Shown: piece after piece, positions 1 to 64,000 of the stretch
Position numbering within the stretch: the stretch's first letter is position 1
Layout of the letters: the number at the start of each line of letters is the position of its first letter
Notes under the pieces: model-generated
What the model saw: the letters and a program-made list of their open reading frames with translations, nothing else
Told to the model about the DNA's origin: nothing
Databases searched by the model: none
Assembly: GCA_030374765.1 (NCBI GenBank)
Contig: JARGXX010000013.1
Span: forward strand, 744,001-808,000
Length of the DNA stretch: 64,000 nt
Direction of reading: 5' to 3'
Origin: Agarophyton chilense
Taxonomy: Eukaryota > Rhodophyta > Florideophyceae > Gracilariales > Gracilariaceae
Program-made: the position numbers and the translations under genes

Positions 1-287
1 CCAATTTTCTCGCAAAGTTTTTCCCATGAACTGCGCTCAATTGGAAGCTCGTATGCTGCTAGCATAATGGTTCTGTTGTGAATGAATGTAGCCAGAACAT
101 TTAGATTCCGGTCAAAATCCGAAGAAAATTTGGTTAACAAACCGTGGGCGATACGTGAAGTAAATTGGAAGACCGTAACGATAGATTCAGGGTCGTATTT
201 GTGACTGACTTTTTGTTTTGTTCAAAAGTCGTAGTCATTGCCTTCTTCACGGAAGTTAGTCACATTATGTCCATTTTGCAGTCATAT
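1..287. other. no gene recognised
   Basis: AT-rich sequence downstream of the hAT-like fragment on the minus strand. No convincing reading frame or RNA gene was seen. It may be the 3' end of the decayed DNA transposon that supplies the next feature. Confidence 0.4.
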
Positions 288-788
288 CTATAGTTCTGCA
301 ACTTCAACCGAAACAACCTCTACGGGTTTTTTAAACGCGCGTGCTCTTAGGTGCAAGAAGTAAACTTGAACGATCTTCGTACCTCGTAGAACGTTCTGAA
401 CGTCAGATTTGATCATTTTTTTAATCTCTAACGTACTCAAGAGCAGAGACTGGCTTTGGTTGCCCTCACGGTGACCAAGATCGCTAAAAAGCATTTCCGC
501 TGGCACTGAAGAAGCTTGGGCAGCAAGTGCAGCTCTAAAAACTGTATTAAATGGTACATTCCTAATCATTCCCCGGGTTTCGTTCGCAGTTTGACAGTAC
601 TCCAGCGCAGCCTTGGGCTGTTTACGGCTCGAGACAAGTATTTCGTTCTCCATTTCAGAATGAAACATAGCAAATACCAATTCTAATTGTGAGGCCGGAG
701 TACATAGAGATTCACCAAGCTCTAGTGCTTCCCTTACAATTTTTTTGTAAAGTGCATTACGGTTAGCCAACTTTTCTTCGATAGAACA
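288..788 (-). pseudogene. hAT-family transposase C-terminal fragment, truncated by an LTR element
   Basis: The minus-strand frame is open from the LTR junction at 788 to a stop at 288. The product carries the stretch ASSVPAEMLFSDLG followed by a Ser/Leu-rich helix. This is the pattern of the hAT C-terminal dimerisation domain: small residues, S-x-P-x-E, hydrophobic-F-S, G, then a Leu-rich helix. No ATG opens the frame, which runs into the family-B LTR at 789, so the N-terminal part has been cut away by that insertion. The matching N-terminal half is not visible on the far side of the element (after 23949). The family assignment rests on one short motif and could be wrong. Confidence 0.4.
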
Positions 789-1508
789 TGAAAAGCAACG
801 TCCTCTAGAGAGGTTTTTGGGGACTTAAGTTTTTTCCGGAGCCTCCGGCGTGCAACCTCGTTATGAGTAGGAGTAATCCGTTTTCACGGCGATGGCCGGA
901 ACGCCGGTGATGCACCGGCGGGACCGGGTGCCATACACGTGGCCCCAGCACCCGCGCGACACGTGGCCGCCAGATTGGCCCCTTTGTTAGACGGACATTT
1001 AGCTATTTAGGATAGACTTTATTTATTCTATTCTACGGTGACTACAGTACTTAGGCCGCCGGCCTCGCGGCCGCCGGTCCAGTAAAGTCTCTCCAACAAG
1101 GGTGATCTTGGTCTTCCAGATCTTGGCTCTGGGTCGAACCGCCTGCGCGGATATACAACTCCTTACGGAGGGATTTCCCATGGTGCACGGCTTCCCAACC
1201 CCCTTGGACGTTCAAGCAGCCTTCGTGTGTTGGGTATCTATTCCCACTTTCGTGGTTCCGCCCGTGTATACGGTTTGCTACACCCGGCAGTGCCGGCTAT
1301 TCCCGAGTCCCCTCTTGCGACTCGTGGTCACCCTCGCCCTCTTGCCTCCGTTCCCATTTTCCTTCCATTTTCCTCCCCTTCATTGGGCAATTCCCGCTCT
1401 TGCGGCTCGCACTGACACCTGTCGTGCTCGCCACTCTCGTGGGTTTTGCCTCCTCAGAGGATACGCAAGCACCGCTTCGGCGGATATTCTCGGCTTCTGT
1501 CAGCCTCC
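789..1508 (+). repeat. 5' LTR of element B, left part
   Basis: Matches 23086-23805 of the 3' LTR. It begins TGAAAAGCAACG and breaks at 1508 inside the word cctcc, where element A is inserted. It holds an AT-rich promoter-like stretch around 995-1035 (tatttaggatagactttatt) with an AATAAA-type signal. It also holds a run of short hairpins, for example CTCC-ttac-GGAG at 1159-1170 and CCAC-tttc-GTGG at 1244-1255. Long open frames here are by-products of base composition and recur in every LTR copy. Confidence 0.92.
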
Positions 1509-2687
1509 TGTAACGCAATGCGCTACTCGGGAGACCAGCCGCGGGCGGCGAGAGCTACGCACAGGCAGAGCCTGGAAAGCCGGGGTCGGCGATCTGGCCC
1601 TAGAGTCCGCAACCACTCAAGAGAGGCGTCGTCTCACAGGCGAGGAGTGTCGACTATACACAGACTCCTATCGTTCCACAGGAGCTCTTGGCGTCCGGAA
1701 GACGTGCTCGGAGTGGTGTCGATCCGACACGAACCGAAGTGATCGGCCTGGATATACGCCGCTTATGACGAGTAGCCGGGGCGAGCCCCGGGATTGTAGC
1801 AGAGCCCGGACGAGCGCCACGACCCTAACGTCGGAAACGACGCACCAACCACTTCACCCAACGGGTGGCGATAACAAAGCAGGGCAAGCCCTGAGATTGT
1901 ACCAGCGCTCAGACGAGAGCGTATGCTTGGCTATGCCGACTGGCGCCACAAAGTGGTAATCACTCACACCCAACGGGTGACGATAGCAAAGCAGGGCAAG
2001 CCCTGGGATTGAACCAGCGCCCAGACGAATGCGCCTGCCTGGCTTTGCCAGCTGCACCTGGAAATGATACTCACTTATCCGAGGCTCCCGATCCACACCT
2101 CGGTATCCAACAGATACGGGTCTACAATCTGCTCGGGCAGTAGAACTGCCAGCGGTCCAATAGACCGAGCGAAAGTGCAATGCGCCACGCGGCGACCGAT
2201 GGCCGTGAGGGCAAGGACTGGACGGGAAATACTCGATAGGCTAGAACGCGAGAAATACCTCTGCAGCAGTTGATCAGACTGCTGCCTGTCTTGTCGGCGT
2301 CGACTGGGAACGAAGGTCTGATAACCCTATAGTCTCAAGACACGAACTAGTAGTTCGGAGGCGTCTCTCACCTCTTGGACTTTACTTCGGTCTAGCCCCC
2401 GGCGACCCGGCGCTCAAGTACCGCCGGCCGCTTAGCAGTTAGCCATTACGATAGATTACAACTAATAAATACAATTAAAAATTACAAGGCAGCAGTGCAG
2501 AGCACTGCATGGTGCCAACCACACGAACTAGCTGCCGGCCATGGCCACACGTATGACACCTAGCGCCGTGCACGGTATTCCATCCTGGCAGTATGCCAGC
2601 TATTACGGCGTCGTCACTGCTTAGTGTAAAGAGGTCGGAGGAGGGTGGCTACTTGTCCTCAATAAAGACCCGGGGCGTTGCGTCACA
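1509..2687 (-). repeat. 3' LTR of element A (element sense)
   Basis: 1179 bp. On the plus strand it begins TGTAACGC and ends GCGTCACA, and it is nearly identical to 11221-12399. It contains three tandem units of about 103-112 bp (about 1770-2035), each with two adjacent hairpins whose stems vary by compensatory changes. It also has AT-rich promoter-like sequence near 2450-2490. Confidence 0.95.
1771..2034 (-). repeat. three tandem structured units inside LTR-A
   Basis: The units are spaced 103 and 112 bp apart. Each has a 5-bp stem closing a 12-nt loop. Unit 1 is CCGGG/CCCGG (1788-1792 with 1805-1809), unit 2 CTGAG/CTCAG (1891-1895 with 1908-1912), unit 3 CTGGG/CCCAG (2003-2007 with 2020-2024). 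The loop is conserved as ATTG-W-A-S-CAG-M-G. A second stem just upstream reads CCGGGGC-ga-GCCCCGG in unit 1 and CAGGGC-aa-GCCCTG in units 2 and 3. The same array is at 11483-11746 in the other LTR. Changes on opposite arms keep pairing, which suggests RNA or DNA structure is maintained. Confidence 0.7.
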
Positions 2688-2700
2688 TCACCCCCTTCTC
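2688..2700 (-). promoter_or_regulatory. polypurine tract of element A
   Basis: In element sense the sequence directly before the 3' LTR is GAGAAGGGGGTGA, the expected position and composition of the plus-strand DNA primer for reverse transcription. Confidence 0.75.
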
Positions 2701-2791
2701 AGCTTGTAGCGTCCCCGCTACAGCCAAGAGTGATCCCGATCACAAGACAGCACAGCATCGCTGATATTGCTTCAACTGTGCCACGCACAGT

Positions 2792-4610
2792 ATGATAAGA
2801 ACGGATCCCTGCAAGCGCCGCCGCGATGGCCACCGCGAACCGCTCTTCGATCGATCGCTTCAACGGGTTCGCTGGGCCTCAGAGAAAACCTTGTCTCGTC
2901 CTGAAGTCCCAATAGGACTCGCGAAAGTAGCCACATGGCTACGAGATGTCGCAGACATCGAAGAGTGCTTCCGCTCATACACCTTCAGAGAGATGGCTAG
3001 CCATCCTTCATCGGACCTGACCGTGTGGGGTCGCCGTCACTTCTTGCGACTGCTAATCGAACGACGAGCGCGTCTTGCCGCGTTCCGCCGCTTAATTTCC
3101 GATGACTTCATCGGCCGGGTAGACATCGAGTTCTACCGACGTCCGGCGGATGAGCCGTACGTAGCGAGGACGCTACGCGAAAGCTTCCTGAACAGGCTTG
3201 AAAGTTGGGCGGACGACCGCCCTCTAGTTCACAAGCTTTGCTTGCCTTTCCCGTACCTCTGCGAGGATGCTGAAGGGATTCCCTGGCTGACCACCTTCGA
3301 GGAAGTCCACAACAGCATGGGTGCCGAGGAGATTGAGCGCATCCTACGGAATCCGAAAATACTCCGGGTGCTGCCTCCGACGGTCATCCGTGACAACGGA
3401 GCCAATTGGGTCCTCGACCCCTGTAGGCGCGATGCGTCAGGCGACTTTGTCGCAAGGGTACTACCTCCGATGGACGCTTGGCTCGACCAAATCATGACGT
3501 ACACGCCACATTCTTGGCGACAATTCGAGCGCATGCGCCGCCATAAGTACCAGGTTCTGGTATCCTACCACTAAGTCGAGGTCGACTGCTTCCAGAAAGA
3601 TGTCATCCGCGACATATCATGGCCTTTGCCATCGTAGTGGGAGGAAGTTGAAGTCCCCTACGGGTTCTTCAACGAAATTCCGCCGGTAGTCGTCTACCGT
3701 GGCTCATACTTCACCACGTATCCTGGATACCAAACAGTGCTCCGCACTGAATGGGCCTGCTCAGTGGCACGCCATCTCATCTATGAGGCCCGCGCGGGTC
3801 GCTTATGGTGGATCCCTCCACCGGTACGCAAGGACATAAGAGATCTTAATCTCACTGGCGTCGAGCCCGATCTGGCTGATGACGAGCGACGCAACGCCGA
3901 AGCGGAGAGTCTGGAGACTACTCGAATTTATCGACAAGACCTGGTGGTCTTCTCTTCCAAAAGACGGGGTGTTTCTTGACTTCCCTGCGACGCCACGCGT
4001 CCGAATGTGTGGCGCAATGCGCCCTGCCCACAACGATGGAGCAACTCCAGTGCATCGCGGCTGTGATTGGGTTATCTTCAACCCAATCCTTTGGACTCTG
4101 GACATTCCAGAACAATACCTAGTCATCCATGACCAAGGAGGCAACTTCGTTGTGGAGAATCCGCGGGCGGACTTCATCGCTCCTCTCTCTGTAGGCCGGG
4201 TATCTACCTGGGCGAACTCGACGAACTCGGTACGCCTTGCATAATGGCGACGCCCACAACTAGCGAAGCTAGCCTCCGAACCGAAGGATGTCGACATGGT
4301 TGACCAACCGTTGGTTAAACGGCCAAAACTTGGATTGGTGCCCGCACCGCCAAGTGAGCTTGCAAAAGAGAACTCCGCTGCAGCTCTACTGGATGCCCTC
4401 AAGGCCTACGGGGTGACGAGCCTTGCTCAACTCCAGGCCAGGATGGCCAACAACCCTTCGTCAACGCCGGGACCTGCTGCAGTAGCCGCACCAACCACTT
4501 CGACTACGGGGGCTATCCCTGATATCAGCAGCACTGCCGTGCCTGCAGGGCCGTCGACGGCCCCTGGGGACGAACTCCTAGATAGTGAGGAGGAATTATC
4601 TCAAGTGTAG
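2792..4610 (+). pseudogene. antisense ORF of element A, broken
   Basis: Runs opposite to gag-pol, between the 3' LTR and the pol stop. It is homologous to the antisense ORFs of B and C, with the block VEVPYGFFNEIPPVVVYRG and later WWIPPPVRKDIRDLNL. The same blocks read VEVPRGCFAELPPCIYYIG / WYIPPMLRTIMRQIDL in C and GCFIELPPVFTYVG / WYVPPRVRAAIRRLDM in B. It is interrupted by in-frame stops at 3572-3574, 3635-3637 and 4242-4244 and by a frameshift near 3890-3910. The C-terminal part (4296-4610) is Ala/Pro/Ser-rich and ends with an acidic tail. No signal peptide, membrane segment or known domain was recognised. It was evidently already dead when this young copy inserted, or it decayed faster than pol. 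Confidence 0.8.
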
Positions 4611-4796
4611 CTGTCCAAACCTTCTTTTCATAAAACAAATGCGTTCCCTTGAACACCTGCTTGCCTCCTTTGCTCTACCATTCCAATAGGTTAGCCATCT
4701 AGCGAATGTGTTGGGATTGGGACGGGCTCTGCTCCGGCCGCAATAGCGGGGAGCCCGAACAGGTCCAACAGTTTCAGTGTAGTGTTTACGCTTGCG

Positions 4797-7700
4797 CTAA
4801 AGCCCATGGTTAGCTCGCAGAAGTATCTCATCCCGGTCGGGGACGTTGATCTTCCGTCGTCGGCAGTAGCGAGCCACGAGGTTCCACGGCAGGCTATCAG
4901 CGGTGTGGAAGGTGTCTTCCTCTGCTGTATATCCGAGCCACCGAACTTTGTACTCGCGTTTCTCCGCCGCTCCCTGGGTATGACCCACTATCTTGTCTAT
5001 GACGCTTTCGTCATCTCCCGTCACCGCGGGCGGATTAGACGCCCCAATGACTACGTGGTCCAAGTAATGACGCTCCTCGAGTCCTTCGTTCTCAAGAAGA
5101 ACCGTGTGGTTTTCCTCGTCACCGCTGATGACCTTGTAAGGTCCAACGACCTTTCGTCTCAATTTACGGGAGATCTTCTCACCTGGAACCTCTGGATCCC
5201 TAGGGTCTAAGTGCCTCCGCAGGTACAAATACGTACCGGGTTCCGGCATTCGCTTCTCAACGACGCGAGCATCGTACCGCTGCTTGTAGCGTTGCTGCGC
5301 TTTAGTTAAGGCACCGGTCGCGCGCGACAGCAGTTGACGCAGCTGTGTCAAAAACTGCATCTTAATCTCGCGAGGAGCCTTCCCTTTTAGGGTTCCGAGT
5401 CTATGTAGAGCCAGCGGCTCCGGGGTGTTAGCGAGTACCAACTCGAACGGGGAATGGCCGGTGCTAGAATGGACTTGTGTATTGTACCCAAAGGTCAGCG
5501 CATCGCTGTAAAGGTCTCCGTTGTGCTGATGCTCAGCAACATAATGCCTCAAGGCAGACAACATGGTTCGGTTGAACCTTTCGACTTGACCGTTGGTCTG
5601 CGGATGGTACGTGGACGTGAAGAGGTTCTTGATGCCAAGGATTTGGCAGGCGCTCTGAAAGAACTTCGAGGCGAAGTTAGATCCATTGTCCGACAGGACA
5701 GTGAAGGGTGGTCTGTAGACAAACACCGAATGGGTGCAGAACGCCCTTGCAATTGCGAACGCATCGGTTTTCGACAAAGGGATGGTCTTCGTCAACTTTG
5801 TGAAGCGGTCACAGATCACCAGCAAGTAACGATTACCTCTACTCGTAGTCTGAAGTGGCCCCAGGATGTCGATCGCGACACTTTCCAGCGGTGCGGTCGC
5901 CGGGAACAGCTTCAATCGGGAGCTTTTTCTCACAAGAGAAATCCCCTCCTTCACACACGAGTCACACTCGTTGACCAAACGGTACACATCGGCGGCCATG
6001 CTTGGCCAGTAATAGCGTCGACGCATCGTGGCGTACATCCTTCGTCCTCCCGGGTGTCCTGCGACACGGGGGTAATGATGCATATGCATCACGCGCTCCC
6101 TTAGCGATTTTGGTGTGAGCACCTGCTCGCTTTGATCTATTCTAGCTTTGCGGACTAATAGTCCATCGTGGTCCGTGTACACACGGGATTTGGGGTCATG
6201 GAGAGACCGTTCTCTCATGTCCTCACAGAACGAGTCTGTGGCTTGCTCGGCGAGCAATTCTTCTAGCGAAACCGGCGTCAGCTCATGTTCTTCAACGTCG
6301 AGGGCGGCATCCAAAGGATGCGAGGCATTGCAGAACGTGATGCTCGGGCCTGTAGCCTCCGGCTCACACACAAAACAGGGTATGTCCTCTGAAGGTCTGA
6401 TAGCGGTCTCACCATCAGTGGGCATGCGCGACAACGCATCGGCCGCTTGGTTTTCCGAGCCCTTCTTGTAAATGACTTCGTAATCATACTCTGCGAGGCG
6501 TAACCTCCATCTAGTTAGGCGGCTATTCGCGTCAGAGTCCGACAATCCGAGAAGCCATCTCAAGGACTGGTGGTCGCTGATCACTGGGAAGTGCGTGCGC
6601 TCTAAGTAAGGCCGTAATATGGTCAGCGCCCACACAACTGCGAGACATTCTCGCTCCGTAGTGGAGTATCTCCTCTCAGTGGCGGACAAGGTCCGGCTCC
6701 AATACCCAACTGGATGACGGATTTGGTTATGAACTTGCGTCACGACGCAACCAATCTGGCCAGCACTGGCATCGGTCTCCACCGTAAACGAGCTGTCTGC
6801 CCTTGGTAGCTTTAACACTGGCGCGTGCGTCAGTGCTTGCTTAAGCATTTCGAACGCTTCTAACTGCTCAGCTGTGAGCTGCGGCAATCGAGGTGAAACC
6901 TCTTTCTTCGTAAGCTCCGTCAGCGGTGCAGCAACTTTCGCGAAATTTCGCACAAAACGTCGGTAGACGTTGCACATTCCGAGAAAGGATTGAACTTCAG
7001 TCTGCGTCGCAGGTGGTCGCGCCTTCTGGAGAGCCTCAAGGTTCTTCGTGGCAACTTCCAACAGGCCCGGTTTGATTACGTGGCCAAGGTAATCTACTGA
7101 CCTCCGAAAGAAGTGACACTTCTTCAACTTCAGGGTTAACCCTGTGTTTCTGAGAACAGAGAGTATCTCGTCCACATGTCGTATGTGTTCGTCCGCATTT
7201 TTGGAGAAAATGATGACATCATCAATATACACCAGGCAACATTGCCATTTGAATCCTGCTAGCAGGATATCCACGATTCTCTGGAACGTTGCTGGGGCGT
7301 TGCAAAGCCCAAAGGGCATACGAGTGAACCTATAGGTCCCTGCGTCACACATAAACGTGGTTTTGTCCTGATCTTCAGGCGCGACGGACAGTTGCCAATA
7401 CCCGCTATTGCAATCTAGCGTGGTAAAGAACTGGGCCTCGCCCAAGCTGTCAAGACACTCGTGTATGCGGGGTAGGGGATAGGTATCCTTCACGGTAAGG
7501 GCGTTGAGGCGCCTATAATCTACGCAGAAGCGTAGGCTTCCGTCGGGTTTCGGGACAAAGACAACTGGGCTTGCCCACTCTGACCTGGCCGGTTCGATGA
7601 CACCTGCATCAAGCATACGCTTAACTTCGGCGAACTCGTGTTCTCTAATCTTCGGTCCAGCTCGATAAGGCTGCGAGTGAACAGGGGTTGCCCCTGACAT

Positions 7701-8642
7701 CAACTTGATCCGATGAGGAGGTCCTCGAATCTCTCCAAGCTTACCGCTCCACATGTCTTCATGCTTACCAAGCATCTCTTTCACGGCACGCTGCATCTTT
7801 GGCGAGATCTCGGAGAGATCTATCGAGTCCAAGAGGCTCGTTGGAGGCTCGGTCGTCTGCGACTCTCTAGTGTCACATGCTGGGTGTGGCCTGAGGTTTC
7901 CGGGTTCCGGTTCCTCGGGTTGTCGATCGTGCAGGATTGCGTAGATGTCTGACGGGCGCTGCGGAATAGCACGACCAAGGACTTGTCCTTTACAAAGCGT
8001 CACTTCGTGACGAGCGAAGTTGGCGACAATAACTCTGAACGGTCTGTTGCTGCGAACGTTCGCGACGCCATTCGCCAGACGAACGCGATATTGGTCGAAG
8101 AGCTTCTCTTCTGGCTGGAGGAAGAAACTTCCTCCATCGGCGCACCTCGCCAAGACGATGGTTTCAGAGCTAGGAGAAAGGGCTATCTTCCGTGCAACGT
8201 GAATACGTCTGCAATGGTAGAAGGGGTCCTTCTTTAGCTTCTTTCCCTCACCCTTCGGTGGCGTGTGACACCAATCAGATGCCGGTCGTCGGTATATCGG
8301 AACAGATGAGTAGTTACTCATATATAGGGTCCCCCTCTTAGGGTGGATAGCGTCAACATGCTTATCGATGAAATCACATCCTAGGATCACGTCTGTACTC
8401 AGACGTTCGGAGACCAGGAATGGCACGCGTGCCAGATAATCCGCGATGCGGACGGTTAGCACGGTGGTGCCGCGTATTTTGAGGGCATGCCCTCCTGCGT
8501 CGTTAAGTCCGAGGGTCTTCTGAGCGGGTGCAAATGGGGTTATCCTCAACCCCGGAACTGCATCCTGGGGCATGAGGTTAGGAGCGGCCCCTGTATCCAA
8601 TACGGATAAAACCTCCATGGCATCGTCTTTGGTAAAGCCCAT
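4797..8642 (-). CDS. pol: pol polyprotein of element A (protease-RT-RNase H-integrase-chromodomain)
   Basis: Intact 1281-residue frame. Order: aspartic protease VLDTGAAPNLM at about residue 14; reverse transcriptase with YIDDVIIF near 470; RNase H starting ETDASAGQIG near 620; integrase zinc finger HMHHYPRV...CDSC near 855-890; DDE core AIDILG near 922, SDNGSNF near 983, GQVERFN near 1018; chromodomain VIDKIVGHT...YKVRWLGY near 1217-1270. The ATG at 8642 is probably not the true start. The same frame is open upstream (coding NYKVVAR, matching B and C) to the slippery site at 8813-8819. Pol should therefore be made by -1 frameshifting from gag. All catalytic motifs look intact, so this is the best candidate for an active enzyme set in the window. 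The chromodomain would target integration to marked chromatin. Confidence 0.95.
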   Translation of the reverse strand: MGFTKDDAMEVLSVLDTGAAPNLMPQDAVPGLRITPFAPAQKTLGLNDAGGHALKIRGTTVLTVRIADYLARVPFLVSERLSTDVILGCDFIDKHVDAIHPKRGTLYMSNYSSVPIYRRPASDWCHTPPKGEGKKLKKDPFYHCRRIHVARKIALSPSSETIVLARCADGGSFFLQPEEKLFDQYRVRLANGVANVRSNRPFRVIVANFARHEVTLCKGQVLGRAIPQRPSDIYAILHDRQPEEPEPGNLRPHPACDTRESQTTEPPTSLLDSIDLSEISPKMQRAVKEMLGKHEDMWSGKLGEIRGPPHRIKLMSGATPVHSQPYRAGPKIREHEFAEVKRMLDAGVIEPARSEWASPVVFVPKPDGSLRFCVDYRRLNALTVKDTYPLPRIHECLDSLGEAQFFTTLDCNSGYWQLSVAPEDQDKTTFMCDAGTYRFTRMPFGLCNAPATFQRIVDILLAGFKWQCCLVYIDDVIIFSKNADEHIRHVDEILSVLRNTGLTLKLKKCHFFRRSVDYLGHVIKPGLLEVATKNLEALQKARPPATQTEVQSFLGMCNVYRRFVRNFAKVAAPLTELTKKEVSPRLPQLTAEQLEAFEMLKQALTHAPVLKLPRADSSFTVETDASAGQIGCVVTQVHNQIRHPVGYWSRTLSATERRYSTTERECLAVVWALTILRPYLERTHFPVISDHQSLRWLLGLSDSDANSRLTRWRLRLAEYDYEVIYKKGSENQAADALSRMPTDGETAIRPSEDIPCFVCEPEATGPSITFCNASHPLDAALDVEEHELTPVSLEELLAEQATDSFCEDMRERSLHDPKSRVYTDHDGLLVRKARIDQSEQVLTPKSLRERVMHMHHYPRVAGHPGGRRMYATMRRRYYWPSMAADVYRLVNECDSCVKEGISLVRKSSRLKLFPATAPLESVAIDILGPLQTTSRGNRYLLVICDRFTKLTKTIPLSKTDAFAIARAFCTHSVFVYRPPFTVLSDNGSNFASKFFQSACQILGIKNLFTSTYHPQTNGQVERFNRTMLSALRHYVAEHQHNGDLYSDALTFGYNTQVHSSTGHSPFELVLANTPEPLALHRLGTLKGKAPREIKMQFLTQLRQLLSRATGALTKAQQRYKQRYDARVVEKRMPEPGTYLYLRRHLDPRDPEVPGEKISRKLRRKVVGPYKVISGDEENHTVLLENEGLEERHYLDHVVIGASNPPAVTGDDESVIDKIVGHTQGAAEKREYKVRWLGYTAEEDTFHTADSLPWNLVARYCRRRKINVPDRDEILLRANHGL

Positions 8643-8797
8643 ACGGGCTACAACTTTGTAGTTGAAGCGTCCTATTTTGAGGACGAGGTCCTGTTGCGGC
8701 GTAACAACTTCTGCACACTTGTCTAATAGACACTTGGTAACGATTTCGTCACCTTCGTCTCTGATATCCGGAGTTTTAGAAGAGGAGACTTGGGCCT

Positions 8798-9091
8798 CTA
8801 AGTTCGGGGGACGTTTCCCTCAGCTTGGGGCTCAGCGTTGTCCTTGCGAAGGACCTGGGGTTGCGCGGACACCGCGCTAGGTCGTAGGGCCTGGTATCCT
8901 CTTCGTGGAGGCGTGAGTCCTGCCACGTAGTAGACCATCGCCGGCATCCTTGCCGCTGTCTCTGGAGAGGCCTCTATTATACGCTGTCGAGCCTGCGCTC
9001 GCATGGCCGGAGTGATCCACTCGCAATCAGCGACCACGTGGTCGGGATTGGCGCACAAGTAACAAGCTCCGTAAGCTTCCCGTCGCGGCGC
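8798..9091 (-). CDS. gag nucleocapsid segment of element A, after an in-frame TAG
   Basis: Same frame as the upstream gag ORF, separated from it by one TAG at 9092-9094. It encodes a perfect zinc knuckle, CYLCANPDHVVADC (CX2CX4HX4C), then the stretch that leads to the frameshift site. In B and C the equivalent knuckle is continuous with gag. Either the TAG (CAG TAG context) is a single C-to-T nonsense mutation, or it is read through. Stop at 8798. Confidence 0.75.
   Translation of the reverse strand, partial: APRREAYGACYLCANPDHVVADCEWITPAMRAQARQRIIEASPETAARMPAMVYYVAGLTPPRRGYQALRPSAVSAQPQVLRKDNAEPQAEGNVPRT
8813..8819 (-). promoter_or_regulatory. -1 frameshift slippery heptamer, gag to pol, element A
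   Basis: Minus-strand GGGAAAC read as G GGA AAC in the gag frame (the GAG GGA AAC codons), five codons before the gag stop. This is the canonical X XXY YYZ form. A -1 slip enters the pol frame, which is open from here to 4797. A downstream stimulatory fold was not assessed. Confidence 0.75.
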
Positions 9092-11116
9092 CTACTGGCT
9101 CCGCTGGAGCCTTCGATCAACCCATCCAACGCGCTTGGGCTGCGCCCACTCCTCCAGACGGGTGTTATAGTTTGACACTACCGGAAACGCGGGGTCACTT
9201 TGTCCCAACGGGTCAGATTGCGGAAGGGTTTCCGCCTCTGTTGTGCTACAACTGTAGCTTGGGTCCGTAGGCAGACCCTCTACATCGGTGCCGATATGCA
9301 GTATGGCGTCGTCACCAAGATTACGGCCTGTCAGAGCCGTATCGGTGGAAAGGGTCGTACCCTCCAGTGACATCACTGGTGCCTTAACCTGATACGGCTT
9401 AACATTCAACGGATGCCTGAGCGGTCGCGTCAGCCTTGACGTATGTCCATGAGACATAGCCGGTTCAACCACAGCGTCCAAGGTCGTAAATCGATCGCGG
9501 TGGAGCTGGCGGTCTCGTGTCAGACACGAAGCGACGCTGGGCAAGAGCCCTTCGATGAAGGAAGCAATTTGCTCTTCCTGTGAATAAACCCCACCAATTC
9601 TCGAGAATTTCAGGCGGACACGCTGTCCGAAAGACTGCTCAGTCTCACCAGCCCTCTGGCGTAGTAATCGGAGATCACGTACTAGATCCTGGATATACTC
9701 ATCCTTCGCGTAGCTGCGTAGCAGCCATTGGATAGCCTCTGGCCACGACTTGATTCCCGTGGAGGAATCGTCAATCGCGTCCACGTGCAAAGCACTGTCG
9801 TACGCTATACGGGCATTGCCCGTCAGGAAGTACGGGAGTACTAACTTTGCCATACCTTCGGAGATTCCGTTGTTATTGGCCTCGCGTTTGAACGCGGCTA
9901 AAAAGGTCAGGACTGACATAGGATCTGCTCCGTCGAACCGACGGTTCGCCATGGTGGTATTGAACCGCTTGACCATAGAAGCGACACGTCGCTTAACTTT
10001 CGAGCTCTCGCTTGTTGCTCGATTATCTAACCGATATGTCTTGTACGACAAGATTTTCTTGAAGCGGCTATTAGCAGGGTTAATCTCTGCGAGATTATGC
10101 TTCCGCAAGTCCGCACCGGACTCTGAGCTCGAGGATGATATATCATCCGTGGACGAAGATTCCGAACCGGATTTGCGCTTCACCTTAGAGCGTTTGCGCT
10201 CCTGCTTGGCTCTGGAAGCCCTGGGCTTGTGTGAGGGAACCTCACCTTTTGATGGAGAAGTACCATGCTTCATAAGGAATGCCACCTGGCCTTGCAGGGC
10301 AGCTCGTTGGAACTCTAGGTCCTCGACCTTCTTGTCCAGGTTGACAATTCGAGTCTCCAGGCCCTGGAGCTCCTGTCCATTAGAGGTGACACCTCCTAGT
10401 TGTGTGGCATGCAACACCTGGCGGAGGATCTCGACCGCAAGAAAAGATTGAAGGCGTTGTTGCAGCGCAGCTTGCACTTCACCTACAACCTTTACAGTTA
10501 GTTCGGCGAGTCGAGCTTCGAGGGATTCCCTCCAACTCCGCTCAGCCTCGTTAACCTGCTGGGTCACGAGCCTTGGCACGAGGTCTACGACCTCGGCAAC
10601 GACGAGCTGTCGGACTTGCACCGGTACTACGTCCATTGGAAGTCTTGGGGATGGAGTTTCATCCACGTTGATGGGAATTCCTCCCGAGGGTGGGGCATGA
10701 AGACCTTTTTCAGGGGGAAACACCTTACTGGGACGAACGGTATCAGTCGTCGTAGACTGTTTCGCTGGGGGGTCCAGCCTCGGTAAGGGAAGGGGAGTGA
10801 ATTTCACCCTAGGCGAGGTAGCAAGAGCTACCGATGGTGTGTTCACTGGCACACTAGGACCTGCGGGTCCGGAGGAAGAAGGTTCTTCCACGACTGGGGA
10901 GGGTGAGGAGGCAGCATCTCTCGCAGTCGCTGACTGCGCCTCCCCAGGCTTCGGGCCATGGGCTAACTGGGCAACTCGGAAAAGTTTCGGGGGTTTGCTT
11001 CCGCTGAGTTCTGGGGCGTTGTTCTTTTTAGAACTAGCCTCTCGACCACTGCCCGAAACGGACTGATTGTCGTTCGAAGTCGAACGCCTGAAGGAAGCAC
11101 CTGATCGGGTGCTCAT
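9092..11116 (-). CDS. gag: gag polyprotein of element A
   Basis: 674 residues from the ATG at 11116. The N-terminal half is Ser/Pro-rich and low complexity. Next come a helical, heptad-like segment (about 170-280), a Lys/Ser-rich basic stretch with a Ser run, and a capsid-like domain (about 370-530) with WPEAIQWLLRSYA and a conserved GVYSQEEQ...FIEGLLP block. These match B and C gag (WPEAVQYLLRSYA; GNVYPAGERCTMFIDGLDP). It ends at TAG 9092-9094, just before the zinc knuckle, which follows in the same frame. It packages the element RNA into virus-like particles. Confidence 0.88.
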   Translation of the reverse strand: MSTRSGASFRRSTSNDNQSVSGSGREASSKKNNAPELSGSKPPKLFRVAQLAHGPKPGEAQSATARDAASSPSPVVEEPSSSGPAGPSVPVNTPSVALATSPRVKFTPLPLPRLDPPAKQSTTTDTVRPSKVFPPEKGLHAPPSGGIPINVDETPSPRLPMDVVPVQVRQLVVAEVVDLVPRLVTQQVNEAERSWRESLEARLAELTVKVVGEVQAALQQRLQSFLAVEILRQVLHATQLGGVTSNGQELQGLETRIVNLDKKVEDLEFQRAALQGQVAFLMKHGTSPSKGEVPSHKPRASRAKQERKRSKVKRKSGSESSSTDDISSSSSESGADLRKHNLAEINPANSRFKKILSYKTYRLDNRATSESSKVKRRVASMVKRFNTTMANRRFDGADPMSVLTFLAAFKREANNNGISEGMAKLVLPYFLTGNARIAYDSALHVDAIDDSSTGIKSWPEAIQWLLRSYAKDEYIQDLVRDLRLLRQRAGETEQSFGQRVRLKFSRIGGVYSQEEQIASFIEGLLPSVASCLTRDRQLHRDRFTTLDAVVEPAMSHGHTSRLTRPLRHPLNVKPYQVKAPVMSLEGTTLSTDTALTGRNLGDDAILHIGTDVEGLPTDPSYSCSTTEAETLPQSDPLGQSDPAFPVVSNYNTRLEEWAQPKRVGWVDRRLQRSQ

Positions 11117-11198
11117 GACTGGGTCCGGGTGACGACCTGGGCAAAAAGACGAGTATCTCCTTGAATTTGAAGAAGTGAGACTACGTAGTCTCTTGTGT

Positions 11199-11216
11199 TT
11201 CTAAGTCGCGAGACCA
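11199..11216 (-). promoter_or_regulatory. primer-binding site of element A
   Basis: Four bases inside the 5' LTR end (element sense) lies TGGTCTCGCGACTTAGAA. TGG complements a tRNA CCA end, and nearly the same 18-mer follows the 5' LTRs of B and C. The tRNA could not be identified by eye. Confidence 0.7.
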
Positions 11217-11220
11217 GAAA

Positions 11221-12399
11221 TGTAACGCAATGCGCTACTCGGGAGACCAGCCGCGGGCGGCGAGAGCTACGCACAGGCAGAGCTTGGAAAGCCGGGGTCG
11301 GCTATCTGGCCCTAGAGTCCGCAACCACTCAAGAGAAGCGTCGTCTCACAGGCGAGGAGTGTCGACTATACACAGACTCCTATCGTTCCACAGGAGCTCT
11401 TGGCGTCCGGAAGACGTGCTCGGAGTGGTGTCGATCCGACACGAACCGAAGTGATCGGCCTGGATATACGCCGCGTATAACGAGTAGCCGGGGCGAGCCC
11501 CGGGATTGTACCAGAGCCCGGACGAGCGCCACGACCCTAACGTCGGAAACGACGCACCAACCACTTCACCCAACGGGTGGCGATAACAAAGCAGGGCAAG
11601 CCCTGAGATTGTACCAGCGCTCAGACGAGAGCGTATGCTTGGCTATGCCGACTGGCGCCACAAAGTGGTAATCACTCACACCCAACGGGTGACGATAGCA
11701 AAGCAGGGCAAGCCCTGGGATTGAACCAGCGCCCAGACGAATGCGCCTGCCTGGCTTTGCCAGCTGCACCTGGAAATGATACTCACTTATCCGAGGCTCC
11801 CGATCCACACCTCGGTATCCAACAGATACGGGTCTACAATCTGCTCGGGCAGTAGAACTGCCAGCGGTCCAATAGACCGAGCGAAAGTGCAATGCGCCAC
11901 GCGGCGACCGATGGCCGTGAGGGCAAGGACTGGACGGGAAATACTCGATAGGCTAGAACGCGAGAAATACCTCTGCAGCAGTTGATCAGACTGCTGCCTG
12001 TCTTGTCGGCGTCGACTGGGAACGAAGGTCTGATAACCCTATAGTCTCAAGACACGAACTAGTAGTTCGGAGGCGTCTCTCACCTCTTGGACTTTACTTC
12101 GGTCTAGCCCCCGGCGACCCGGCGCTCAAGTACCGCCGGCCGCTTAGCAGTTAGCCATTACGATAGATTACTACTAATAAATACAATTAAAAATTACAAG
12201 GCAGCAGTGCAGAGCACTGCATGGTGCCAATCACACGAACTAGCTGCCGGCCATGGCCACACGTATGACACCTAGCGCCGTGCACGGTATTCCATCCTGG
12301 CAGTATGCCAGCTATTACGGCGTCGTCACTGCTTAGTGTAAAGAGGTCGGAGGAGGGTGGCTACTTGTCCTCAATAAAGACCCGGCGCGTTGCGTCACA
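11221..12399 (-). repeat. 5' LTR of element A (element sense)
   Basis: 1179 bp, the same length as the other copy, with about nine substitutions. The element-sense promoter should lie here and drive gag-pol towards lower coordinates. The three tandem hairpin units recur at 11483-11746. The LTR ends directly against the second copy of the cctcc target duplication at 12400-12404. Confidence 0.95.
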
Positions 12400-12548
12400 C
12401 CTCCCTGCGCCCGTCGCGACGGTTCGGCTCCGGCTTACACCCGGCATTGCGCGCCGATCCCTGGGAGGGCTCTACCGCGCCGGGTACCTCGTGAGAGGAA
12501 GATCCGGACGTCTTCGTAGGTTTTCCCGCTTGGGGGCGTTGTCCTAGA
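12400..12548 (+). repeat. 5' LTR of element B, right part
   Basis: 12400-12404 is the duplicated target cctcc. 12405-12548 completes the 864-bp LTR and matches 23806-23949. The terminal bases read CTAGA here against CTACA in the 3' LTR, so the terminal CA is mutated in this copy. Confidence 0.92.
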
Positions 12549-12551
12549 AAT

Positions 12552-12569
12552 TGGTCTCCCGACTTAGAA
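12552..12569 (+). promoter_or_regulatory. primer-binding site of element B
   Basis: TGGTCTCCCGACTTAGAA, three bases after the LTR end. It differs from the element A site by one base, which indicates that the same tRNA primes both families. Confidence 0.72.
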
Positions 12570-12671
12570 GTCAAGACCGCTTGTGTCCTCTCTGAGGTTG
12601 TTTTCCGTTTAACGGGTTTTCTCCGGTCTCACCGGTTTGCTTTCTATTCTTCCGTCGAGACGGTATGGCCA

Positions 12672-14783
12672 ATGCCAAGGAAACCGCCTAGCATGGAGCC
12701 TCCTGCAACACGCAGCCGTTCCCGCCAAAGCGGTGATGCCAGGGGCACTGATGTTCCACAGGCCCTTGCTCCAACACCGGATTCCCGGGAGATACCGGTT
12801 ACCGGCACTGAAGACCCGCAGCCCGATTCCGGGTTAACGACCGTCGCAACGGTGGTTTCTCCGCCTCCGCGGTTGGTCGACCAAGCGCGGATTGTACGCT
12901 TGGAAGAGCAGCTCCGCTCCCTGCGGGCTGCTCACAATACCCTCTCGAGGGAGTTCACCTCTTTACGAGGAAGCCTCGCTAACCCCCCTCCAAGTGAGTT
13001 AGCCGAGGATATCCGCGTATTGCGGTCGGACGTCAATACACTACTCGAGTGTCTTGGCGCTCCGTCTTCCTTCGCAGAAGGTATGGAGAATCGCTTCGAG
13101 CGTCTCCGAAGCCGACTTGAGTGGGTCGAGAGGACGTTAAACTCGCCCGCGAACGCGGCTAGACCGGTTGTCTCTCATCGAGAGACCCAGTCGCGGGACC
13201 GGAAGAGCCGGAAGAACCGGGATTCTAACCGTAAGCACGGACACCCGTCCGACTCATCATCTCAGTCGGACGGTAAACCGAGTGACTCGGAGAGTTCCGA
13301 TTCGTCGGTGAGCGATGACCCACAGGATCGTTTTGGGCGCTCTTCCCGCTCAAAGCGGTCCTCTGCCACCTACGGGGCCATCCGGCCGCGCCCCAAGGGT
13401 CGGCGACATCCGGGCCTCAAACCCTTGAAACCCACCAACCCTCTGTACAGGACACTCCTGTCCTACCGGTATTACCGGCTAGAAGATTCCTCTTTAGGTC
13501 GGACACTGCGTGACACGGGTAAAGTGAAAGACTGCATCAAGCGGATGCAGCTTTCACTTCGTAACCAGTCGTTTACTGGGGATGATCCAATTCTGGTCTT
13601 GGATTTCCTACACCGCTTTGTAGCGGAAGCCGATATACTCGGAATGAACAAAGGACAAGCCTACGTGGCGCTACCCTACTTTCTACGGGGTGTCGCTGAA
13701 GATCAGTTTTTGTCGGTTCGGGGCTCGTCGCGAGCCTCCGAAGGAGGTGTGACCTGCTGGCCCGAGGCCGTGCAGTACCTCCTGCGTTCCTACGCAACGA
13801 ACTCCGCGATACCAACGGCGATACTCGCTTTGCGAGACACTCGAGAACGCTCCGGCGAGCTCGAGACCGATTACTCGGTACGCCTGAATAAAGCTTTCCA
13901 CCGTTGTGGTAATGTATACCCCGCTGGGGAACGCTGTACGATGTTCATTGATGGCTTGGATCCAGCCATCAAGACTCTTGTCGCCCGTTACAGGGAACAA
14001 GAGCCGAAGGTGACCTACCTTGAACTCGTACAGTTTGCCCGCGCAGAGGGAGATGCAATACGTGCACGCAATCCGGGAACCCGGTCGAAGGCCGCTAAAG
14101 CATTGCTGCTTGAGTCGGACTCTTCTTCACCGTCATTTGCGACGAATGGCATCCCCAAACAGGGTTATGACAATATGAATGTCATCCATCACGATGGTTT
14201 ATCTATTCCAAAAACGGAATTACCGTCTAAGACGGATGGCTCGGTTGACTCAACCGCAAGGGACACGGAGAACGGGCAGGTCTTTTATCTTAATGACCGC
14301 TGCACTCCGGCCCCCCGTATGCCGTACTCGAACGGAATGACACGAAGTCAGCGCACTGGATGGGTTGGAAACCGGGAACCCGGAAGATACACCGATGCTC
14401 GGAATGCCGTACCGCGAAACGTGGGAGTGACGTTGGTGTGCCACTTGTGCTACGAGCGCGGGCACACCTCCCAGCAATGTCTTTTATCGCTACGCGATAT
14501 GGCGCGAGTGGTGGATAATTACGAAGCCCTCTCCCCGCATGAGAAGGGCTCCGTGCCACTCACGTCATATCTCCGCGCGAAGACGGACTTCCCCAACGCA
14601 TTGGCTCACACTCCGAATTCTCGGTACAAACCGGCTCAGCCGGCACGCGCCGCATCAGCGCCAAACCACGCTGGTGGATCTCAACCCGCTCCTGCGGTAG
14701 CTACCGTGCAACGGAATCATGCACTCGTTGCCGAGGAAGTCGGGCCTTCGCCCGACCAGGACCCTGTACAGGGAAAAGAATAG
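12672..14783 (+). CDS. gag: gag polyprotein of element B
   Basis: 703 residues, intact, from the ATG at 12672. Domains: Ser/Pro-rich N-terminus; coiled-coil-like segment about 75-165 (LEEQLRSLRAAHNTLSREF); basic/acidic Ser-rich linker about 175-245; capsid-like domain about 250-470 with TCWPEAVQYLLRSYA; zinc knuckle CHLCYERGHTSQQC (CX2CX4HX4C) near 590; Pro/Ala-rich tail. The stop is TAG 14781-14783, three bases after the slippery heptamer. The coding DNA is unusually rich in perfect short inverted repeats (see findings), for example at 13245-13273, 13522-13559 and 13948-13972. Confidence 0.93.
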   Translation: MPRKPPSMEPPATRSRSRQSGDARGTDVPQALAPTPDSREIPVTGTEDPQPDSGLTTVATVVSPPPRLVDQARIVRLEEQLRSLRAAHNTLSREFTSLRGSLANPPPSELAEDIRVLRSDVNTLLECLGAPSSFAEGMENRFERLRSRLEWVERTLNSPANAARPVVSHRETQSRDRKSRKNRDSNRKHGHPSDSSSQSDGKPSDSESSDSSVSDDPQDRFGRSSRSKRSSATYGAIRPRPKGRRHPGLKPLKPTNPLYRTLLSYRYYRLEDSSLGRTLRDTGKVKDCIKRMQLSLRNQSFTGDDPILVLDFLHRFVAEADILGMNKGQAYVALPYFLRGVAEDQFLSVRGSSRASEGGVTCWPEAVQYLLRSYATNSAIPTAILALRDTRERSGELETDYSVRLNKAFHRCGNVYPAGERCTMFIDGLDPAIKTLVARYREQEPKVTYLELVQFARAEGDAIRARNPGTRSKAAKALLLESDSSSPSFATNGIPKQGYDNMNVIHHDGLSIPKTELPSKTDGSVDSTARDTENGQVFYLNDRCTPAPRMPYSNGMTRSQRTGWVGNREPGRYTDARNAVPRNVGVTLVCHLCYERGHTSQQCLLSLRDMARVVDNYEALSPHEKGSVPLTSYLRAKTDFPNALAHTPNSRYKPAQPARAASAPNHAGGSQPAPAVATVQRNHALVAEEVGPSPDQDPVQGKE
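14771..14777 (+). promoter_or_regulatory. -1 frameshift slippery heptamer, gag to pol, element B
   Basis: GGGAAAA read as G GGA AAA in the gag frame (CAG GGA AAA GAA TAG), one codon before the gag stop. The -1 frame is open from here into pol. Canonical heptamer form. Confidence 0.78.
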
Positions 14784-14788
14784 AGGGA

Positions 14789-17700
14789 GTGTCCCCTTCG
14801 GGAGAGGCGTCCTCAGAGTTGAGGCTGACGACGCCCGAGGCGCCGATGCCTCGCTCCCCGGTGAAAATCCTGACAAGGAAGGACACAGCAGACGCGGACT
14901 CTAAACACCTCGGTGTTTTGCGTCGACCGTGGATACGGATTAGAAATAACCGGATCCCGGATAGAGTCTTGGTAATGGCCAAGCGTAACTACAAGATTTA
15001 CGCTGACCTTGGTCTGCACACGCAGTTTATGGTGAGATATCTTACTGTCCTGGATACAGCTGCTGGGCCGAACTTTATTGTGGAATCGGTTTTACCCCCG
15101 CCATTGCGGTCACCCATCCGTTCTGAAACGGTACCCGACGTCTCAGACGCCAATAACAACCCGTTGAAAACGGTTGGTGTGATCGACCTGGTCGTCAGGC
15201 TAGGGCGGATGGTGGTTAAACTAACTTTTATTGTGTGCCGCTCGCTGGCCGCGCCAGTTATACTGGGATGTGACTACTGCGACAGGTTTGTCGACGCCAT
15301 CCGCCCACGCCTTAAGCAGGTGGAACTTGAGGACGGATCGACCGTCCCCATTGTTCGTCAACCGCTGAAGCGGGCATCGAAGAAACACGTTCCTCTACAT
15401 GCTGCGCAGGAACCCACACCGGCGAACCGGGATTCTACGAAGCTACGCGTTGCCTCGTCAGTCACCATACCCCCGGAGAGCCAGGTTATGGTTTCAGTCA
15501 ATTCCCGTCAACACGGTCTTCGGGTTGTTCAGCCCTTGCCCTCGTTGTACGAGAAATTTCAGTTAACCGTTGCGAACGGAATCGTGCAAGTCACGCCGAA
15601 TTCCCCTTTCAGGGTGTTGGTTGCCAATCTGGGAAAAGCTCCCCAGACCCTGGCAAAGAACCAAGTCATTGGGTCTGTGACGCCGCACCCGCTCGCGATG
15701 CTCCCTACAAAGGTGACGGCTGCCGAAGTACTCGGAATAACTCCCTCTACCGAGGATGGTCTCCCGGTATCCGGTGCAGAAACCTCCGGGAGGCACAGCA
15801 GTTGGCGCTCGATAAAACCGTCAAGACGGATGCATTTCCGACCTCGTCGGTTCCCACACCTGACACCAGGGCACAGCCTACGAGCTACGATAAGATAGAC
15901 CCGATCAAGGCCCTCGAGGACCTGGACCTGAGTCATGTACCGGTCTCACACCGGGACTGCTTACGCGGAATGCTACGCGAGTTTACCACAATGTGGGACG
16001 GCTCACTGGGTGAGATCCATACAACCGAACATTGGATAGACTTGCTACCGGACGCACGTCCGGTTGTACAACCCCCTTACAGGGCGGGACCGAAAGCTCG
16101 GGAGGAGGAAGAATTTCAGGTGGACAAGATGCTCCGTGCTGGAGTCATCGAGCCCGCCCAATCTCCTTGGGCTTCACCGGTGGTGCTGGCCCTCAAGGCT
16201 GACGGCACGTGGCGGTTTTGCATTGACTACCGCCGCCTCAATGACGTCACCGTGAGGGACACCTACCCGATTCCGCGCATGGACGAGTGTATAGACTCGC
16301 TCGGGGACGCTACCGTGTTTACGGCTCTGGATGCTAACTGGGGCTACTGGCAAGTCCCAGTCCGGGAAGAGGACCGAGACAAAACCGCGTTTGTTTGCCA
16401 CTCGGGTTCCTACCGCTTCAAGCGGATGCCGTTTGGTTTAACCAATGCACCGGCCACCTTTCAAAGGGCAATAGACATACTGATGTCGCGTTTCAAGTGG
16501 CGCACGTGCCTTGTCTACTTGGACGACATCATTGTCTTTTCCAGAAACCTGGACGATCACCTGACCCACGTGCGGGACGTGATGACCGTACTGCGAGACG
16601 CAGGAATAACCCTCAAGTTGAGGAAGTGCGAGTTCTTCACCGACACGGTGAAGTATCTCGGGCACGTCATCCGTCCAGGACGGTTAATGATCGAACAAGT
16701 TCGTATCAAGTCCCTCTGCGAGGCGAAGGAGCCCCGTACCCAAACGGAGCTCCGATCCTTTTTAGGTCTGGTCAACGTCTATCGACGGTTTATACCGAGT
16801 TTCTCGGATATCGCCGCTCCGCTAAACGCGCTACTGCGGAAGGGCCAGCCAACAAAGCTTGCGCCATTTACCACCGATCAGTCGGAATCTTTTCGCTCCT
16901 TGATTAAGGCAGTTACGACAGCTCCCATCCGATCCTTGCCCAAACCTGGGCTTCCCTACTCCATCAACACCGACGCCAGCGACCACCAGGTGGGCGGCGC
17001 ACTGTTCCAAACCACCCCCCAGGGGGAACGCAAACCAATTGGCTATTGGTCCCACACGCTGAAAGTCCACGAGCGCAACTACTCGGTCTCCGAGAAGGAG
17101 TGCCTCGCAGTGGTCTGGGCGCTATCCACTCTGCGCCCATACCTCATGGGCGTTCATTTCACCGTGTACACGGACCATGCCTCGTTGAGGTGGCTGCTGA
17201 ACAATCGCGGATCCTTCTGGCCGCTTAATGCGGTGGCGCCTCCGCTTAGCAGAATTCGACTTCGAGGTCGTCTACAAGAAGGGTGTCCAGAACACCCAAG
17301 CAGACGCCCTCTCTCGATTACCTACGACAGGTGAAGCACTTGCCGACCCGGAGGTCGACGAGATCCCGTGCTTTACCTTGGAAGGAGAAACACCGACGGA
17401 GTCGGATTGGCCCGAAACCGGGAAAGACACCATGGAAATGGATGAGCTACTCGCAGCGCGCGAGAATGAAACACTCGTACCCGGGACCTTTGTACCCATC
17501 TCCACCGAGCAGATGATCCGAGAACAGTTCGGCGACCCGTTCTGCACGCGCATACGGGCCCGCCTAAACGGTGGAGAGGACCTCCCGTTCGAGGTAAACG
17601 ACATCGGTTACCTCGTCCGGACGGTGGACCACCGATCCCAGATCGTGGTCCCCCACACCCTGCAAACCAGGGTGCTCCACCTCTCACACTACCCGACCCT

Positions 17701-20062
17701 CGGGGGACACTCCGGTGGGAGAAAACTTTATCTAACCCTGCGAAGGGATTTTTATTGGCCCGCTATGGCGGTTGATTGCTACGCTACGGTGCAGTTCTGC
17801 ACCCAATGCCCAAAGAACCGGGTGAAACTCCGGAAGCACTCCAAACGGATGAAGCTTTTCCCCGCAAGGGCGCCCCTCGAGTTTGTCGCAATCGACATTC
17901 TCGGGCCTCTACTCAAGACGCGCAAGGGAAACAAGTTCCTCTTGGTTATCACTGACCGCTTTTCGAAGCTGGTGCGCACCGTACCATTACGGAAGATCAC
18001 CGCTTTCACGGTTGCGAACGCCTTTGTTACGCACTGGGCGTTCGTTTATGGCCCTCCGATAGAGGTTCTATCCGATAACGGTAAGCAGTTCGCCTCTAAG
18101 TTATTTCAGGACGTCTTCCGCATCCTCGACGTCAAGAACCTGTTTACTACCACCTACCACCCGCAAACAAACGGGCAGGTGGAACGCTTCAACCGCACCC
18201 TACTCGCGTCGCTACGCTCCTACGTATCCGATCACCCAATGACGTGGGACATTTATTCTGATGCTATCACCTACGCCTACAACACGCAGGTTCACCGGAC
18301 AACCGGTCTGAGTCCCTTCGAGCTTGTGCTCTCCAGGACACCCCCGCCAGTGGCGGTCGAACCCCAACACAGGGTCAACTCTTTCCCATCCGTGGGTCAA
18401 TACCGCTGCAAGTGTAAGAACTGGCTTACCAAGCACGTACCGGTCGCCCGGAAGTCCATGGAACGTGCCCAGGCCGCCTACAAGCGGGATTTTGATAACC
18501 GCTTACGCGGAACACTACCGGCTCCGCCCGAGCCGGGAACCTACGTGTTCGTTCGCCGGGATTACTACAACCCCCGGACCGACAAGCGTCACAAGCTCTC
18601 GCCTGTCGCTGAAGGTCTGTTCCGGGTCGTGTCCTCCCTCCCCGGCACCGTGGTGGTGGACAAGAACGGCGACCACGAACGTCTTTCACAAGACCGCATC
18701 GTAGCCGCCCCACCGCCGCAGGCGGAAAACGCATCAGCCCCCGTCGAAACGGCCTCGGATACTACGGGTACAACGGTGGCACCACGCCCCGCCGTGGCAC
18801 CGCACCCCTCACGGGGTCTCTCCGATATACCGACTTTATCGGAACCACCGGCAGTGCCGGAAACACCTGGCCCTCGCGGCCAGCTACCCTTACGGGCGCC
18901 GTGCAGCGGTATTTATACCCGCCATGCGGTTAGTCCACCATCACCCGTCGCTCCGTCTAAGGAGGGGGAGGGGACCCGCTCAATCGCGGAAGCATCGCCG
19001 TCGCAACGGAAGTTTAACCGGACACCCCGGGCAAAGCCCCCGAGCGGGCAACCGGCATCGTCGCCGGACGCCAATCCGCTCCCGCGGGACGCGGCTGTCA
19101 ACCCGACCGCCACGCAACCCCGCAAGGGGAACCAAGGCGCTCGAAGACCCGAAGCCGGGAAGCGAGACCCTACGGACGCTCCGCATCGCGTGGAAGCAAC
19201 TGAGGGCTCCCCGCACATTCGCGGTCGCACACCGAGCGTTTCGGTCGATACCGGTACTCCGGCGGGCGCTACGCAAGCAGGTCTAGCGAGCCACTCCGTT
19301 GAGAACGGTACGAACCCCATGGGGGAAAAGAGGCGCGACGACAAGTCGAAAACCGCCTCCCTTGCCGAACAATCGGAGCCAATCGTCCGCGACGGTCCGA
19401 CCACCCGTCCTCAAGGTCACGTGACCCGGGCGGGAGATCGGACCAATGGGCACCCGGCATCCCGGTCATTGGCTGACAGCCACCCCGCGGAGGCGGATCG
19501 CCGGGACGGTGAATCACTCACCGCCCACGGCGCACCGCACAGCGGAAACTGCCCACCAATGGGAACGCCGCATGCCGCAAATCAAGCGGAGGCCTCCGGC
19601 GAACCGTCACCAAGACGGAAGGACCCCCGCAAACTCGCGATAAGAGCGGACTTCAGGGAAGCCCCTACCGCCCAGCGGAAACACAACCCGGCCGCGCCGG
19701 CAACTTCCGCGAAGCGGTACGGCAGCCCCGGCAACCCGGCAACAACCACAGAGCGGAATGACAAACCGGGTGACCCGGAACAGGCGACGACGAGCCCAGC
19801 ACCACGTGGCGCTGAGGCTCGGGTCACCACCACCCGGCAAGGCCGGCAAGTTTACGTGCAGGAGTACGTCCTCGACCGAATCGTCGGACATAGCTACGAT
19901 GAGCACGGGGTGCTCCAGTACCGGACCCGCTGGTATGGATACGGGCCGGAGTGGGACACCCCGGAGCCCATCGAGCACCTCCCGCGCTCCGCGGTAATGC
20001 GATACCACCGCCTTGCGGGGACCGCACTCCCAGCCACGCTGGTAAACGCCCAAGAGGGATAA
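14789..20062 (+). pseudogene. pol: pol polyprotein of element B, frameshifted twice
   Basis: The frame is open to about 15800, moves to another frame until about 17215, then returns. Protease appears as VLDTAAGPNFI, where the usual D-T-G is D-T-A, so the active site is altered. RT has YLDDIIVFS, but conserved neighbours are changed (DANWGYWQ where C has DANSGYWR; LALKADGTW where C has LVPKPDGSC). RNase H follows, with TDASDHQVG. Integrase is complete: HLSHYPTLGGH and CTQC zinc finger, then AIDILG, SDNGKQF and GQVERFN. After it comes a linker of about 300 residues rich in Pro/Ala/Thr/Arg. The chromodomain is at the C-terminus (EYVLDRIVGHSY, TRWYGYGPEWDT). Expected length is near 1750 residues. 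Frameshifts and the protease change make it non-functional as it stands. Confidence 0.92.
18958..18970 (+). promoter_or_regulatory. internal polypurine-tract-like motif, element B
   Basis: TAAGGAGGGGGAG, identical to the 13-mer at the 3' PPT of element C and to two internal copies in C. It lies in the linker between integrase and chromodomain and encodes KEGE. It is a candidate central plus-strand primer. Confidence 0.45.
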
Positions 20063-20437
20063 ACCGTGAACACGGAATGGAATGGCTGATGGCGCCACGC
20101 GCCATCTCCGTCCATGCCCCAACGCGGGGAAGGAAGCAACCGCTCACGCTATCCCAACGTCGTTGGTGGTCGTGCCAGTTACCTGGTCCGCGTGCGAAGC
20201 GCCCACCGTTAAACACGGAACTCCCAGCTAGGCTGGTTCCCTGCAACGCCGGAACCCCGGTAGAAGGCCGGTACCCCGGAAAGAAAGAAGCGGACTTGGG
20301 AAAGGGCGTCGGAAAGGCGACCCTCTTCTTTTTATTTCTCACTACTGGAAAGGGCGCCCTAGTGGCGCCGCCCTACATTCTACCGGAAGCCCCGGTCATT
20401 CCTCCTCACGAGGTGGACCCCCGCCCAGGCGGTTGGC
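20063..20437. other. spacer between convergent pol and antisense ORF, element B
   Basis: No gene. The sequence separates the pol stop (20062) from the stop of the opposing antisense ORF (20438). It is GC-rich, with many short inverted repeats such as CCGTG-aa-CACGG (20066-20077) and CCAACG-t-CGTTGG near 20160. Both transcription units would have to end in or read through this stretch. Confidence 0.5.
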
Positions 20438-23039
20438 TCAGGCATCACGCATGGCGGTCACATCACCCGAGATCTCGGAAGGGCGAAGCCCCACCTCCCG
20501 AAGGAAGCGCGCGATGACCTCGCCCCGCTCCGCGCCAGCGGCAGTTGCGGGCGGGCCCGCCACCGATGGAGTCGGATAGGAATCCGTTCGCACGGCATCA
20601 GCAGCCCCGGATGGAGCCGCACCACCGTATTCAACGGACCCCTCACCGGCCTCGCCGGACTCGTCATCCTCCATCGGAGCGTAACCCGAATCCTCCGGTT
20701 CGTTGTCGACCATCGGGTCACCATCCGCATAGCCGCGGTAATAGTCGCTCGAGTCGACATACCCTCGCAGGTGGTCGGCCGGGACTTCACGCGGCGCATG
20801 CCGGTTGGCTTCCGCTTCCTCGCGGCTGATCTCGTGGTACTCCCAGGGGTCGAAGTAGATGAAATCCCCCGCTAGCGCGGTATTCCTCCCGAATCTGGGG
20901 CCAGACCCGCGACGCGGTGGAATGCGTTGGGAGTTCTCCAGCGGGACCTCATCCCACTGGACCCCCTCCACAAAGTCGAGGAGGCCCAGCATCTCTTCTT
21001 CGTTCGCCTCGCCCCCGAGGGGGATGCGCATGTCCAAACGGCGGATCGCAGCCCGCACACGCGGTGGCACGTACCACAATCGGTATTGGTCGTACGCCTC
21101 AGCGAGGATAAAAGCCGCAGTGCGGACGGCCCATTCGCTTACCACAACGGACCACCACCCCGACTGGGGATCGTTCAAGAACGACGACCCTACTGTAGGA
21201 CAATGCCCCCAAGGGGGAAAACCTACGAAGACGTCCGGATCTTCCTCTCACGAGGTAGCCGGCGCGGTAGAGCCCTCCCAGGGATCGGCGCGCAATGCCG
21301 GGTGTAAGCCGGAGCCGAACCGTCGCAACGGGCGCAGGGAGGCTGAAAGAAGCCGAGAATATCCGCCGAAGCGGTGCTTGCGTATCCTCTGAGGAGGCAA
21401 AACCCACGAGAGTGGCGAGCGCGACAGGTGTCAGTGCGAGCCGCAAGAGCGGGAATTGCCCAATGAAGGGGAGGAAAAGGGAAGGAAAATGGGAACGGAG
21501 GCAAGAGGGCGAGGTTGACCACGAGTCGCAAGAGGGGACTCGGGAATAGCCGGCACTGCCGGGTGTAGCAAACCGTATACACGGGCGGAACCACGAAAGT
21601 AAGAATCGATACCCAACACACGAAGGCTGCTTGAACGTCCAAGGGGGTTGGGAAGCCGTGCACCACGAGAAATCCCTCCGTAAGGAGTTGTATATCCGCG
21701 CAGGCGGTTCGACCCAGAGCCAAGATCTGGAAGACCAAGATCACCCTTGTTGGGGAGACTTTACTGGACCGGCGGCCACGAGGCCGGCGGCCTAAGTACT
21801 GTAGTCACCGTAGAATAGAATAAATAAAGTCTATCCTAAATAGCTAAATGTCCGTCTAACAAAGGGGCCAATCTGGCGGCCACGTGTCGCGCGGGCGCCG
21901 CGGCCACGTGTATGGCACCCGGTCCCGCCGGTGCATCACCGGCGTCCCGGGTGTCGCCGTGAAAACCGATTACTCCTACTCATAACGAGGTTGCACGCCG
22001 GAGGCTCCGGAAAAACTTAAGTCCCCAGAAACCTCCCTGGAGGACGTTGCTCTTCACCTACATAGGTGAAGACTGGGGGCAGCTCAATGAAGCAACCCCA
22101 GCACGCCTCCAAGGAGGACCACCAGTCTGGGAGACTGACGTACCGACCACGTCGGTGAGCAGGCGCGATGCTCTCAATCTCCGTGTTCTGGTACGGTACG
22201 AAATACCCGGTCCGGGCCCGCCAACGCCGCTCATCGCGGATGAAGTTCTGAAGGAAGTTCGAGCGCGACTGCCGCGGTTGGTAGCGGAACTCTGCCCGAA
22301 GAATCGGTCGTACACAGCAAAGGGCTCCTTGCCGAGCGATCGGTGTGCCCCTCCAAGCGAGGGTTTCCAATCCGTTAAGACGGTCGCAGTACGACATTTC
22401 CCCGCGAGTGCGGTAAAGGTGGACGTCGAATTCGACCTCTGGCGGTATCGGGAACTCGAAAGGCGCCCGATGGTGCCTGAGATAAGCGATCCACACAAGC
22501 GCGGCCTGAGCCTCTGCAGAGGATTCACCGCGTCGGCGGAGTATGTGGTGTACCGGGATGGCGATGCGATCACGCCAATCCCATGACATGGTCACCACGC
22601 CGGGCAGGTCGCCCGGGAGCATCTCCGAATTATCGGTGTAGGATTGGATCAAATCCTCGTCGCGGACAGCCAATGGGTGAAACCAAGGCGCATACCGCAA
22701 CATCGCGGAGCCATACCGAGTTCTCGGATTTGCACCCACAAGGGCGTCGTAGATCGGCCACTGCCGTGGGTCCGCCTGTCCGCGAAAGCGGGCGCCAATA
22801 CGGCGGTCTTCGTACGCGAGGTTGGTAACATACCCAGGGTGGGGCGCGGACCGGAAGCCGGTGGAACCGCCAAGGGCGGGAGTCGCGGATGTGTTATGAC
22901 GGTCGGGGTTGGACATGGTGCGTGTTGGTGTGCTGTGGTTGGAATCGGATGCGAAGAGCGTGCGTGGGATCCTTGGTGAAGGTGTGATGGTTTCCGGAGA
23001 CCCGGTGTCGGACGCGCTCTTATCATGACGAGCTGCCAT
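20438..23039 (-). pseudogene. antisense ORF of element B, split by a solo LTR
   Basis: Starts at the ATG at 23039, 47 bases from the 3' LTR. It runs on the minus strand to 22057, is interrupted by the inverted solo LTR (21194-22056), and resumes at 21193 to a stop at 20438. Across the insertion the frame lines up with the antisense ORF of C: left part ...ELPPVFTYVG, right part LNDPQSGWWSV, against ...ELPPCIYYIG and MHDPNSGYWAL. Conserved blocks: APWFHPLAVRDEDLIQSY, PILRAEFRYQPRQS, WYVPPRVRAAIRRLDM, FIYFDPWEYHEI. No transmembrane span or known enzyme motif was recognised. Before the insertion the product would have been near 580 residues. Confidence 0.85.
21194..22056 (-). repeat. solo LTR of family B, inverted, inside element B
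   Basis: 863 bp. It is the reverse complement of the B LTR, beginning TGTAGGAC and ending GCTCTTCA on the plus strand. It is flanked by a perfect 5-bp target duplication, cctac (21189-21193 and 22057-22061). With no internal region attached, it is a solo LTR left by recombination after another family-B copy inserted into this one. Confidence 0.93.
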
Positions 23040-23073
23040 GCCGACTTCCTCTTCGAGGTGTTCGCCCTGTCTT

Positions 23074-23085
23074 AAGGGGGGGATA
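23074..23085 (+). promoter_or_regulatory. polypurine tract of element B
   Basis: AAGGGGGGGATA immediately before the TG of the 3' LTR at 23086. Expected position and composition for the plus-strand primer. Confidence 0.75.
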
Positions 23086-23949
23086 TGAAGAGCAACGTCC
23101 TCCAAGGAGGTTTTTGGGGACTTAAGTTTTTTCCGGAGCCTCCGGCGTGCAACCTCGTTATGAGTAGGAGTAATCCGTTTTCACGGCGATGGCCGGAACG
23201 CCGGTGATGCACCGGCGGGACCGGGTGCCATACAAGTGGCCCCAGCGCCCGCGCGACACGTGGCCGCCAGATTGGCCCCTTTGTTAGACGGACATTTAGC
23301 TATTTAGGATAGACTTTATTTATTCTATTCTACGGTGACTACAGTACTTAGGCCGCCGGCCTCGCGGCCGCCGGTCCAGTAAAGTCTCTCCAACAAGGGT
23401 GATCTTGGTCTTCCAGATCTTGGCTCTGGGTCGAACCGCCTGCGCGGATATACAACTCCTTACGGAGGGATTTCTCGTGGTGCACGGCTTCCCAACCCCC
23501 TTGGACGTTCAAACAGCCTCCGTGTGTTGGGTATCTATTCCCACTTTCGTGGTTCCGCCCGTGTATACGGTTTGCTACACCCGGCAGTGCCGGCTATTCC
23601 CGAGTTCCCTCTTGCGACTCGTGGTCACCCTCGCCCTCTTGCCTCCGTTCCCATTTTCCTTCCATTTTCCTCCCCTTCATTGGGCAATTCCCGCTCTTGC
23701 GGCTCGCACTGACACCTATCGTGCTCGCCACTCTCGTGGGTTTTGCCTCCTCAGAGGATACGCAAGCACCGCTTCGGCGGATATTCTCGGCTTCTTTCAG
23801 CCTCCCTGCGCCCGTCGCGACGGTTCGGCTCCGGCTTACACCCGGCATTGCGCGCCGATCCCTGGGAGGGCTCTACCGCGCCGGTTACCTCGTGAGAGGA
23901 AGATCCGGACGTCTTCGTAGGTTTTCCCCCTTGGGGGTATTGTGCTACA
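23086..23949 (+). repeat. 3' LTR of element B
   Basis: 864 bp, TGAAGAGC to GTGCTACA, uninterrupted. It shows the empty site for element A (a single cctcc near 23801-23805). It is dense in 4-6-bp stems with 3-4-nt loops, including CCGC-ttcg-GCGG. Confidence 0.93.
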
Positions 23950-23995
23950 TTCGTCATGCCACGCTAAACGCCATTAACACTCTCTGAATTTGTCC

Positions 23996-25584
23996 ACCAA
24001 AGTGACAAAGTACCACCTAGTCTGTCCGTGTTTTTCTTCATTGTGCGTACTGAAGCACGCAAGGACGCATATTCCCAAAGGATTCTATTAGTGCTGTGAT
24101 GTTTCTGCAACACATTTTCAATTGCAGTGAAAGCATCCGTGGGATCCGTAGAGTCTTACATTGGATGTTTAACCATGTTAAACATATAGACATCCGTGCT
24201 TCTCAAGCTTTTGGACCTTCGAAAGGTGTCACTTGCATCTTTCCATCTATCACACTCTCCAGAGTGGTTCTGTTGGATTCTGCGCTTCAAGTTCGTAAGG
24301 AAATTGCAGTCCATCGGCCAAAAACCACCCTAACTAAAGCTACATATATTGGTCTCAGGAGTAACGACGCGATACGCCGCCACAGTCAGCTTCATTTTGA
24401 ACATCATGTTCGCATTTGGTAACTCTCCCGTTAGCAACAAGGCATCGTGAAGTTCTTTTGTCTCTGTTAAACTGCTTGTTTATCAGAGGGTTGCAGGGTT
24501 GCGGAAAGTGGGACGTGTTAGCAGGGAGCTTTATAACCTGAAAATTGAACGAATTGCACACTTCGAGCCAACGGTGACCTTTTCGAGAATTGTGGCGGTC
24601 AAGAAGCAACAAAATGAAATACTTATTCGGTACGAATCTTCTGACGTAAGAGGCGAAACGCAATACCAACGTCGACAATGTTTCTCTGTTCATTGACCTT
24701 TTCTTCGTGCAGCGAACGATATTGCCATTCGTAATCACATTTTCACTGCACAGCCATCTATAATTTGGATGAAGCAACATCGCAGTGTTCTTATCAACTG
24801 GATTCATCCAAGATGGTACAGATTTGTTGCCAGAGGCAATAAGAAAAGGGGCACATATCAGTCCCGCTGCAGAAGGTATAATAACCTCTGTCAAGTGCTT
24901 ATCCTTGTCCTTGATATTGTATCTTCGTCTTGAGAATTAATATTCTTTCAAACTGAATATTTTTACTTGCTCACCATCCAGAGAATTTACTCTTGTCTCG
25001 TCGAGATTCCAAACACAAATTGGGTCAGTGAATATCTGAAACTCTTCCACCTGCAGCGTTTGGAGTGTATCAAAAAACGTCTGGACGTGATCTAGATTTC
25101 CATCTCCGAAATATTTGTGCGACATATGTTTTGCATTTCGGTATGTTAGAGTACGATTTCAGGCTCTGAGACCTAAATGAATCGTTTGAGGGCATACCCG
25201 TCTTATTTTCATGTTGAAAACCGTTTGTAATGGTAGCCATGAGACTACTCGTGCCATGGGGTTCAGGTCAAAACCCCGACTGGCAGCAAATAAAGCGTGC
25301 TTGACGATAGCGTCTTCTTCTGATCAAGACAGCATTTTTGGTCATCCTTGTTTATGGATGGTAGGGTGTAGGAGGTGATTCAACTGTTGCTTTGCATTAA
25401 TCTTACTTTTATGTTGAATTCGATACGCTGTCGTACGGGATAGACTACTTGTGGACGCTACAGTGCGAACTGGAAGGCTTTGCTGAAGTAATTTGAATGC
25501 AAATTGTCGGTTGGTTTCTTCTTCGGCACGGTTCCGGCTTTGCCGCTTCAGACGCGCTGTCTGCTTTCCCATGGAAAGCGGCAT
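23996..25584 (-). pseudogene. pogo/Tigger-like (DDE_1) transposase, decayed
   Basis: Three minus-strand pieces in order. 25584-25342 is basic with a helix-turn-helix look (ARLKRQSRN, then SSLSRTTAYRIQ). 25125-24937 has VWNLDETRV, the first catalytic Asp region. 24894-24355 has LLLDRHNSRK and the run LPANTSHFPQPCNPLIN, the second Asp region and the hydrophobic stretch after it in DDE_1/CENP-B-like transposases. Residual similarity seems to run on to about 24000. Frames shift between pieces and stops occur, so it is dead. The left end may have been removed near the family-B insertion at 23949. Confidence 0.7.
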
Positions 25585-25709
25585 GGCACGGAGAAAGTGA
25601 GGCTTGGGATGAGATAAGTTTTTAGCGGGGTGGCTGCAGGGAATCGAGATGTATCTCGAGACAAGCTAAATGTTGTAGACTAATCGTTTATTGGATGGCG
25701 GGTGAGTCG

Positions 25710-25746
25710 TCCCAAATAGAGCCGGTTCCCAAATAAAGCCGGTCTG
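25710..25746 (-). repeat. candidate right terminal repeat of the pogo-like transposon
   Basis: Two 17-base near-copies in tandem (25710-25726 and 25727-25743), each containing CCCAAATARAGCCGG. Read from outside inwards on the minus strand the end begins CAGACCGGCTTTATTTGGGA. A CAG end with a tandem transposase-binding motif is typical of pogo/Tigger elements. No left partner or TA duplication was seen. Confidence 0.35.
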
Positions 25747-26431
25747 ATTGCTAGCGCGATGCGTGATCAAAAAATATCCAGAAGCTTTAATTGGGAAAAT
25801 GGACAATTTTGGTTTTTTGTCCCTTGTTCACTGGTTATGAAGGCTCTGAGCTCAAAGGCGCTAGGGCGTCGTAGCACAAGCACGCTCGCCTGTGCAACAA
25901 AAGAATTTCTAGTGAGCTATGTAGAAGTTGAGTAACAAATTTATCTGGACAAGGAAAGGACGATACAATGCCAATCTTGATTCTGCCAACTCTACTAGCG
26001 AGCAATGTTATAACTTGCTCGGAATGGCTTCCTTCGGGTGGTTGTCTCGGGTTTGCCCACGGGGCACCTATACTCACTTTACAACGACAAACATCCTTGA
26101 AACATAGGCCCAATCTTTGTTTTCGATTGACATTCACTTGTGCTAGCTTCCCATGACTGATATGATTGCTACCGAGAACCTGATCCGTGCCGAACCACCT
26201 GAACGACTCCCACAATGTATTGGTAAAAACGATGCGTGATGCATCTTCGAGTCAAAAGCTTAAACCTAGTACCATTTGTGTCAAGGAATGCATGAGATAA
26301 GGCCAGACGGAGTTTTGCAGTCACACGATTTCATGCAGAACTGCGGCGAAACAACTTTCCTTTCTTGGCAAGGTGCAACATTGTCCTTCGTGTCAGCTAT
26401 ACAAACTTGTTCTATAAAGAGACGAAGTCTA
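25747..26431. other. intergenic, downstream of the kinase gene
   Basis: No convincing gene. Short frames on both strands lack start context or recognisable products. It should contain the 3' UTR and poly(A) region of the minus-strand kinase gene. Confidence 0.4.
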
Positions 26432-28576
26432 TTACGGGCATTTCGACACATCATGCTCCGTGACAATATGAGCCCCCACAGCAACATCTTTATCCATTCC
26501 CGCACTACCCGGCATATAGGTAGCTTGCGGACCACAAGAGCCTCTGCGAACCACACCTCCAGATGAAACTCTCACGATGCCAAACGCTTCTTCCACTTCA
26601 ATTGCCATAGAATCGAATTCTGGACTACGATCCGGTTCCGAGGGGCGCGCGTCCATCTGAATTGATCTTCTGTCGCTTCGTGTACCTCCACCATACCAAC
26701 TTGCTGAGGACCCCACCTGAACTCCATTAACAACTTGACAAGCGACCGGGACAGGCCTCTCCACAGTATTGGTGTCACTTTGCTCTGCATCTTTGTTGCG
26801 CGATTTTTCCGCCTCGCGTTTTGCCCTATATGCTTCGCTGAAAGGTTTAAACTTGGCCTTGGGCATGCTTGATGTTTTGCGCTGTGCAATTCCTTCCTGA
26901 ACACTGCGCATAGCACTCGCAAATGTCTCTGACTGGCTTGGAATGTCGTAGCCCCCGTTTCTGTCTCGATTCTGCAAAAGATCCTTAGCGTGTTCAGGAT
27001 GATACAGCGCAATTTCTTCAAGAAACAGTTGACGCATTGCGTCAGGAGTGAGCTTTTGACGTTCAAAAGCAAATTCATCTGCTGAGATGGGCTTTGCTGC
27101 TGGCTCAGCTTCGAGGTTAAAGAAATCACGAAAATAAGGATGTGAGAGTGCTTGCAAAGCTGTAGGCCTTTTAGCGGGATCAAATTCGAGCAGCCACTCT
27201 AGCAAAGAGCAAGCGTCTGCGCTGGCGTGAGGGAATATCTGCGAAAATGGGCGGCGACTTCGTCTGGGCAGCGCGCGAAAATGCTCCCTGACTCGCTGGC
27301 TTCGCACCTTTGAAATGGCCTCCTCTGACGGGGAACCGATGGTCTCGGTCATAAGTTGCAGCTGGTCGTAGCCGTCCTTTCCTGGGAAGAGAGGCTTGCC
27401 GTTACCAATCATCTCGGCCATGATGCAACCCGCAGACCATATGTCGATGGCCGTGGAGTAGGTGTAGTGCGACATTATGAGTTCCGGGGCTCTGTACCAG
27501 CGGGTTGCTACATAGTCTGTCCACAATGCCTTCTCTGGGGCTTTGTCGAAATTAGCGCGGGCAAGACCAAAGTCGCAAATGCGCAGCGAGCAATCTTGAT
27601 CAATGAGGATGTTGTTGGGCTTGAGATCGCGGTGAAACACACCAGAAGAGTGCAGAAAATACAAGCCTCTCATGAGCTGGAACATAAAGTATTGAATGTG
27701 GAGTGGACTGAGTTCGGTCTTGTGGCGCAGTACATGGTTGAGATCAGTAGGCATGAGCTCGAGCACCACAAACACATCATCAAATTCCTTCGCAGAAGTA
27801 GGCATGAGGATGTCCTTAATCTCGACAATATTTTCGTGACCACGTAAGAGACGCAAGAACTTGAGCTCACGAAGAATTCGAACAGAAACTGGAACTTTTT
27901 CAAAGCCTCTTGAAATGCGTTTGACGGCTACACTTTCTTGAGATTGCCTGTCAAAGGCACTACACACGACGCCACTAGCACCCTCGCCAATAATCTGCTG
28001 GACAGAGTAGCGATGCTCAACAAGGGGGGCATCGAAGAATTCCTTGCGCATGATGCGAAGTCGTCTGAGACGCTCCTCTTTTGCTCGTTCTCTTTTACGC
28101 TGTTCCATTGCATAGGCTTGCTGCTGAGTGGCGAGTTGGACTAGATTTGCTTGATACTGAAGCTCTTTCTCGCGCAATTGCTGGCGTAGCGCGTCAGGAT
28201 GCTGCAGACTTACTTGCGGGAAATGGGGGTATTGGGAGTGCTGGTAGGCAGATTGCAGCGAGGAGTACTGTGTCGAAGACAGGGATGAGGAGTTGTTGTT
28301 GGGTGAGTAGTGGGAGTTCGAGGGGGGTTGGGTTTGGACGTGAGAATGGTGGGGTTGGTAATTGTGTTGGTGGTGTTGATGGTGCAGAACCTGGCTGTGC
28401 TGTGGGCGGGCGTGGTGAAGGTAGGCGTCGGGGGGCTTCTGAGAGAACGGGAGCAGTTGGTGCGGAGGCGGTTGCACAGGTTGCGGCGGCGGCACATGAC
28501 GAAGCGCCGCCTCCCTGAGCGCGAGGTAACGATGATCGACATAGCGATCAATAGGCACTCGCTCCCTGCCGGCCAT
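26432..28576 (-). CDS. MAP kinase with TDY activation loop
   Basis: 714 residues from the ATG at 28576 (MAGRERVPIDRY); the frame is open further upstream only with non-ATG codons. The N-terminal ~150 residues are Gln/His/Pro/Ser-rich and disordered, followed by a charged helix. Kinase domain about 194-490: glycine loop GEGASGVV, VAVKR, catalytic HRDLKPNNIL near 315, DFGLA, and the activation loop TDYVATRWYRAPEL at about 353, with the dual phosphorylation site Thr-Asp-Tyr. The C-terminal extension is about 220 residues, charged, without a known domain. MAP kinases phosphorylate Ser/Thr-Pro sites and are switched on by a MAPK kinase. TDY is the loop of the plant group D MAPKs; TEY is the common form elsewhere. 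Single exon. It is the most downstream of three minus-strand genes. Confidence 0.93.
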   Translation of the reverse strand: MAGRERVPIDRYVDHRYLALREAALRHVPPPQPVQPPPHQLLPFSQKPPDAYLHHARPQHSQVLHHQHHQHNYQPHHSHVQTQPPSNSHYSPNNNSSSLSSTQYSSLQSAYQHSQYPHFPQVSLQHPDALRQQLREKELQYQANLVQLATQQQAYAMEQRKRERAKEERLRRLRIMRKEFFDAPLVEHRYSVQQIIGEGASGVVCSAFDRQSQESVAVKRISRGFEKVPVSVRILRELKFLRLLRGHENIVEIKDILMPTSAKEFDDVFVVLELMPTDLNHVLRHKTELSPLHIQYFMFQLMRGLYFLHSSGVFHRDLKPNNILIDQDCSLRICDFGLARANFDKAPEKALWTDYVATRWYRAPELIMSHYTYSTAIDIWSAGCIMAEMIGNGKPLFPGKDGYDQLQLMTETIGSPSEEAISKVRSQRVREHFRALPRRSRRPFSQIFPHASADACSLLEWLLEFDPAKRPTALQALSHPYFRDFFNLEAEPAAKPISADEFAFERQKLTPDAMRQLFLEEIALYHPEHAKDLLQNRDRNGGYDIPSQSETFASAMRSVQEGIAQRKTSSMPKAKFKPFSEAYRAKREAEKSRNKDAEQSDTNTVERPVPVACQVVNGVQVGSSASWYGGGTRSDRRSIQMDARPSEPDRSPEFDSMAIEVEEAFGIVRVSSGGVVRRGSCGPQATYMPGSAGMDKDVAVGAHIVTEHDVSKCP

Positions 28577-29168
28577 GGCGAAGATGAGAGAAGCTGGCGA
28601 TGGAGGCGGTATGAGACGAAGATGGAGCTCGAGGAAAGAAGCGCCGCCGCGATGGGTGGGGGGACATCGACGGCAGGTGAACACCCAACGGCCAAAGGAC
28701 CTTTTTAGTGGTGGCACCCTGTGGCACGGCTGCCCCGCTCCGCGCCCCGCTTTCGCCCCGCTTTCGCCCCATCTGCGCCCAAAGGCATGACCTTGCGGGG
28801 CCCCAGGGCCATTCGCGCGAGGGCCTTACATTGTGCTGTAATGCGCCGCGATGTGCATGCGCCGTAGGCGTGAGTGCGTGCCACCTTTCGCTTCCACTTG
28901 CGCGGCAAGCCACAGCGATTATTCAGCAACATAGATAGATGGGTGCCGGTGGCGCGGATGTGTTTGACACATTTTTCGCGAGCCACTTTACAGCCATTCC
29001 GTATGCACGTTTCCTCAAAAGCTCGGTCATTTCCTCAAAACGGACACGCGCTCGCCTTCTTCCGCACGCTCGCCACCGCCTACATTCCACCCCTCGGGCT
29101 CTCCTCTCCCCTGCTCCGTCGCGTGCGCACGCGCGCTCGCCGCTCGTCGCCGACGTCAGCAACGCCGT
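28577..29168. other. intergenic, kinase promoter region
   Basis: 592 bp between the DHCR7 stop and the kinase ATG. It should hold the kinase promoter and the DHCR7 3' end. It is GC-rich near the kinase, with a short tandem stretch of CGCCCCGCTTT words at about 28737-28770. No TATA element is obvious. Confidence 0.4.
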
Positions 29169-30485
29169 TCAATACACACCGGGGATCATCCTCCATGGCA
29201 CCAGCCGGCAGTACTCGTCGTAGAAGCTACCATACTTTGCCGCACATCGTAGCTCGTCACGATACGCCCGATCCGTCAGCAGGATCGTCAGGAAGCTCAC
29301 GTACACGTACGGCATCACCCCGCTTCGCGCCGCCGGTAAGCTCCAGCACAGAGCCAGCGTGATTTCGAACACGTAGTTGATGTGACGCGCAACGCCCCAC
29401 CACCCGCTGGCCAGCAGCACGCTGCGTCGACGCTTTCCATCTCCAGTCGTGTACGTCGCCTCAATAATTCTCGGCGCCCGACCCCACACCTTGCACTCTC
29501 CGTTTGCCGCGCGGAACATCTGCCGTTGGTAATCGGTCCAGTAATTGCAACCCAACGCCGCCAACCCGCTTACACCAGTTGCCACCGCGCCCCACACGGG
29601 CCATTGCACCGCGTGCGTCGTGAGGAAGTACGACGTCAGCGTGTAGATACTTGGTAGAAACGCCGAGCAGCCCCAGAAAATGTAGAAACCGAAGCGATCA
29701 TGGATGATGTCCACAGAATTGAAGTAACCTGCCTCCCACACAAAGAACTTGAAAATGTACACAGTTTGCAAAAATGCAGACACGAACATAGAATTCGACA
29801 CGTAGCCGATTGTCTCGTATTGACTCATGGCAAACGCCACCACGGCCACACTCCACCCCATCATGGCGAAACGACAGTTGATGAGCTGCTTGAGACTCAT
29901 CTCGAACATTTCTGGATGCAATTCCGTGCCCTGCCACATATCCCAAACAAACCCATGCCCACTCTTTCCCGAATCGGAGTTGGTCGGAAAGTACAGTCCA
30001 CGAACGTACAAGAAAACTGTCGCTGCCAAAGCAAAAGCATTAAGAAACGCAAGAATTTCGCCAAATACATGATAAAAATGCACGAAGGAGAATAAACCAA
30101 AGGCATACGCGGTCAAAATCAACGCGTGTGTAATAATAAAACATCTCACACCATTCAATCGATAAGTAGGGCGATTCCCCATCGGCGTCGGAATGGCCAC
30201 AAACGTGGTGGCCGGCACCAATCTCAACAGCAAAGCTTGCATGAAAAGAAACGCTAAAACTATGGCGCCAGTTTGCGCAGTGACGTGCGGAAAGTTGGAG
30301 AGAATTTGATCAATTGGGCTGAATAACAGCGCGAGCAAAGCATTTCCATCATAGTGATAGCAAATGACCCACACTAGCTGCACCGCAGGAGGTGAAATGA
30401 GCATAAGCGCCACTGGAACAAATGTGGTGCGGAAAAAGGCGGCTACCGATTTGGTCGGGGAGGATTCAGCGTCATTTTTGGACAT
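29169..30485 (-). CDS. DHCR7: 7-dehydrocholesterol reductase (sterol delta-7 reductase)
   Basis: 438 residues from the ATG at 30485, single exon; plant and animal enzymes are about 430-475. It is a multi-pass membrane protein with roughly nine hydrophobic spans. The C-terminal signature of the sterol reductase (ERG4/ERG24) family is present: NYWTDYQRQMFRAANG, VWGRAP, LLASGWWGVARHINYV, DRAYRDELRCAAKYG, and the terminal VPWRMIPGVY. The SGWWG and CNYWTDYQRQ blocks fit the DHCR7/DWF5 branch better than the delta-14 reductases. It reduces the C7-C8 double bond of 7-dehydrocholesterol with NADPH in the ER, the last step to cholesterol, which is the main sterol of many red algae. The upstream gene ends 498 bp away on the same strand. 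Confidence 0.92.
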   Translation of the reverse strand: MSKNDAESSPTKSVAAFFRTTFVPVALMLISPPAVQLVWVICYHYDGNALLALLFSPIDQILSNFPHVTAQTGAIVLAFLFMQALLLRLVPATTFVAIPTPMGNRPTYRLNGVRCFIITHALILTAYAFGLFSFVHFYHVFGEILAFLNAFALAATVFLYVRGLYFPTNSDSGKSGHGFVWDMWQGTELHPEMFEMSLKQLINCRFAMMGWSVAVVAFAMSQYETIGYVSNSMFVSAFLQTVYIFKFFVWEAGYFNSVDIIHDRFGFYIFWGCSAFLPSIYTLTSYFLTTHAVQWPVWGAVATGVSGLAALGCNYWTDYQRQMFRAANGECKVWGRAPRIIEATYTTGDGKRRRSVLLASGWWGVARHINYVFEITLALCWSLPAARSGVMPYVYVSFLTILLTDRAYRDELRCAAKYGSFYDEYCRLVPWRMIPGVY

Positions 30486-30983
30486 TGTTTAGCCTTTCAA
30501 TGCGGCGACCGAGCGCGATTTATCTTGCCAGTTAAACAGTTTCAGCTTTCCGCAATCCGTGGCTTGATGCATGAACCCGACTAGAAAGCTCTCAAAGGGA
30601 ATGCGAAGGATTCAATAACGCTGCACGCATGGGCTATCACCGGTGGGGGCTAACAAAAATGTTGCGAGTGCCGTGCATCCCCGCGCTTCGGACATTCCTG
30701 TCCACGTGTGCGCCGTGCAACTTTCATGGCACCATCACACAGCCACGGGTCAACGGTTATACGAAAGGTAGCTAGTCTCTCTACAAGTTGTCTATCTACA
30801 TTGCCCGATGAATGAAACTATCTCGGAAGCTTTAGAAGTTACCGCCTGCCGCGTACTCGACGGAGTGCACTAGCGCTCGCACTCCCCTATACACCAGCTC
30901 CACATAAACCGGAAATCCAACGCCAAATATCATAATAAGCAATACATGCTACTATACAAGAATAAACCACGTGTGTGATGTAC
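30486..30983. other. intergenic, DHCR7 promoter region
   Basis: 498 bp between two same-strand genes. No gene. It should contain the DHCR7 promoter and the 3' end of the F-box-like gene (AATAAA-like sequence near 30960-30965 lies on the opposite strand). No other signal was recognised. Confidence 0.4.
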
Positions 30984-32018
30984 TCAAATGTGCAGGTTGC
31001 GAGGTTCGGTGGGCGCAACCGCGCTACGGATGATTCCGTAGCGGCCTATCTGATCATAGTTGTGCAACATACCCCCCTCAGCAACCTCTGACAACAATTT
31101 CCACCCAATGTGAGACTGACACTGCGAGCAATGCACATCACCGACAACCATGTTTCCTTGGCGAAGATGCTCGGCGCGAACGTTTCTCACAGAAACACTC
31201 CCGTCTCTCAAACGCTTGACGAAGAACGCTGGCTGACCCGCTGTAGCAGCACCAGCCCAAGAGTGGTCCCACTCCAGGTAGGCATTCATGTCGGTGAGTC
31301 GCGAGCTGGCCAGCACGTGTGACCATGGCAACATGTCATCGCGTTCGAACAGCACGTTTCGGCACTGCGGGTTTGCACAGTTGACGATCCCTTCTGGTGG
31401 TTGGAGATAATGTCCGTCCAAGGTCATGAGTCGAGCTTTTGAATCAACCATTTCCACAAAGTCATGATGCACAAAGTCCCGCACTGCGTTTCCATCACCG
31501 TGTCGAAAGCCGACAAACACGCCACATTGGGCGCATCTCAACGCCTGCACGCATTGCAATTGTTGGGGCAGTGGAAAGCGGCCGTCCTTGTAAACGGTCT
31601 GCATCAAGTGACGCAACACATGAAAATTGGCGGCACCCCGACGCTGGTCAAGCACCATGCCAAATTTGGCGACATCTCTCTGCGGGCTGCACTCAACCAG
31701 CTGGAAGAAGGTGCGTTTGGCGAGATTGCTAGATGGACCAAAGGTGCTTCTCGGAGAGGAAGTTTGGGCGTCATAAAGCGCAAGCTCCTTGGGTTCGAAA
31801 AGGGGAGCTTGACAGCTGACGCAGCGGAAGGCACGGCGTAACAGGGGGGCGACCAGTTGGTGAAAGTACTGGCAAGAGGTGGCAAGATGGGCCTGGTCAG
31901 ACTGCTTGAGCTGCGAGATCAACTGCTGCTGCACATCCTCCGGCAAATCTTGCAGCGAGGCAGCGTGAGACTGCTCGGAGTGAAGCGCGGATGAATTAGA
32001 ATGGAAGTGGTCTTGCAT
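30984..32018 (-). CDS. F-box-like protein with two zinc-binding beta-tent-like (Yippee/Mis18/cereblon-type) modules
   Basis: 344 residues from the ATG at 32018; upstream codons in frame are non-ATG. Residues 22-62 read as an F-box: LQDLPEDVQQQLISQL, then TSCQYFHQLVAPLLRR. Two modules with paired CxxC-type motifs follow. Module 1 has CVSC (66-69) and CAQC (162-165) followed by GVFVGFR. Module 2 has CANPQC (214-219) and CSQC (297-300) followed by QSHIGWKL. The second CxxC followed by a G-W/F-K strand is the hallmark of the Yippee/Mis18/CULT beta-tent fold. An F-box would link it to SCF ubiquitin ligase, with the beta-tents as candidate substrate or ligand receptors. Both domain calls are by eye. 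Single exon. Confidence 0.7.
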   Translation of the reverse strand: MQDHFHSNSSALHSEQSHAASLQDLPEDVQQQLISQLKQSDQAHLATSCQYFHQLVAPLLRRAFRCVSCQAPLFEPKELALYDAQTSSPRSTFGPSSNLAKRTFFQLVECSPQRDVAKFGMVLDQRRGAANFHVLRHLMQTVYKDGRFPLPQQLQCVQALRCAQCGVFVGFRHGDGNAVRDFVHHDFVEMVDSKARLMTLDGHYLQPPEGIVNCANPQCRNVLFERDDMLPWSHVLASSRLTDMNAYLEWDHSWAGAATAGQPAFFVKRLRDGSVSVRNVRAEHLRQGNMVVGDVHCSQCQSHIGWKLLSEVAEGGMLHNYDQIGRYGIIRSAVAPTEPRNLHI

Positions 32019-35000
32019 GGGGAGAGCCGAGCGGAAAGAAATAAAGAAGACAGAGCGCGGCGACACAAAGCGCGCAACGAACAACAATGCAAGCGCGCAG
32101 CGAGCTGACTAAGAAGCAGAACGCCACGCCGCGTGGCAACGAAGTGGTACGAAGAAGAAAAAGCGGACGGCGGTGGGGCGGTGGGGCGGTGGGGCAATGG
32201 GCAATGGGCGGAAGCGCACAGAGCGCGAGAAACTACAGCCACTTGGTGACAAAGACTTTTCGGAAAAAACGGCGGAAGGAGCGCACGGTGTGGAAGATGC
32301 GCACTGCGCGCATAGTGCATGGAGAGGGGGTGTATATTTTGGTGGGTACGTGCGCCTGTTGGCAGCTGCGGCGCCATGTGCAGCGGCCGTGTCACGCGCG
32401 CGCAACGCGTGCAAGAGCGATGATATTTTGACCGCTGCGGTGTGAAAATCTGGCGGCGTGTTGTCGTCGTACCGTTGCAGATATCTCGCACAGCGTCCCT
32501 TCACGTGCAGTGCCACGCAGCACAGCCGCTCGCCGCGCTGTTCCGCTCTCGTGATTGGCGGTGCCTGGCTCCGTGACTCAACTACTGTCCCGCTGCCGCG
32601 TTCAATTTGTATGCCACTAAACAAATTGACCTCGCCGACACCCATCCCATCGTCGCCCATCGTCGCCCATCGTTGCCATTGGAACCATCCTGTGTTGGAT
32701 TTCCCAACCAGTGACGCCTGCGATATATAGCGCATCTTTTGTGTATACAGTGCGCGTCATAAATATATGAGCAACAATAGTGTCTATACGCCAGGAGAAT
32801 TAACCTCATATGAGGCCAATTCTATTTTCAAAAGAAAAAACACTGGTTTCGATACTATAGCGCCACGTTCTATTTTCTAAGTAAAAAAGAGTATTCTAAT
32901 CATGATCTGACCACATCAAAGTACATTTTTAGACAGTTTTCTTCATTAACACCAGCTCAATGTTTCCGGAATCGCTCGGAGACTGCTTGAAAAATGGCTT
33001 GGACCTTGCTAAGTTAACCCTCTTGAAACAGGAAGCTTACGTGTACTCAGATAGACACAAGCTGTCTACATGATTAGAATAGAGAACGATAACACAGAAA
33101 CAAAAACCAAATGCCAGCCTGTCAACAACTTGATTCTATTATCTCAACCATAATAGCAATTAAATATTGCACTCTAATTGAATTCTTTCGACCTAGCTAT
33201 AATCATAGCAAATGACAATTACAATACTGCACCAATATTAGCTACATAAAACGCACACATTTTCCCATTAAATAAAATGCGCGTCATTTCAAAACTTTTG
33301 CGCATTTTTTAATAATATGACATTAAAGTGTGCGCTCAGGTGAACTTATGGTATCGCAATCGGCCCTAAAAAATTCTAAAAAATGCTCCAAACAACTTGA
33401 TCATGTCTTTCTTTCACGTTGGTATTTCTTTTTCGTGATCTTGCCTCAAGCAACTTAGAATTTCATGATTCAATCTTCTTTTTTCTTACCTTCTTTTATC
33501 GAAAAAAAAGACAAGACGGCACTCATCAATAATCAAGAATAAATTTTCGAAGTCGCAAACCAAGAGTAGTGGGACTGAAACAACAGAAAAAATTTTATTG
33601 TGATATCACTCGGCGCAGTAGAAGCATAAGAACTGTGCAAGACTAATCCGCACTTCAAAAAATACGATATATGAAGATGTTTATACCTACTGAAAAAACA
33701 GCTGGTAAGACGATCTTACACACGCAAGAAGAAGAAAAGTTGATTCTCTTCAGTTTTTTATCAACAAATTAGTTTTTGGGAAGATTGAGGTCGTAGAATA
33801 GTACGCAACTACTAAAGAGAGTAGAACAAATAAAGTCTATTCGCTTGGAAGAGCTATAAGCCTATATTGGTGTACAGCTGGGCCTCTCTTTTCATCGGCT
33901 CGAACGCCTGCCAGCCTGCTTGATCAAATCGGGGCTCCTGGGTGTTTTTATAGAAAAATATATACAAAGATACATTTATAAACATACGTGCAGCACTGTG
34001 ATTGTATTGAATTTACAATTCAAACTTGGCGGTGATGGACCCCCTATGGCACAGTAGAAACTTCTAGACCACTTTTTTGCAAAACGCTGCCACACATTCA
34101 GTTCCAGTTGGAGTCACTTCTCTAGATGGGAACAATGTACGGTGTAAGAAATGTATCTTAGCTAGATTATATATGAAGAACAAGCTCCTGAAGTTTAAAA
34201 CAAGATTCAACGCATTTGTCGGGTTGTCACAGGCGTAAATTCATAGCTTCCAAGATAATGGTTCCAGAAATCGGTCCAGTCAGAGTCCAGTACAGCTCTA
34301 TAGAAAGGTTTTCCGAAATCCTTGATGTGCTGCAGAAAGGAATGTTGACGGATCCCTGCTACAGAGAAGCTCTACTTCTGCGCTTTGGTGTGCCCAAATG
34401 ACACAACAGACACAACTGTATCCTATTCTATAGAATGGGATACTTATGGTAATGAACCATTTCTATACCAGTCACGTCCTCGCCATGCAGTTACTGTGAC
34501 TTCGCCACTCGGAATGAAAAGTCTTAGGCACTGTTCGGTTCAATAATTTTGATAGCCCAAACCGCTTGGCTCTAAAGAAAGTAATTAAAAATTTGCGACA
34601 CAAATGCCGTGGAGAATAGCGTCTTGTCCAAATATTTGAGAGGAAAAATTATTCCCATGGCGCTCTGACGGTGAAGAGGAACAGTAATTCTATTGTATTC
34701 AAGGGTCGCGCAATAGTGTCGTTTAACACCAAGGACCTTTCCGAGACGCCGTTTTCGCGGATTCAAGAGCCAAGTTGTGAAGGAGCAACGATAACGGTTG
34801 AGTTTAACAAGCCACCGGGCCCTGAGATATCTTACAGACGCCACGTGGACTGACCGACCTCGCCTGGACGCATTCAAAAAAAAATTTTTTTTTAATAAGT
34901 GTAATAGGTTAGGATTAAAGTGCTAGGAAGACCCCAGCGGCTCGCCATTGCTATATACTTGGCTCTAGTGACGTTTTTCCCTTAGAGTAAGGTAGGCACC

Positions 35001-35909
35001 GTTAGGATACTTAATTAGCTTTGGTACATTAGTTCCACCAGTTGGTCTTCAAGCCATCATTTCTGTAGCTCCAACCTGTAAGACTACGCAGTAAACGCCA
35101 GCCCATTGCACTAAGTACTCTGGCAATGCCGACGTCAGAGAAACGAACCTTAGGACCCGGTCTACCATGCTATCTCAGGTTGAGACCAGTACGCTGACCA
35201 ACCAGTCATGGCGTTACACAAATGATCACGTACTGAGTTGCATTCATGGCCTTGCCTCGCTCCAGAGATGGACTTGAGAGGAATCGTTGCTGCGTACAAC
35301 CTTTTACGTACATTCCGTAGTCGTGGCGTACAGCCTATTCATGAACGGAGTTGACAGGCTTGATCAGTTGCGATCAACTTTGGCAACTGTCAGAAACAAA
35401 TGGCGAGTCACAATGAGCATTTTGACTACTTTTTAGGCAAAATCATCCTAAATGCACATGGACTTCTAAAATAAAGTTATACGCATGGAGAAAGCATCAT
35501 TTAAATTGGTCAATTGAAGCGCCGGGTAGTCCTCCAACTTGTCGCCGATAATTTTAAGTACAAGCAGCTACCCATGCCATCAGCCACGCCTACTTCTCGG
35601 ACCATTCATAATAATTGCCACATTTTGCTTGGAACGCAAAGCCGGAAAAGCATATATTGCTATTTGTGCAAGTTGCTGTGTTCGGAAGGGAGAGGGGGGT
35701 ACACAATGTATTTATTCACAGAATTCAAAAAAGGTTTCCATGTGAACTGCTTCAGTTTCTATCATTTCAGTGATCGCTTTCGAGACAAACGACCTGACTC
35801 TATTCTGTAGAGCATGCCAAACGAAGCATGCTACCCACAACTCGGCGATCGCGTGAATACAAAGCAACCTCTCCCACCGCAAACGCTAAGATGCTGCATA
35901 ATAAGAAAA
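32019..35909. other. gene-poor region
   Basis: 32019-32750 is GC-rich sequence upstream of the F-box-like gene and probably its promoter; open frames there overlap on both strands and look like composition artefacts. 32760-35900 is AT-rich with many stops. Small frames at 34216-34401 and 34671-34853 (plus) have no recognisable product. No RNA gene was seen. Confidence 0.5.
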
Positions 35910-36809
35910 CTACTTCTTCTTGAAACCCACCCGGTCAAAATCTGGCCAAAGTTTCTTGATTCCCTCAAAAGCACACAGCGGAACCTTGATGCGCCTATCC
36001 TTACCCAAAACGCCATGCCTTTCATACGTATAAAAGTTGTACGCACTTTTTCGAGCTTCGTTATTTCTACCCGAGGGACTTTCGATCCCAAAGAATTCCA
36101 GATATATCCTCTCCGCAACAGTCGGTCCAAGTTTCATCCAATAAAAGGGGGTACCGTCACACTGGATGCATAACACGTCTTTGTCATGCATTTCGACGGC
36201 GCAGATAGGAACGGGGCTGGCATCAAAAGTACGGACTTCCTGAAAATCAGAAGCTTGAAGCACAATATGGGAGCGGAAAAGATATCGTATAGGTGACTCA
36301 AGGTGCCCGGCTTTCGATGCCTGACGTTTGATATGGGATCCATTCAAAGTTTTCGTTACACCAAAAGCATCATGCGCCCTGCCTTGTGTTTGATGTTGGT
36401 GCGCTATGCTTTGAAAAGTTTGCTCGCATTGCGGCGACCGGTTTTTCATGTGATCGCAAGCATGGTCATACGCGTGAGTCTGTGGTTCCGATCTTTCAGC
36501 AAGCTTTTGTGAAGTTTGGTGGTCCGCCGACGGTGCAGGTCGATCCATATGAGTAGAGGCGTCAATTTCTAGGCCAGCAAGCGAAGTTTGCTCAGGAGAA
36601 ACAGAAAGCAACGTCTGAGACAATGTGATGTTGTTGGAGCAGGACAGAAGAAACACGGCAGTCGTTTGGGCTGTTTGATATTTCGTACTGCACTCTGCCC
36701 TTGATTCGTCACGCACCTTAATAATAACGTTCATATTCTTGATGTAGTATTCTACTATGTCGGGGAATCCGATAGGCTGGTTTGTCGAGAAGTCGCGGTT
36801 GGAACTCAT
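35910..36809 (-). CDS. hypothetical protein
   Basis: 299 residues from the ATG at 36809, single exon. I do not recognise it. The N-terminal part is polar and His/Gln/Ser-rich (about 90-160). The C-terminal 130 residues look folded, with CAVEMHDKDVLCIQC, a hydrophobic core (FYWMKLGPTVAERIYLEFFG) and a basic end (GFKKK). The single long frame, ATG start and ordinary residue mix in an AT-rich stop-rich region argue that it is a real gene. It could also be an ORF of a decayed transposon. Confidence 0.5.
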   Translation of the reverse strand: MSSNRDFSTNQPIGFPDIVEYYIKNMNVIIKVRDESRAECSTKYQTAQTTAVFLLSCSNNITLSQTLLSVSPEQTSLAGLEIDASTHMDRPAPSADHQTSQKLAERSEPQTHAYDHACDHMKNRSPQCEQTFQSIAHQHQTQGRAHDAFGVTKTLNGSHIKRQASKAGHLESPIRYLFRSHIVLQASDFQEVRTFDASPVPICAVEMHDKDVLCIQCDGTPFYWMKLGPTVAERIYLEFFGIESPSGRNNEARKSAYNFYTYERHGVLGKDRRIKVPLCAFEGIKKLWPDFDRVGFKKK

Positions 36810-38808
36810 AAGTGAGTGATATCATCAGCATTGTGATATGAAACGGCACACCGCGTCGGATGCCAGGAGGCAGGGTACATTGTTGTAACACGTGGTATCA
36901 CGAGTGGAGTGGCTTGCAACGGCGCATGTAGTGGCGATCTACGTGGCTGGTTTTACTACCCTTGGTAGATGTAAGTCCATTAGGGACCGTACCCATACAG
37001 TGGTTTGGCTAAGTGGCTGACCACTGGGTATTATTTATGTATTATTTGGGCACTCACACTGGCACACAGTATATAGTGTACCAGAGGTGAGCGCCGACTC
37101 CAAGTGAAGGAGACAACATGGGCATCATGACTATTCTGTTCCTCGCTTAGGATTCCTTAACCGGAGATCCGGACGATCTATAATAGATATGCAGCCCCCA
37201 ACCACTTCACGAGCCGTCTCGTACCTACGTCCCATCAACGTTTTACAGTTGCACTGTTCACACTCGCTGGCAAGTAGTGGCCCTACACCCCACTTCCAGC
37301 TCGTTGGTGTTGTAGCTCTACCACCCCTTTTCCTTCGCCGCAAGCGACCCATCGGCAGTCCGAACGCTGTCGCAGGTGTCTGCTCTCTCCGCTAGAGCGG
37401 ATACTACACCCATTCATCATCCTTTATGATCCTGGCTTTTTCGCACGTAGTTAATTAGTCTGCACTTCTTCGCCAAAACATTGCAGGAGGTTGCTGTGGA
37501 GGTGCTGGCTGAGAAGGAGGCGTCGTAGATTTAAGATAATCGATGACTTAGCGTTTAAATCATTTGGTAGATGGCGATAATTCGACAATAGGCGTATTTG
37601 TTCTTGCCTTATTGACGCATGAATTAAGAGCTTCATGAACTAATAGAATTATGCCATGATTGGAGGAGAAGGGTGACACTAATCTACGAGATTTCGATCA
37701 AAAGATTGGACGAGAAGGGGACACAAACGACTGAAATGTCGTGTAATTAATTTGAAGGATGAGATGATTCGCGACAATCATACGTGAGCAGTGGCGCATG
37801 CGGTGATACGCACCGTATGTCATGTGAATCCTGTTCCATGCAACTGTCCTCTTTGACAGGTCGGTTATCATTCATCACGAGGGAAGCGATACACACACAT
37901 GCTTTGCTAAGCTGTCTGACACCCGTAGTTGTATCTCGACCCCATGCACCCAGCTAGTGCTCCACGAGGTTAAAATCAAAAGCTTCACCTCTGTGCTCGT
38001 GCGAACGCATAACCGTAGCTATGGATCGGTATCTGAAGACCAGGAGAGAGATCGACTTCTACCCTGCACTTCCTTCGAATACCATATCGTGCCGCGGTTT
38101 CCCATTAAGGGCTTTTCTCATTATGTTTGTCGCAAATGGCGAGAAAGCGCTTCAAGGTAGGCAAAAATATCAAAAGCAGGCTGTCCTTTGTTCCGTCTTG
38201 TCACCATGGTCCATCATTTCTGGAAAGCCATGGACCGTTTTACTTGCCCGTCGGATCACGTCAGATCGCGAGTGCAAGACTACTGCACCGGCAAATGCCA
38301 AGGTTCCAGTAAGGTCTGAGAATCATTCATCAATACGTTTATGCATGTGCGATGTGCTCAATGGCCAATTGCTATTGTCTAACATTGTCTTCACCTCTCA
38401 ATTTTGACGTTTCTTGGTTCAGCATCCACTGTCAAAAATTCCGCAGGTGCGTGCCAGATCGAGACGCATACGCAGATATCAAGTTTACGAATCAAACAAA
38501 CAAGACAAGCAGCATCAGGTTTGAACAATTACTGGTTCAACAGAAATAATAAAAAGAACCAGAGGCCACTCACATCAGGTTTTGTTCTGTCTACCTCCTC
38601 AACGAGGACTACGAAAAGTGGAAGAGCTGACAGTTTTCAATACCACCCCTGAGAGCTCGAGAAAAGGATCGAGAACCGCGTACACCCCGGTTACTTTGTC
38701 TGGCTCTTACACGCGAAGTCCTGTTCTTTTTGTGCGTAGCACGACGGGTGATAGTCGTACGAGGATGGGGGCGCACCATTAGGGATTACGATCCGGACGC
38801 ATTCTAAG
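36810..38808. other. gene-poor region
   Basis: No convincing gene. Around 36881-37412 there is LTR-like sequence: TGTTGTAACA, then TGGTATCAC resembling the initiator-Met primer site of Ty1/copia elements. No copia gag-pol accompanies it. Short frames at 37189-37395, 37957-38160, 38021-38407 and 38404-38652 have no recognisable products. Confidence 0.4.
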
Positions 38809-39369
38809 TCATTCGGTGGCTCCTGCGGCTTTGACAGCAGGGAACGACAGGTACTGGAGTACTTTGAGCATTACAGGTGCCGGGGTGATCTCGTCATCGT
38901 AAGTCTCTTGTCCAAGTGGAATAGGGATAGGTGCTGGAGTGATTTCATCTTCATCCGTTTCTTGTACAATTCAAGCGGAAGCTAGAACTGGAGCTATCTC
39001 TTCCCCATCAAACTCTAATGCGTAATGACCGGGAGCCGGTACTGGAGTGATTTCGTTTTCAATTAGTGCGTCGTTCGCCTCTTGTTCAAGTAATGGAATA
39101 GAAGCATCGTTTTGACTTTTGCAAAGGTTGGAACTGATATCTCCCATGCTACTTTCATCACTTGTTCTCATATGTTGAAAACATGATCGTTCTCCCGGCG
39201 GAGAAAGACCTGAGGAAGGTACGTGACTCACAGCTCCCTGTCTGGTCAAAGCTTGGGTTTGACCTCCATCTCTCTGCGGTCTGTTTTCCGAACCCAAACG
39301 ATTAAAGTTCGCAGAGCTCCTGCCTGAGCCATGGTTGCCATCTCTCCGTAAGCTCTCTTTGAGAAACAT
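38809..39369 (-). pseudogene. decayed ORF with repeated EITPxP motifs
   Basis: Minus-strand frame from 39369, with an in-frame TGA at 38971-38973, continuing to a stop at 38809-38811. Its end is a degenerate internal repeat. ALIENEITPVPAP, QETDEDEITPAPIP and QETYDDEITPAPV are spaced about 25 residues apart in the protein. Acidic-then-Pro repeats are low complexity and give no function. A neighbouring minus-strand ORF lies at 39475-39801. Confidence 0.4.
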
Positions 39370-39474
39370 ATTCAGGGCCTATTGGCCTTTTGCTTTTCTC
39401 AGAATTCGGTAGTGGCGCTCGATCCTTGAACGGAGCTCCATGAGAACTTGTGGGAAGCTACGGAAAGGGGATCG

Positions 39475-39801
39475 TTAAGTGAGTTTCCCGTCGTCAGGTA
39501 CGTTCTTTACACAGTAGATGAACTCCCTAATACTGCGCATAGCAGAATGAACGAATTCTTGTGATATCGGATAGTCTGGATCGTAGTCGCGACCTTCTAA
39601 CGATGCAGTCTTTCGGTCGAAAACTTCTCTCATGCGTAACTGAGATACTTCACATTCGTGATCATGCTTATCCTTGCGTCGAGACTCAAATCTGGCTGGA
39701 ACAGGAATAATCATTTCATCTGAAGCTGCTGTGGGAAATTTTTCGGTTTCCTGCGAACCCTCGTTGGTGCGATGAGAAGGACACATTATGTTCATATTCA
39801 T
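39475..39801 (-). CDS. hypothetical small protein
   Basis: 108 residues from the ATG at 39801 (MNMNIMCPSHR). Charged and unrecognised. It ends with SAMRSIREFIYCVKNVPDDG. It lies next to the start of the Tnp2-like transposase on the opposite strand and may belong to the same transposon or to the decayed repeat ORF downstream. Could be spurious. Confidence 0.3.
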   Translation of the reverse strand: MNMNIMCPSHRTNEGSQETEKFPTAASDEMIIPVPARFESRRKDKHDHECEVSQLRMREVFDRKTASLEGRDYDPDYPISQEFVHSAMRSIREFIYCVKNVPDDGKLT

Positions 39802-40109
39802 TGAGAGGAGCGTGTCTCTGGAACACGCTTTGAAGAGATTCGCGGCACACAACGGCCCCAGATGAGTATTGTGGAGACCAGATGTGGAACAACACAGAAG
39901 GGGGGCTGAGGAAGATCATCGGGGGAAATGGCGGCCATTCGGCATTTAAGCATTTTTAAAGAGTACAGTTTTGTGTCTTTATGGCGCGAACATGTGTCGT
40001 GGAACATCTTTAATCTGAGAACAAACCGTGAATGGTGATCTTCGTTAAACGCACAAACAGAACACCAAACGCAAGTTTACTGAGTTGACAACAACTCAGA
40101 ACTGTACTG

Positions 40110-42464
40110 ATGTCCACTAGGAGAATATTTCGCCATACCTCCGCCACTAGAGCTAGGTATGGTGGATCTTCAACGTTTCGTCCGTATATGGATGACGGAA
40201 GACCATATTCGAATATTGTATCTTCGTTCGAAGGTTCGGTGTCTCATTATGGTGGCAGCAGTGACAAACTCTTTCACCGCTCTGCAGTCCGCCTCTCAGC
40301 ACAATATGAAAAGACGGAGAACATCTCAGGCTCCAGAACCTATTCTAATGGAAGTCGATCATGAACACACACCAGACCAAAGAGAATCTGAAGCGGTTTA
40401 CAGCTCATATAGTATACTGTTTTCAACTCGAACAGTGCGACTCAGCGGCGTAGCAGATCGACTTATCCCACAGGCGTGGAATGAGAACGGTGCCGCACCA
40501 TCTCCTGAAATTCTTGTTTCACATAGCCATGATGTAGAAAAAAGGTCCAATCACACTAATGGCCATCCAGGGGAAACTGTTGTTGGTGAAGAATAGCGCG
40601 TGCAATACGAGTACTGCGCTCTATTGGCCGTAGCGGAAGAGTCGTTGAGAATGCACAAATTGACAGAAGTGCGAGTTCAGAGTTGTCGAAACATTTGCCC
40701 CTAGGTTCCTGGGAAGAGAAACTTCAGGATTTGCAACAAACATATGATCCAAGAACTACAAAACTCTTCAAAGATGAAGATGCGAGAAGGCTTCTCGAGG
40801 TTTTACTAAGCATTGACCAGGGGAGGGCTCTCGAAAAACCAAGCCCGGAGGCTACTATCTACTAACATGGTTAACTCGAACTGCAGCTACAAAATGTACT
40901 TATGACTTACATCCAAAGAAGGGCTGGGGTTCGAAAACGCTTTGAAACTATATGCGCTGAGGAACATGCTCCACTTTACGAAAATATCTGTGAAAGAAGG
41001 ATATGTTCGAGTAAGAACTGCACCCAGCCTGTTTCGATTAGTCGGAGATACTGGTAAAGGTTGGTTTCTAAACAGCTAGTGGCTTTATGTAAGGAAAAGG
41101 ACTCGTTTGATTACTTGATGGAGGGCTGCAATAAAGCATGCAATGCGGTAACTAATCGTTTAGAGGACGATCTTTTTCTGTGCGAATAATACGATGGAAC
41201 GTATTCTCAGGAAATGCATTCGGAGAAGCTACGACACTGGAATCAAGGTATTGGGGTAGAGGTTTCCAAGGGGAGGCAGATGAGGAGGTGTATTTGGGCT
41301 CTCATGTTCTCAATTCTGAACTACAGTTCACAATCCCGCTTTCAGGCAGCAAACGTTCTGCTTTCAGGATTTGTTCCGGGATCTCATGATACGGAAAAGT
41401 TTGAACTTTTTCCCTCTCCCATTTTCGACGATCTGCAGCGGTTAGAGAATAGTTTGGAAATTTATTGTTACGATGGTCATACTCGAAAAGTAAAAGCATT
41501 TGTCATGCTTGTGACAGCAGACTGGCCGGCCGCAAGTATTCTTCTTGGTTTGAAAGTTCACAATGCCGAAATTACCTGTAGGAGATGTCACAAAGTAGCT
41601 CGAAGGACTATTAAACTGGAAACCATATGTGGTTCTTACCAAACCCCATAAGATCAGGCAGTAATAGGCGAGAGTTTTCGCTAAGATCACCATGTAGCTA
41701 CATAGAAATGGAATGCCCAAGGCCAAGGACGGCCAGAGAAACAGAGAAGATGTAGAAAAGACATCACAGAGCGAATAACAAATCGATGCGGGAGGAAATA
41801 ATGAAGGAATTAGGAGTGAAATAGTCTCCCGCACTTGGAATTCTATCCATCGACATCGGGATATGCGCCCCTTACGACCCAGTGCATTTGTGTTGTGGTT
41901 GCATGGTTGGGTGAAACATCCCATATCTCTCTGTATTGGTTCACATATAAAGTATGAATCGAGGACACATGCTTGAATTGTGATTGAGACTGTCACGCAG
42001 AACATAAATACGGCTCTTGTGTCTGGCTCTCTCGGAATGCCTTCACTGTGGGGGCGCCCACCCGAGTCTTTCATGTAAATTGGAGGATACAAGGCCGAAA
42101 ATTATAAAAACTTTTCCCTATACTATGGTCGCACTTTGTTCAACTGTAGTTCAATTCAGAGGGAACTGACTTATATCTGGGGTCTGACGTCAAAGATAAC
42201 TCATATTCTTTTCGAAACCACTCTAATGAAGGACGATTTTTGTCTTCTCAAAGAATACCTTTCCAACTGTCACTCTTTGTTTATCGAATTGTTCTTTCGT
42301 GATGACTCAGAAGCCTTCTGTCTAACCCCAAATACTCATGCAGTATTGCATCGGCCTCAGATCCTGGAAGAGTGTGGACCGCTTATGAATGTTTCCAAAT
42401 TTCTGGCCGAACGTGTAGCAGGAACTCTGACAGCCATGAACATACCAGCGCAACGGCCAGAGGA
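40110..42464 (+). pseudogene. Tnp2/Plavaka-like transposase, decayed, interrupted by element C
   Basis: Fragments in order on the plus strand. The N-terminal part (40110-40865) is degenerate in more than one frame. The core at 41214-41651 has LSGFVPGSHDTEKF and ADWPAASILLGLKVHNAE followed by a CxxC pair (TCRRC), the pattern of Tnp2-type transposases: a PGP-like loop, then a CDxPAxxxxxGF-like motif before a Cys pair. The C-terminal part at 42136-42464 has NTHAVLHRPQILEECGPLMN, the conserved H-x-L-H-P-x-I-x-x-x-G-P-L stretch. The frame is cut at 42464 by element C and stays open for 26 codons on the other side (54219-54299). Multiple frameshifts make it non-functional. Confidence 0.6.
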
Positions 42465-43380
42465 TGTAGAGCAATGCCCAGTTAGGGGATACTTGAAGAT
42501 GCAACTCATAGAATGAGGATTGAACCCTCCGAGGGTTATGACTATGATCCGCTCTAAGGTGTGCTGAGGTGGCACTGTTTTCTGGTTAGAGTTCGCCTAT
42601 GAAGTGACAATTTGGATGGCCCATGGTTGGATTGGCCCCGTGATACACGTGGCTTAATTTTGGCACCCATTTTCGGATATTTGTTAGAACGTTCGACTTT
42701 TGGGCCCTGGCAGTGGGATCTCCACGTGTATGGCCCTGAGCAGGTGTGCACTACTGTAGAGTTTAGTTAGTGGGCCCTACTTAGGGAGATGAGATCTAAC
42801 AGTCCGAAGCTCAAAGTAAATGGTAACCAAGGTTGGTCTTCGATACCTTTAGAGGTTCTTCGTCGCCATCGTTTCGGCCTTACAACCCGGAACGGGCTCT
42901 GGTTAGCAACTCCTGCGTAGGGACACGACTCCACTTGGAGAGTGCCCACGTTTGGGTTCCGTGCAACCACCTCCTTGGGACCGCTCAGACGACCCGCGTG
43001 CACGATACCCCGTGGGGGTTCTGCTTACTTGTTGCGTGCTTTTTGTGTTTCCTTTCGAGGACAGGTTTTCGCCCCTGTATTGGGTTTCTTTTGTTGTTTC
43101 GCCCCTTTTCTGGTTCTCGGGTCCGGTGCCTGTTAGTGCCCGACCCTCGCCCCGTTTTTCCTCTTCGCCGGATTTTCCCCCATTCATTGGGATACCCATA
43201 CCCATTCCCGATCCAACGGTTTCTACCCCTCGCCTTTGTCGGTACTGCCGGAATCTCCCGTGGGAGTTACACCCCACACTACGGGTGGTACGGAGGGCTC
43301 TGTCTCTGAGTCTGCCTCCCCCAGGGAGCAAGGCTTCGAACACCTTGAGAGCACTTCCCGTCGCCGGGTTTTGCTCCACA
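42465..43380 (+). repeat. 5' LTR of element C
   Basis: 916 bp. An early hairpin AACCCT-ccg-AGGGTT is at 42523-42537. Near-identical to 53302-54218. Overlapping open frames within it recur in both copies and are not considered genes. Confidence 0.93.
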
Positions 43381-43382
43381 AG

Positions 43383-43400
43383 TAATCTCCCGACTTAGAA
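43383..43400 (+). promoter_or_regulatory. primer-binding site of element C
   Basis: TAATCTCCCGACTTAGAA, two bases after the LTR end. It matches the element B site except that TGG is TAA, consistent with two G-to-A changes since insertion. Confidence 0.6.
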
Positions 43401-43607
43401 TCCGTTCTCGGACTTTTGGGTTGGTCATCCACGTGTTGGAATATCTCTTGGAAGAGGAAGCACCGTCGTGAAGATTTGTTGTAGTGGTCCCCTTTGGAAA
43501 GGGTGGAATTGGTTTTTATTTTTGTTTTGTGTTACGTCATCCGTTCTCCGGGAATCTCGTGATCGAATTTCTTCGTTACCCCGAATCGTCGGTGTCCTGT
43601 CTGCAGC

Positions 43608-45638
43608 ATGTCGCCGTTTACCCGTGGTTCCAGGACTGGATCGAACCGTCAAGCGGATTCAGTGCCCCCGGCCCCACCTAGGTCGAAAAGCTCAATTCCC
43701 GAAGGTCGGAACGATTCCGGTATCGATCCGGACACTCGGAGAGCACCCTCAGTGGTTTCAGGTCCTCGAGAGGTCGTGGCTGTGGGCCCAGCTCCAGTGG
43801 TGGAGACCCCCTCAGCAGCACCCCGAAGTCGGGCCGACCCTGAATTACAGCGCCTGGAGACTCGAATCGATATCGCCCACGCGGCTCACGTCGAGCTCCT
43901 TCAGGAGGTTACTACCCTCCGCCTCAAGGTGGAGGACGCCCAGGTGCGGGGAGTCGCCGACGACCTTCGTACCCTGAGGAGGGATGTGAACTCCCTTTTG
44001 GAAAGCTTTGGTACCCCTGGGGTCTTTATCCAGGAGTACCGGAGCCTCGTGGAGGAACACCGCGTGCAAGCGGAACGCTTCCGAGCTCGGCTGGACACCC
44101 TCGAGGCCATTATCCGTATGGACGGAGACACAGAAGCCTCGAAGGATAAACCCGAAGTTTCGGAAGACGAAGAACACCGCTCCGCTAAATGGGACCGCTG
44201 CAAGTCCAAGAAGAGGGTTCACCTCCAAGAGGATTTATCGGATTCCGATCCCAATCGCTCGTCATCAAGTTCGTCCTCCGAATCTTCGGATAGTGAAGAT
44301 GGACGCCGGTCATCCCAGGCGACTCGGTCGAAGGCTACTTACACCTCTCAAGGGGCAATCCGTACCTGGAAGAAGGGTAGGAAACACCTTGGATTAAGGG
44401 AGCTGAAGCCGACGAATCCTCTCTATCGGAGGCTGCTATCGTACCGCTATTACCGGTTGGATAACCCTTCGGGAGATCGAACATCCCGCGGAACGGGTAA
44501 GGTCAAGGACTACATCAAAAGGCTGAGCATCACCCTACAGAAGAGGGAGTTCACAGGAACAGACCCAATTCTGGTGCTCGATTTCCTTGCGAGGTTCGTC
44601 CAGGAGGCTGACATCCTCGGTATGAGTGAAGCGCAAGCGTATCTTGCATTACCCTATTTCTTAAAGGGAATGGCTGAAGACCAGTTCAACTCCGTCCGTG
44701 GATCATCCCGAGCCTCGAAAGGGGGAGTCACGTGCTGGCCCGAAGCGGTGCAGTACCTCTTGAGGTCATACGCTACTGGAAATGCGATTCAGGAAGCAAT
44801 CCTTGCATTAAGGGATACGCGGCAGAAGCTGATGGAAACCGAAACGGTGTATTCAACTCGCTTGAATAAAGCGTTTCACCGATGCGGGAATGTATTCCCC
44901 GCCTACGAGAGATGCACCATGTTTGTGGATGGTTTGGACCCCTCGATAAGGGCATTGGTTGCCCGACATCGGGAAGAGAAGCGCAAGCTGACCTACTTGG
45001 AACTGGTTCAGTACGCCCAGGCTGAGGGGGATACTCTCCGTGCCCGGCAGAACCGAAAGAGTCGGCCGACACGTGCACTCCTCGCCGATGGAGGTAACTC
45101 GTCTTTGTCACTCGCAGGAGGCCCTGCCCCTGTGGGGGTCAATGATAACATTCACTTCATGGGAAGTAACCCCGAATCTATGGGTACGTCTGAGTTGCCG
45201 TCGACATCCGCTCCGACTACGGATGAAGACCCTGCGCTCTATACCCACGGACGGAGGGTGCCAGCCGCATCGCTACCTTTTGCGAATACCGCTGCTCGGT
45301 TCTCTCGCCCCGGATGGAGGGATACAGCACCACGTCGCGTGGATTCACGTCCACAACCGAACCCGGCAGAGCTGACTTGCTATTTGTGTTACCTCCGTGG
45401 TCACAAAGCACCAGACTGCACATTTCCCCTGCGGGAGGGTTCACGAATTATCGCTCAGTACGAGGCTCTGACCCCTGAGGAGAAAGCTCGAGTCCCGAGT
45501 AGGTCCTATGAGGAACAAAGGATACTCCGAGCTCACCTTGCTGACAGGGATCAAGAACTTGTACCCGCGAACGGGGAACAACCGGTCCCCTTCGAGGCAG
45601 CTGCACCGAATTCGGTGGGGTCCGCTTCGAAAAACTAA
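43608..45638 (+). CDS. gag: gag polyprotein of element C
   Basis: 676 residues, intact, from the ATG at 43608. Layout follows element B: Ser/Pro-rich start; coiled-coil-like helix around 85-180; charged Ser-rich linker; capsid-like domain with TCWPEAVQYLLRSYA and CTMFVDGLDPS; zinc knuckle CYLCYLRGHKAPDC (CX2CX4HX4C) near 590. It ends at TAA 45636-45638, directly after the slippery heptamer. Confidence 0.93.
   Translation: MSPFTRGSRTGSNRQADSVPPAPPRSKSSIPEGRNDSGIDPDTRRAPSVVSGPREVVAVGPAPVVETPSAAPRSRADPELQRLETRIDIAHAAHVELLQEVTTLRLKVEDAQVRGVADDLRTLRRDVNSLLESFGTPGVFIQEYRSLVEEHRVQAERFRARLDTLEAIIRMDGDTEASKDKPEVSEDEEHRSAKWDRCKSKKRVHLQEDLSDSDPNRSSSSSSSESSDSEDGRRSSQATRSKATYTSQGAIRTWKKGRKHLGLRELKPTNPLYRRLLSYRYYRLDNPSGDRTSRGTGKVKDYIKRLSITLQKREFTGTDPILVLDFLARFVQEADILGMSEAQAYLALPYFLKGMAEDQFNSVRGSSRASKGGVTCWPEAVQYLLRSYATGNAIQEAILALRDTRQKLMETETVYSTRLNKAFHRCGNVFPAYERCTMFVDGLDPSIRALVARHREEKRKLTYLELVQYAQAEGDTLRARQNRKSRPTRALLADGGNSSLSLAGGPAPVGVNDNIHFMGSNPESMGTSELPSTSAPTTDEDPALYTHGRRVPAASLPFANTAARFSRPGWRDTAPRRVDSRPQPNPAELTCYLCYLRGHKAPDCTFPLREGSRIIAQYEALTPEEKARVPSRSYEEQRILRAHLADRDQELVPANGEQPVPFEAAAPNSVGSASKN
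45629..45635 (+). promoter_or_regulatory. -1 frameshift slippery heptamer, gag to pol, element C
   Basis: GAAAAAC read as G AAA AAC in the gag frame, directly before the TAA stop. The first base deviates from strict XXX, but tandem slippage of AAA-AAC by -1 is of the known type. The -1 frame is open here and leads into pol. Confidence 0.6.
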
Positions 45639-46611
45639 ACTTGGGAGTGTCCCCTGCGGGAGGGGCGTCTTCTAAGCCGGAGTTGAAGACGCCCGAGGCG
45701 CTCCAGCTTCGCTCCCCAGCTGTGACTATCCTTTCAAGGAGAACGGCTGACACCGACGTTAACTCGGGATACTTTAGTGTCCTTCGTCGCCCGTGGATAC
45801 AGTCCCATAATCTCCGTATTCCGGATCGAGTTATGGTAATGGCCAAGCGGAATTATAAAGTATTCGCCGACTTTGGCCTGTCCAACCAGTTTATGGTTCG
45901 TCAAATATCTGTCCTGGATACAGGAGCCGCTCCTAACTTAATTCATGTTGAATTGTTACCCCCGCTGCTCCGGGTCCAATTTCGTACCGGTCCACGTTTG
46001 GATATCGCCGATGCGAACAACAACCCGCTACGGACACTCGGTACAAATTCCCTCATGGTGAGGTTAGACTCCTATCTCGTTCAGCTAGAGTTTATTGTAT
46101 GCAAGTCACTTGCAGCACCAGTCATACTGGGTTGTGACTTTTGCGACCGCTTCGTGGAAGCCATCCGTCCTCGGAATAGAACTGTGGAACTCGAAGACGG
46201 GTCTACGATCCCAATCGTTCGTAAACCTTTAGAGGGAGTAGCGCGAACACGCGTTCCTCTCCCTGACGCACAGGAATCTGTGAAGAAGGACCCGGTGTCT
46301 ACATGGGTAAAGGTTGCGAAGTCAGTGGCTATCCCGCCAGAAACCCAGGTTTGGGTCACAGTTGTTACCAAGCAAATTGGTGTGCATGTGGTACAACCGA
46401 ACCCGTCTCTGTATACGTGGCGTCAACTCGCCCTTGCGAATGGGGTTGTCTCCGTGGAACCGGATAAACCTTTCAAGGTTTTGGTAGCCAACTTTGGAAA
46501 GACAACGCAGCATTTGGTCAAACACCAGATCCTGGGTTCTGTTCTTCCACACCCGCATGCGGTCGTACCTACAAAGATCTCTATCGCAGAGGTCCTTGGT
46601 GTGGCCGACCC

Positions 46612-46624
46612 TAAGGAGGGGGAG
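46612..46624 (+). promoter_or_regulatory. internal polypurine-tract copy 1, element C
   Basis: TAAGGAGGGGGAG, identical to the 13-mer of the true 3' PPT at 53288-53300. It encodes KEGE in pol, between protease and RT. Confidence 0.45.
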
Positions 46625-49600
46625 GACACTGCCGAAATCGCGGAAGACGGTGAGCGTACGACTGCAGCTCCACACGCTGAACACTTTAAACCTCAGAAGG
46701 TTACGGCCCCTATCACAGGAGCAGACCAGACGGATCCTGTTCAGGAATTGGAGAAATGGGATCTCAACCATGTACCTGCATCTCACCGGGAGAAGCTGAG
46801 GCACATGCTTCGTGAATTTACCCCCATGTGGGATGGTTCCCTTGGAACTATTGGGATTACAGAACACCGCATCGACTTATTACCGAACACTCGGCCTATT
46901 GCCCAACATCCTTACAGGGCTGGACCGAAAGCTCGGGAAGAGGAGAAATCTCAGGTGGCGAAGATGCTTAAAGCGGGCGTAATTGAACCTTCCCAGTCTG
47001 CTTGGGCCTCACCAGTGGTGTTAGTTCCGAAACCGGATGGATCGTGTCGTTTCTGCATCGATTACAGACGCCTGAACGAGGTAACCATTAAGGATGTGTA
47101 CCCGATCCCTCGGATGGACGAGTACATCGACTCCCTTGGGAGCGCTACTGTTTTCTCTACCCTCGACGCCAATTCGGGCTACTGGCGAGTCCCTATTAGG
47201 GAGGAAGATCGAGACAAAACGGCTTTCGTGTGTCATCAAGGACTTTTCCGATTCCGGAGGATGCCTTTTGGGTTGACAAATGCCCCCGCAACGTTTCAAC
47301 GGGCGATAGACATTCTGTTGGCTCCCTTCAAGTGGAGGACGTGTCTAGTGTATTTAGACGACATTATTGTCTTCTCCAACAACCTGGATGACCACCTCGA
47401 ACACGTCAAGAACGTAATGAAGATACTCCGCGACGCGGGAATCACCTTGAAACTCAAGAAGTTCGAGTTTTTCACCTATTCGGTTAAGTATCTGGGTCAT
47501 ATCATCCGTCCCGGACAGCTTTCAATCGATGAAGTACGAGTGAAATCCTTGAAGGAAGCAAAACACCCGAAAACTCAAACGGAGTTGCGATCCTTCTTAG
47601 GTCTGTGTAACGTGCATCGCCGATTCGTCCCGAACTTTGCGGATATTGCCACCCCCCTCAACAGGCTCCTGACGAAGGAACAACCAGTTGAACTGGAACC
47701 TTTTGGCGACGCGGAAGCGTCTGCCTTCACGGCACTGGTGAATGCCGTAACATCACCGCCAATCTTGGCTCTACCCAATCCTGGGCTCCCTTACGAAGTG
47801 GACACCGATGCTAGTGCAAACCAAGTAGGGTGTGCACTGTTCCAATCCTCTGAGGATGGTGAACGTCACCCTATTGGGTACTGGTCATGTTCCCTAAAAG
47901 TCCATGAAAGGAACTATTCGGTCTCCGAGAAAGAATGTTTAGCCGTTGTGTGGGCCTTAGCTACACTTCGCCCCTATCTGATGGGTACTCGTTTCAAAGT
48001 CCATACGGACCACGCATGCTTGCGTTGGCGCCTGGAGATCTCCGAACCCTCGGGCCGCCTTATGCGATGGCGTCTCCGACTGTCGGAATTCGACTTTGAG
48101 ATCCTGTACAAGAAAGGGAAGCTGAACACTCAAGCTGATGCACTATCCCGCTTGGGAACCACAGCGGAAACGGAACCCTACGAGGACGATGACATCCCAT
48201 GTTTTATCGTATCGGACCTCGAGGGAGGAGCTCAACCGCTGACGGATGATGTTTGTGACGATATACTTGTCAACGAGAGTCTGGATTCGCCGACCGGCTC
48301 TTTTATACCTATCTCTCCAGAGGAGATGATACGCGAGCAACAGCTCGACCCATTCTGTACACGGATTCGGGCTCGCCTCAACGGAGGATTTCAGTTGCCT
48401 TTCGAGGACGACGATCAGGGTTACCTAATCAGGACCGTTGGACATCGCCCGAGGATAGTGGTGCCGCACACCCTACAACAGAGGGTATTACACCCCACTC
48501 ACTATGCGAAGGTTGGCGCCCACCCGGGGGAAGAAAACTGTACCTCACGTTGAGAAGGGACTTTTACTGGCCGGCAATGGCATTCGATTGTTACGCCGTC
48601 AGACGGGCCTGCGCCAATTGCGCCAAGAATGACGTCCAACTTCGGAAGCACTCTAAAAAGTTGACGCTGTTCCCGGCACGGGCTCCACTCGAATTCGTGG
48701 CCATAGACATCCTAGGGGAGTTTATCAGGACGCCCCGAGGTCATCTGTATCTGCTTGTCATTTCTGACAGATTCTCTAAGCTAACGAGAACTGTGCCGCT
48801 GAAGCGGATCACCGCCGCTACCGTCGTGCAAGCGTTCGTGACCCATTGAGTGTTCGTATATGGACCGCCGGTGCAGTTGTTATCCGACAACGGAGGGCAA
48901 TTCGCATCAAAGTTCTTTCAGGATGTATGTCGAATCCTTGATGTAAGGAATTTATTTGTTACTACGTATCACCCTCAGGGGAATGGCCAGGTGGAGAGGT
49001 TTAACCGCACGATACTCAACGCTTTGAGATCGTATGTTGCGGATCACCCCAAAAATTGGGACTTGTACACAGACGCTATCACGTATGCATACAACACCCA
49101 GGTACATCGGGTTACATCGTTATCCCCATTCGAACTGGTACTGTCGGGGAGACCGCCGCCGGTCGCCATCGAGGCTCAACCGACGCTGTCGACGTACCCG
49201 TCACCGGGATTGTACCGAGAAGCCTGGAAGGAGTGGCTTACGAAGATGGTGCCGATAGCCCGGAAAGCAATGGACAAAGCTCAACGCGCCTACAAGAAGG
49301 ACTTTGACAATCGGGTTCGCAAACCTCTACCTCAGGTGGAGCCCGACGACTTCGTCTTCCTTCGAAAGGAATACTACAATCCTAAAAAGGAACGTAGGCA
49401 CAAGCTTTCGCCAATTGTGGACGGACCCTATCGTGTGGTTTCTGTAGACCCGGACACGGTGGTATTGGATATCGCTAACCGCCACGAACGGATCTCCAGG
49501 GACCGCATCACACGAGCGCCCAACCCAAATGTGGAAGTGTTGTCGGCACCAACGCCCTCTACAGGGGATGATTCAACGGAAGCTAACCCGTCAAGCGGAG

Positions 49601-49769
49601 ATTCGAACACCCGCCCCGTTATACTTCCGCACCCGGAACGTGGTTTAACCGACCTACCGGAAACTTCGGATACTCCCGAACCTGGGCCCGCTCCCTCCAG
49701 GGCGCAGTCAACGAACTCTTACAGAGTTACTCCCCCACCGGAGGTAATCAAGCCTCCTGGCTCTCCGCC

Positions 49770-49782
49770 TAAGGAGGGGGAG
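49770..49782 (+). promoter_or_regulatory. internal polypurine-tract copy 2, element C
   Basis: Same 13-mer, in the linker between integrase and chromodomain. This is the same relative place as the internal copy in element B (18958-18970). Confidence 0.5.
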
Positions 49783-50962
49783 GAGGACTTAGTTCCTTCG
49801 CAGGACGATATTTCGGCGTCAGCCAGTCGCCCTAACAGGGAATCTAGTTCTCACAGTGAGACGGTGAGCCCGACCTAGCCGGAGACAGAGAAGTCACAAC
49901 CCCAGCGTATGCGTAGCGACATCACCGCCGAACCAGCCGAGCACGACGTCAGAAAAGATGACGAAACCCCGCCTAGGGAGAGTCGTGTGGAGAACTCCGC
50001 ACCCGGAACGCCTACAGAGCCGACGATCACCCGCCGCCGCGGACGAGACACTGAGGTGTCGCACACTCAAACCCCGCTTTCTCGGGAACGAGCTTTGTCA
50101 GCGGACCCGCACGGGGAAGATCTCGACGACGAGGTTGACCAAATTTGGCTCTCCGTTATGAAATGGGAATAGGAACTCCTATGGAGACACTGGAACCCTC
50201 AGGAATGGGAAAGAAATGAGTGAGACCCGTCGGGGACAGCTCCGGAGAGTGCTAGCGCGTGTCGAAAGCGCCACCTCACATCCGCTTGCGGAGTGGCAAC
50301 CGGCGCCCGTGCATTTATGTGGCACACGTCGAATGGCACCGAGCCAATCAAAAGGCTCTGACGACCAACCGTCGCGCAAACCGCCTCCATCGCACGGCGC
50401 GTTGCACGGGAGCAACCTTCGTCCCCGTAGCTCGGGTTGACCTTGAAGTCTTACCCCCCTGAGATTGGAGACGCTACCGCGTCGCGGTTTCTCAACCGTC
50501 ACAAAATCTAAGAACACCGTTGTTATCGGGAAGATCTCCGCTTTAAGAAGAATCCAAAACTGGGCCCTTTTGACTACGTAGACGGAAGTTACAACGTAGC
50601 CCACAGGCCACTCGGCGCCGTTTGGACGAAGTGCTGAGACCCGCTCGCAACACGGAAAAGAACCCACTGGGGCGTGTCTAAACCCTACGTTGACACCCTC
50701 AAGGGAACTAGAGCGTTCCAAGATGGAAGAGAAGCCCGAACAGGGAAAAGTGTACCCGCAGGAATTCGTTATCGATCGCATCGTGCGTCACATCTACACC
50801 CCCGAGGGAGAAGTCCGCTACCAAGTCCGATGGTACGGATTCTCGCCTGATGAGGATACAGTGGAACCCATTGAGCACCTTCCGAGGTCTAAGGTTTTAT
50901 CCTATCACCGACGCGCTCGGGTAACCTTGCCTCCAAGTCTTGATCGTGCCCAAGTCGGGTAA

Positions 50963-51363
50963 GCCACCACGGGAACTGGTGTGGATGGGACCTCGAGGTG
51001 AGGAAGATGTTGGACCTCTGAAGAGGAATTGAGGAGAGTATCCCGAAGAACACGTATTGAGAGGGAATGTCTACTGGCCCTCGGCCTAGCGCCGTTAACC
51101 AGGGAACACAGCACCGGTTATCGGGACAGTTTATGATGAAAAAAAGGAAAAGAAGACCCACGAAGTGGAGAATAAGATTAAGAAGAAGATTGGACCCTAG
51201 AAAGGGAAGAATATGAAGACGAAGATGAAGAAGATCCTAAGAAGGAAGAAGAAAAGAAGTAGAAGTTAAGATCCTAGGAACGAAGAAGAAAAGAAGTTAT
51301 GCAAATATCAGAAGTTTACTATTGTCGCCAAGCTATGGACTCCACAATTGCCCGAAGGCGGAA
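50963..51363. other. purine-rich spacer between convergent pol and antisense ORF, element C
   Basis: No gene. From about 51130 to 51300 the plus strand is almost all A and G (runs such as AAGAAGAAAAGAAGTAGAAG). This lies between the stops of pol and the opposing antisense ORF. Confidence 0.6.
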
Positions 51364-53220
51364 CTACGGAAAGCCCGAGGAGGGACCCGCCCCAACGTTG
51401 GGATTCTGACCCTGATGGTACGCCGAGGCGAAAGCCAACATCTGGCTCACATCTGTCATACCCGGGGGAATCGGAATGCCCGCGTTCACGAGGCCTTGTC
51501 GCACACTATCTGCTTGCGGAGTGGCAACCGGCGCCTGCGCAAGGGTGTTCACACCCCACCCGGGGGGAGCAGATGGACCGCCACCGGATGCATTCGCCGC
51601 CGCAGCTGAGGTCGTTCCCACTGGTTGGAAGGGTGCAGACGGCTCCACAGGGAGTACTCCACTAGGAGCTGGCATGTCTTTATCCAACGCTGGATCGTCC
51701 AGGTCTACTGGAGGCTGGTACTCGTAGTCGTCGGTATAAATGAACCCCGTCGGGTGTCCCACCGGCATCGGTCGAGGCGAGTCAATCAGCGCCCGTGCTT
51801 GCGCCGCGCTGATGCGAACCCGTTCGAAGGGATTGTAATAGACCCAGTTACCGGAGCCCGGATCGTACCGGCCAGGAGACTTGTCTCGCGCGGATCCTTC
51901 CCCTGCCGGCTGATTTTCCACTGGAACTCGATCCCATTCGGTGTTGTCGATCTCGTCCAAGATTGGATACAGGTCCTGCACGTTGCTGCCCGAACCCAAC
52001 GCTGGGACAAGGTCGATCTGACGCATGATGGTCCGTAGCATCGGAGGAATATACCAGACACGGAAATGGTCATGTGCATCCCAGAGGAGGTGCGCCGCTA
52101 CACGGGCTGCCCACTCGGCTGCAACGAGGGCCCAGTATCCCGAGTTCGGGTCGTGCATGAAACGAGACCCGATATAGTAGATGCATGGGGGCAGTTCAGC
52201 AAAGCACCCTCGAGGGACCTCGACATTACTCCACCAAGCTGGAAGGGGCACGAATCGCCCAACCTTCGCCGTGTTACGGATAAGCTCCAGTTCCACGTGA
52301 GGATACGGGACAAGGAACCCGAAACGGGTGCGCGAGCGGCGCTCGAAGCGCACGCGTCGATCGAACCCATACTGGGTAAACTGCCGTTGAAGGTACCTGA
52401 ATTCAGCCCGAAGGATGGGACGACTCCATTGAAGCATATCTTCTCGGAGAGGAAAACTCGGTCCGCGGAACTTGGCTTCGGGAAAGGCTGCCAGGTTATC
52501 CCCGTAGGAGACCTCACCGTACGTGCGGTAATAGGCGACATCGAACCCGTACTCCGGGGGAACCATATGGTCAAAGCGTGACCTCTCCAATCGCTGGTAG
52601 GCCAGAGCCGCCATCGCTGCGCGCGCCTTATCCAGGGACTCCCCGCGACCGCGGTATAGATACTGAGGCTCTATGGCTACCCGCGCCCTCCAATCCGGAG
52701 AACGTACAACCTCGACAGGTAAACCACCCGGCAATAAGCCGTCCTCCACGTAGGAGTCGATGAGCTCATCGTCGCGAACCGCTGTCGGATGGAACCACGG
52801 AGCGCGGGAATATATCACCGGATCGGTAAGGGGACTCCACCTTCGAAAGGATTCGTTTGAGATCCAACCTCTGGAGTTTGCTACCAAGGGCATCGCATGA
52901 GCGGAGTTCCACGCCACCGCGTTAATGTCCAAATCCTCCTGAGGATGTCGGTTTCTCGCCGAGGCGGAAGGTTCGGTACCTGACGGAGCCGCATACAAAC
53001 CGGAGAAATATCCACCCTGCTGGGGAGTTTCGTTGTCCGCCGGCGCGGAGGCCGACGGCCCCGAGAGTGGGTTGATGACGTATGGGTTCATTCCCTTGAG
53101 AGGGCTGGTTGAGATTGCTGTTGCGAGAAGTTGCTTATCGCCGAAAGTCGGAGGAGTAGAAGAAAGTTGTACCGATGTGCCGGTTTTGTGGCGATCATCA
53201 GAAGTGGTGAAGGACCCCAT
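51364..53220 (-). CDS. antisense ORF of element C, intact, unknown function
   Basis: 618 residues from the ATG at 53220 on the strand opposite gag-pol; non-ATG codons extend the frame to 53259. Homologous to the antisense ORFs of A and B. Blocks in order: APWFHPTAVRDDELIDSY, GGLPVEVVRSPDWRARVAIE, PILRAEFRYLQRQF, RTRFGFLVPYPHVELELI, WWSNVEVPRGCFAELPP, DPNSGYWALVAAEWAARVAAH, WYIPPMLRTIMRQIDL, WVYYNPFERVRISAAQARAL. The last 130 residues are Pro/Ala/Gly-rich. It is rich in Arg, Trp, Tyr and Pro, with no signal peptide, membrane span, zinc finger or protease motif that I recognise. A TATATATA sequence (53232-53239) lies just upstream of the ATG in this orientation. It could be made from an antisense promoter near the 3' LTR. 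Confidence 0.85.
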   Translation of the reverse strand: MGSFTTSDDRHKTGTSVQLSSTPPTFGDKQLLATAISTSPLKGMNPYVINPLSGPSASAPADNETPQQGGYFSGLYAAPSGTEPSASARNRHPQEDLDINAVAWNSAHAMPLVANSRGWISNESFRRWSPLTDPVIYSRAPWFHPTAVRDDELIDSYVEDGLLPGGLPVEVVRSPDWRARVAIEPQYLYRGRGESLDKARAAMAALAYQRLERSRFDHMVPPEYGFDVAYYRTYGEVSYGDNLAAFPEAKFRGPSFPLREDMLQWSRPILRAEFRYLQRQFTQYGFDRRVRFERRSRTRFGFLVPYPHVELELIRNTAKVGRFVPLPAWWSNVEVPRGCFAELPPCIYYIGSRFMHDPNSGYWALVAAEWAARVAAHLLWDAHDHFRVWYIPPMLRTIMRQIDLVPALGSGSNVQDLYPILDEIDNTEWDRVPVENQPAGEGSARDKSPGRYDPGSGNWVYYNPFERVRISAAQARALIDSPRPMPVGHPTGFIYTDDYEYQPPVDLDDPALDKDMPAPSGVLPVEPSAPFQPVGTTSAAAANASGGGPSAPPGWGVNTLAQAPVATPQADSVRQGLVNAGIPIPPGMTDVSQMLAFASAYHQGQNPNVGAGPSSGFP

Positions 53221-53287
53221 TGGGAGAGAAGTATATATAGTGACCGGAAAGCGAGACACCCGCGGCTCGGAATGTTCTTCCTCGTCT

Positions 53288-53301
53288 TAAGGAGGGGGAG
53301 A
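53288..53301 (+). promoter_or_regulatory. polypurine tract of element C
   Basis: TAAGGAGGGGGAGA directly before the TG of the 3' LTR. Confidence 0.8.
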
Positions 53302-54218
53302 TGTAGAGCAACGCCCAGTTAGGGGATACTTGAAGATGCAACTCATAGAATGAGGATTGAACCCTCCGAGGGTTATGACTATGATCCCCTCTAAGGTGTG
53401 CTGAGGTGGCACTGTTTTCTGGTTAGAGTTCGCCCATGAAGTGACAATTCGGATGGCCCATGGTTGGATTGGCCCCGTTATACACGTGGCTTAATTTTGG
53501 CACCGATTTTCGGATATTTGTTAGAACGTTGAACTTTTGGGCCCTGACAGTGGGATCTCCACGTGTATGGCCCTGAGCAGGTGTGCACTACTGTAGAGTT
53601 TAGTTAGTGGGCCCTACTTAGGGAGATGAGATCTGACGGTCCGAAGCTCAAAGTAAATGGTAACCAAGGTTGGTCTTCGATACCTTTAGAGGTTTTTCGT
53701 CGCCATCGTTTCGGCCTTACAACCCGGAACGGGCTCTGGTTAGCAACGCCTGCGTAGGGACACGACTCCACTTGGAGAGTGCCCACGTTTGGGTTCCGTG
53801 CAACCACCTCCTTGGGACCGCTCAGACGACCTGCGTGCACGATACCCCGTGGGGGTTCTGGTTACTTGTTGCGTGCTTTTTGTGTTTCCTTTCGAGGACA
53901 GGTTTTCGCCCCTGTATTGGGTTTCTTTTGTTGTTTCGCCCCTTTTCTGGTTCTCGGGTCCGGTGCCTGTTAGTGCCCGACCCTCGCCCCGTTTTTCCTC
54001 TTCGCCGGATTTTCCCCCATTCATTGGGATACCCATACCCATTCCCGATCCAACGGTTTCTACCCCTCACCTTTGTCGGTACTGCCGGAATCCCCCGTGG
54101 GAGTTACATCCCACACTACGGGGTAGAACGGAGGGCTCTGTCTCTGAGTCTGCCTCCCCCAGGGAGCAAGGCTTCGAACACCTTGAGAGCACTTCCCGTC
54201 GCCGGGTTTTGCTCCACA
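53302..54218 (+). repeat. 3' LTR of element C
   Basis: 917 bp, TGTAGAGC to GCTCCACA. It is one base longer than the 5' copy through a G-run change near 54120. It is followed by the target duplication and the resumed Tnp2-like frame. Confidence 0.93.
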
Positions 54219-54299
54219 GAGGCTGGCCTTTTTCACAAGACTCATAATTCGTTCTCTTTGAGAATGGTTAGTGGCGGACTTGGGCACAGCATGATATAA
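54219..54299 (+). pseudogene. Tnp2-like transposase, continuation after element C
   Basis: After one copy of the target duplication the frame broken at 42464 stays open to a stop at 54297-54299. That confirms that C landed inside this coding sequence. Confidence 0.5.
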
Positions 54300-54620
54300 G
54301 ATGGAGAGTATGTGCGTATGAAGCCAATAGCAGCGGTGGCTTCTGAGGGATAGGAGAACTCATTATGTGAATCAGGATGGGGTGCAGACGAGCATGAAGC
54401 AGACAGCTTGTCCGAAGATGGACCAGAACAACCACCGACAAGTATTTCTTCTTGCGATATGCAGGTCTTCGGTAGCAGTCGGTCCGTTGGTGGAGCAGAA
54501 CTTTTCCGTCAAGCACTAGCATAAGCACAGGAATGGTTGCCAATAACTGCACAGCAAGTCAGAATAATAAAGTTGGGATTTTTGCCCTTTTTGACAGTAA
54601 CTGACAGCGGTGGGTCCCTC

Positions 54621-55115
54621 ATGCTTGAGAGCTTTGATGAGTTCAAGCGTCGCTCGAGCCAGGGTACACAAAGAGCGCGTAAGCGTTGTTGGGTGGCCGC
54701 GCCCTTTGATTCGGACGTATCAATCCACTCTGGAGAACATTCTATCCCGGGAATGGATTTTCACGTATACTATAGGTATGTTGATGAATTACGGGACTTG
54801 AAAGCTACTTATCGATATCCAGGTGAGCAGATCACTCACAACAAAGCATTAAAGCTTGCACGAATTAACTGGGCTAATGGAATTCGAATTGATTCGTATA
54901 GCAGTCAGCCAAACTTACTGATTCAAGGACCACAAAGACGCGGAACCGTACATGATACTAGTACCAGCATTGAGATTCTGTCTTGCGTTAAGAGAAACAT
55001 TGGCTTCATTGACTACAATGGCCGATGGACCTTCTATGACCCCATCTATGACAAGATTTGCTGTAGCCGTGGTCCACAAGAATCTGGTATTCTACGAGGG
55101 GTTGTGCGCCTGTGA
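54621..55115 (+). pseudogene. probable C-terminal remnant of a DNA transposon protein
   Basis: 164 residues from the ATG at 54621, with the frame open further upstream. Content includes DFHVYYRYVDELRDL, ARINWANGIRIDSYSS, QRRGTVHDTSTSIE and FIDYNGRWTFYDP. I do not recognise it with certainty. It sits in the same strand order behind the Tnp2-like pieces, and such transposases often end with a small beta-rich domain, so it may be their tail. Confidence 0.35.
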
Positions 55116-55639
55116 CCTCAGAATGCTAGTTTAGGCGTCAAAAACGGACGAACTAAAATGGACAGAAAACCCATGAATTTTTTCGTATTTACAGTTCTAT
55201 ATTTTTTCAAAATAAATTCACTCATTCGAAGTTGCTAGTTTTTAGGGAAAATGAAGTGGCAAAAAGCTGTATAATCCGAAATTTTTGCGGGTCCCAATCA
55301 GGTGTGCAAACTATATCATTATGCATTTATTTAAAATTTTCTCTACTCTCACTCATGTTCGCCTAGTAGAAAATGAAGCCTGAAAATAGCAATAAATATC
55401 AAAATAGAAATAGAAATCTCGCACATCGGCGGCACAAAAGTCAAAATCCCAAATTACCACATTGTAGGTGTCAGCGCCCGCAGTCCGTCTCGACTCCTCC
55501 CCACAGCCCTGCATCACGTGAAATGCATGCCCCACAACTCTCCCCATATAATGCTTCACCGCACCCCATGCGCCATAACCTCTACGCCCCCTGCTTCTTT
55601 TTTCTTCTTCCGCATCAACGCGCCCCCGCATTTCACACC
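55116..55639. other. AT-rich to C-rich transition, no gene
   Basis: 55130-55370 is AT-rich without frames. From about 55400 the plus strand becomes strongly C-rich, which marks the start of the next transposon block. A boundary repeat was not found. Confidence 0.4.
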
Positions 55640-58600
55640 ATGCCTCGCTGCTGCTTCTCCCGTTATACCACCCCTGGCCTACAGCGCCACCAACGAAGGT
55701 GCCCTCACCGGCTCTCCCCCACAAAACGCACGCCCCCACCAACCATAAGCCACTTTCCCCACGCACAAAGCGCCACAAGTCCATTCCTCAACTGCACGCC
55801 CATCTCACCCCCTCAAACCGCCCCTCCGATAACATCCTCCTCGCATATGAGGAATCCTCCCACCACCAGCAACATGCCCTCTCCCTCTATACTGCAGACG
55901 CACACCACATCGCTAACAGTTCTCTCTGCTCCGTCTCATCCTCAGCCCCACTCCCTCATCCCCCGTTCACCCCCATCTTCGAACACCCAAAAGTAGAGCA
56001 GCTTTTCTTCTACATATCCATCATTACCGCCAATCTGGGCGACCGAAAAGCGGACGAGCTCATCGCCATACTCAACGATCTAAGTTTCTCCAAGTCAACC
56101 TTCCAGCGAACCATCTCCTCCGCCCGCAAATGCATCGTGCTCCAAGAAACCCTCTTCAAGCACTGCATCAGTTCCTTTCGCTTCGTCCCACACTCCATCA
56201 ACGACACTCTCCACCGCTTCTCCGCAACTGCTTACCTCAAAAACCCAATCGATGTCCTCAAACATCAGCTCACCCTCGCACACCATCACAGCACCTTCTT
56301 CCACCCCATCGCCCCAAAGTCCCAAGCCGGTTCCCTCGCCTTGTCTCACCGTATGTCCGCCTCTCTCGGACACAACGTCTTCCCTGCACTCAAGTCCGCC
56401 ATCAAGCAGTCCAAGAACGACAAGATCATATGGCACTGCCCCCACAAAACCGGAATGGATTCCTTCATCCGTTTAATCCTGCTCTACTCGGAAAAGTCCT
56501 CTATCTCCCTCAAACCCTCCTCCATAACCTCGTACGCCCTCTAAATCACATTCCCCAACTTCTCAGACTCCTTCAGACGAAAATACATCTCTCAAAACCT
56601 CACCCTCGTCTGTTACCTCCAAACCACCTTCTAACCCCCTGCATCTGCCCCCGAAGCAGACTTTATTCCTCGCTCGTCCGCAGATATCCATCGCGAAACA
56701 AGAATGGAACTCACAAAAGCAGCTATCAAAACTATCCTCCAGCCCCTTCTATCTTCCGGTCTCCTCGGCTTCCCCTTCCGCGACGCTCATAACATCCTTC
56801 GCCAATTTCACCCAGTCCTCTCAAGCTATTGTGCAAACATCTCCAAGGCCAAGGGCATCCTCCCCATCTTCCGCGTAACACGCCTCAAGAAACATTGCAA
56901 CAGATGTCTCCTCACTTGCTCCCTCCTCCACGAACCCTCTTACAACGCTCCCTCCTGCACCTCCCATCACACCTCCAAAACTCGAAAGCGGCACGCCTCT
57001 CTCCTCCATGACTCCGAACAGGCGCAACTCTTCCGAAAACCAAGAGTCGCCCGCACCAAGAAAGAGGAAGCACTCACAGCCCTCCAAGGAGTACCCCTCA
57101 CGAAATACAGCTCCATTCTCGAATCTTACTCTATCCACACCATCTGCCAAGAGTTCAACCCCTACAGCATTTTCGCAATTTGAACCCCTCCACAACTTAC
57201 ACCTCGGAATCTCCAAGCTGATGAAACTCACTGCCATCGAAAGGCTCAAGTCCGAATCTCTCTTCACCACAATCGGCCCTTCCAACACCTTCCGCTCTTT
57301 CATGTTCGTCTGCACCTCCATACTAAACCACTCAAAATCCATTCTCGCCGCTATCGAAGCTCACTCCCCCGCCCAAGGCCTCCGCATCAACTTCCCCATC
57401 TCCGACAGCGCTCGTAACCTCAACAAATTCTTCACTCCAGAAGGCATGCGCGGCATGCTCGAAGCCAAAGACCACCGCGCTCTCGACAAGGTCTTTTCCT
57501 TTATCGGCGCTTTCTTTGACAGATGCTGCAACGAAGTACAAACGGCCCCGATCACCACTGTCTTCACCAAATACACTGACCTCCTTGTCATGTCCATGCG
57601 CTACAAGACTGTCCCAGAATGAACAGAAGATACACTCTCAACACTAGAGGACCTCATTCGCTCCTTTAAACTCGCGGCGGTCACCACTCTCGGCCCTCAC
57701 CCCACCTCCAACCTCGGCCCCCTCAAGTTCCTCCTCCTCGATCACATCGTCGAAGATAATTGAAGATATGGCGGCCTCCGATTCAACGATGCTGGCATCT
57801 ACGAACACGCACACACCCTCTTCAAAGCTCATTACCGCCACACCTCGAAGCGACAATCCACCGCCCATACCGAAACCATCCGTGCCATCGACTGGTAACA
57901 CGCACTCCAACACTGGAACCCCATCCCCTCTCACCCTTCCCTTTCCTCCTCCTCCTCCCAAACTCCTCTCACACCCTGTCAGCCCCTCGTTGTCGTTGAC
58001 GGCAGAACCATACTACTCTCAGACCTCATCACCGCACACTGACTCCCCCGCCTCAACCCCCTCTCAGACCCATCTTCCCACAAAGACTTCTTCTTTCCAG
58101 ACACCATTTCCACCCTCTCACAAATAGGAACCACTGCACTCCCCTCTTTCATTACCCTCTCGCTCGAAACACTTTCCCTCCACGAGTACCACCCTGACAT
58201 CCGTCTCTTCCATCCCACTATAGCCAAGTCTGCGTACATCGTTGTTCGTTATATCCCCACATTGCAAGATTGCCGCCCGACACAAAACGAAATCGCACTC
58301 AACGATCCCCACCATCCCAGTTATTCAACGCATCTTCGCCGCTCCCTCCTTCGGTCCCTCCAAGTCTCTAAAGTTTTCACACATCATCGTCGCCTTCAAA
58401 ACCTCCTCCACCTCTTCCCTCAAAATCTGGGTGTGCAAACTCAACGCTCTCATTCGACCCTCACCAACAAACACCCCCAACACCTCCACCGAACTCGCAT
58501 TCGTTCGGTTCTTGGAGGTAGCCCCCCGAAGGGACAACATTGACCAAGCCCTCAACTGCATCTCCCTTCGCTGGGCCACGGACGACGAACACAACCACAC

Positions 58601-58960
58601 AGTGCACCCTGTACCCATCTCTTCAGCCTCAACCTCTGAAAACGTCTCCCCTTAGTTCTGTCTCTTCCCTTCTTTCTCAATCCTCGACTCCGTTCATATC
58701 CTCCGCGAGAACTACCCTCCTACCCCTTTCGCACCACTCCTCGACTGGCGCTACCACTGCTTCTACCTTAACCGTTTCTATCTGGACCCAGGTCCGAAAC
58801 CATTCATTAAACCGTCGCCTTCGTTCACGTATCCTAATACTCCTTGTGTTGCACCCACCGTTCCCAATTTTTCTCCCAGTGGCTTCTCCACTTCCCTTTC
58901 ACTCACTCTCTGGAAACAAGTAAAAACAATACTCTTTCGGTTGTCAGAGGCTCTGATGTA
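55640..58960 (+). pseudogene. large zinc-finger DNA transposase, decayed
   Basis: Plus-strand pieces that read as one protein of about 1000 residues with frameshifts. Start MPRCCFSRYTTPGLQRHQRRC is a C2H2/C2HC-like zinc finger. Then a helical region (55990-56540: VEQLFFYISIITANLGDRKADELIAI shortened; CPHKTGMDSFI at its end). Then a Cys pair (KKHCNRCLLTCSLLH), followed by EPLHNLHLGISKLMK at about 57185, the DxxHxLxLG-like motif of large fungal/algal DDE transposases. Then the GGLRFNDAGIYEHAHTLFK stretch at about 57770, with a stop just before it. The C-terminal part (58242-58960) has LKIWVCKLNALIRP and ends near RFYLDPGP. The family is unnamed here; Plavaka/KDZ-like is an inference from the order of motifs. 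Confidence 0.5.
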
Positions 58961-59125
58961 GCAATCTAGTACATCAACAAGACGTTTCGTCAAGTTGCCC
59001 ACATAGAATTACTCTTTCCCTGCAAGGTAGATCTCCCCAGATGAAAACATCCGAATTCCCACCGTTGCAACCCTCTCCGAATTACTTTCCAACCTCCTCC
59101 CTTCCTCCGCAAGAAACCCATAGTG

Positions 59126-61516
59126 CTAAAACTCCATGCCAGTCCTCTCCCTCACTACGTCCAAGGCCACCACCAAAATTCCCTCCACTGCGAGCGGTAA
59201 ATACTTACAGTATAAAGTAGACAACAGTAATTGCCTCTGGCCCCCGCGTTCAAGCTCTCTGTCAATCGCCGCAACAACGCAAGTAATCCACACATCCAGT
59301 GTTGCGAGATGAATCACCGTCCCATCCACGTACTGATTCTCCCCGTCCTTTTCAACCCTAACATCGTACGCCATAAATTCCTCCAGCACTTCCACCACAA
59401 CTCCATTCATAAAGTAGAAATCTCCATCATCAAATGTTCTGAAAGGCGGAAAAGCCCTCGAACCCGAATACATCAGATCTTCACCCCGGCGAATGCGCCA
59501 TGCCGATAGCCTCCTTGGTTCACCCTCATCACCCACCCAAAACTTCTCCCGTGCCTCTTCCAGTTACTTCTTCAATTCCATTCCGAGCTCCGTGTCCTCC
59601 TGCAACATCACACGTCGCGCAATCAAGCCATAACCGAGCAGCCCAAACAGTCTGTCATGTGCACCTCGCTTTCGGTCCCCTACCACATCACTCAGCGTCC
59701 TTCTCATCCCCTGTCTTAAACATATATTCTCACTCATCTCCTTGACGCACTCCTCCTTCCTCCCCGCAGTCGTTATGGATTCCCACCGTTTCTCTTTCAC
59801 CTTCGTGCGCACAACATACTTCAGCAACGGATCGCTTCCCCCTTTAAATGACGGCGTGTACGCCCTCATCTCTGTCGCCACCTGAAACGGACAATTCGGT
59901 ACTATCTCGTTTGGCCCTACCACAAAAACACTCTCTTCGTTTTGCACCCCAACCGTCTTCTTTCGATTCATCCAATTCCTTGCTACTACCTTGGTCTTGA
60001 AGCAGAGATCCGACGTCTCCAGCTTTGCATAATGTAGAATCCTGTCATATACATACCGTGCAAACCCATAGAAGCTCTCCTGTACTCAAATGTCATACTT
60101 ACGTCGCTTCGTCATCTCTCCCGATCAACGCCCTTTCCCTCCCACTTTCAGAGTGTTCAACGATTCCCTCAAGCTCTCCACCATCACATTCTGTCCATTT
60201 ACCTCCCCCCACAAGCGATCCACTTCCTTCTGGGTCAATTTCAGACTAACCATCACAATAAAGTAATCATCCTTCACCTTACTCAACTCCCCCTTCAAAA
60301 CATTCACCTTCTGAACCAAAGCACTACGTGGTAAGATAATGACATCCTCCTCCAAAACCTCTGCACCCTATTCCTTGTTCTTTGTAACATAACGTCCTCT
60401 TGCGCTTTCAACTCTACTTTGGTCACCCATAGCAGTCCTCGCTGCCATTACGGATACTGTTCTCGCTCTTGTAACACACATGCCATCTGTAGTCTTTGAT
60501 CTCCTTCTACAGCCAGTTCCCTGTTCTCCACCAGACGCACTTACAAAATGCACTCCCAAAACACGAGGCCCTTCTTGCCTTCCTTCTGCTACTATATTCT
60601 CGTATTCCACTCCTCTTGTTCGCCGGGCTTCTATTACTCGACCTGTTTCTCGTCTTTCCGAAGATTCTCTTGTGAGATCTACTTCTACAGCGGTTTCCTC
60701 GCGTTGCTAATTATTCCTCGCGACCCTGGCTTCGTACTCAACCCTGTCTTCTAATCGGACGAATGTCCTATCCTGTTCATCTTCCCTAGTACGTGTGATC
60801 TCTGCGTGGTCAGCTGCGCGTCTGGTCCCGGCTCCAATACCCCTCTCGATATCACCTGCTACCCCTGTTCGGATTCGTATGGTACGGTGAGATGTTGCTA
60901 TCCTTCGCTTCGAATCTCATTTTCATAATAACTGCGGCTCCTGTCGCCGTGCTGAATCTTTCGCATCGCTTCTCGACTTCCCTTTCCGTTTCTTCTCACC
61001 ATCTCCTATTATTTCATCCTCAATCTCCTCAATCATTGCATCTGCACATGTCTCAACGAGCGTTTTCTCTTTTGCAACCGGTTCAGTAGCTTTCCTTACC
61101 TCTTTCACACCATCACGGCGAGTTTTAGAAGTTCTTCCTTTCCGACCACCTCAACGTCCTCCCCGCACTGAACCAACACTCACAACTTTTGGATTTCCGA
61201 TCTGCATTGCGGGCATCTTCTCAACGCCCGCGTTCTGTCTTCGAGTCACTTTCTAGCCATTGTTGACGTTCGGAATCGCGGAAATCTCCTCACTTACCGT
61301 TTCCTCCGAACAACCCCCATCGTCGCAAAGCCTTGCGTCTCTCACACTCCTTAGCCAACTTCTCGGCGGGTCTTCTCTACAACCGCCGGCGCCACATCTT
61401 TCCCTCTCAGAGTCACGGCGCTGGTACTTGTAATCTTCAAGCATCAGGTGCACCGGATGTACGGCAAGATGCCGCACATCCGGTGCACCTGACGCTCTCT
61501 TCCTCTTCAACACCAT
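59126..61516 (-). pseudogene. second, convergent ORF of the same C-rich transposon block
   Basis: Minus-strand coding traces from 61516 (ATG) down to 59126. They include a basic/acidic N-terminal region (IEEIEDEIIGDGEKKRKGK near 61000), a coiled-coil segment (60355-60125, LTQKEVDRLWGEV), and a folded C-terminal region of about 280 residues (59971-59126) broken by one in-frame TAA at 59564-59566. A GT-AG intron of 61 nt (60043-60103, donor GTAAGT) would join ALIGRDDEAT to ILHYAKLETSD in one frame. No known domain. Convergent with the transposase, which suggests a two-gene transposon. Confidence 0.4.
61444..61492. repeat. strong hairpin (inverted repeat)
   Basis: Arms of 17 bp, TCAGGTGCACCGGATGT (61444-61460) and its exact complement (61476-61492). 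One mismatch follows, then four more pairs (CGGC/GCCG) around a 5-nt loop AAGAT. It lies near the outer edge of the C-rich transposon block. Confidence 0.8.
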
Positions 61517-61599
61517 TCGATATTACCAATGGTAGCCGTGGAAGCAGTTTTAAAGCCGACAGCGGCGGGCCATTCAAATATCACGCTACTTATTCCTCG

Positions 61600-62721
61600 C
61601 GAAAAAAGTAGAATATTACAGGAATGAAAAGCTGCAAACGATTGCCCCCCTCTGAAATTGACTGTGAGATTCGGCAAGTTGGGGTTTCATCTTCAGAAAT
61701 TATCTCATCTTTTTCATCGTCTTCGTACGAAAACTCTATAATATGATTGTATGAATTCCGTACGGTTCCGCCAAACCTAAGCATAATTTCGTTCATGGAT
61801 TTCATAAGTCTACGTTGAATGTAACCTGTTTCTGCAGTTTTCACTGCTGTATCTATCAGACCTTCTTGCACTCCCATAGCGTGAAAGAAAGAATTCGAAG
61901 GAGTGAATCCCCGCTACTAGGAGTTCTCCACAAAACCACGACTCTCTAGACCAAGGTCATCAAGCACGAACTGAAGAATGGTTCTGCGGTTGAAGCCGTA
62001 AAATATTCGATTGCTCTCAACGTTTTGACGGCCTACGCACGCACAAATTTGGGAAGTGTTGATGAACGAATCTTTGGTTCCAGCGCTTACCATTCTTTTG
62101 ATGTTGTTAGACTTCAGTATCTACTCTTCAGCGGAAGAACCTGAATTATCACAGGCACCATTGAGCACTTTGTTGACCTCTGTTTCGAAAGATTCCATCA
62201 TAACTTTTCCTGGGAGAAAGGTCAACTCTTTCTGTTGAGCTTTCCTTACGAGATTTTTCATGTCATCCTTTGCATTCTGGATCGTTTTAATGACAAATCG
62301 CATAGTATCTTTATCGGCAATGGTGTCATCAATTCCAATATAATAGCGCCTATGCAGAACGTAGTGGTATACTAAAACCTGAATTTCTGAAATCATCTTG
62401 TTGGTTACGCTTCGTTCAAATTCTTTCCAAATATCGTGAATTAAATCATTTGCAGAAGTATCTGAAGTCCTACGGTCAACGATTACACAGATATGTTCTC
62501 CTCTGGAGATGTACACCTTTGTGTCTCCTGGTAAGATGTAAGGCTTTTCTTCTTCCAGGTGAGTCAAATTGAAGCGTATGAAATATACAGCCGGTAGCAC
62601 GAGAAAAAACCCGTCTTCCTGTCCATGGAGGTCTCGAATTGTATATAGTTGGTTCTGGAACAATTCCATCCCAATTGTTGAAATGCATGGGTAAATTCAT
62701 AACTAAATCCCTTTCCAGAAA
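61600..62721 (-). pseudogene. RPB1: RNA polymerase II largest subunit (RPB1) fragment, pseudogene
   Basis: Minus strand. Recognisable pieces in order: FLERDLVMNLPMHF and RPPWTGRRVFS (62721-62600, one frame); PGDTKVYI, IGIDDTIADKDTM, ESFETEVNKVLN and GSSAEE (62570-62121, second frame); then [21 protein letters not shown] and FFHAMG; then [19 protein letters not shown] with VRNS at 61870-61745. This covers the pore/funnel to bridge-helix part of RPB1. It contains a frameshift near 62600 and in-frame TAG codons at about 62118 and 61917-61922, and ends abruptly near 61600 at the transposon block. A full RPB1 gene must exist elsewhere. Conservation is high, so decay is recent, or the source is a divergent paralogue. 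Confidence 0.8.
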
Positions 62722-64000
62722 AGGTTTTCGTTGTGTGAGGGGCCAAATGCAGGGGCGCAGTGTGTGGTGTGTCGCGGTGGTGTGTTTTAGCCATGTTTCT
62801 GTTATGGTAAAGACGTCTGGGTTGAAGTATGTCTGAGGGTTCTTGCAGAGGTAGAAATCTCTGAGTCGCCAAAGGATTTGAGCAGGTTTTCGACTGTAGT
62901 CCATCCAGTGTGTGGGTGAAAATTTTATTCAAAAATTATGCCTACATCAATTGAGTTTTCTAGAGTCTCCCAATAATGTTCTCACTTCAACTTCACGCTC
63001 TGTTTTAGACACAGACATTCCCTCCACTCACGTCCACGACGTTTGCCTGCGCGAGTGTGGCTGGACTTGAATAAGCAGCAGCAGCTTTTATGTACGACCA
63101 TTCGTTTAGACGGGAAAGAGCAGCCTTGAGAAAATTCGAACACGTGTTCGTCATAATACGACTCGGAGTAATATATGTAGGAGAGACTTTCTATATTTAG
63201 CACAGACTCTCGAGATGAATGCGAAGCATTTGCATCAGTTGGGTTGACCCGCGCAGAATGTCGCCTTGACGCGCACAGAGTCTCACCGTACGATTCTTAT
63301 TACATTGCGAGTTCGTCGTAGCCGATAGCGAGGTGCATTGTGAGGTGGTCGCGCACCTTAGACCAGATGACAAGGAGAAGTATTTCGACAAAAAATGGCT
63401 TCAGAAGCCGCTCAGAAAAGACATTATCGTACCGAAGTGCCTTCATTCACAGTTTCTGGCCATATTCCCCTTCAAGGTTTCCAAAGGACTGCCGAAAAAG
63501 GGTGACCTCCGCGTATGCATCGGCAATAATTTTGTCGGTGACATACGTAGTCAATAAGAAGTTTAATACTTCCGAATACGTTTTAAGGGATTTGCAGCGC
63601 TGTATGTATGAAACGCCGGACTTTCCCAGAATTCAAGATTGAAACAGAATGTGGGCTGGCCTAGTATGGGAAAACTGGAAACAACAGAGCGCTGCCACTT
63701 AAGCATTTTCGTTCTGGTTGAATGTAGTAATCAATAGCTGGAAAAAGTTCAAAATAGATATCGGATGTGAGCCAGAAAAAAATTTTGCCTTCATTTGGAC
63801 AGTAATGTTTTTCTGGCAACGTAGGATTTTTAGAGCCACGCGAGAATCGTAAAAATAGGACCGGATACAGAGATGGTACGTGTGGTAGTTCATCACATAG
63901 GTAAACAGCTCGCTCAAGAGATTGATGCACGTAAGTGCCGATATATCCTAGTAGGAACGATACCATTTGGAATCGCTAAATGCAATACTACTTTAGTCAG
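62722..64000. other. no certain gene
   Basis: 62788-62904 (minus) contains NPDVFTITETWL, resembling the LINE endonuclease motif, but nothing else supports a LINE. Frames at 63333-63642 (plus) and 63661-63966 (minus) are short and unrecognised. The stretch is AT-rich. Confidence 0.4.

What the first reader, a model, noticed from the sequence alone, without database searches (positions are those of the whole stretch)
51364..53220. A conserved protein family encoded antisense to gag-pol in three chromovirus families
Seen directly: elements A, B and C each carry a long ORF on the strand opposite gag-pol, placed between the pol stop and the 3' LTR and convergent with pol (187, 376 and 402 bp apart). 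The three products share ordered blocks: APWFHP-x-AVRD, PILRAEFRY, E-x-P/W-x-G-x-F-x-E-[IL]-PP-x-x-x-Y-x-G, and W[YW][IV]PP-x-[VL]R. Locations are C 51364-53220, B 20438-23039 (split) and A 2792-4610 (broken). LTRs of the three families are unrelated, so the ORF is old and has been kept. Known background: extra antisense ORFs between pol and 3' LTR exist in plant Tat-lineage Ty3 elements. I recognise no similarity to env, gag or any known family. Inference: an accessory protein from an antisense promoter, possibly controlling the element or the host response.
Basis: partly seen in the sequence, partly recalled or inferred. Interest (0 to 1): 0.87.

Follow-up and report, generated by a model that had tools for sequence, protein, structure and literature searches.

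The report
Hidden backward gene in algal retrotransposons
Several related families of jumping elements in one genome (likely a red alga) carry the same protein gene, which matched no known family, written backwards relative to their other genes next to one end, and it is predicted to make a helper or control protein for the element.

Summary
C (51364-53259, minus) is an intact reading frame convergent with pol. B is the same gene split by an inverted B-type LTR (21194-22056). A is a distant, broken relative sharing only the C-terminal half of the blocks. The frame is a true gene family: B and C proteins are 42% identical (E 8e-99) with almost no DNA similarity, third codon positions are saturated, and the antisense frame beats the other five in 10 of 10 family pairs. 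The genome holds at least five families (A-E); D and E were new here. Copies scored: C 70, D-type 75, B 113, A 39 rows; all but A are capped lists. A pol chromodomain lies convergent beside the gene in 30 of 30 C and 28 of 30 D loci. Five database proteins match, one named (Gracilariopsis chorda). No convincing Pfam, PDB, PHROG, NCBIfam or fold match was found, and no Transposase_28 domain. The start is probably 53091, not 53220. Selection within families is weak (C) or undetectable (D). Most likely reading: a trans-acting accessory protein expressed antisense from the 3' LTR side. Antisense accessory ORFs are known in plant and fungal elements; this protein family looks new.

The parts
51364..53091 (-). 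C antisense accessory gene, likely true extent (575 aa, ATG at 53091); open frame runs up to 53259
53092..53301 (-). Leader between the C accessory start and the 3' LTR; holds TATATATA at about 53231-53240 (TATATA found in 21 of 30 C copies; no TATAA/TATATA-type match in six leaders of the other families) and a sense polypurine tract at about 53287-53301
53302..54218 (+). 3' LTR of C (97.7% to the 5' LTR)
42465..43380 (+). 5' LTR of C
43608..45638 (+). Gag-like ORF of C (676 aa; 48% to B gag; no Pfam match)
45641..50962 (+). pol of C: RT, RNase H, integrase, chromodomain-like end at about 50747-50959; broken in this copy
22057..22916 (-). B accessory gene, N-terminal piece (likely ATG at 22916)
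21194..22056 (-). Inverted B-type LTR that splits the B accessory gene
20438..21193 (-). B accessory gene, C-terminal piece
12672..20062 (+). B gag and pol ORFs, convergent with the accessory gene
23086..23949 (+). B 3' LTR
2792..4610 (+). A accessory gene, broken into three frames (pieces 2765-3574, 3638-3979, 4245-4610)
4797..11116 (-). A pol (4797-8642) and gag (9092-11116), convergent with its accessory gene
1509..2693 (-). A 3' LTR (other LTR 11221-12405, 99.07% identical); A sits inside the B 5' LTR (788-1508 + 12400-12546)

Best explanation
It is a protein-coding accessory gene on the antisense strand between pol and the 3' LTR of at least five related Ty3-type element families, likely read from a promoter in or beside the 3' LTR to make a soluble protein that would act in trans to support or regulate the element's own replication. 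Shown: the gene, its convergent position beside pol, and its protein-level conservation. Inferred: the promoter, because the likely start codon lies about 100-210 bases from the LTR edge (edge known in A, B, C; taken from the pyrimidine tract in D and E). Inferred: transcription opposite to gag-pol, separate from the genomic RNA. Predicted: a mostly helical core of about 380 residues between disordered flanks, with a short helical C-terminal module. Untested: the activity; my preferred one is nuclear regulation of the element's expression or protection from host silencing.
For: Real gene: in 10 of 10 pairs of families A-E the antisense frame is the best-scoring frame (C-B E 8e-102); the mirror frame comes second in 10 of 10 but holds 12-29 stops; the antisense frame has no internal stop, the other five frames 5-29. 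Third codon positions are saturated (28-39% identity) while positions 1 and 2 keep 47-70% in 6 of 6 pairs of B-E. Ubiquity: C, 70 scored of 1895 candidates; D-type, 75 of 1644; B, 113 of 1519; A, 39 rows of 39 candidates; 34 places after pairing pieces. Position: chromodomain convergent in 30 of 30 C, 28 of 30 D, and in the one E locus. Age: P0001-P0004 and P0005 match; both deep branches (A-type; B-E type) have such a relative. Constraint in C: shared variants per site are lower after codon 56 (76 in 1725 against 20 in 168, p 0.0003), singletons do not differ (p 0.23). Soluble: no clear transmembrane segment after the likely start. Start to LTR edge: C 211, B 170, A about 100, D 168, E 176.
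Against: No transcript or protein was seen. Within D, the nonsynonymous to synonymous ratio of shared variants (about 2.1) equals the neutral expectation (2.2-2.9). In C the shared/singleton N/S difference is not significant (p 0.12). The TATA of C is absent from the six other leaders read. No family or fold match gives a functional hint. The 60 loci in the polymorphism tests were chosen by protein similarity, which can mimic constraint. The chromodomain was not found beside the gene in L041 and L055.
Confidence: 0.6

Rival explanations
1. Passenger or captured gene: a host or foreign gene taken up once by an ancestral element and carried along, with no role in the element's cycle.
For: No convincing viral or element relatives. 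D copies show near-neutral variation. The genomic setting of the named relative P0002 is unknown.
Against: A mere passenger would decay; family members and database relatives keep the frame at 23-54% identity to C. The protein searches named no gene of known host function, though only candidates sharing exact words were scored.
Confidence: 0.13
2. Structural protein: an envelope-like or particle-associated protein that happens to be antisense.
For: The position after pol is where env sits. The protein is long and conserved. The annotated P0004 has a hydrophobic stretch (2.15) upstream of its aligned methionine.
Against: From the likely start on, the 19-residue hydropathy maximum is 0.93-1.33 in 8 of 9 proteins and 1.63 in E, P0004 being counted from residue 93; P0005 1.02. 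No gag similarity beyond low complexity. No Pfam gag or env match. It could not be read from the genomic RNA.
Confidence: 0.12
3. Functional antisense RNA: the antisense transcript itself (double-stranded RNA, interference with gag-pol) is what is kept, and the protein is secondary.
For: Convergent layout; such a role is discussed for plant elements (PMC7264820, parts 1 and 2 of 3 read).
Against: Selection between families is on codons, not on DNA sequence: blastn finds at most 108 bp of similarity in the six pairs of A-D, third positions are saturated.
Confidence: 0.08
4. Mirror artefact: the open frame is a by-product of composition or of coding on the sense strand.
For: GC-rich DNA (0.56-0.62). 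B has a 411-aa frame on the opposite strand too.
Against: The gene lies outside pol. The other frames carry 5-29 stops and score lower in 10 of 10 pairs.
Confidence: 0.02

Closest known systems
Plant Retand/Tat-lineage antisense ORFs with the Transposase_28 domain (PMC11963269; passages and the discussion section read)
   Same: Antisense ORF between pol and 3' LTR, present in nearly all recent elements of the lineage, function unknown, regulatory role proposed.
   Different: Those are non-chromovirus elements of flowering plants; 97% of clusters carry Transposase_28. Our proteins do not match it, and the genome has no match over its cut-off.
Maize Grande gene23 and rice RIRE2 antisense ORF (as reviewed in PMC7264820, parts 1 and 2 of 3 read)
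   Same: Same slot and orientation; Grande has a promoter upstream of the antisense gene and a nuclear product.
   Different: No sequence comparison was made here; different element lineage.
Boty-like elements of Botrytis cinerea with antisense gene brtn (four passages of PMC8365987, one holding the title in its reference list; mention in PMC7264820)
   Same: A non-plant element with an additional antisense gene.
   Different: Sequence not compared; fungal host.
HTLV antisense protein HBZ (mentioned in PMC11963269 passages; HTLV antisense promoter in PMC7264820; the rest recalled)
   Same: Antisense gene near the 3' LTR, antisense promoter in the 3' LTR.
   Different: HBZ is recalled as a bZIP regulator; no Pfam bZIP match here.

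Membership tests
Antisense accessory ORF (aORF-3R) of LTR retrotransposons | ORF on the strand opposite gag-pol, between pol and 3' LTR | tested here: met
   A, B, C in the window; 30 of 30 C and 28 of 30 D loci convergent with the pol end
Antisense accessory ORF (aORF-3R) of LTR retrotransposons | Present in most copies and conserved like other element proteins | tested here: inconclusive
   Many copies, but found through the ORF itself; by the pol end of C, 8 of 40 scored places (the window's own included) adjoin one of the 70 copies, both lists being capped (by hand). It evolves faster than pol (B-C 42% against 55-71%)
Antisense accessory ORF (aORF-3R) of LTR retrotransposons | Antisense transcript | not testable with these tools
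   No RNA data held
Retand Transposase_28 protein | Match to PF04195 | tested here: not met
   C protein and 0 of 16 accessory proteins; best genome match E 0.05, below cut-off, on contig C115
Chromovirus (Ty3) element | Ty3-type pol with RT, RNase H, integrase | tested here: met
   RT and RNase H over cut-off in A and C, integrase over cut-off in A and B, below it in the C piece; the B RT piece was not scanned but is 71% identical to C
Chromovirus (Ty3) element | Chromodomain at the integrase C-terminus and chromovirus place in an RT tree | tested here: inconclusive
   PF00385 in A (19.8 bits) and B (21.6 bits), both below the 25.1 cut-off; homologous segment in C, D and E. No RT tree was built, and chromodomain Gypsy elements outside the chromoviruses exist (Ectocarpus, passage of PMC12477816)
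Env-like protein | Transmembrane segments | tested here: not met
   Hydropathy maximum at most 1.33 in 8 of 9, 1.63 in E; a simple measure. P0004 was counted from residue 93; whole, it reaches 2.15 at residue 58
Gag/capsid | Similarity to gag or Retrotrans_gag | tested here: not met
   no fold match

The most novel reading that the evidence does not exclude
Red algal Ty3 elements independently evolved the same design as plant Retand and fungal Boty elements: an LTR-driven antisense gene for a new-fold protein that protects the element from host silencing, with convergent transcription acting as a built-in switch between making the protector and making gag-pol.
Probability: 0.17. Interest if true: 0.85.

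Novelty: new variant of a known kind. Interest (0 to 1): 0.6.

Why it matters
Antisense accessory genes are known from plant and fungal elements, but their function and origin are unresolved (PMC7264820, PMC11963269). A third host group with an apparently unrelated protein in the same slot would suggest that the slot, not the protein, is what elements keep reinventing. With hundreds of copies, five divergent families and database relatives, the question of what such proteins do becomes testable by comparison, expression and structure.

Full report
What is there. The window holds three Ty3-type elements. A (LTRs 1509-2693 and 11221-12405, 99.07% identical) is inserted in the 5' LTR of B (788-1508 + 12400-12546; 3' LTR from 23086), and C lies at 42465-54218 (LTRs 97.7% identical). 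A and C carry reverse transcriptase and RNase H, and integrase is found in A, B and (below cut-off) C. The chromodomain is a sub-threshold Pfam match in A and B, with homologous segments in C, D and E. Between pol and the 3' LTR each element carries an antisense reading frame: intact in C, split by an inverted B-type LTR in B, and broken in A.

Is it real? Yes. C and the B relative L061 share 42% identity over 379 residues; A joins through 175 columns. All six frames of five families were compared: the antisense frame is best in 10 of 10 pairs, and its mirror frame, with 12-29 stops, comes second in 10 of 10 (one search had shown a shortened list for six pairs). On codon alignments third positions are saturated while first and second are conserved in 6 of 6 pairs of families B-E; dN/dS is about 0.3 for C-B and 0.17 for D-E with dS near saturation, and cannot be given for the other four pairs. 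The region does not overlap pol.

How widespread? The genome (79.8 Mb, 135 contigs) holds at least 70 scored C copies, the window's own included (37 of 70 without an in-frame stop over the match, counted by hand), 75 D-type hits (the 30 fetched were looked at), 113 B hits and 39 A rows, of which five pairs look like two pieces of one copy. Except for A these lists are capped, and all were found through the gene itself. L068 is a fifth family, E, 49% identical to D. The pol chromodomain is convergent next to the gene in 30 of 30 C loci and 28 of 30 D loci (not found in L041 and L055), and in L062 and L066-L069; L061 and L063-L065 showed none but have short flanks. L066 and L067 repeat the places of L042 and L033. 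A separate DNA search with the C pol end and spacer gave 319 candidates, 40 scored; by hand, 8 of the 40, the window's own included, directly adjoin one of the 70 copies. Both lists are capped, so this is no estimate of how many copies carry the gene.

Outside this genome. The database of 5.8 billion proteins gave four relatives of C (36-48% identical), none added by the profile search, and one relative of A (32%). Only P0002 is named: Gracilariopsis chorda, a red alga. That the window is from a red alga is therefore likely, not tested.

Start and promoter. P0001 and P0003 begin, and B, D, E and P0004 have a methionine, close to the residue aligned with C methionine 57, at 53091; P0002 is annotated to start further upstream. 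In 30 C copies, variants shared by two or more copies are 2.7 times denser in the first 56 codons than after them (p 0.0003), while singletons do not differ (p 0.23). This fits a start at 53091. The start codon lies 211 bases (C), 170 (B) and about 100 (A) from the LTR edge, and 168 (D) and 176 (E) from the edge suggested by the pyrimidine tract. TATATA in the C leader is present in 21 of 30 copies but has no counterpart in six leaders of the other families, so the promoter remains an inference.

Selection within families. C: N/S is 1.86 for singletons and 1.32 for shared variants against a neutral 2.2-2.9; the difference between shared and singleton after codon 56 is not significant (p 0.12). 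D: 2.25 for singletons and about 2.1 for shared, so no constraint is visible. The loci were chosen by similarity to an accessory protein, which can mimic constraint. The firm evidence for selection is between families.

What the protein is. Acidic overall (pI 4.9-6.4 in nine proteins), with no clear transmembrane segment from the likely start on; P0004 was counted from its aligned methionine, and its annotated upstream part does hold a hydrophobic stretch. The model of the core is mostly helical (pLDDT 70.7, pTM 0.67) and has no match in PDB or BFVD at E <= 0.001. Disordered flanks and a short helical C-terminal module follow from the full, low-confidence model. Four of ten C-termini end in a similar Gly-(Ala/Gly)-Gly-Pro-Ser tail (C, P0001, P0002, P0005).

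How it likely works. The gene cannot be translated from the gag-pol RNA, so it needs its own antisense transcript; the closeness of its start to the 3' LTR points to a promoter there, as the review reports inside the 3' LTR of HTLV and upstream of gene23 in Grande (PMC7264820). A protein kept for so long within elements, without membrane segments or similarity to gag, most likely acts in trans as an accessory factor. Whether it regulates transcription, helps nuclear steps or counters silencing is open.

Comparison. The arrangement is known from Grande, RIRE2, Retand and Boty (PMC7264820, PMC11963269, PMC8365987). The protein is not the Retand Transposase_28 protein, and the elements carry chromodomain-like ends, whereas Retand is a non-chromovirus lineage. 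Whether these are chromoviruses by an RT tree was not tested. I therefore class it as a new variant of a known kind.

Noticed in passing
G000:C5:11344-51086, C78:14284-24824, C68:3138136-3157561: A-type accessory genes recur at exactly 9734-base steps (five on C5, two on C78) and B-type at 9197 bases (three on C68), close to one LTR-plus-internal unit: tandem elements sharing LTRs, or an assembly effect.
   Followed up: no
window 55500-61500: A 6-kb stretch with extreme GC skew (about -0.45) at ordinary GC content, with no tandem repeat reported there.
   Followed up: partly
window LTR ends at 53302, 23086 and about 2691: The outermost ~16 bases of the A, B and C LTRs are alike although blastn finds no further similarity.
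   Followed up: no
L061 412-1644 and L062 352-1584 (minus): In B a 411-aa open frame lies opposite the accessory gene; not listed at 400 aa or more in the A, C, D loci read.
   Followed up: no
C-termini of C, P0001, P0002, P0005: A recurring Gly-Pro-Ser tail ends otherwise divergent accessory proteins.
   Followed up: no
G000:C22:1088450, C1:52873 and C99:640035: Hits at 44% to P0003 with 553-695 aa frames that may be further families; letters could not be fetched.
   Followed up: partly
window 26432-32087 and 62121-62669: Host-type genes: a protein kinase, an ERG4/ERG24 sterol reductase, an F-box-like protein (below cut-off) and an RNA polymerase Rpb1 piece.
   Followed up: no
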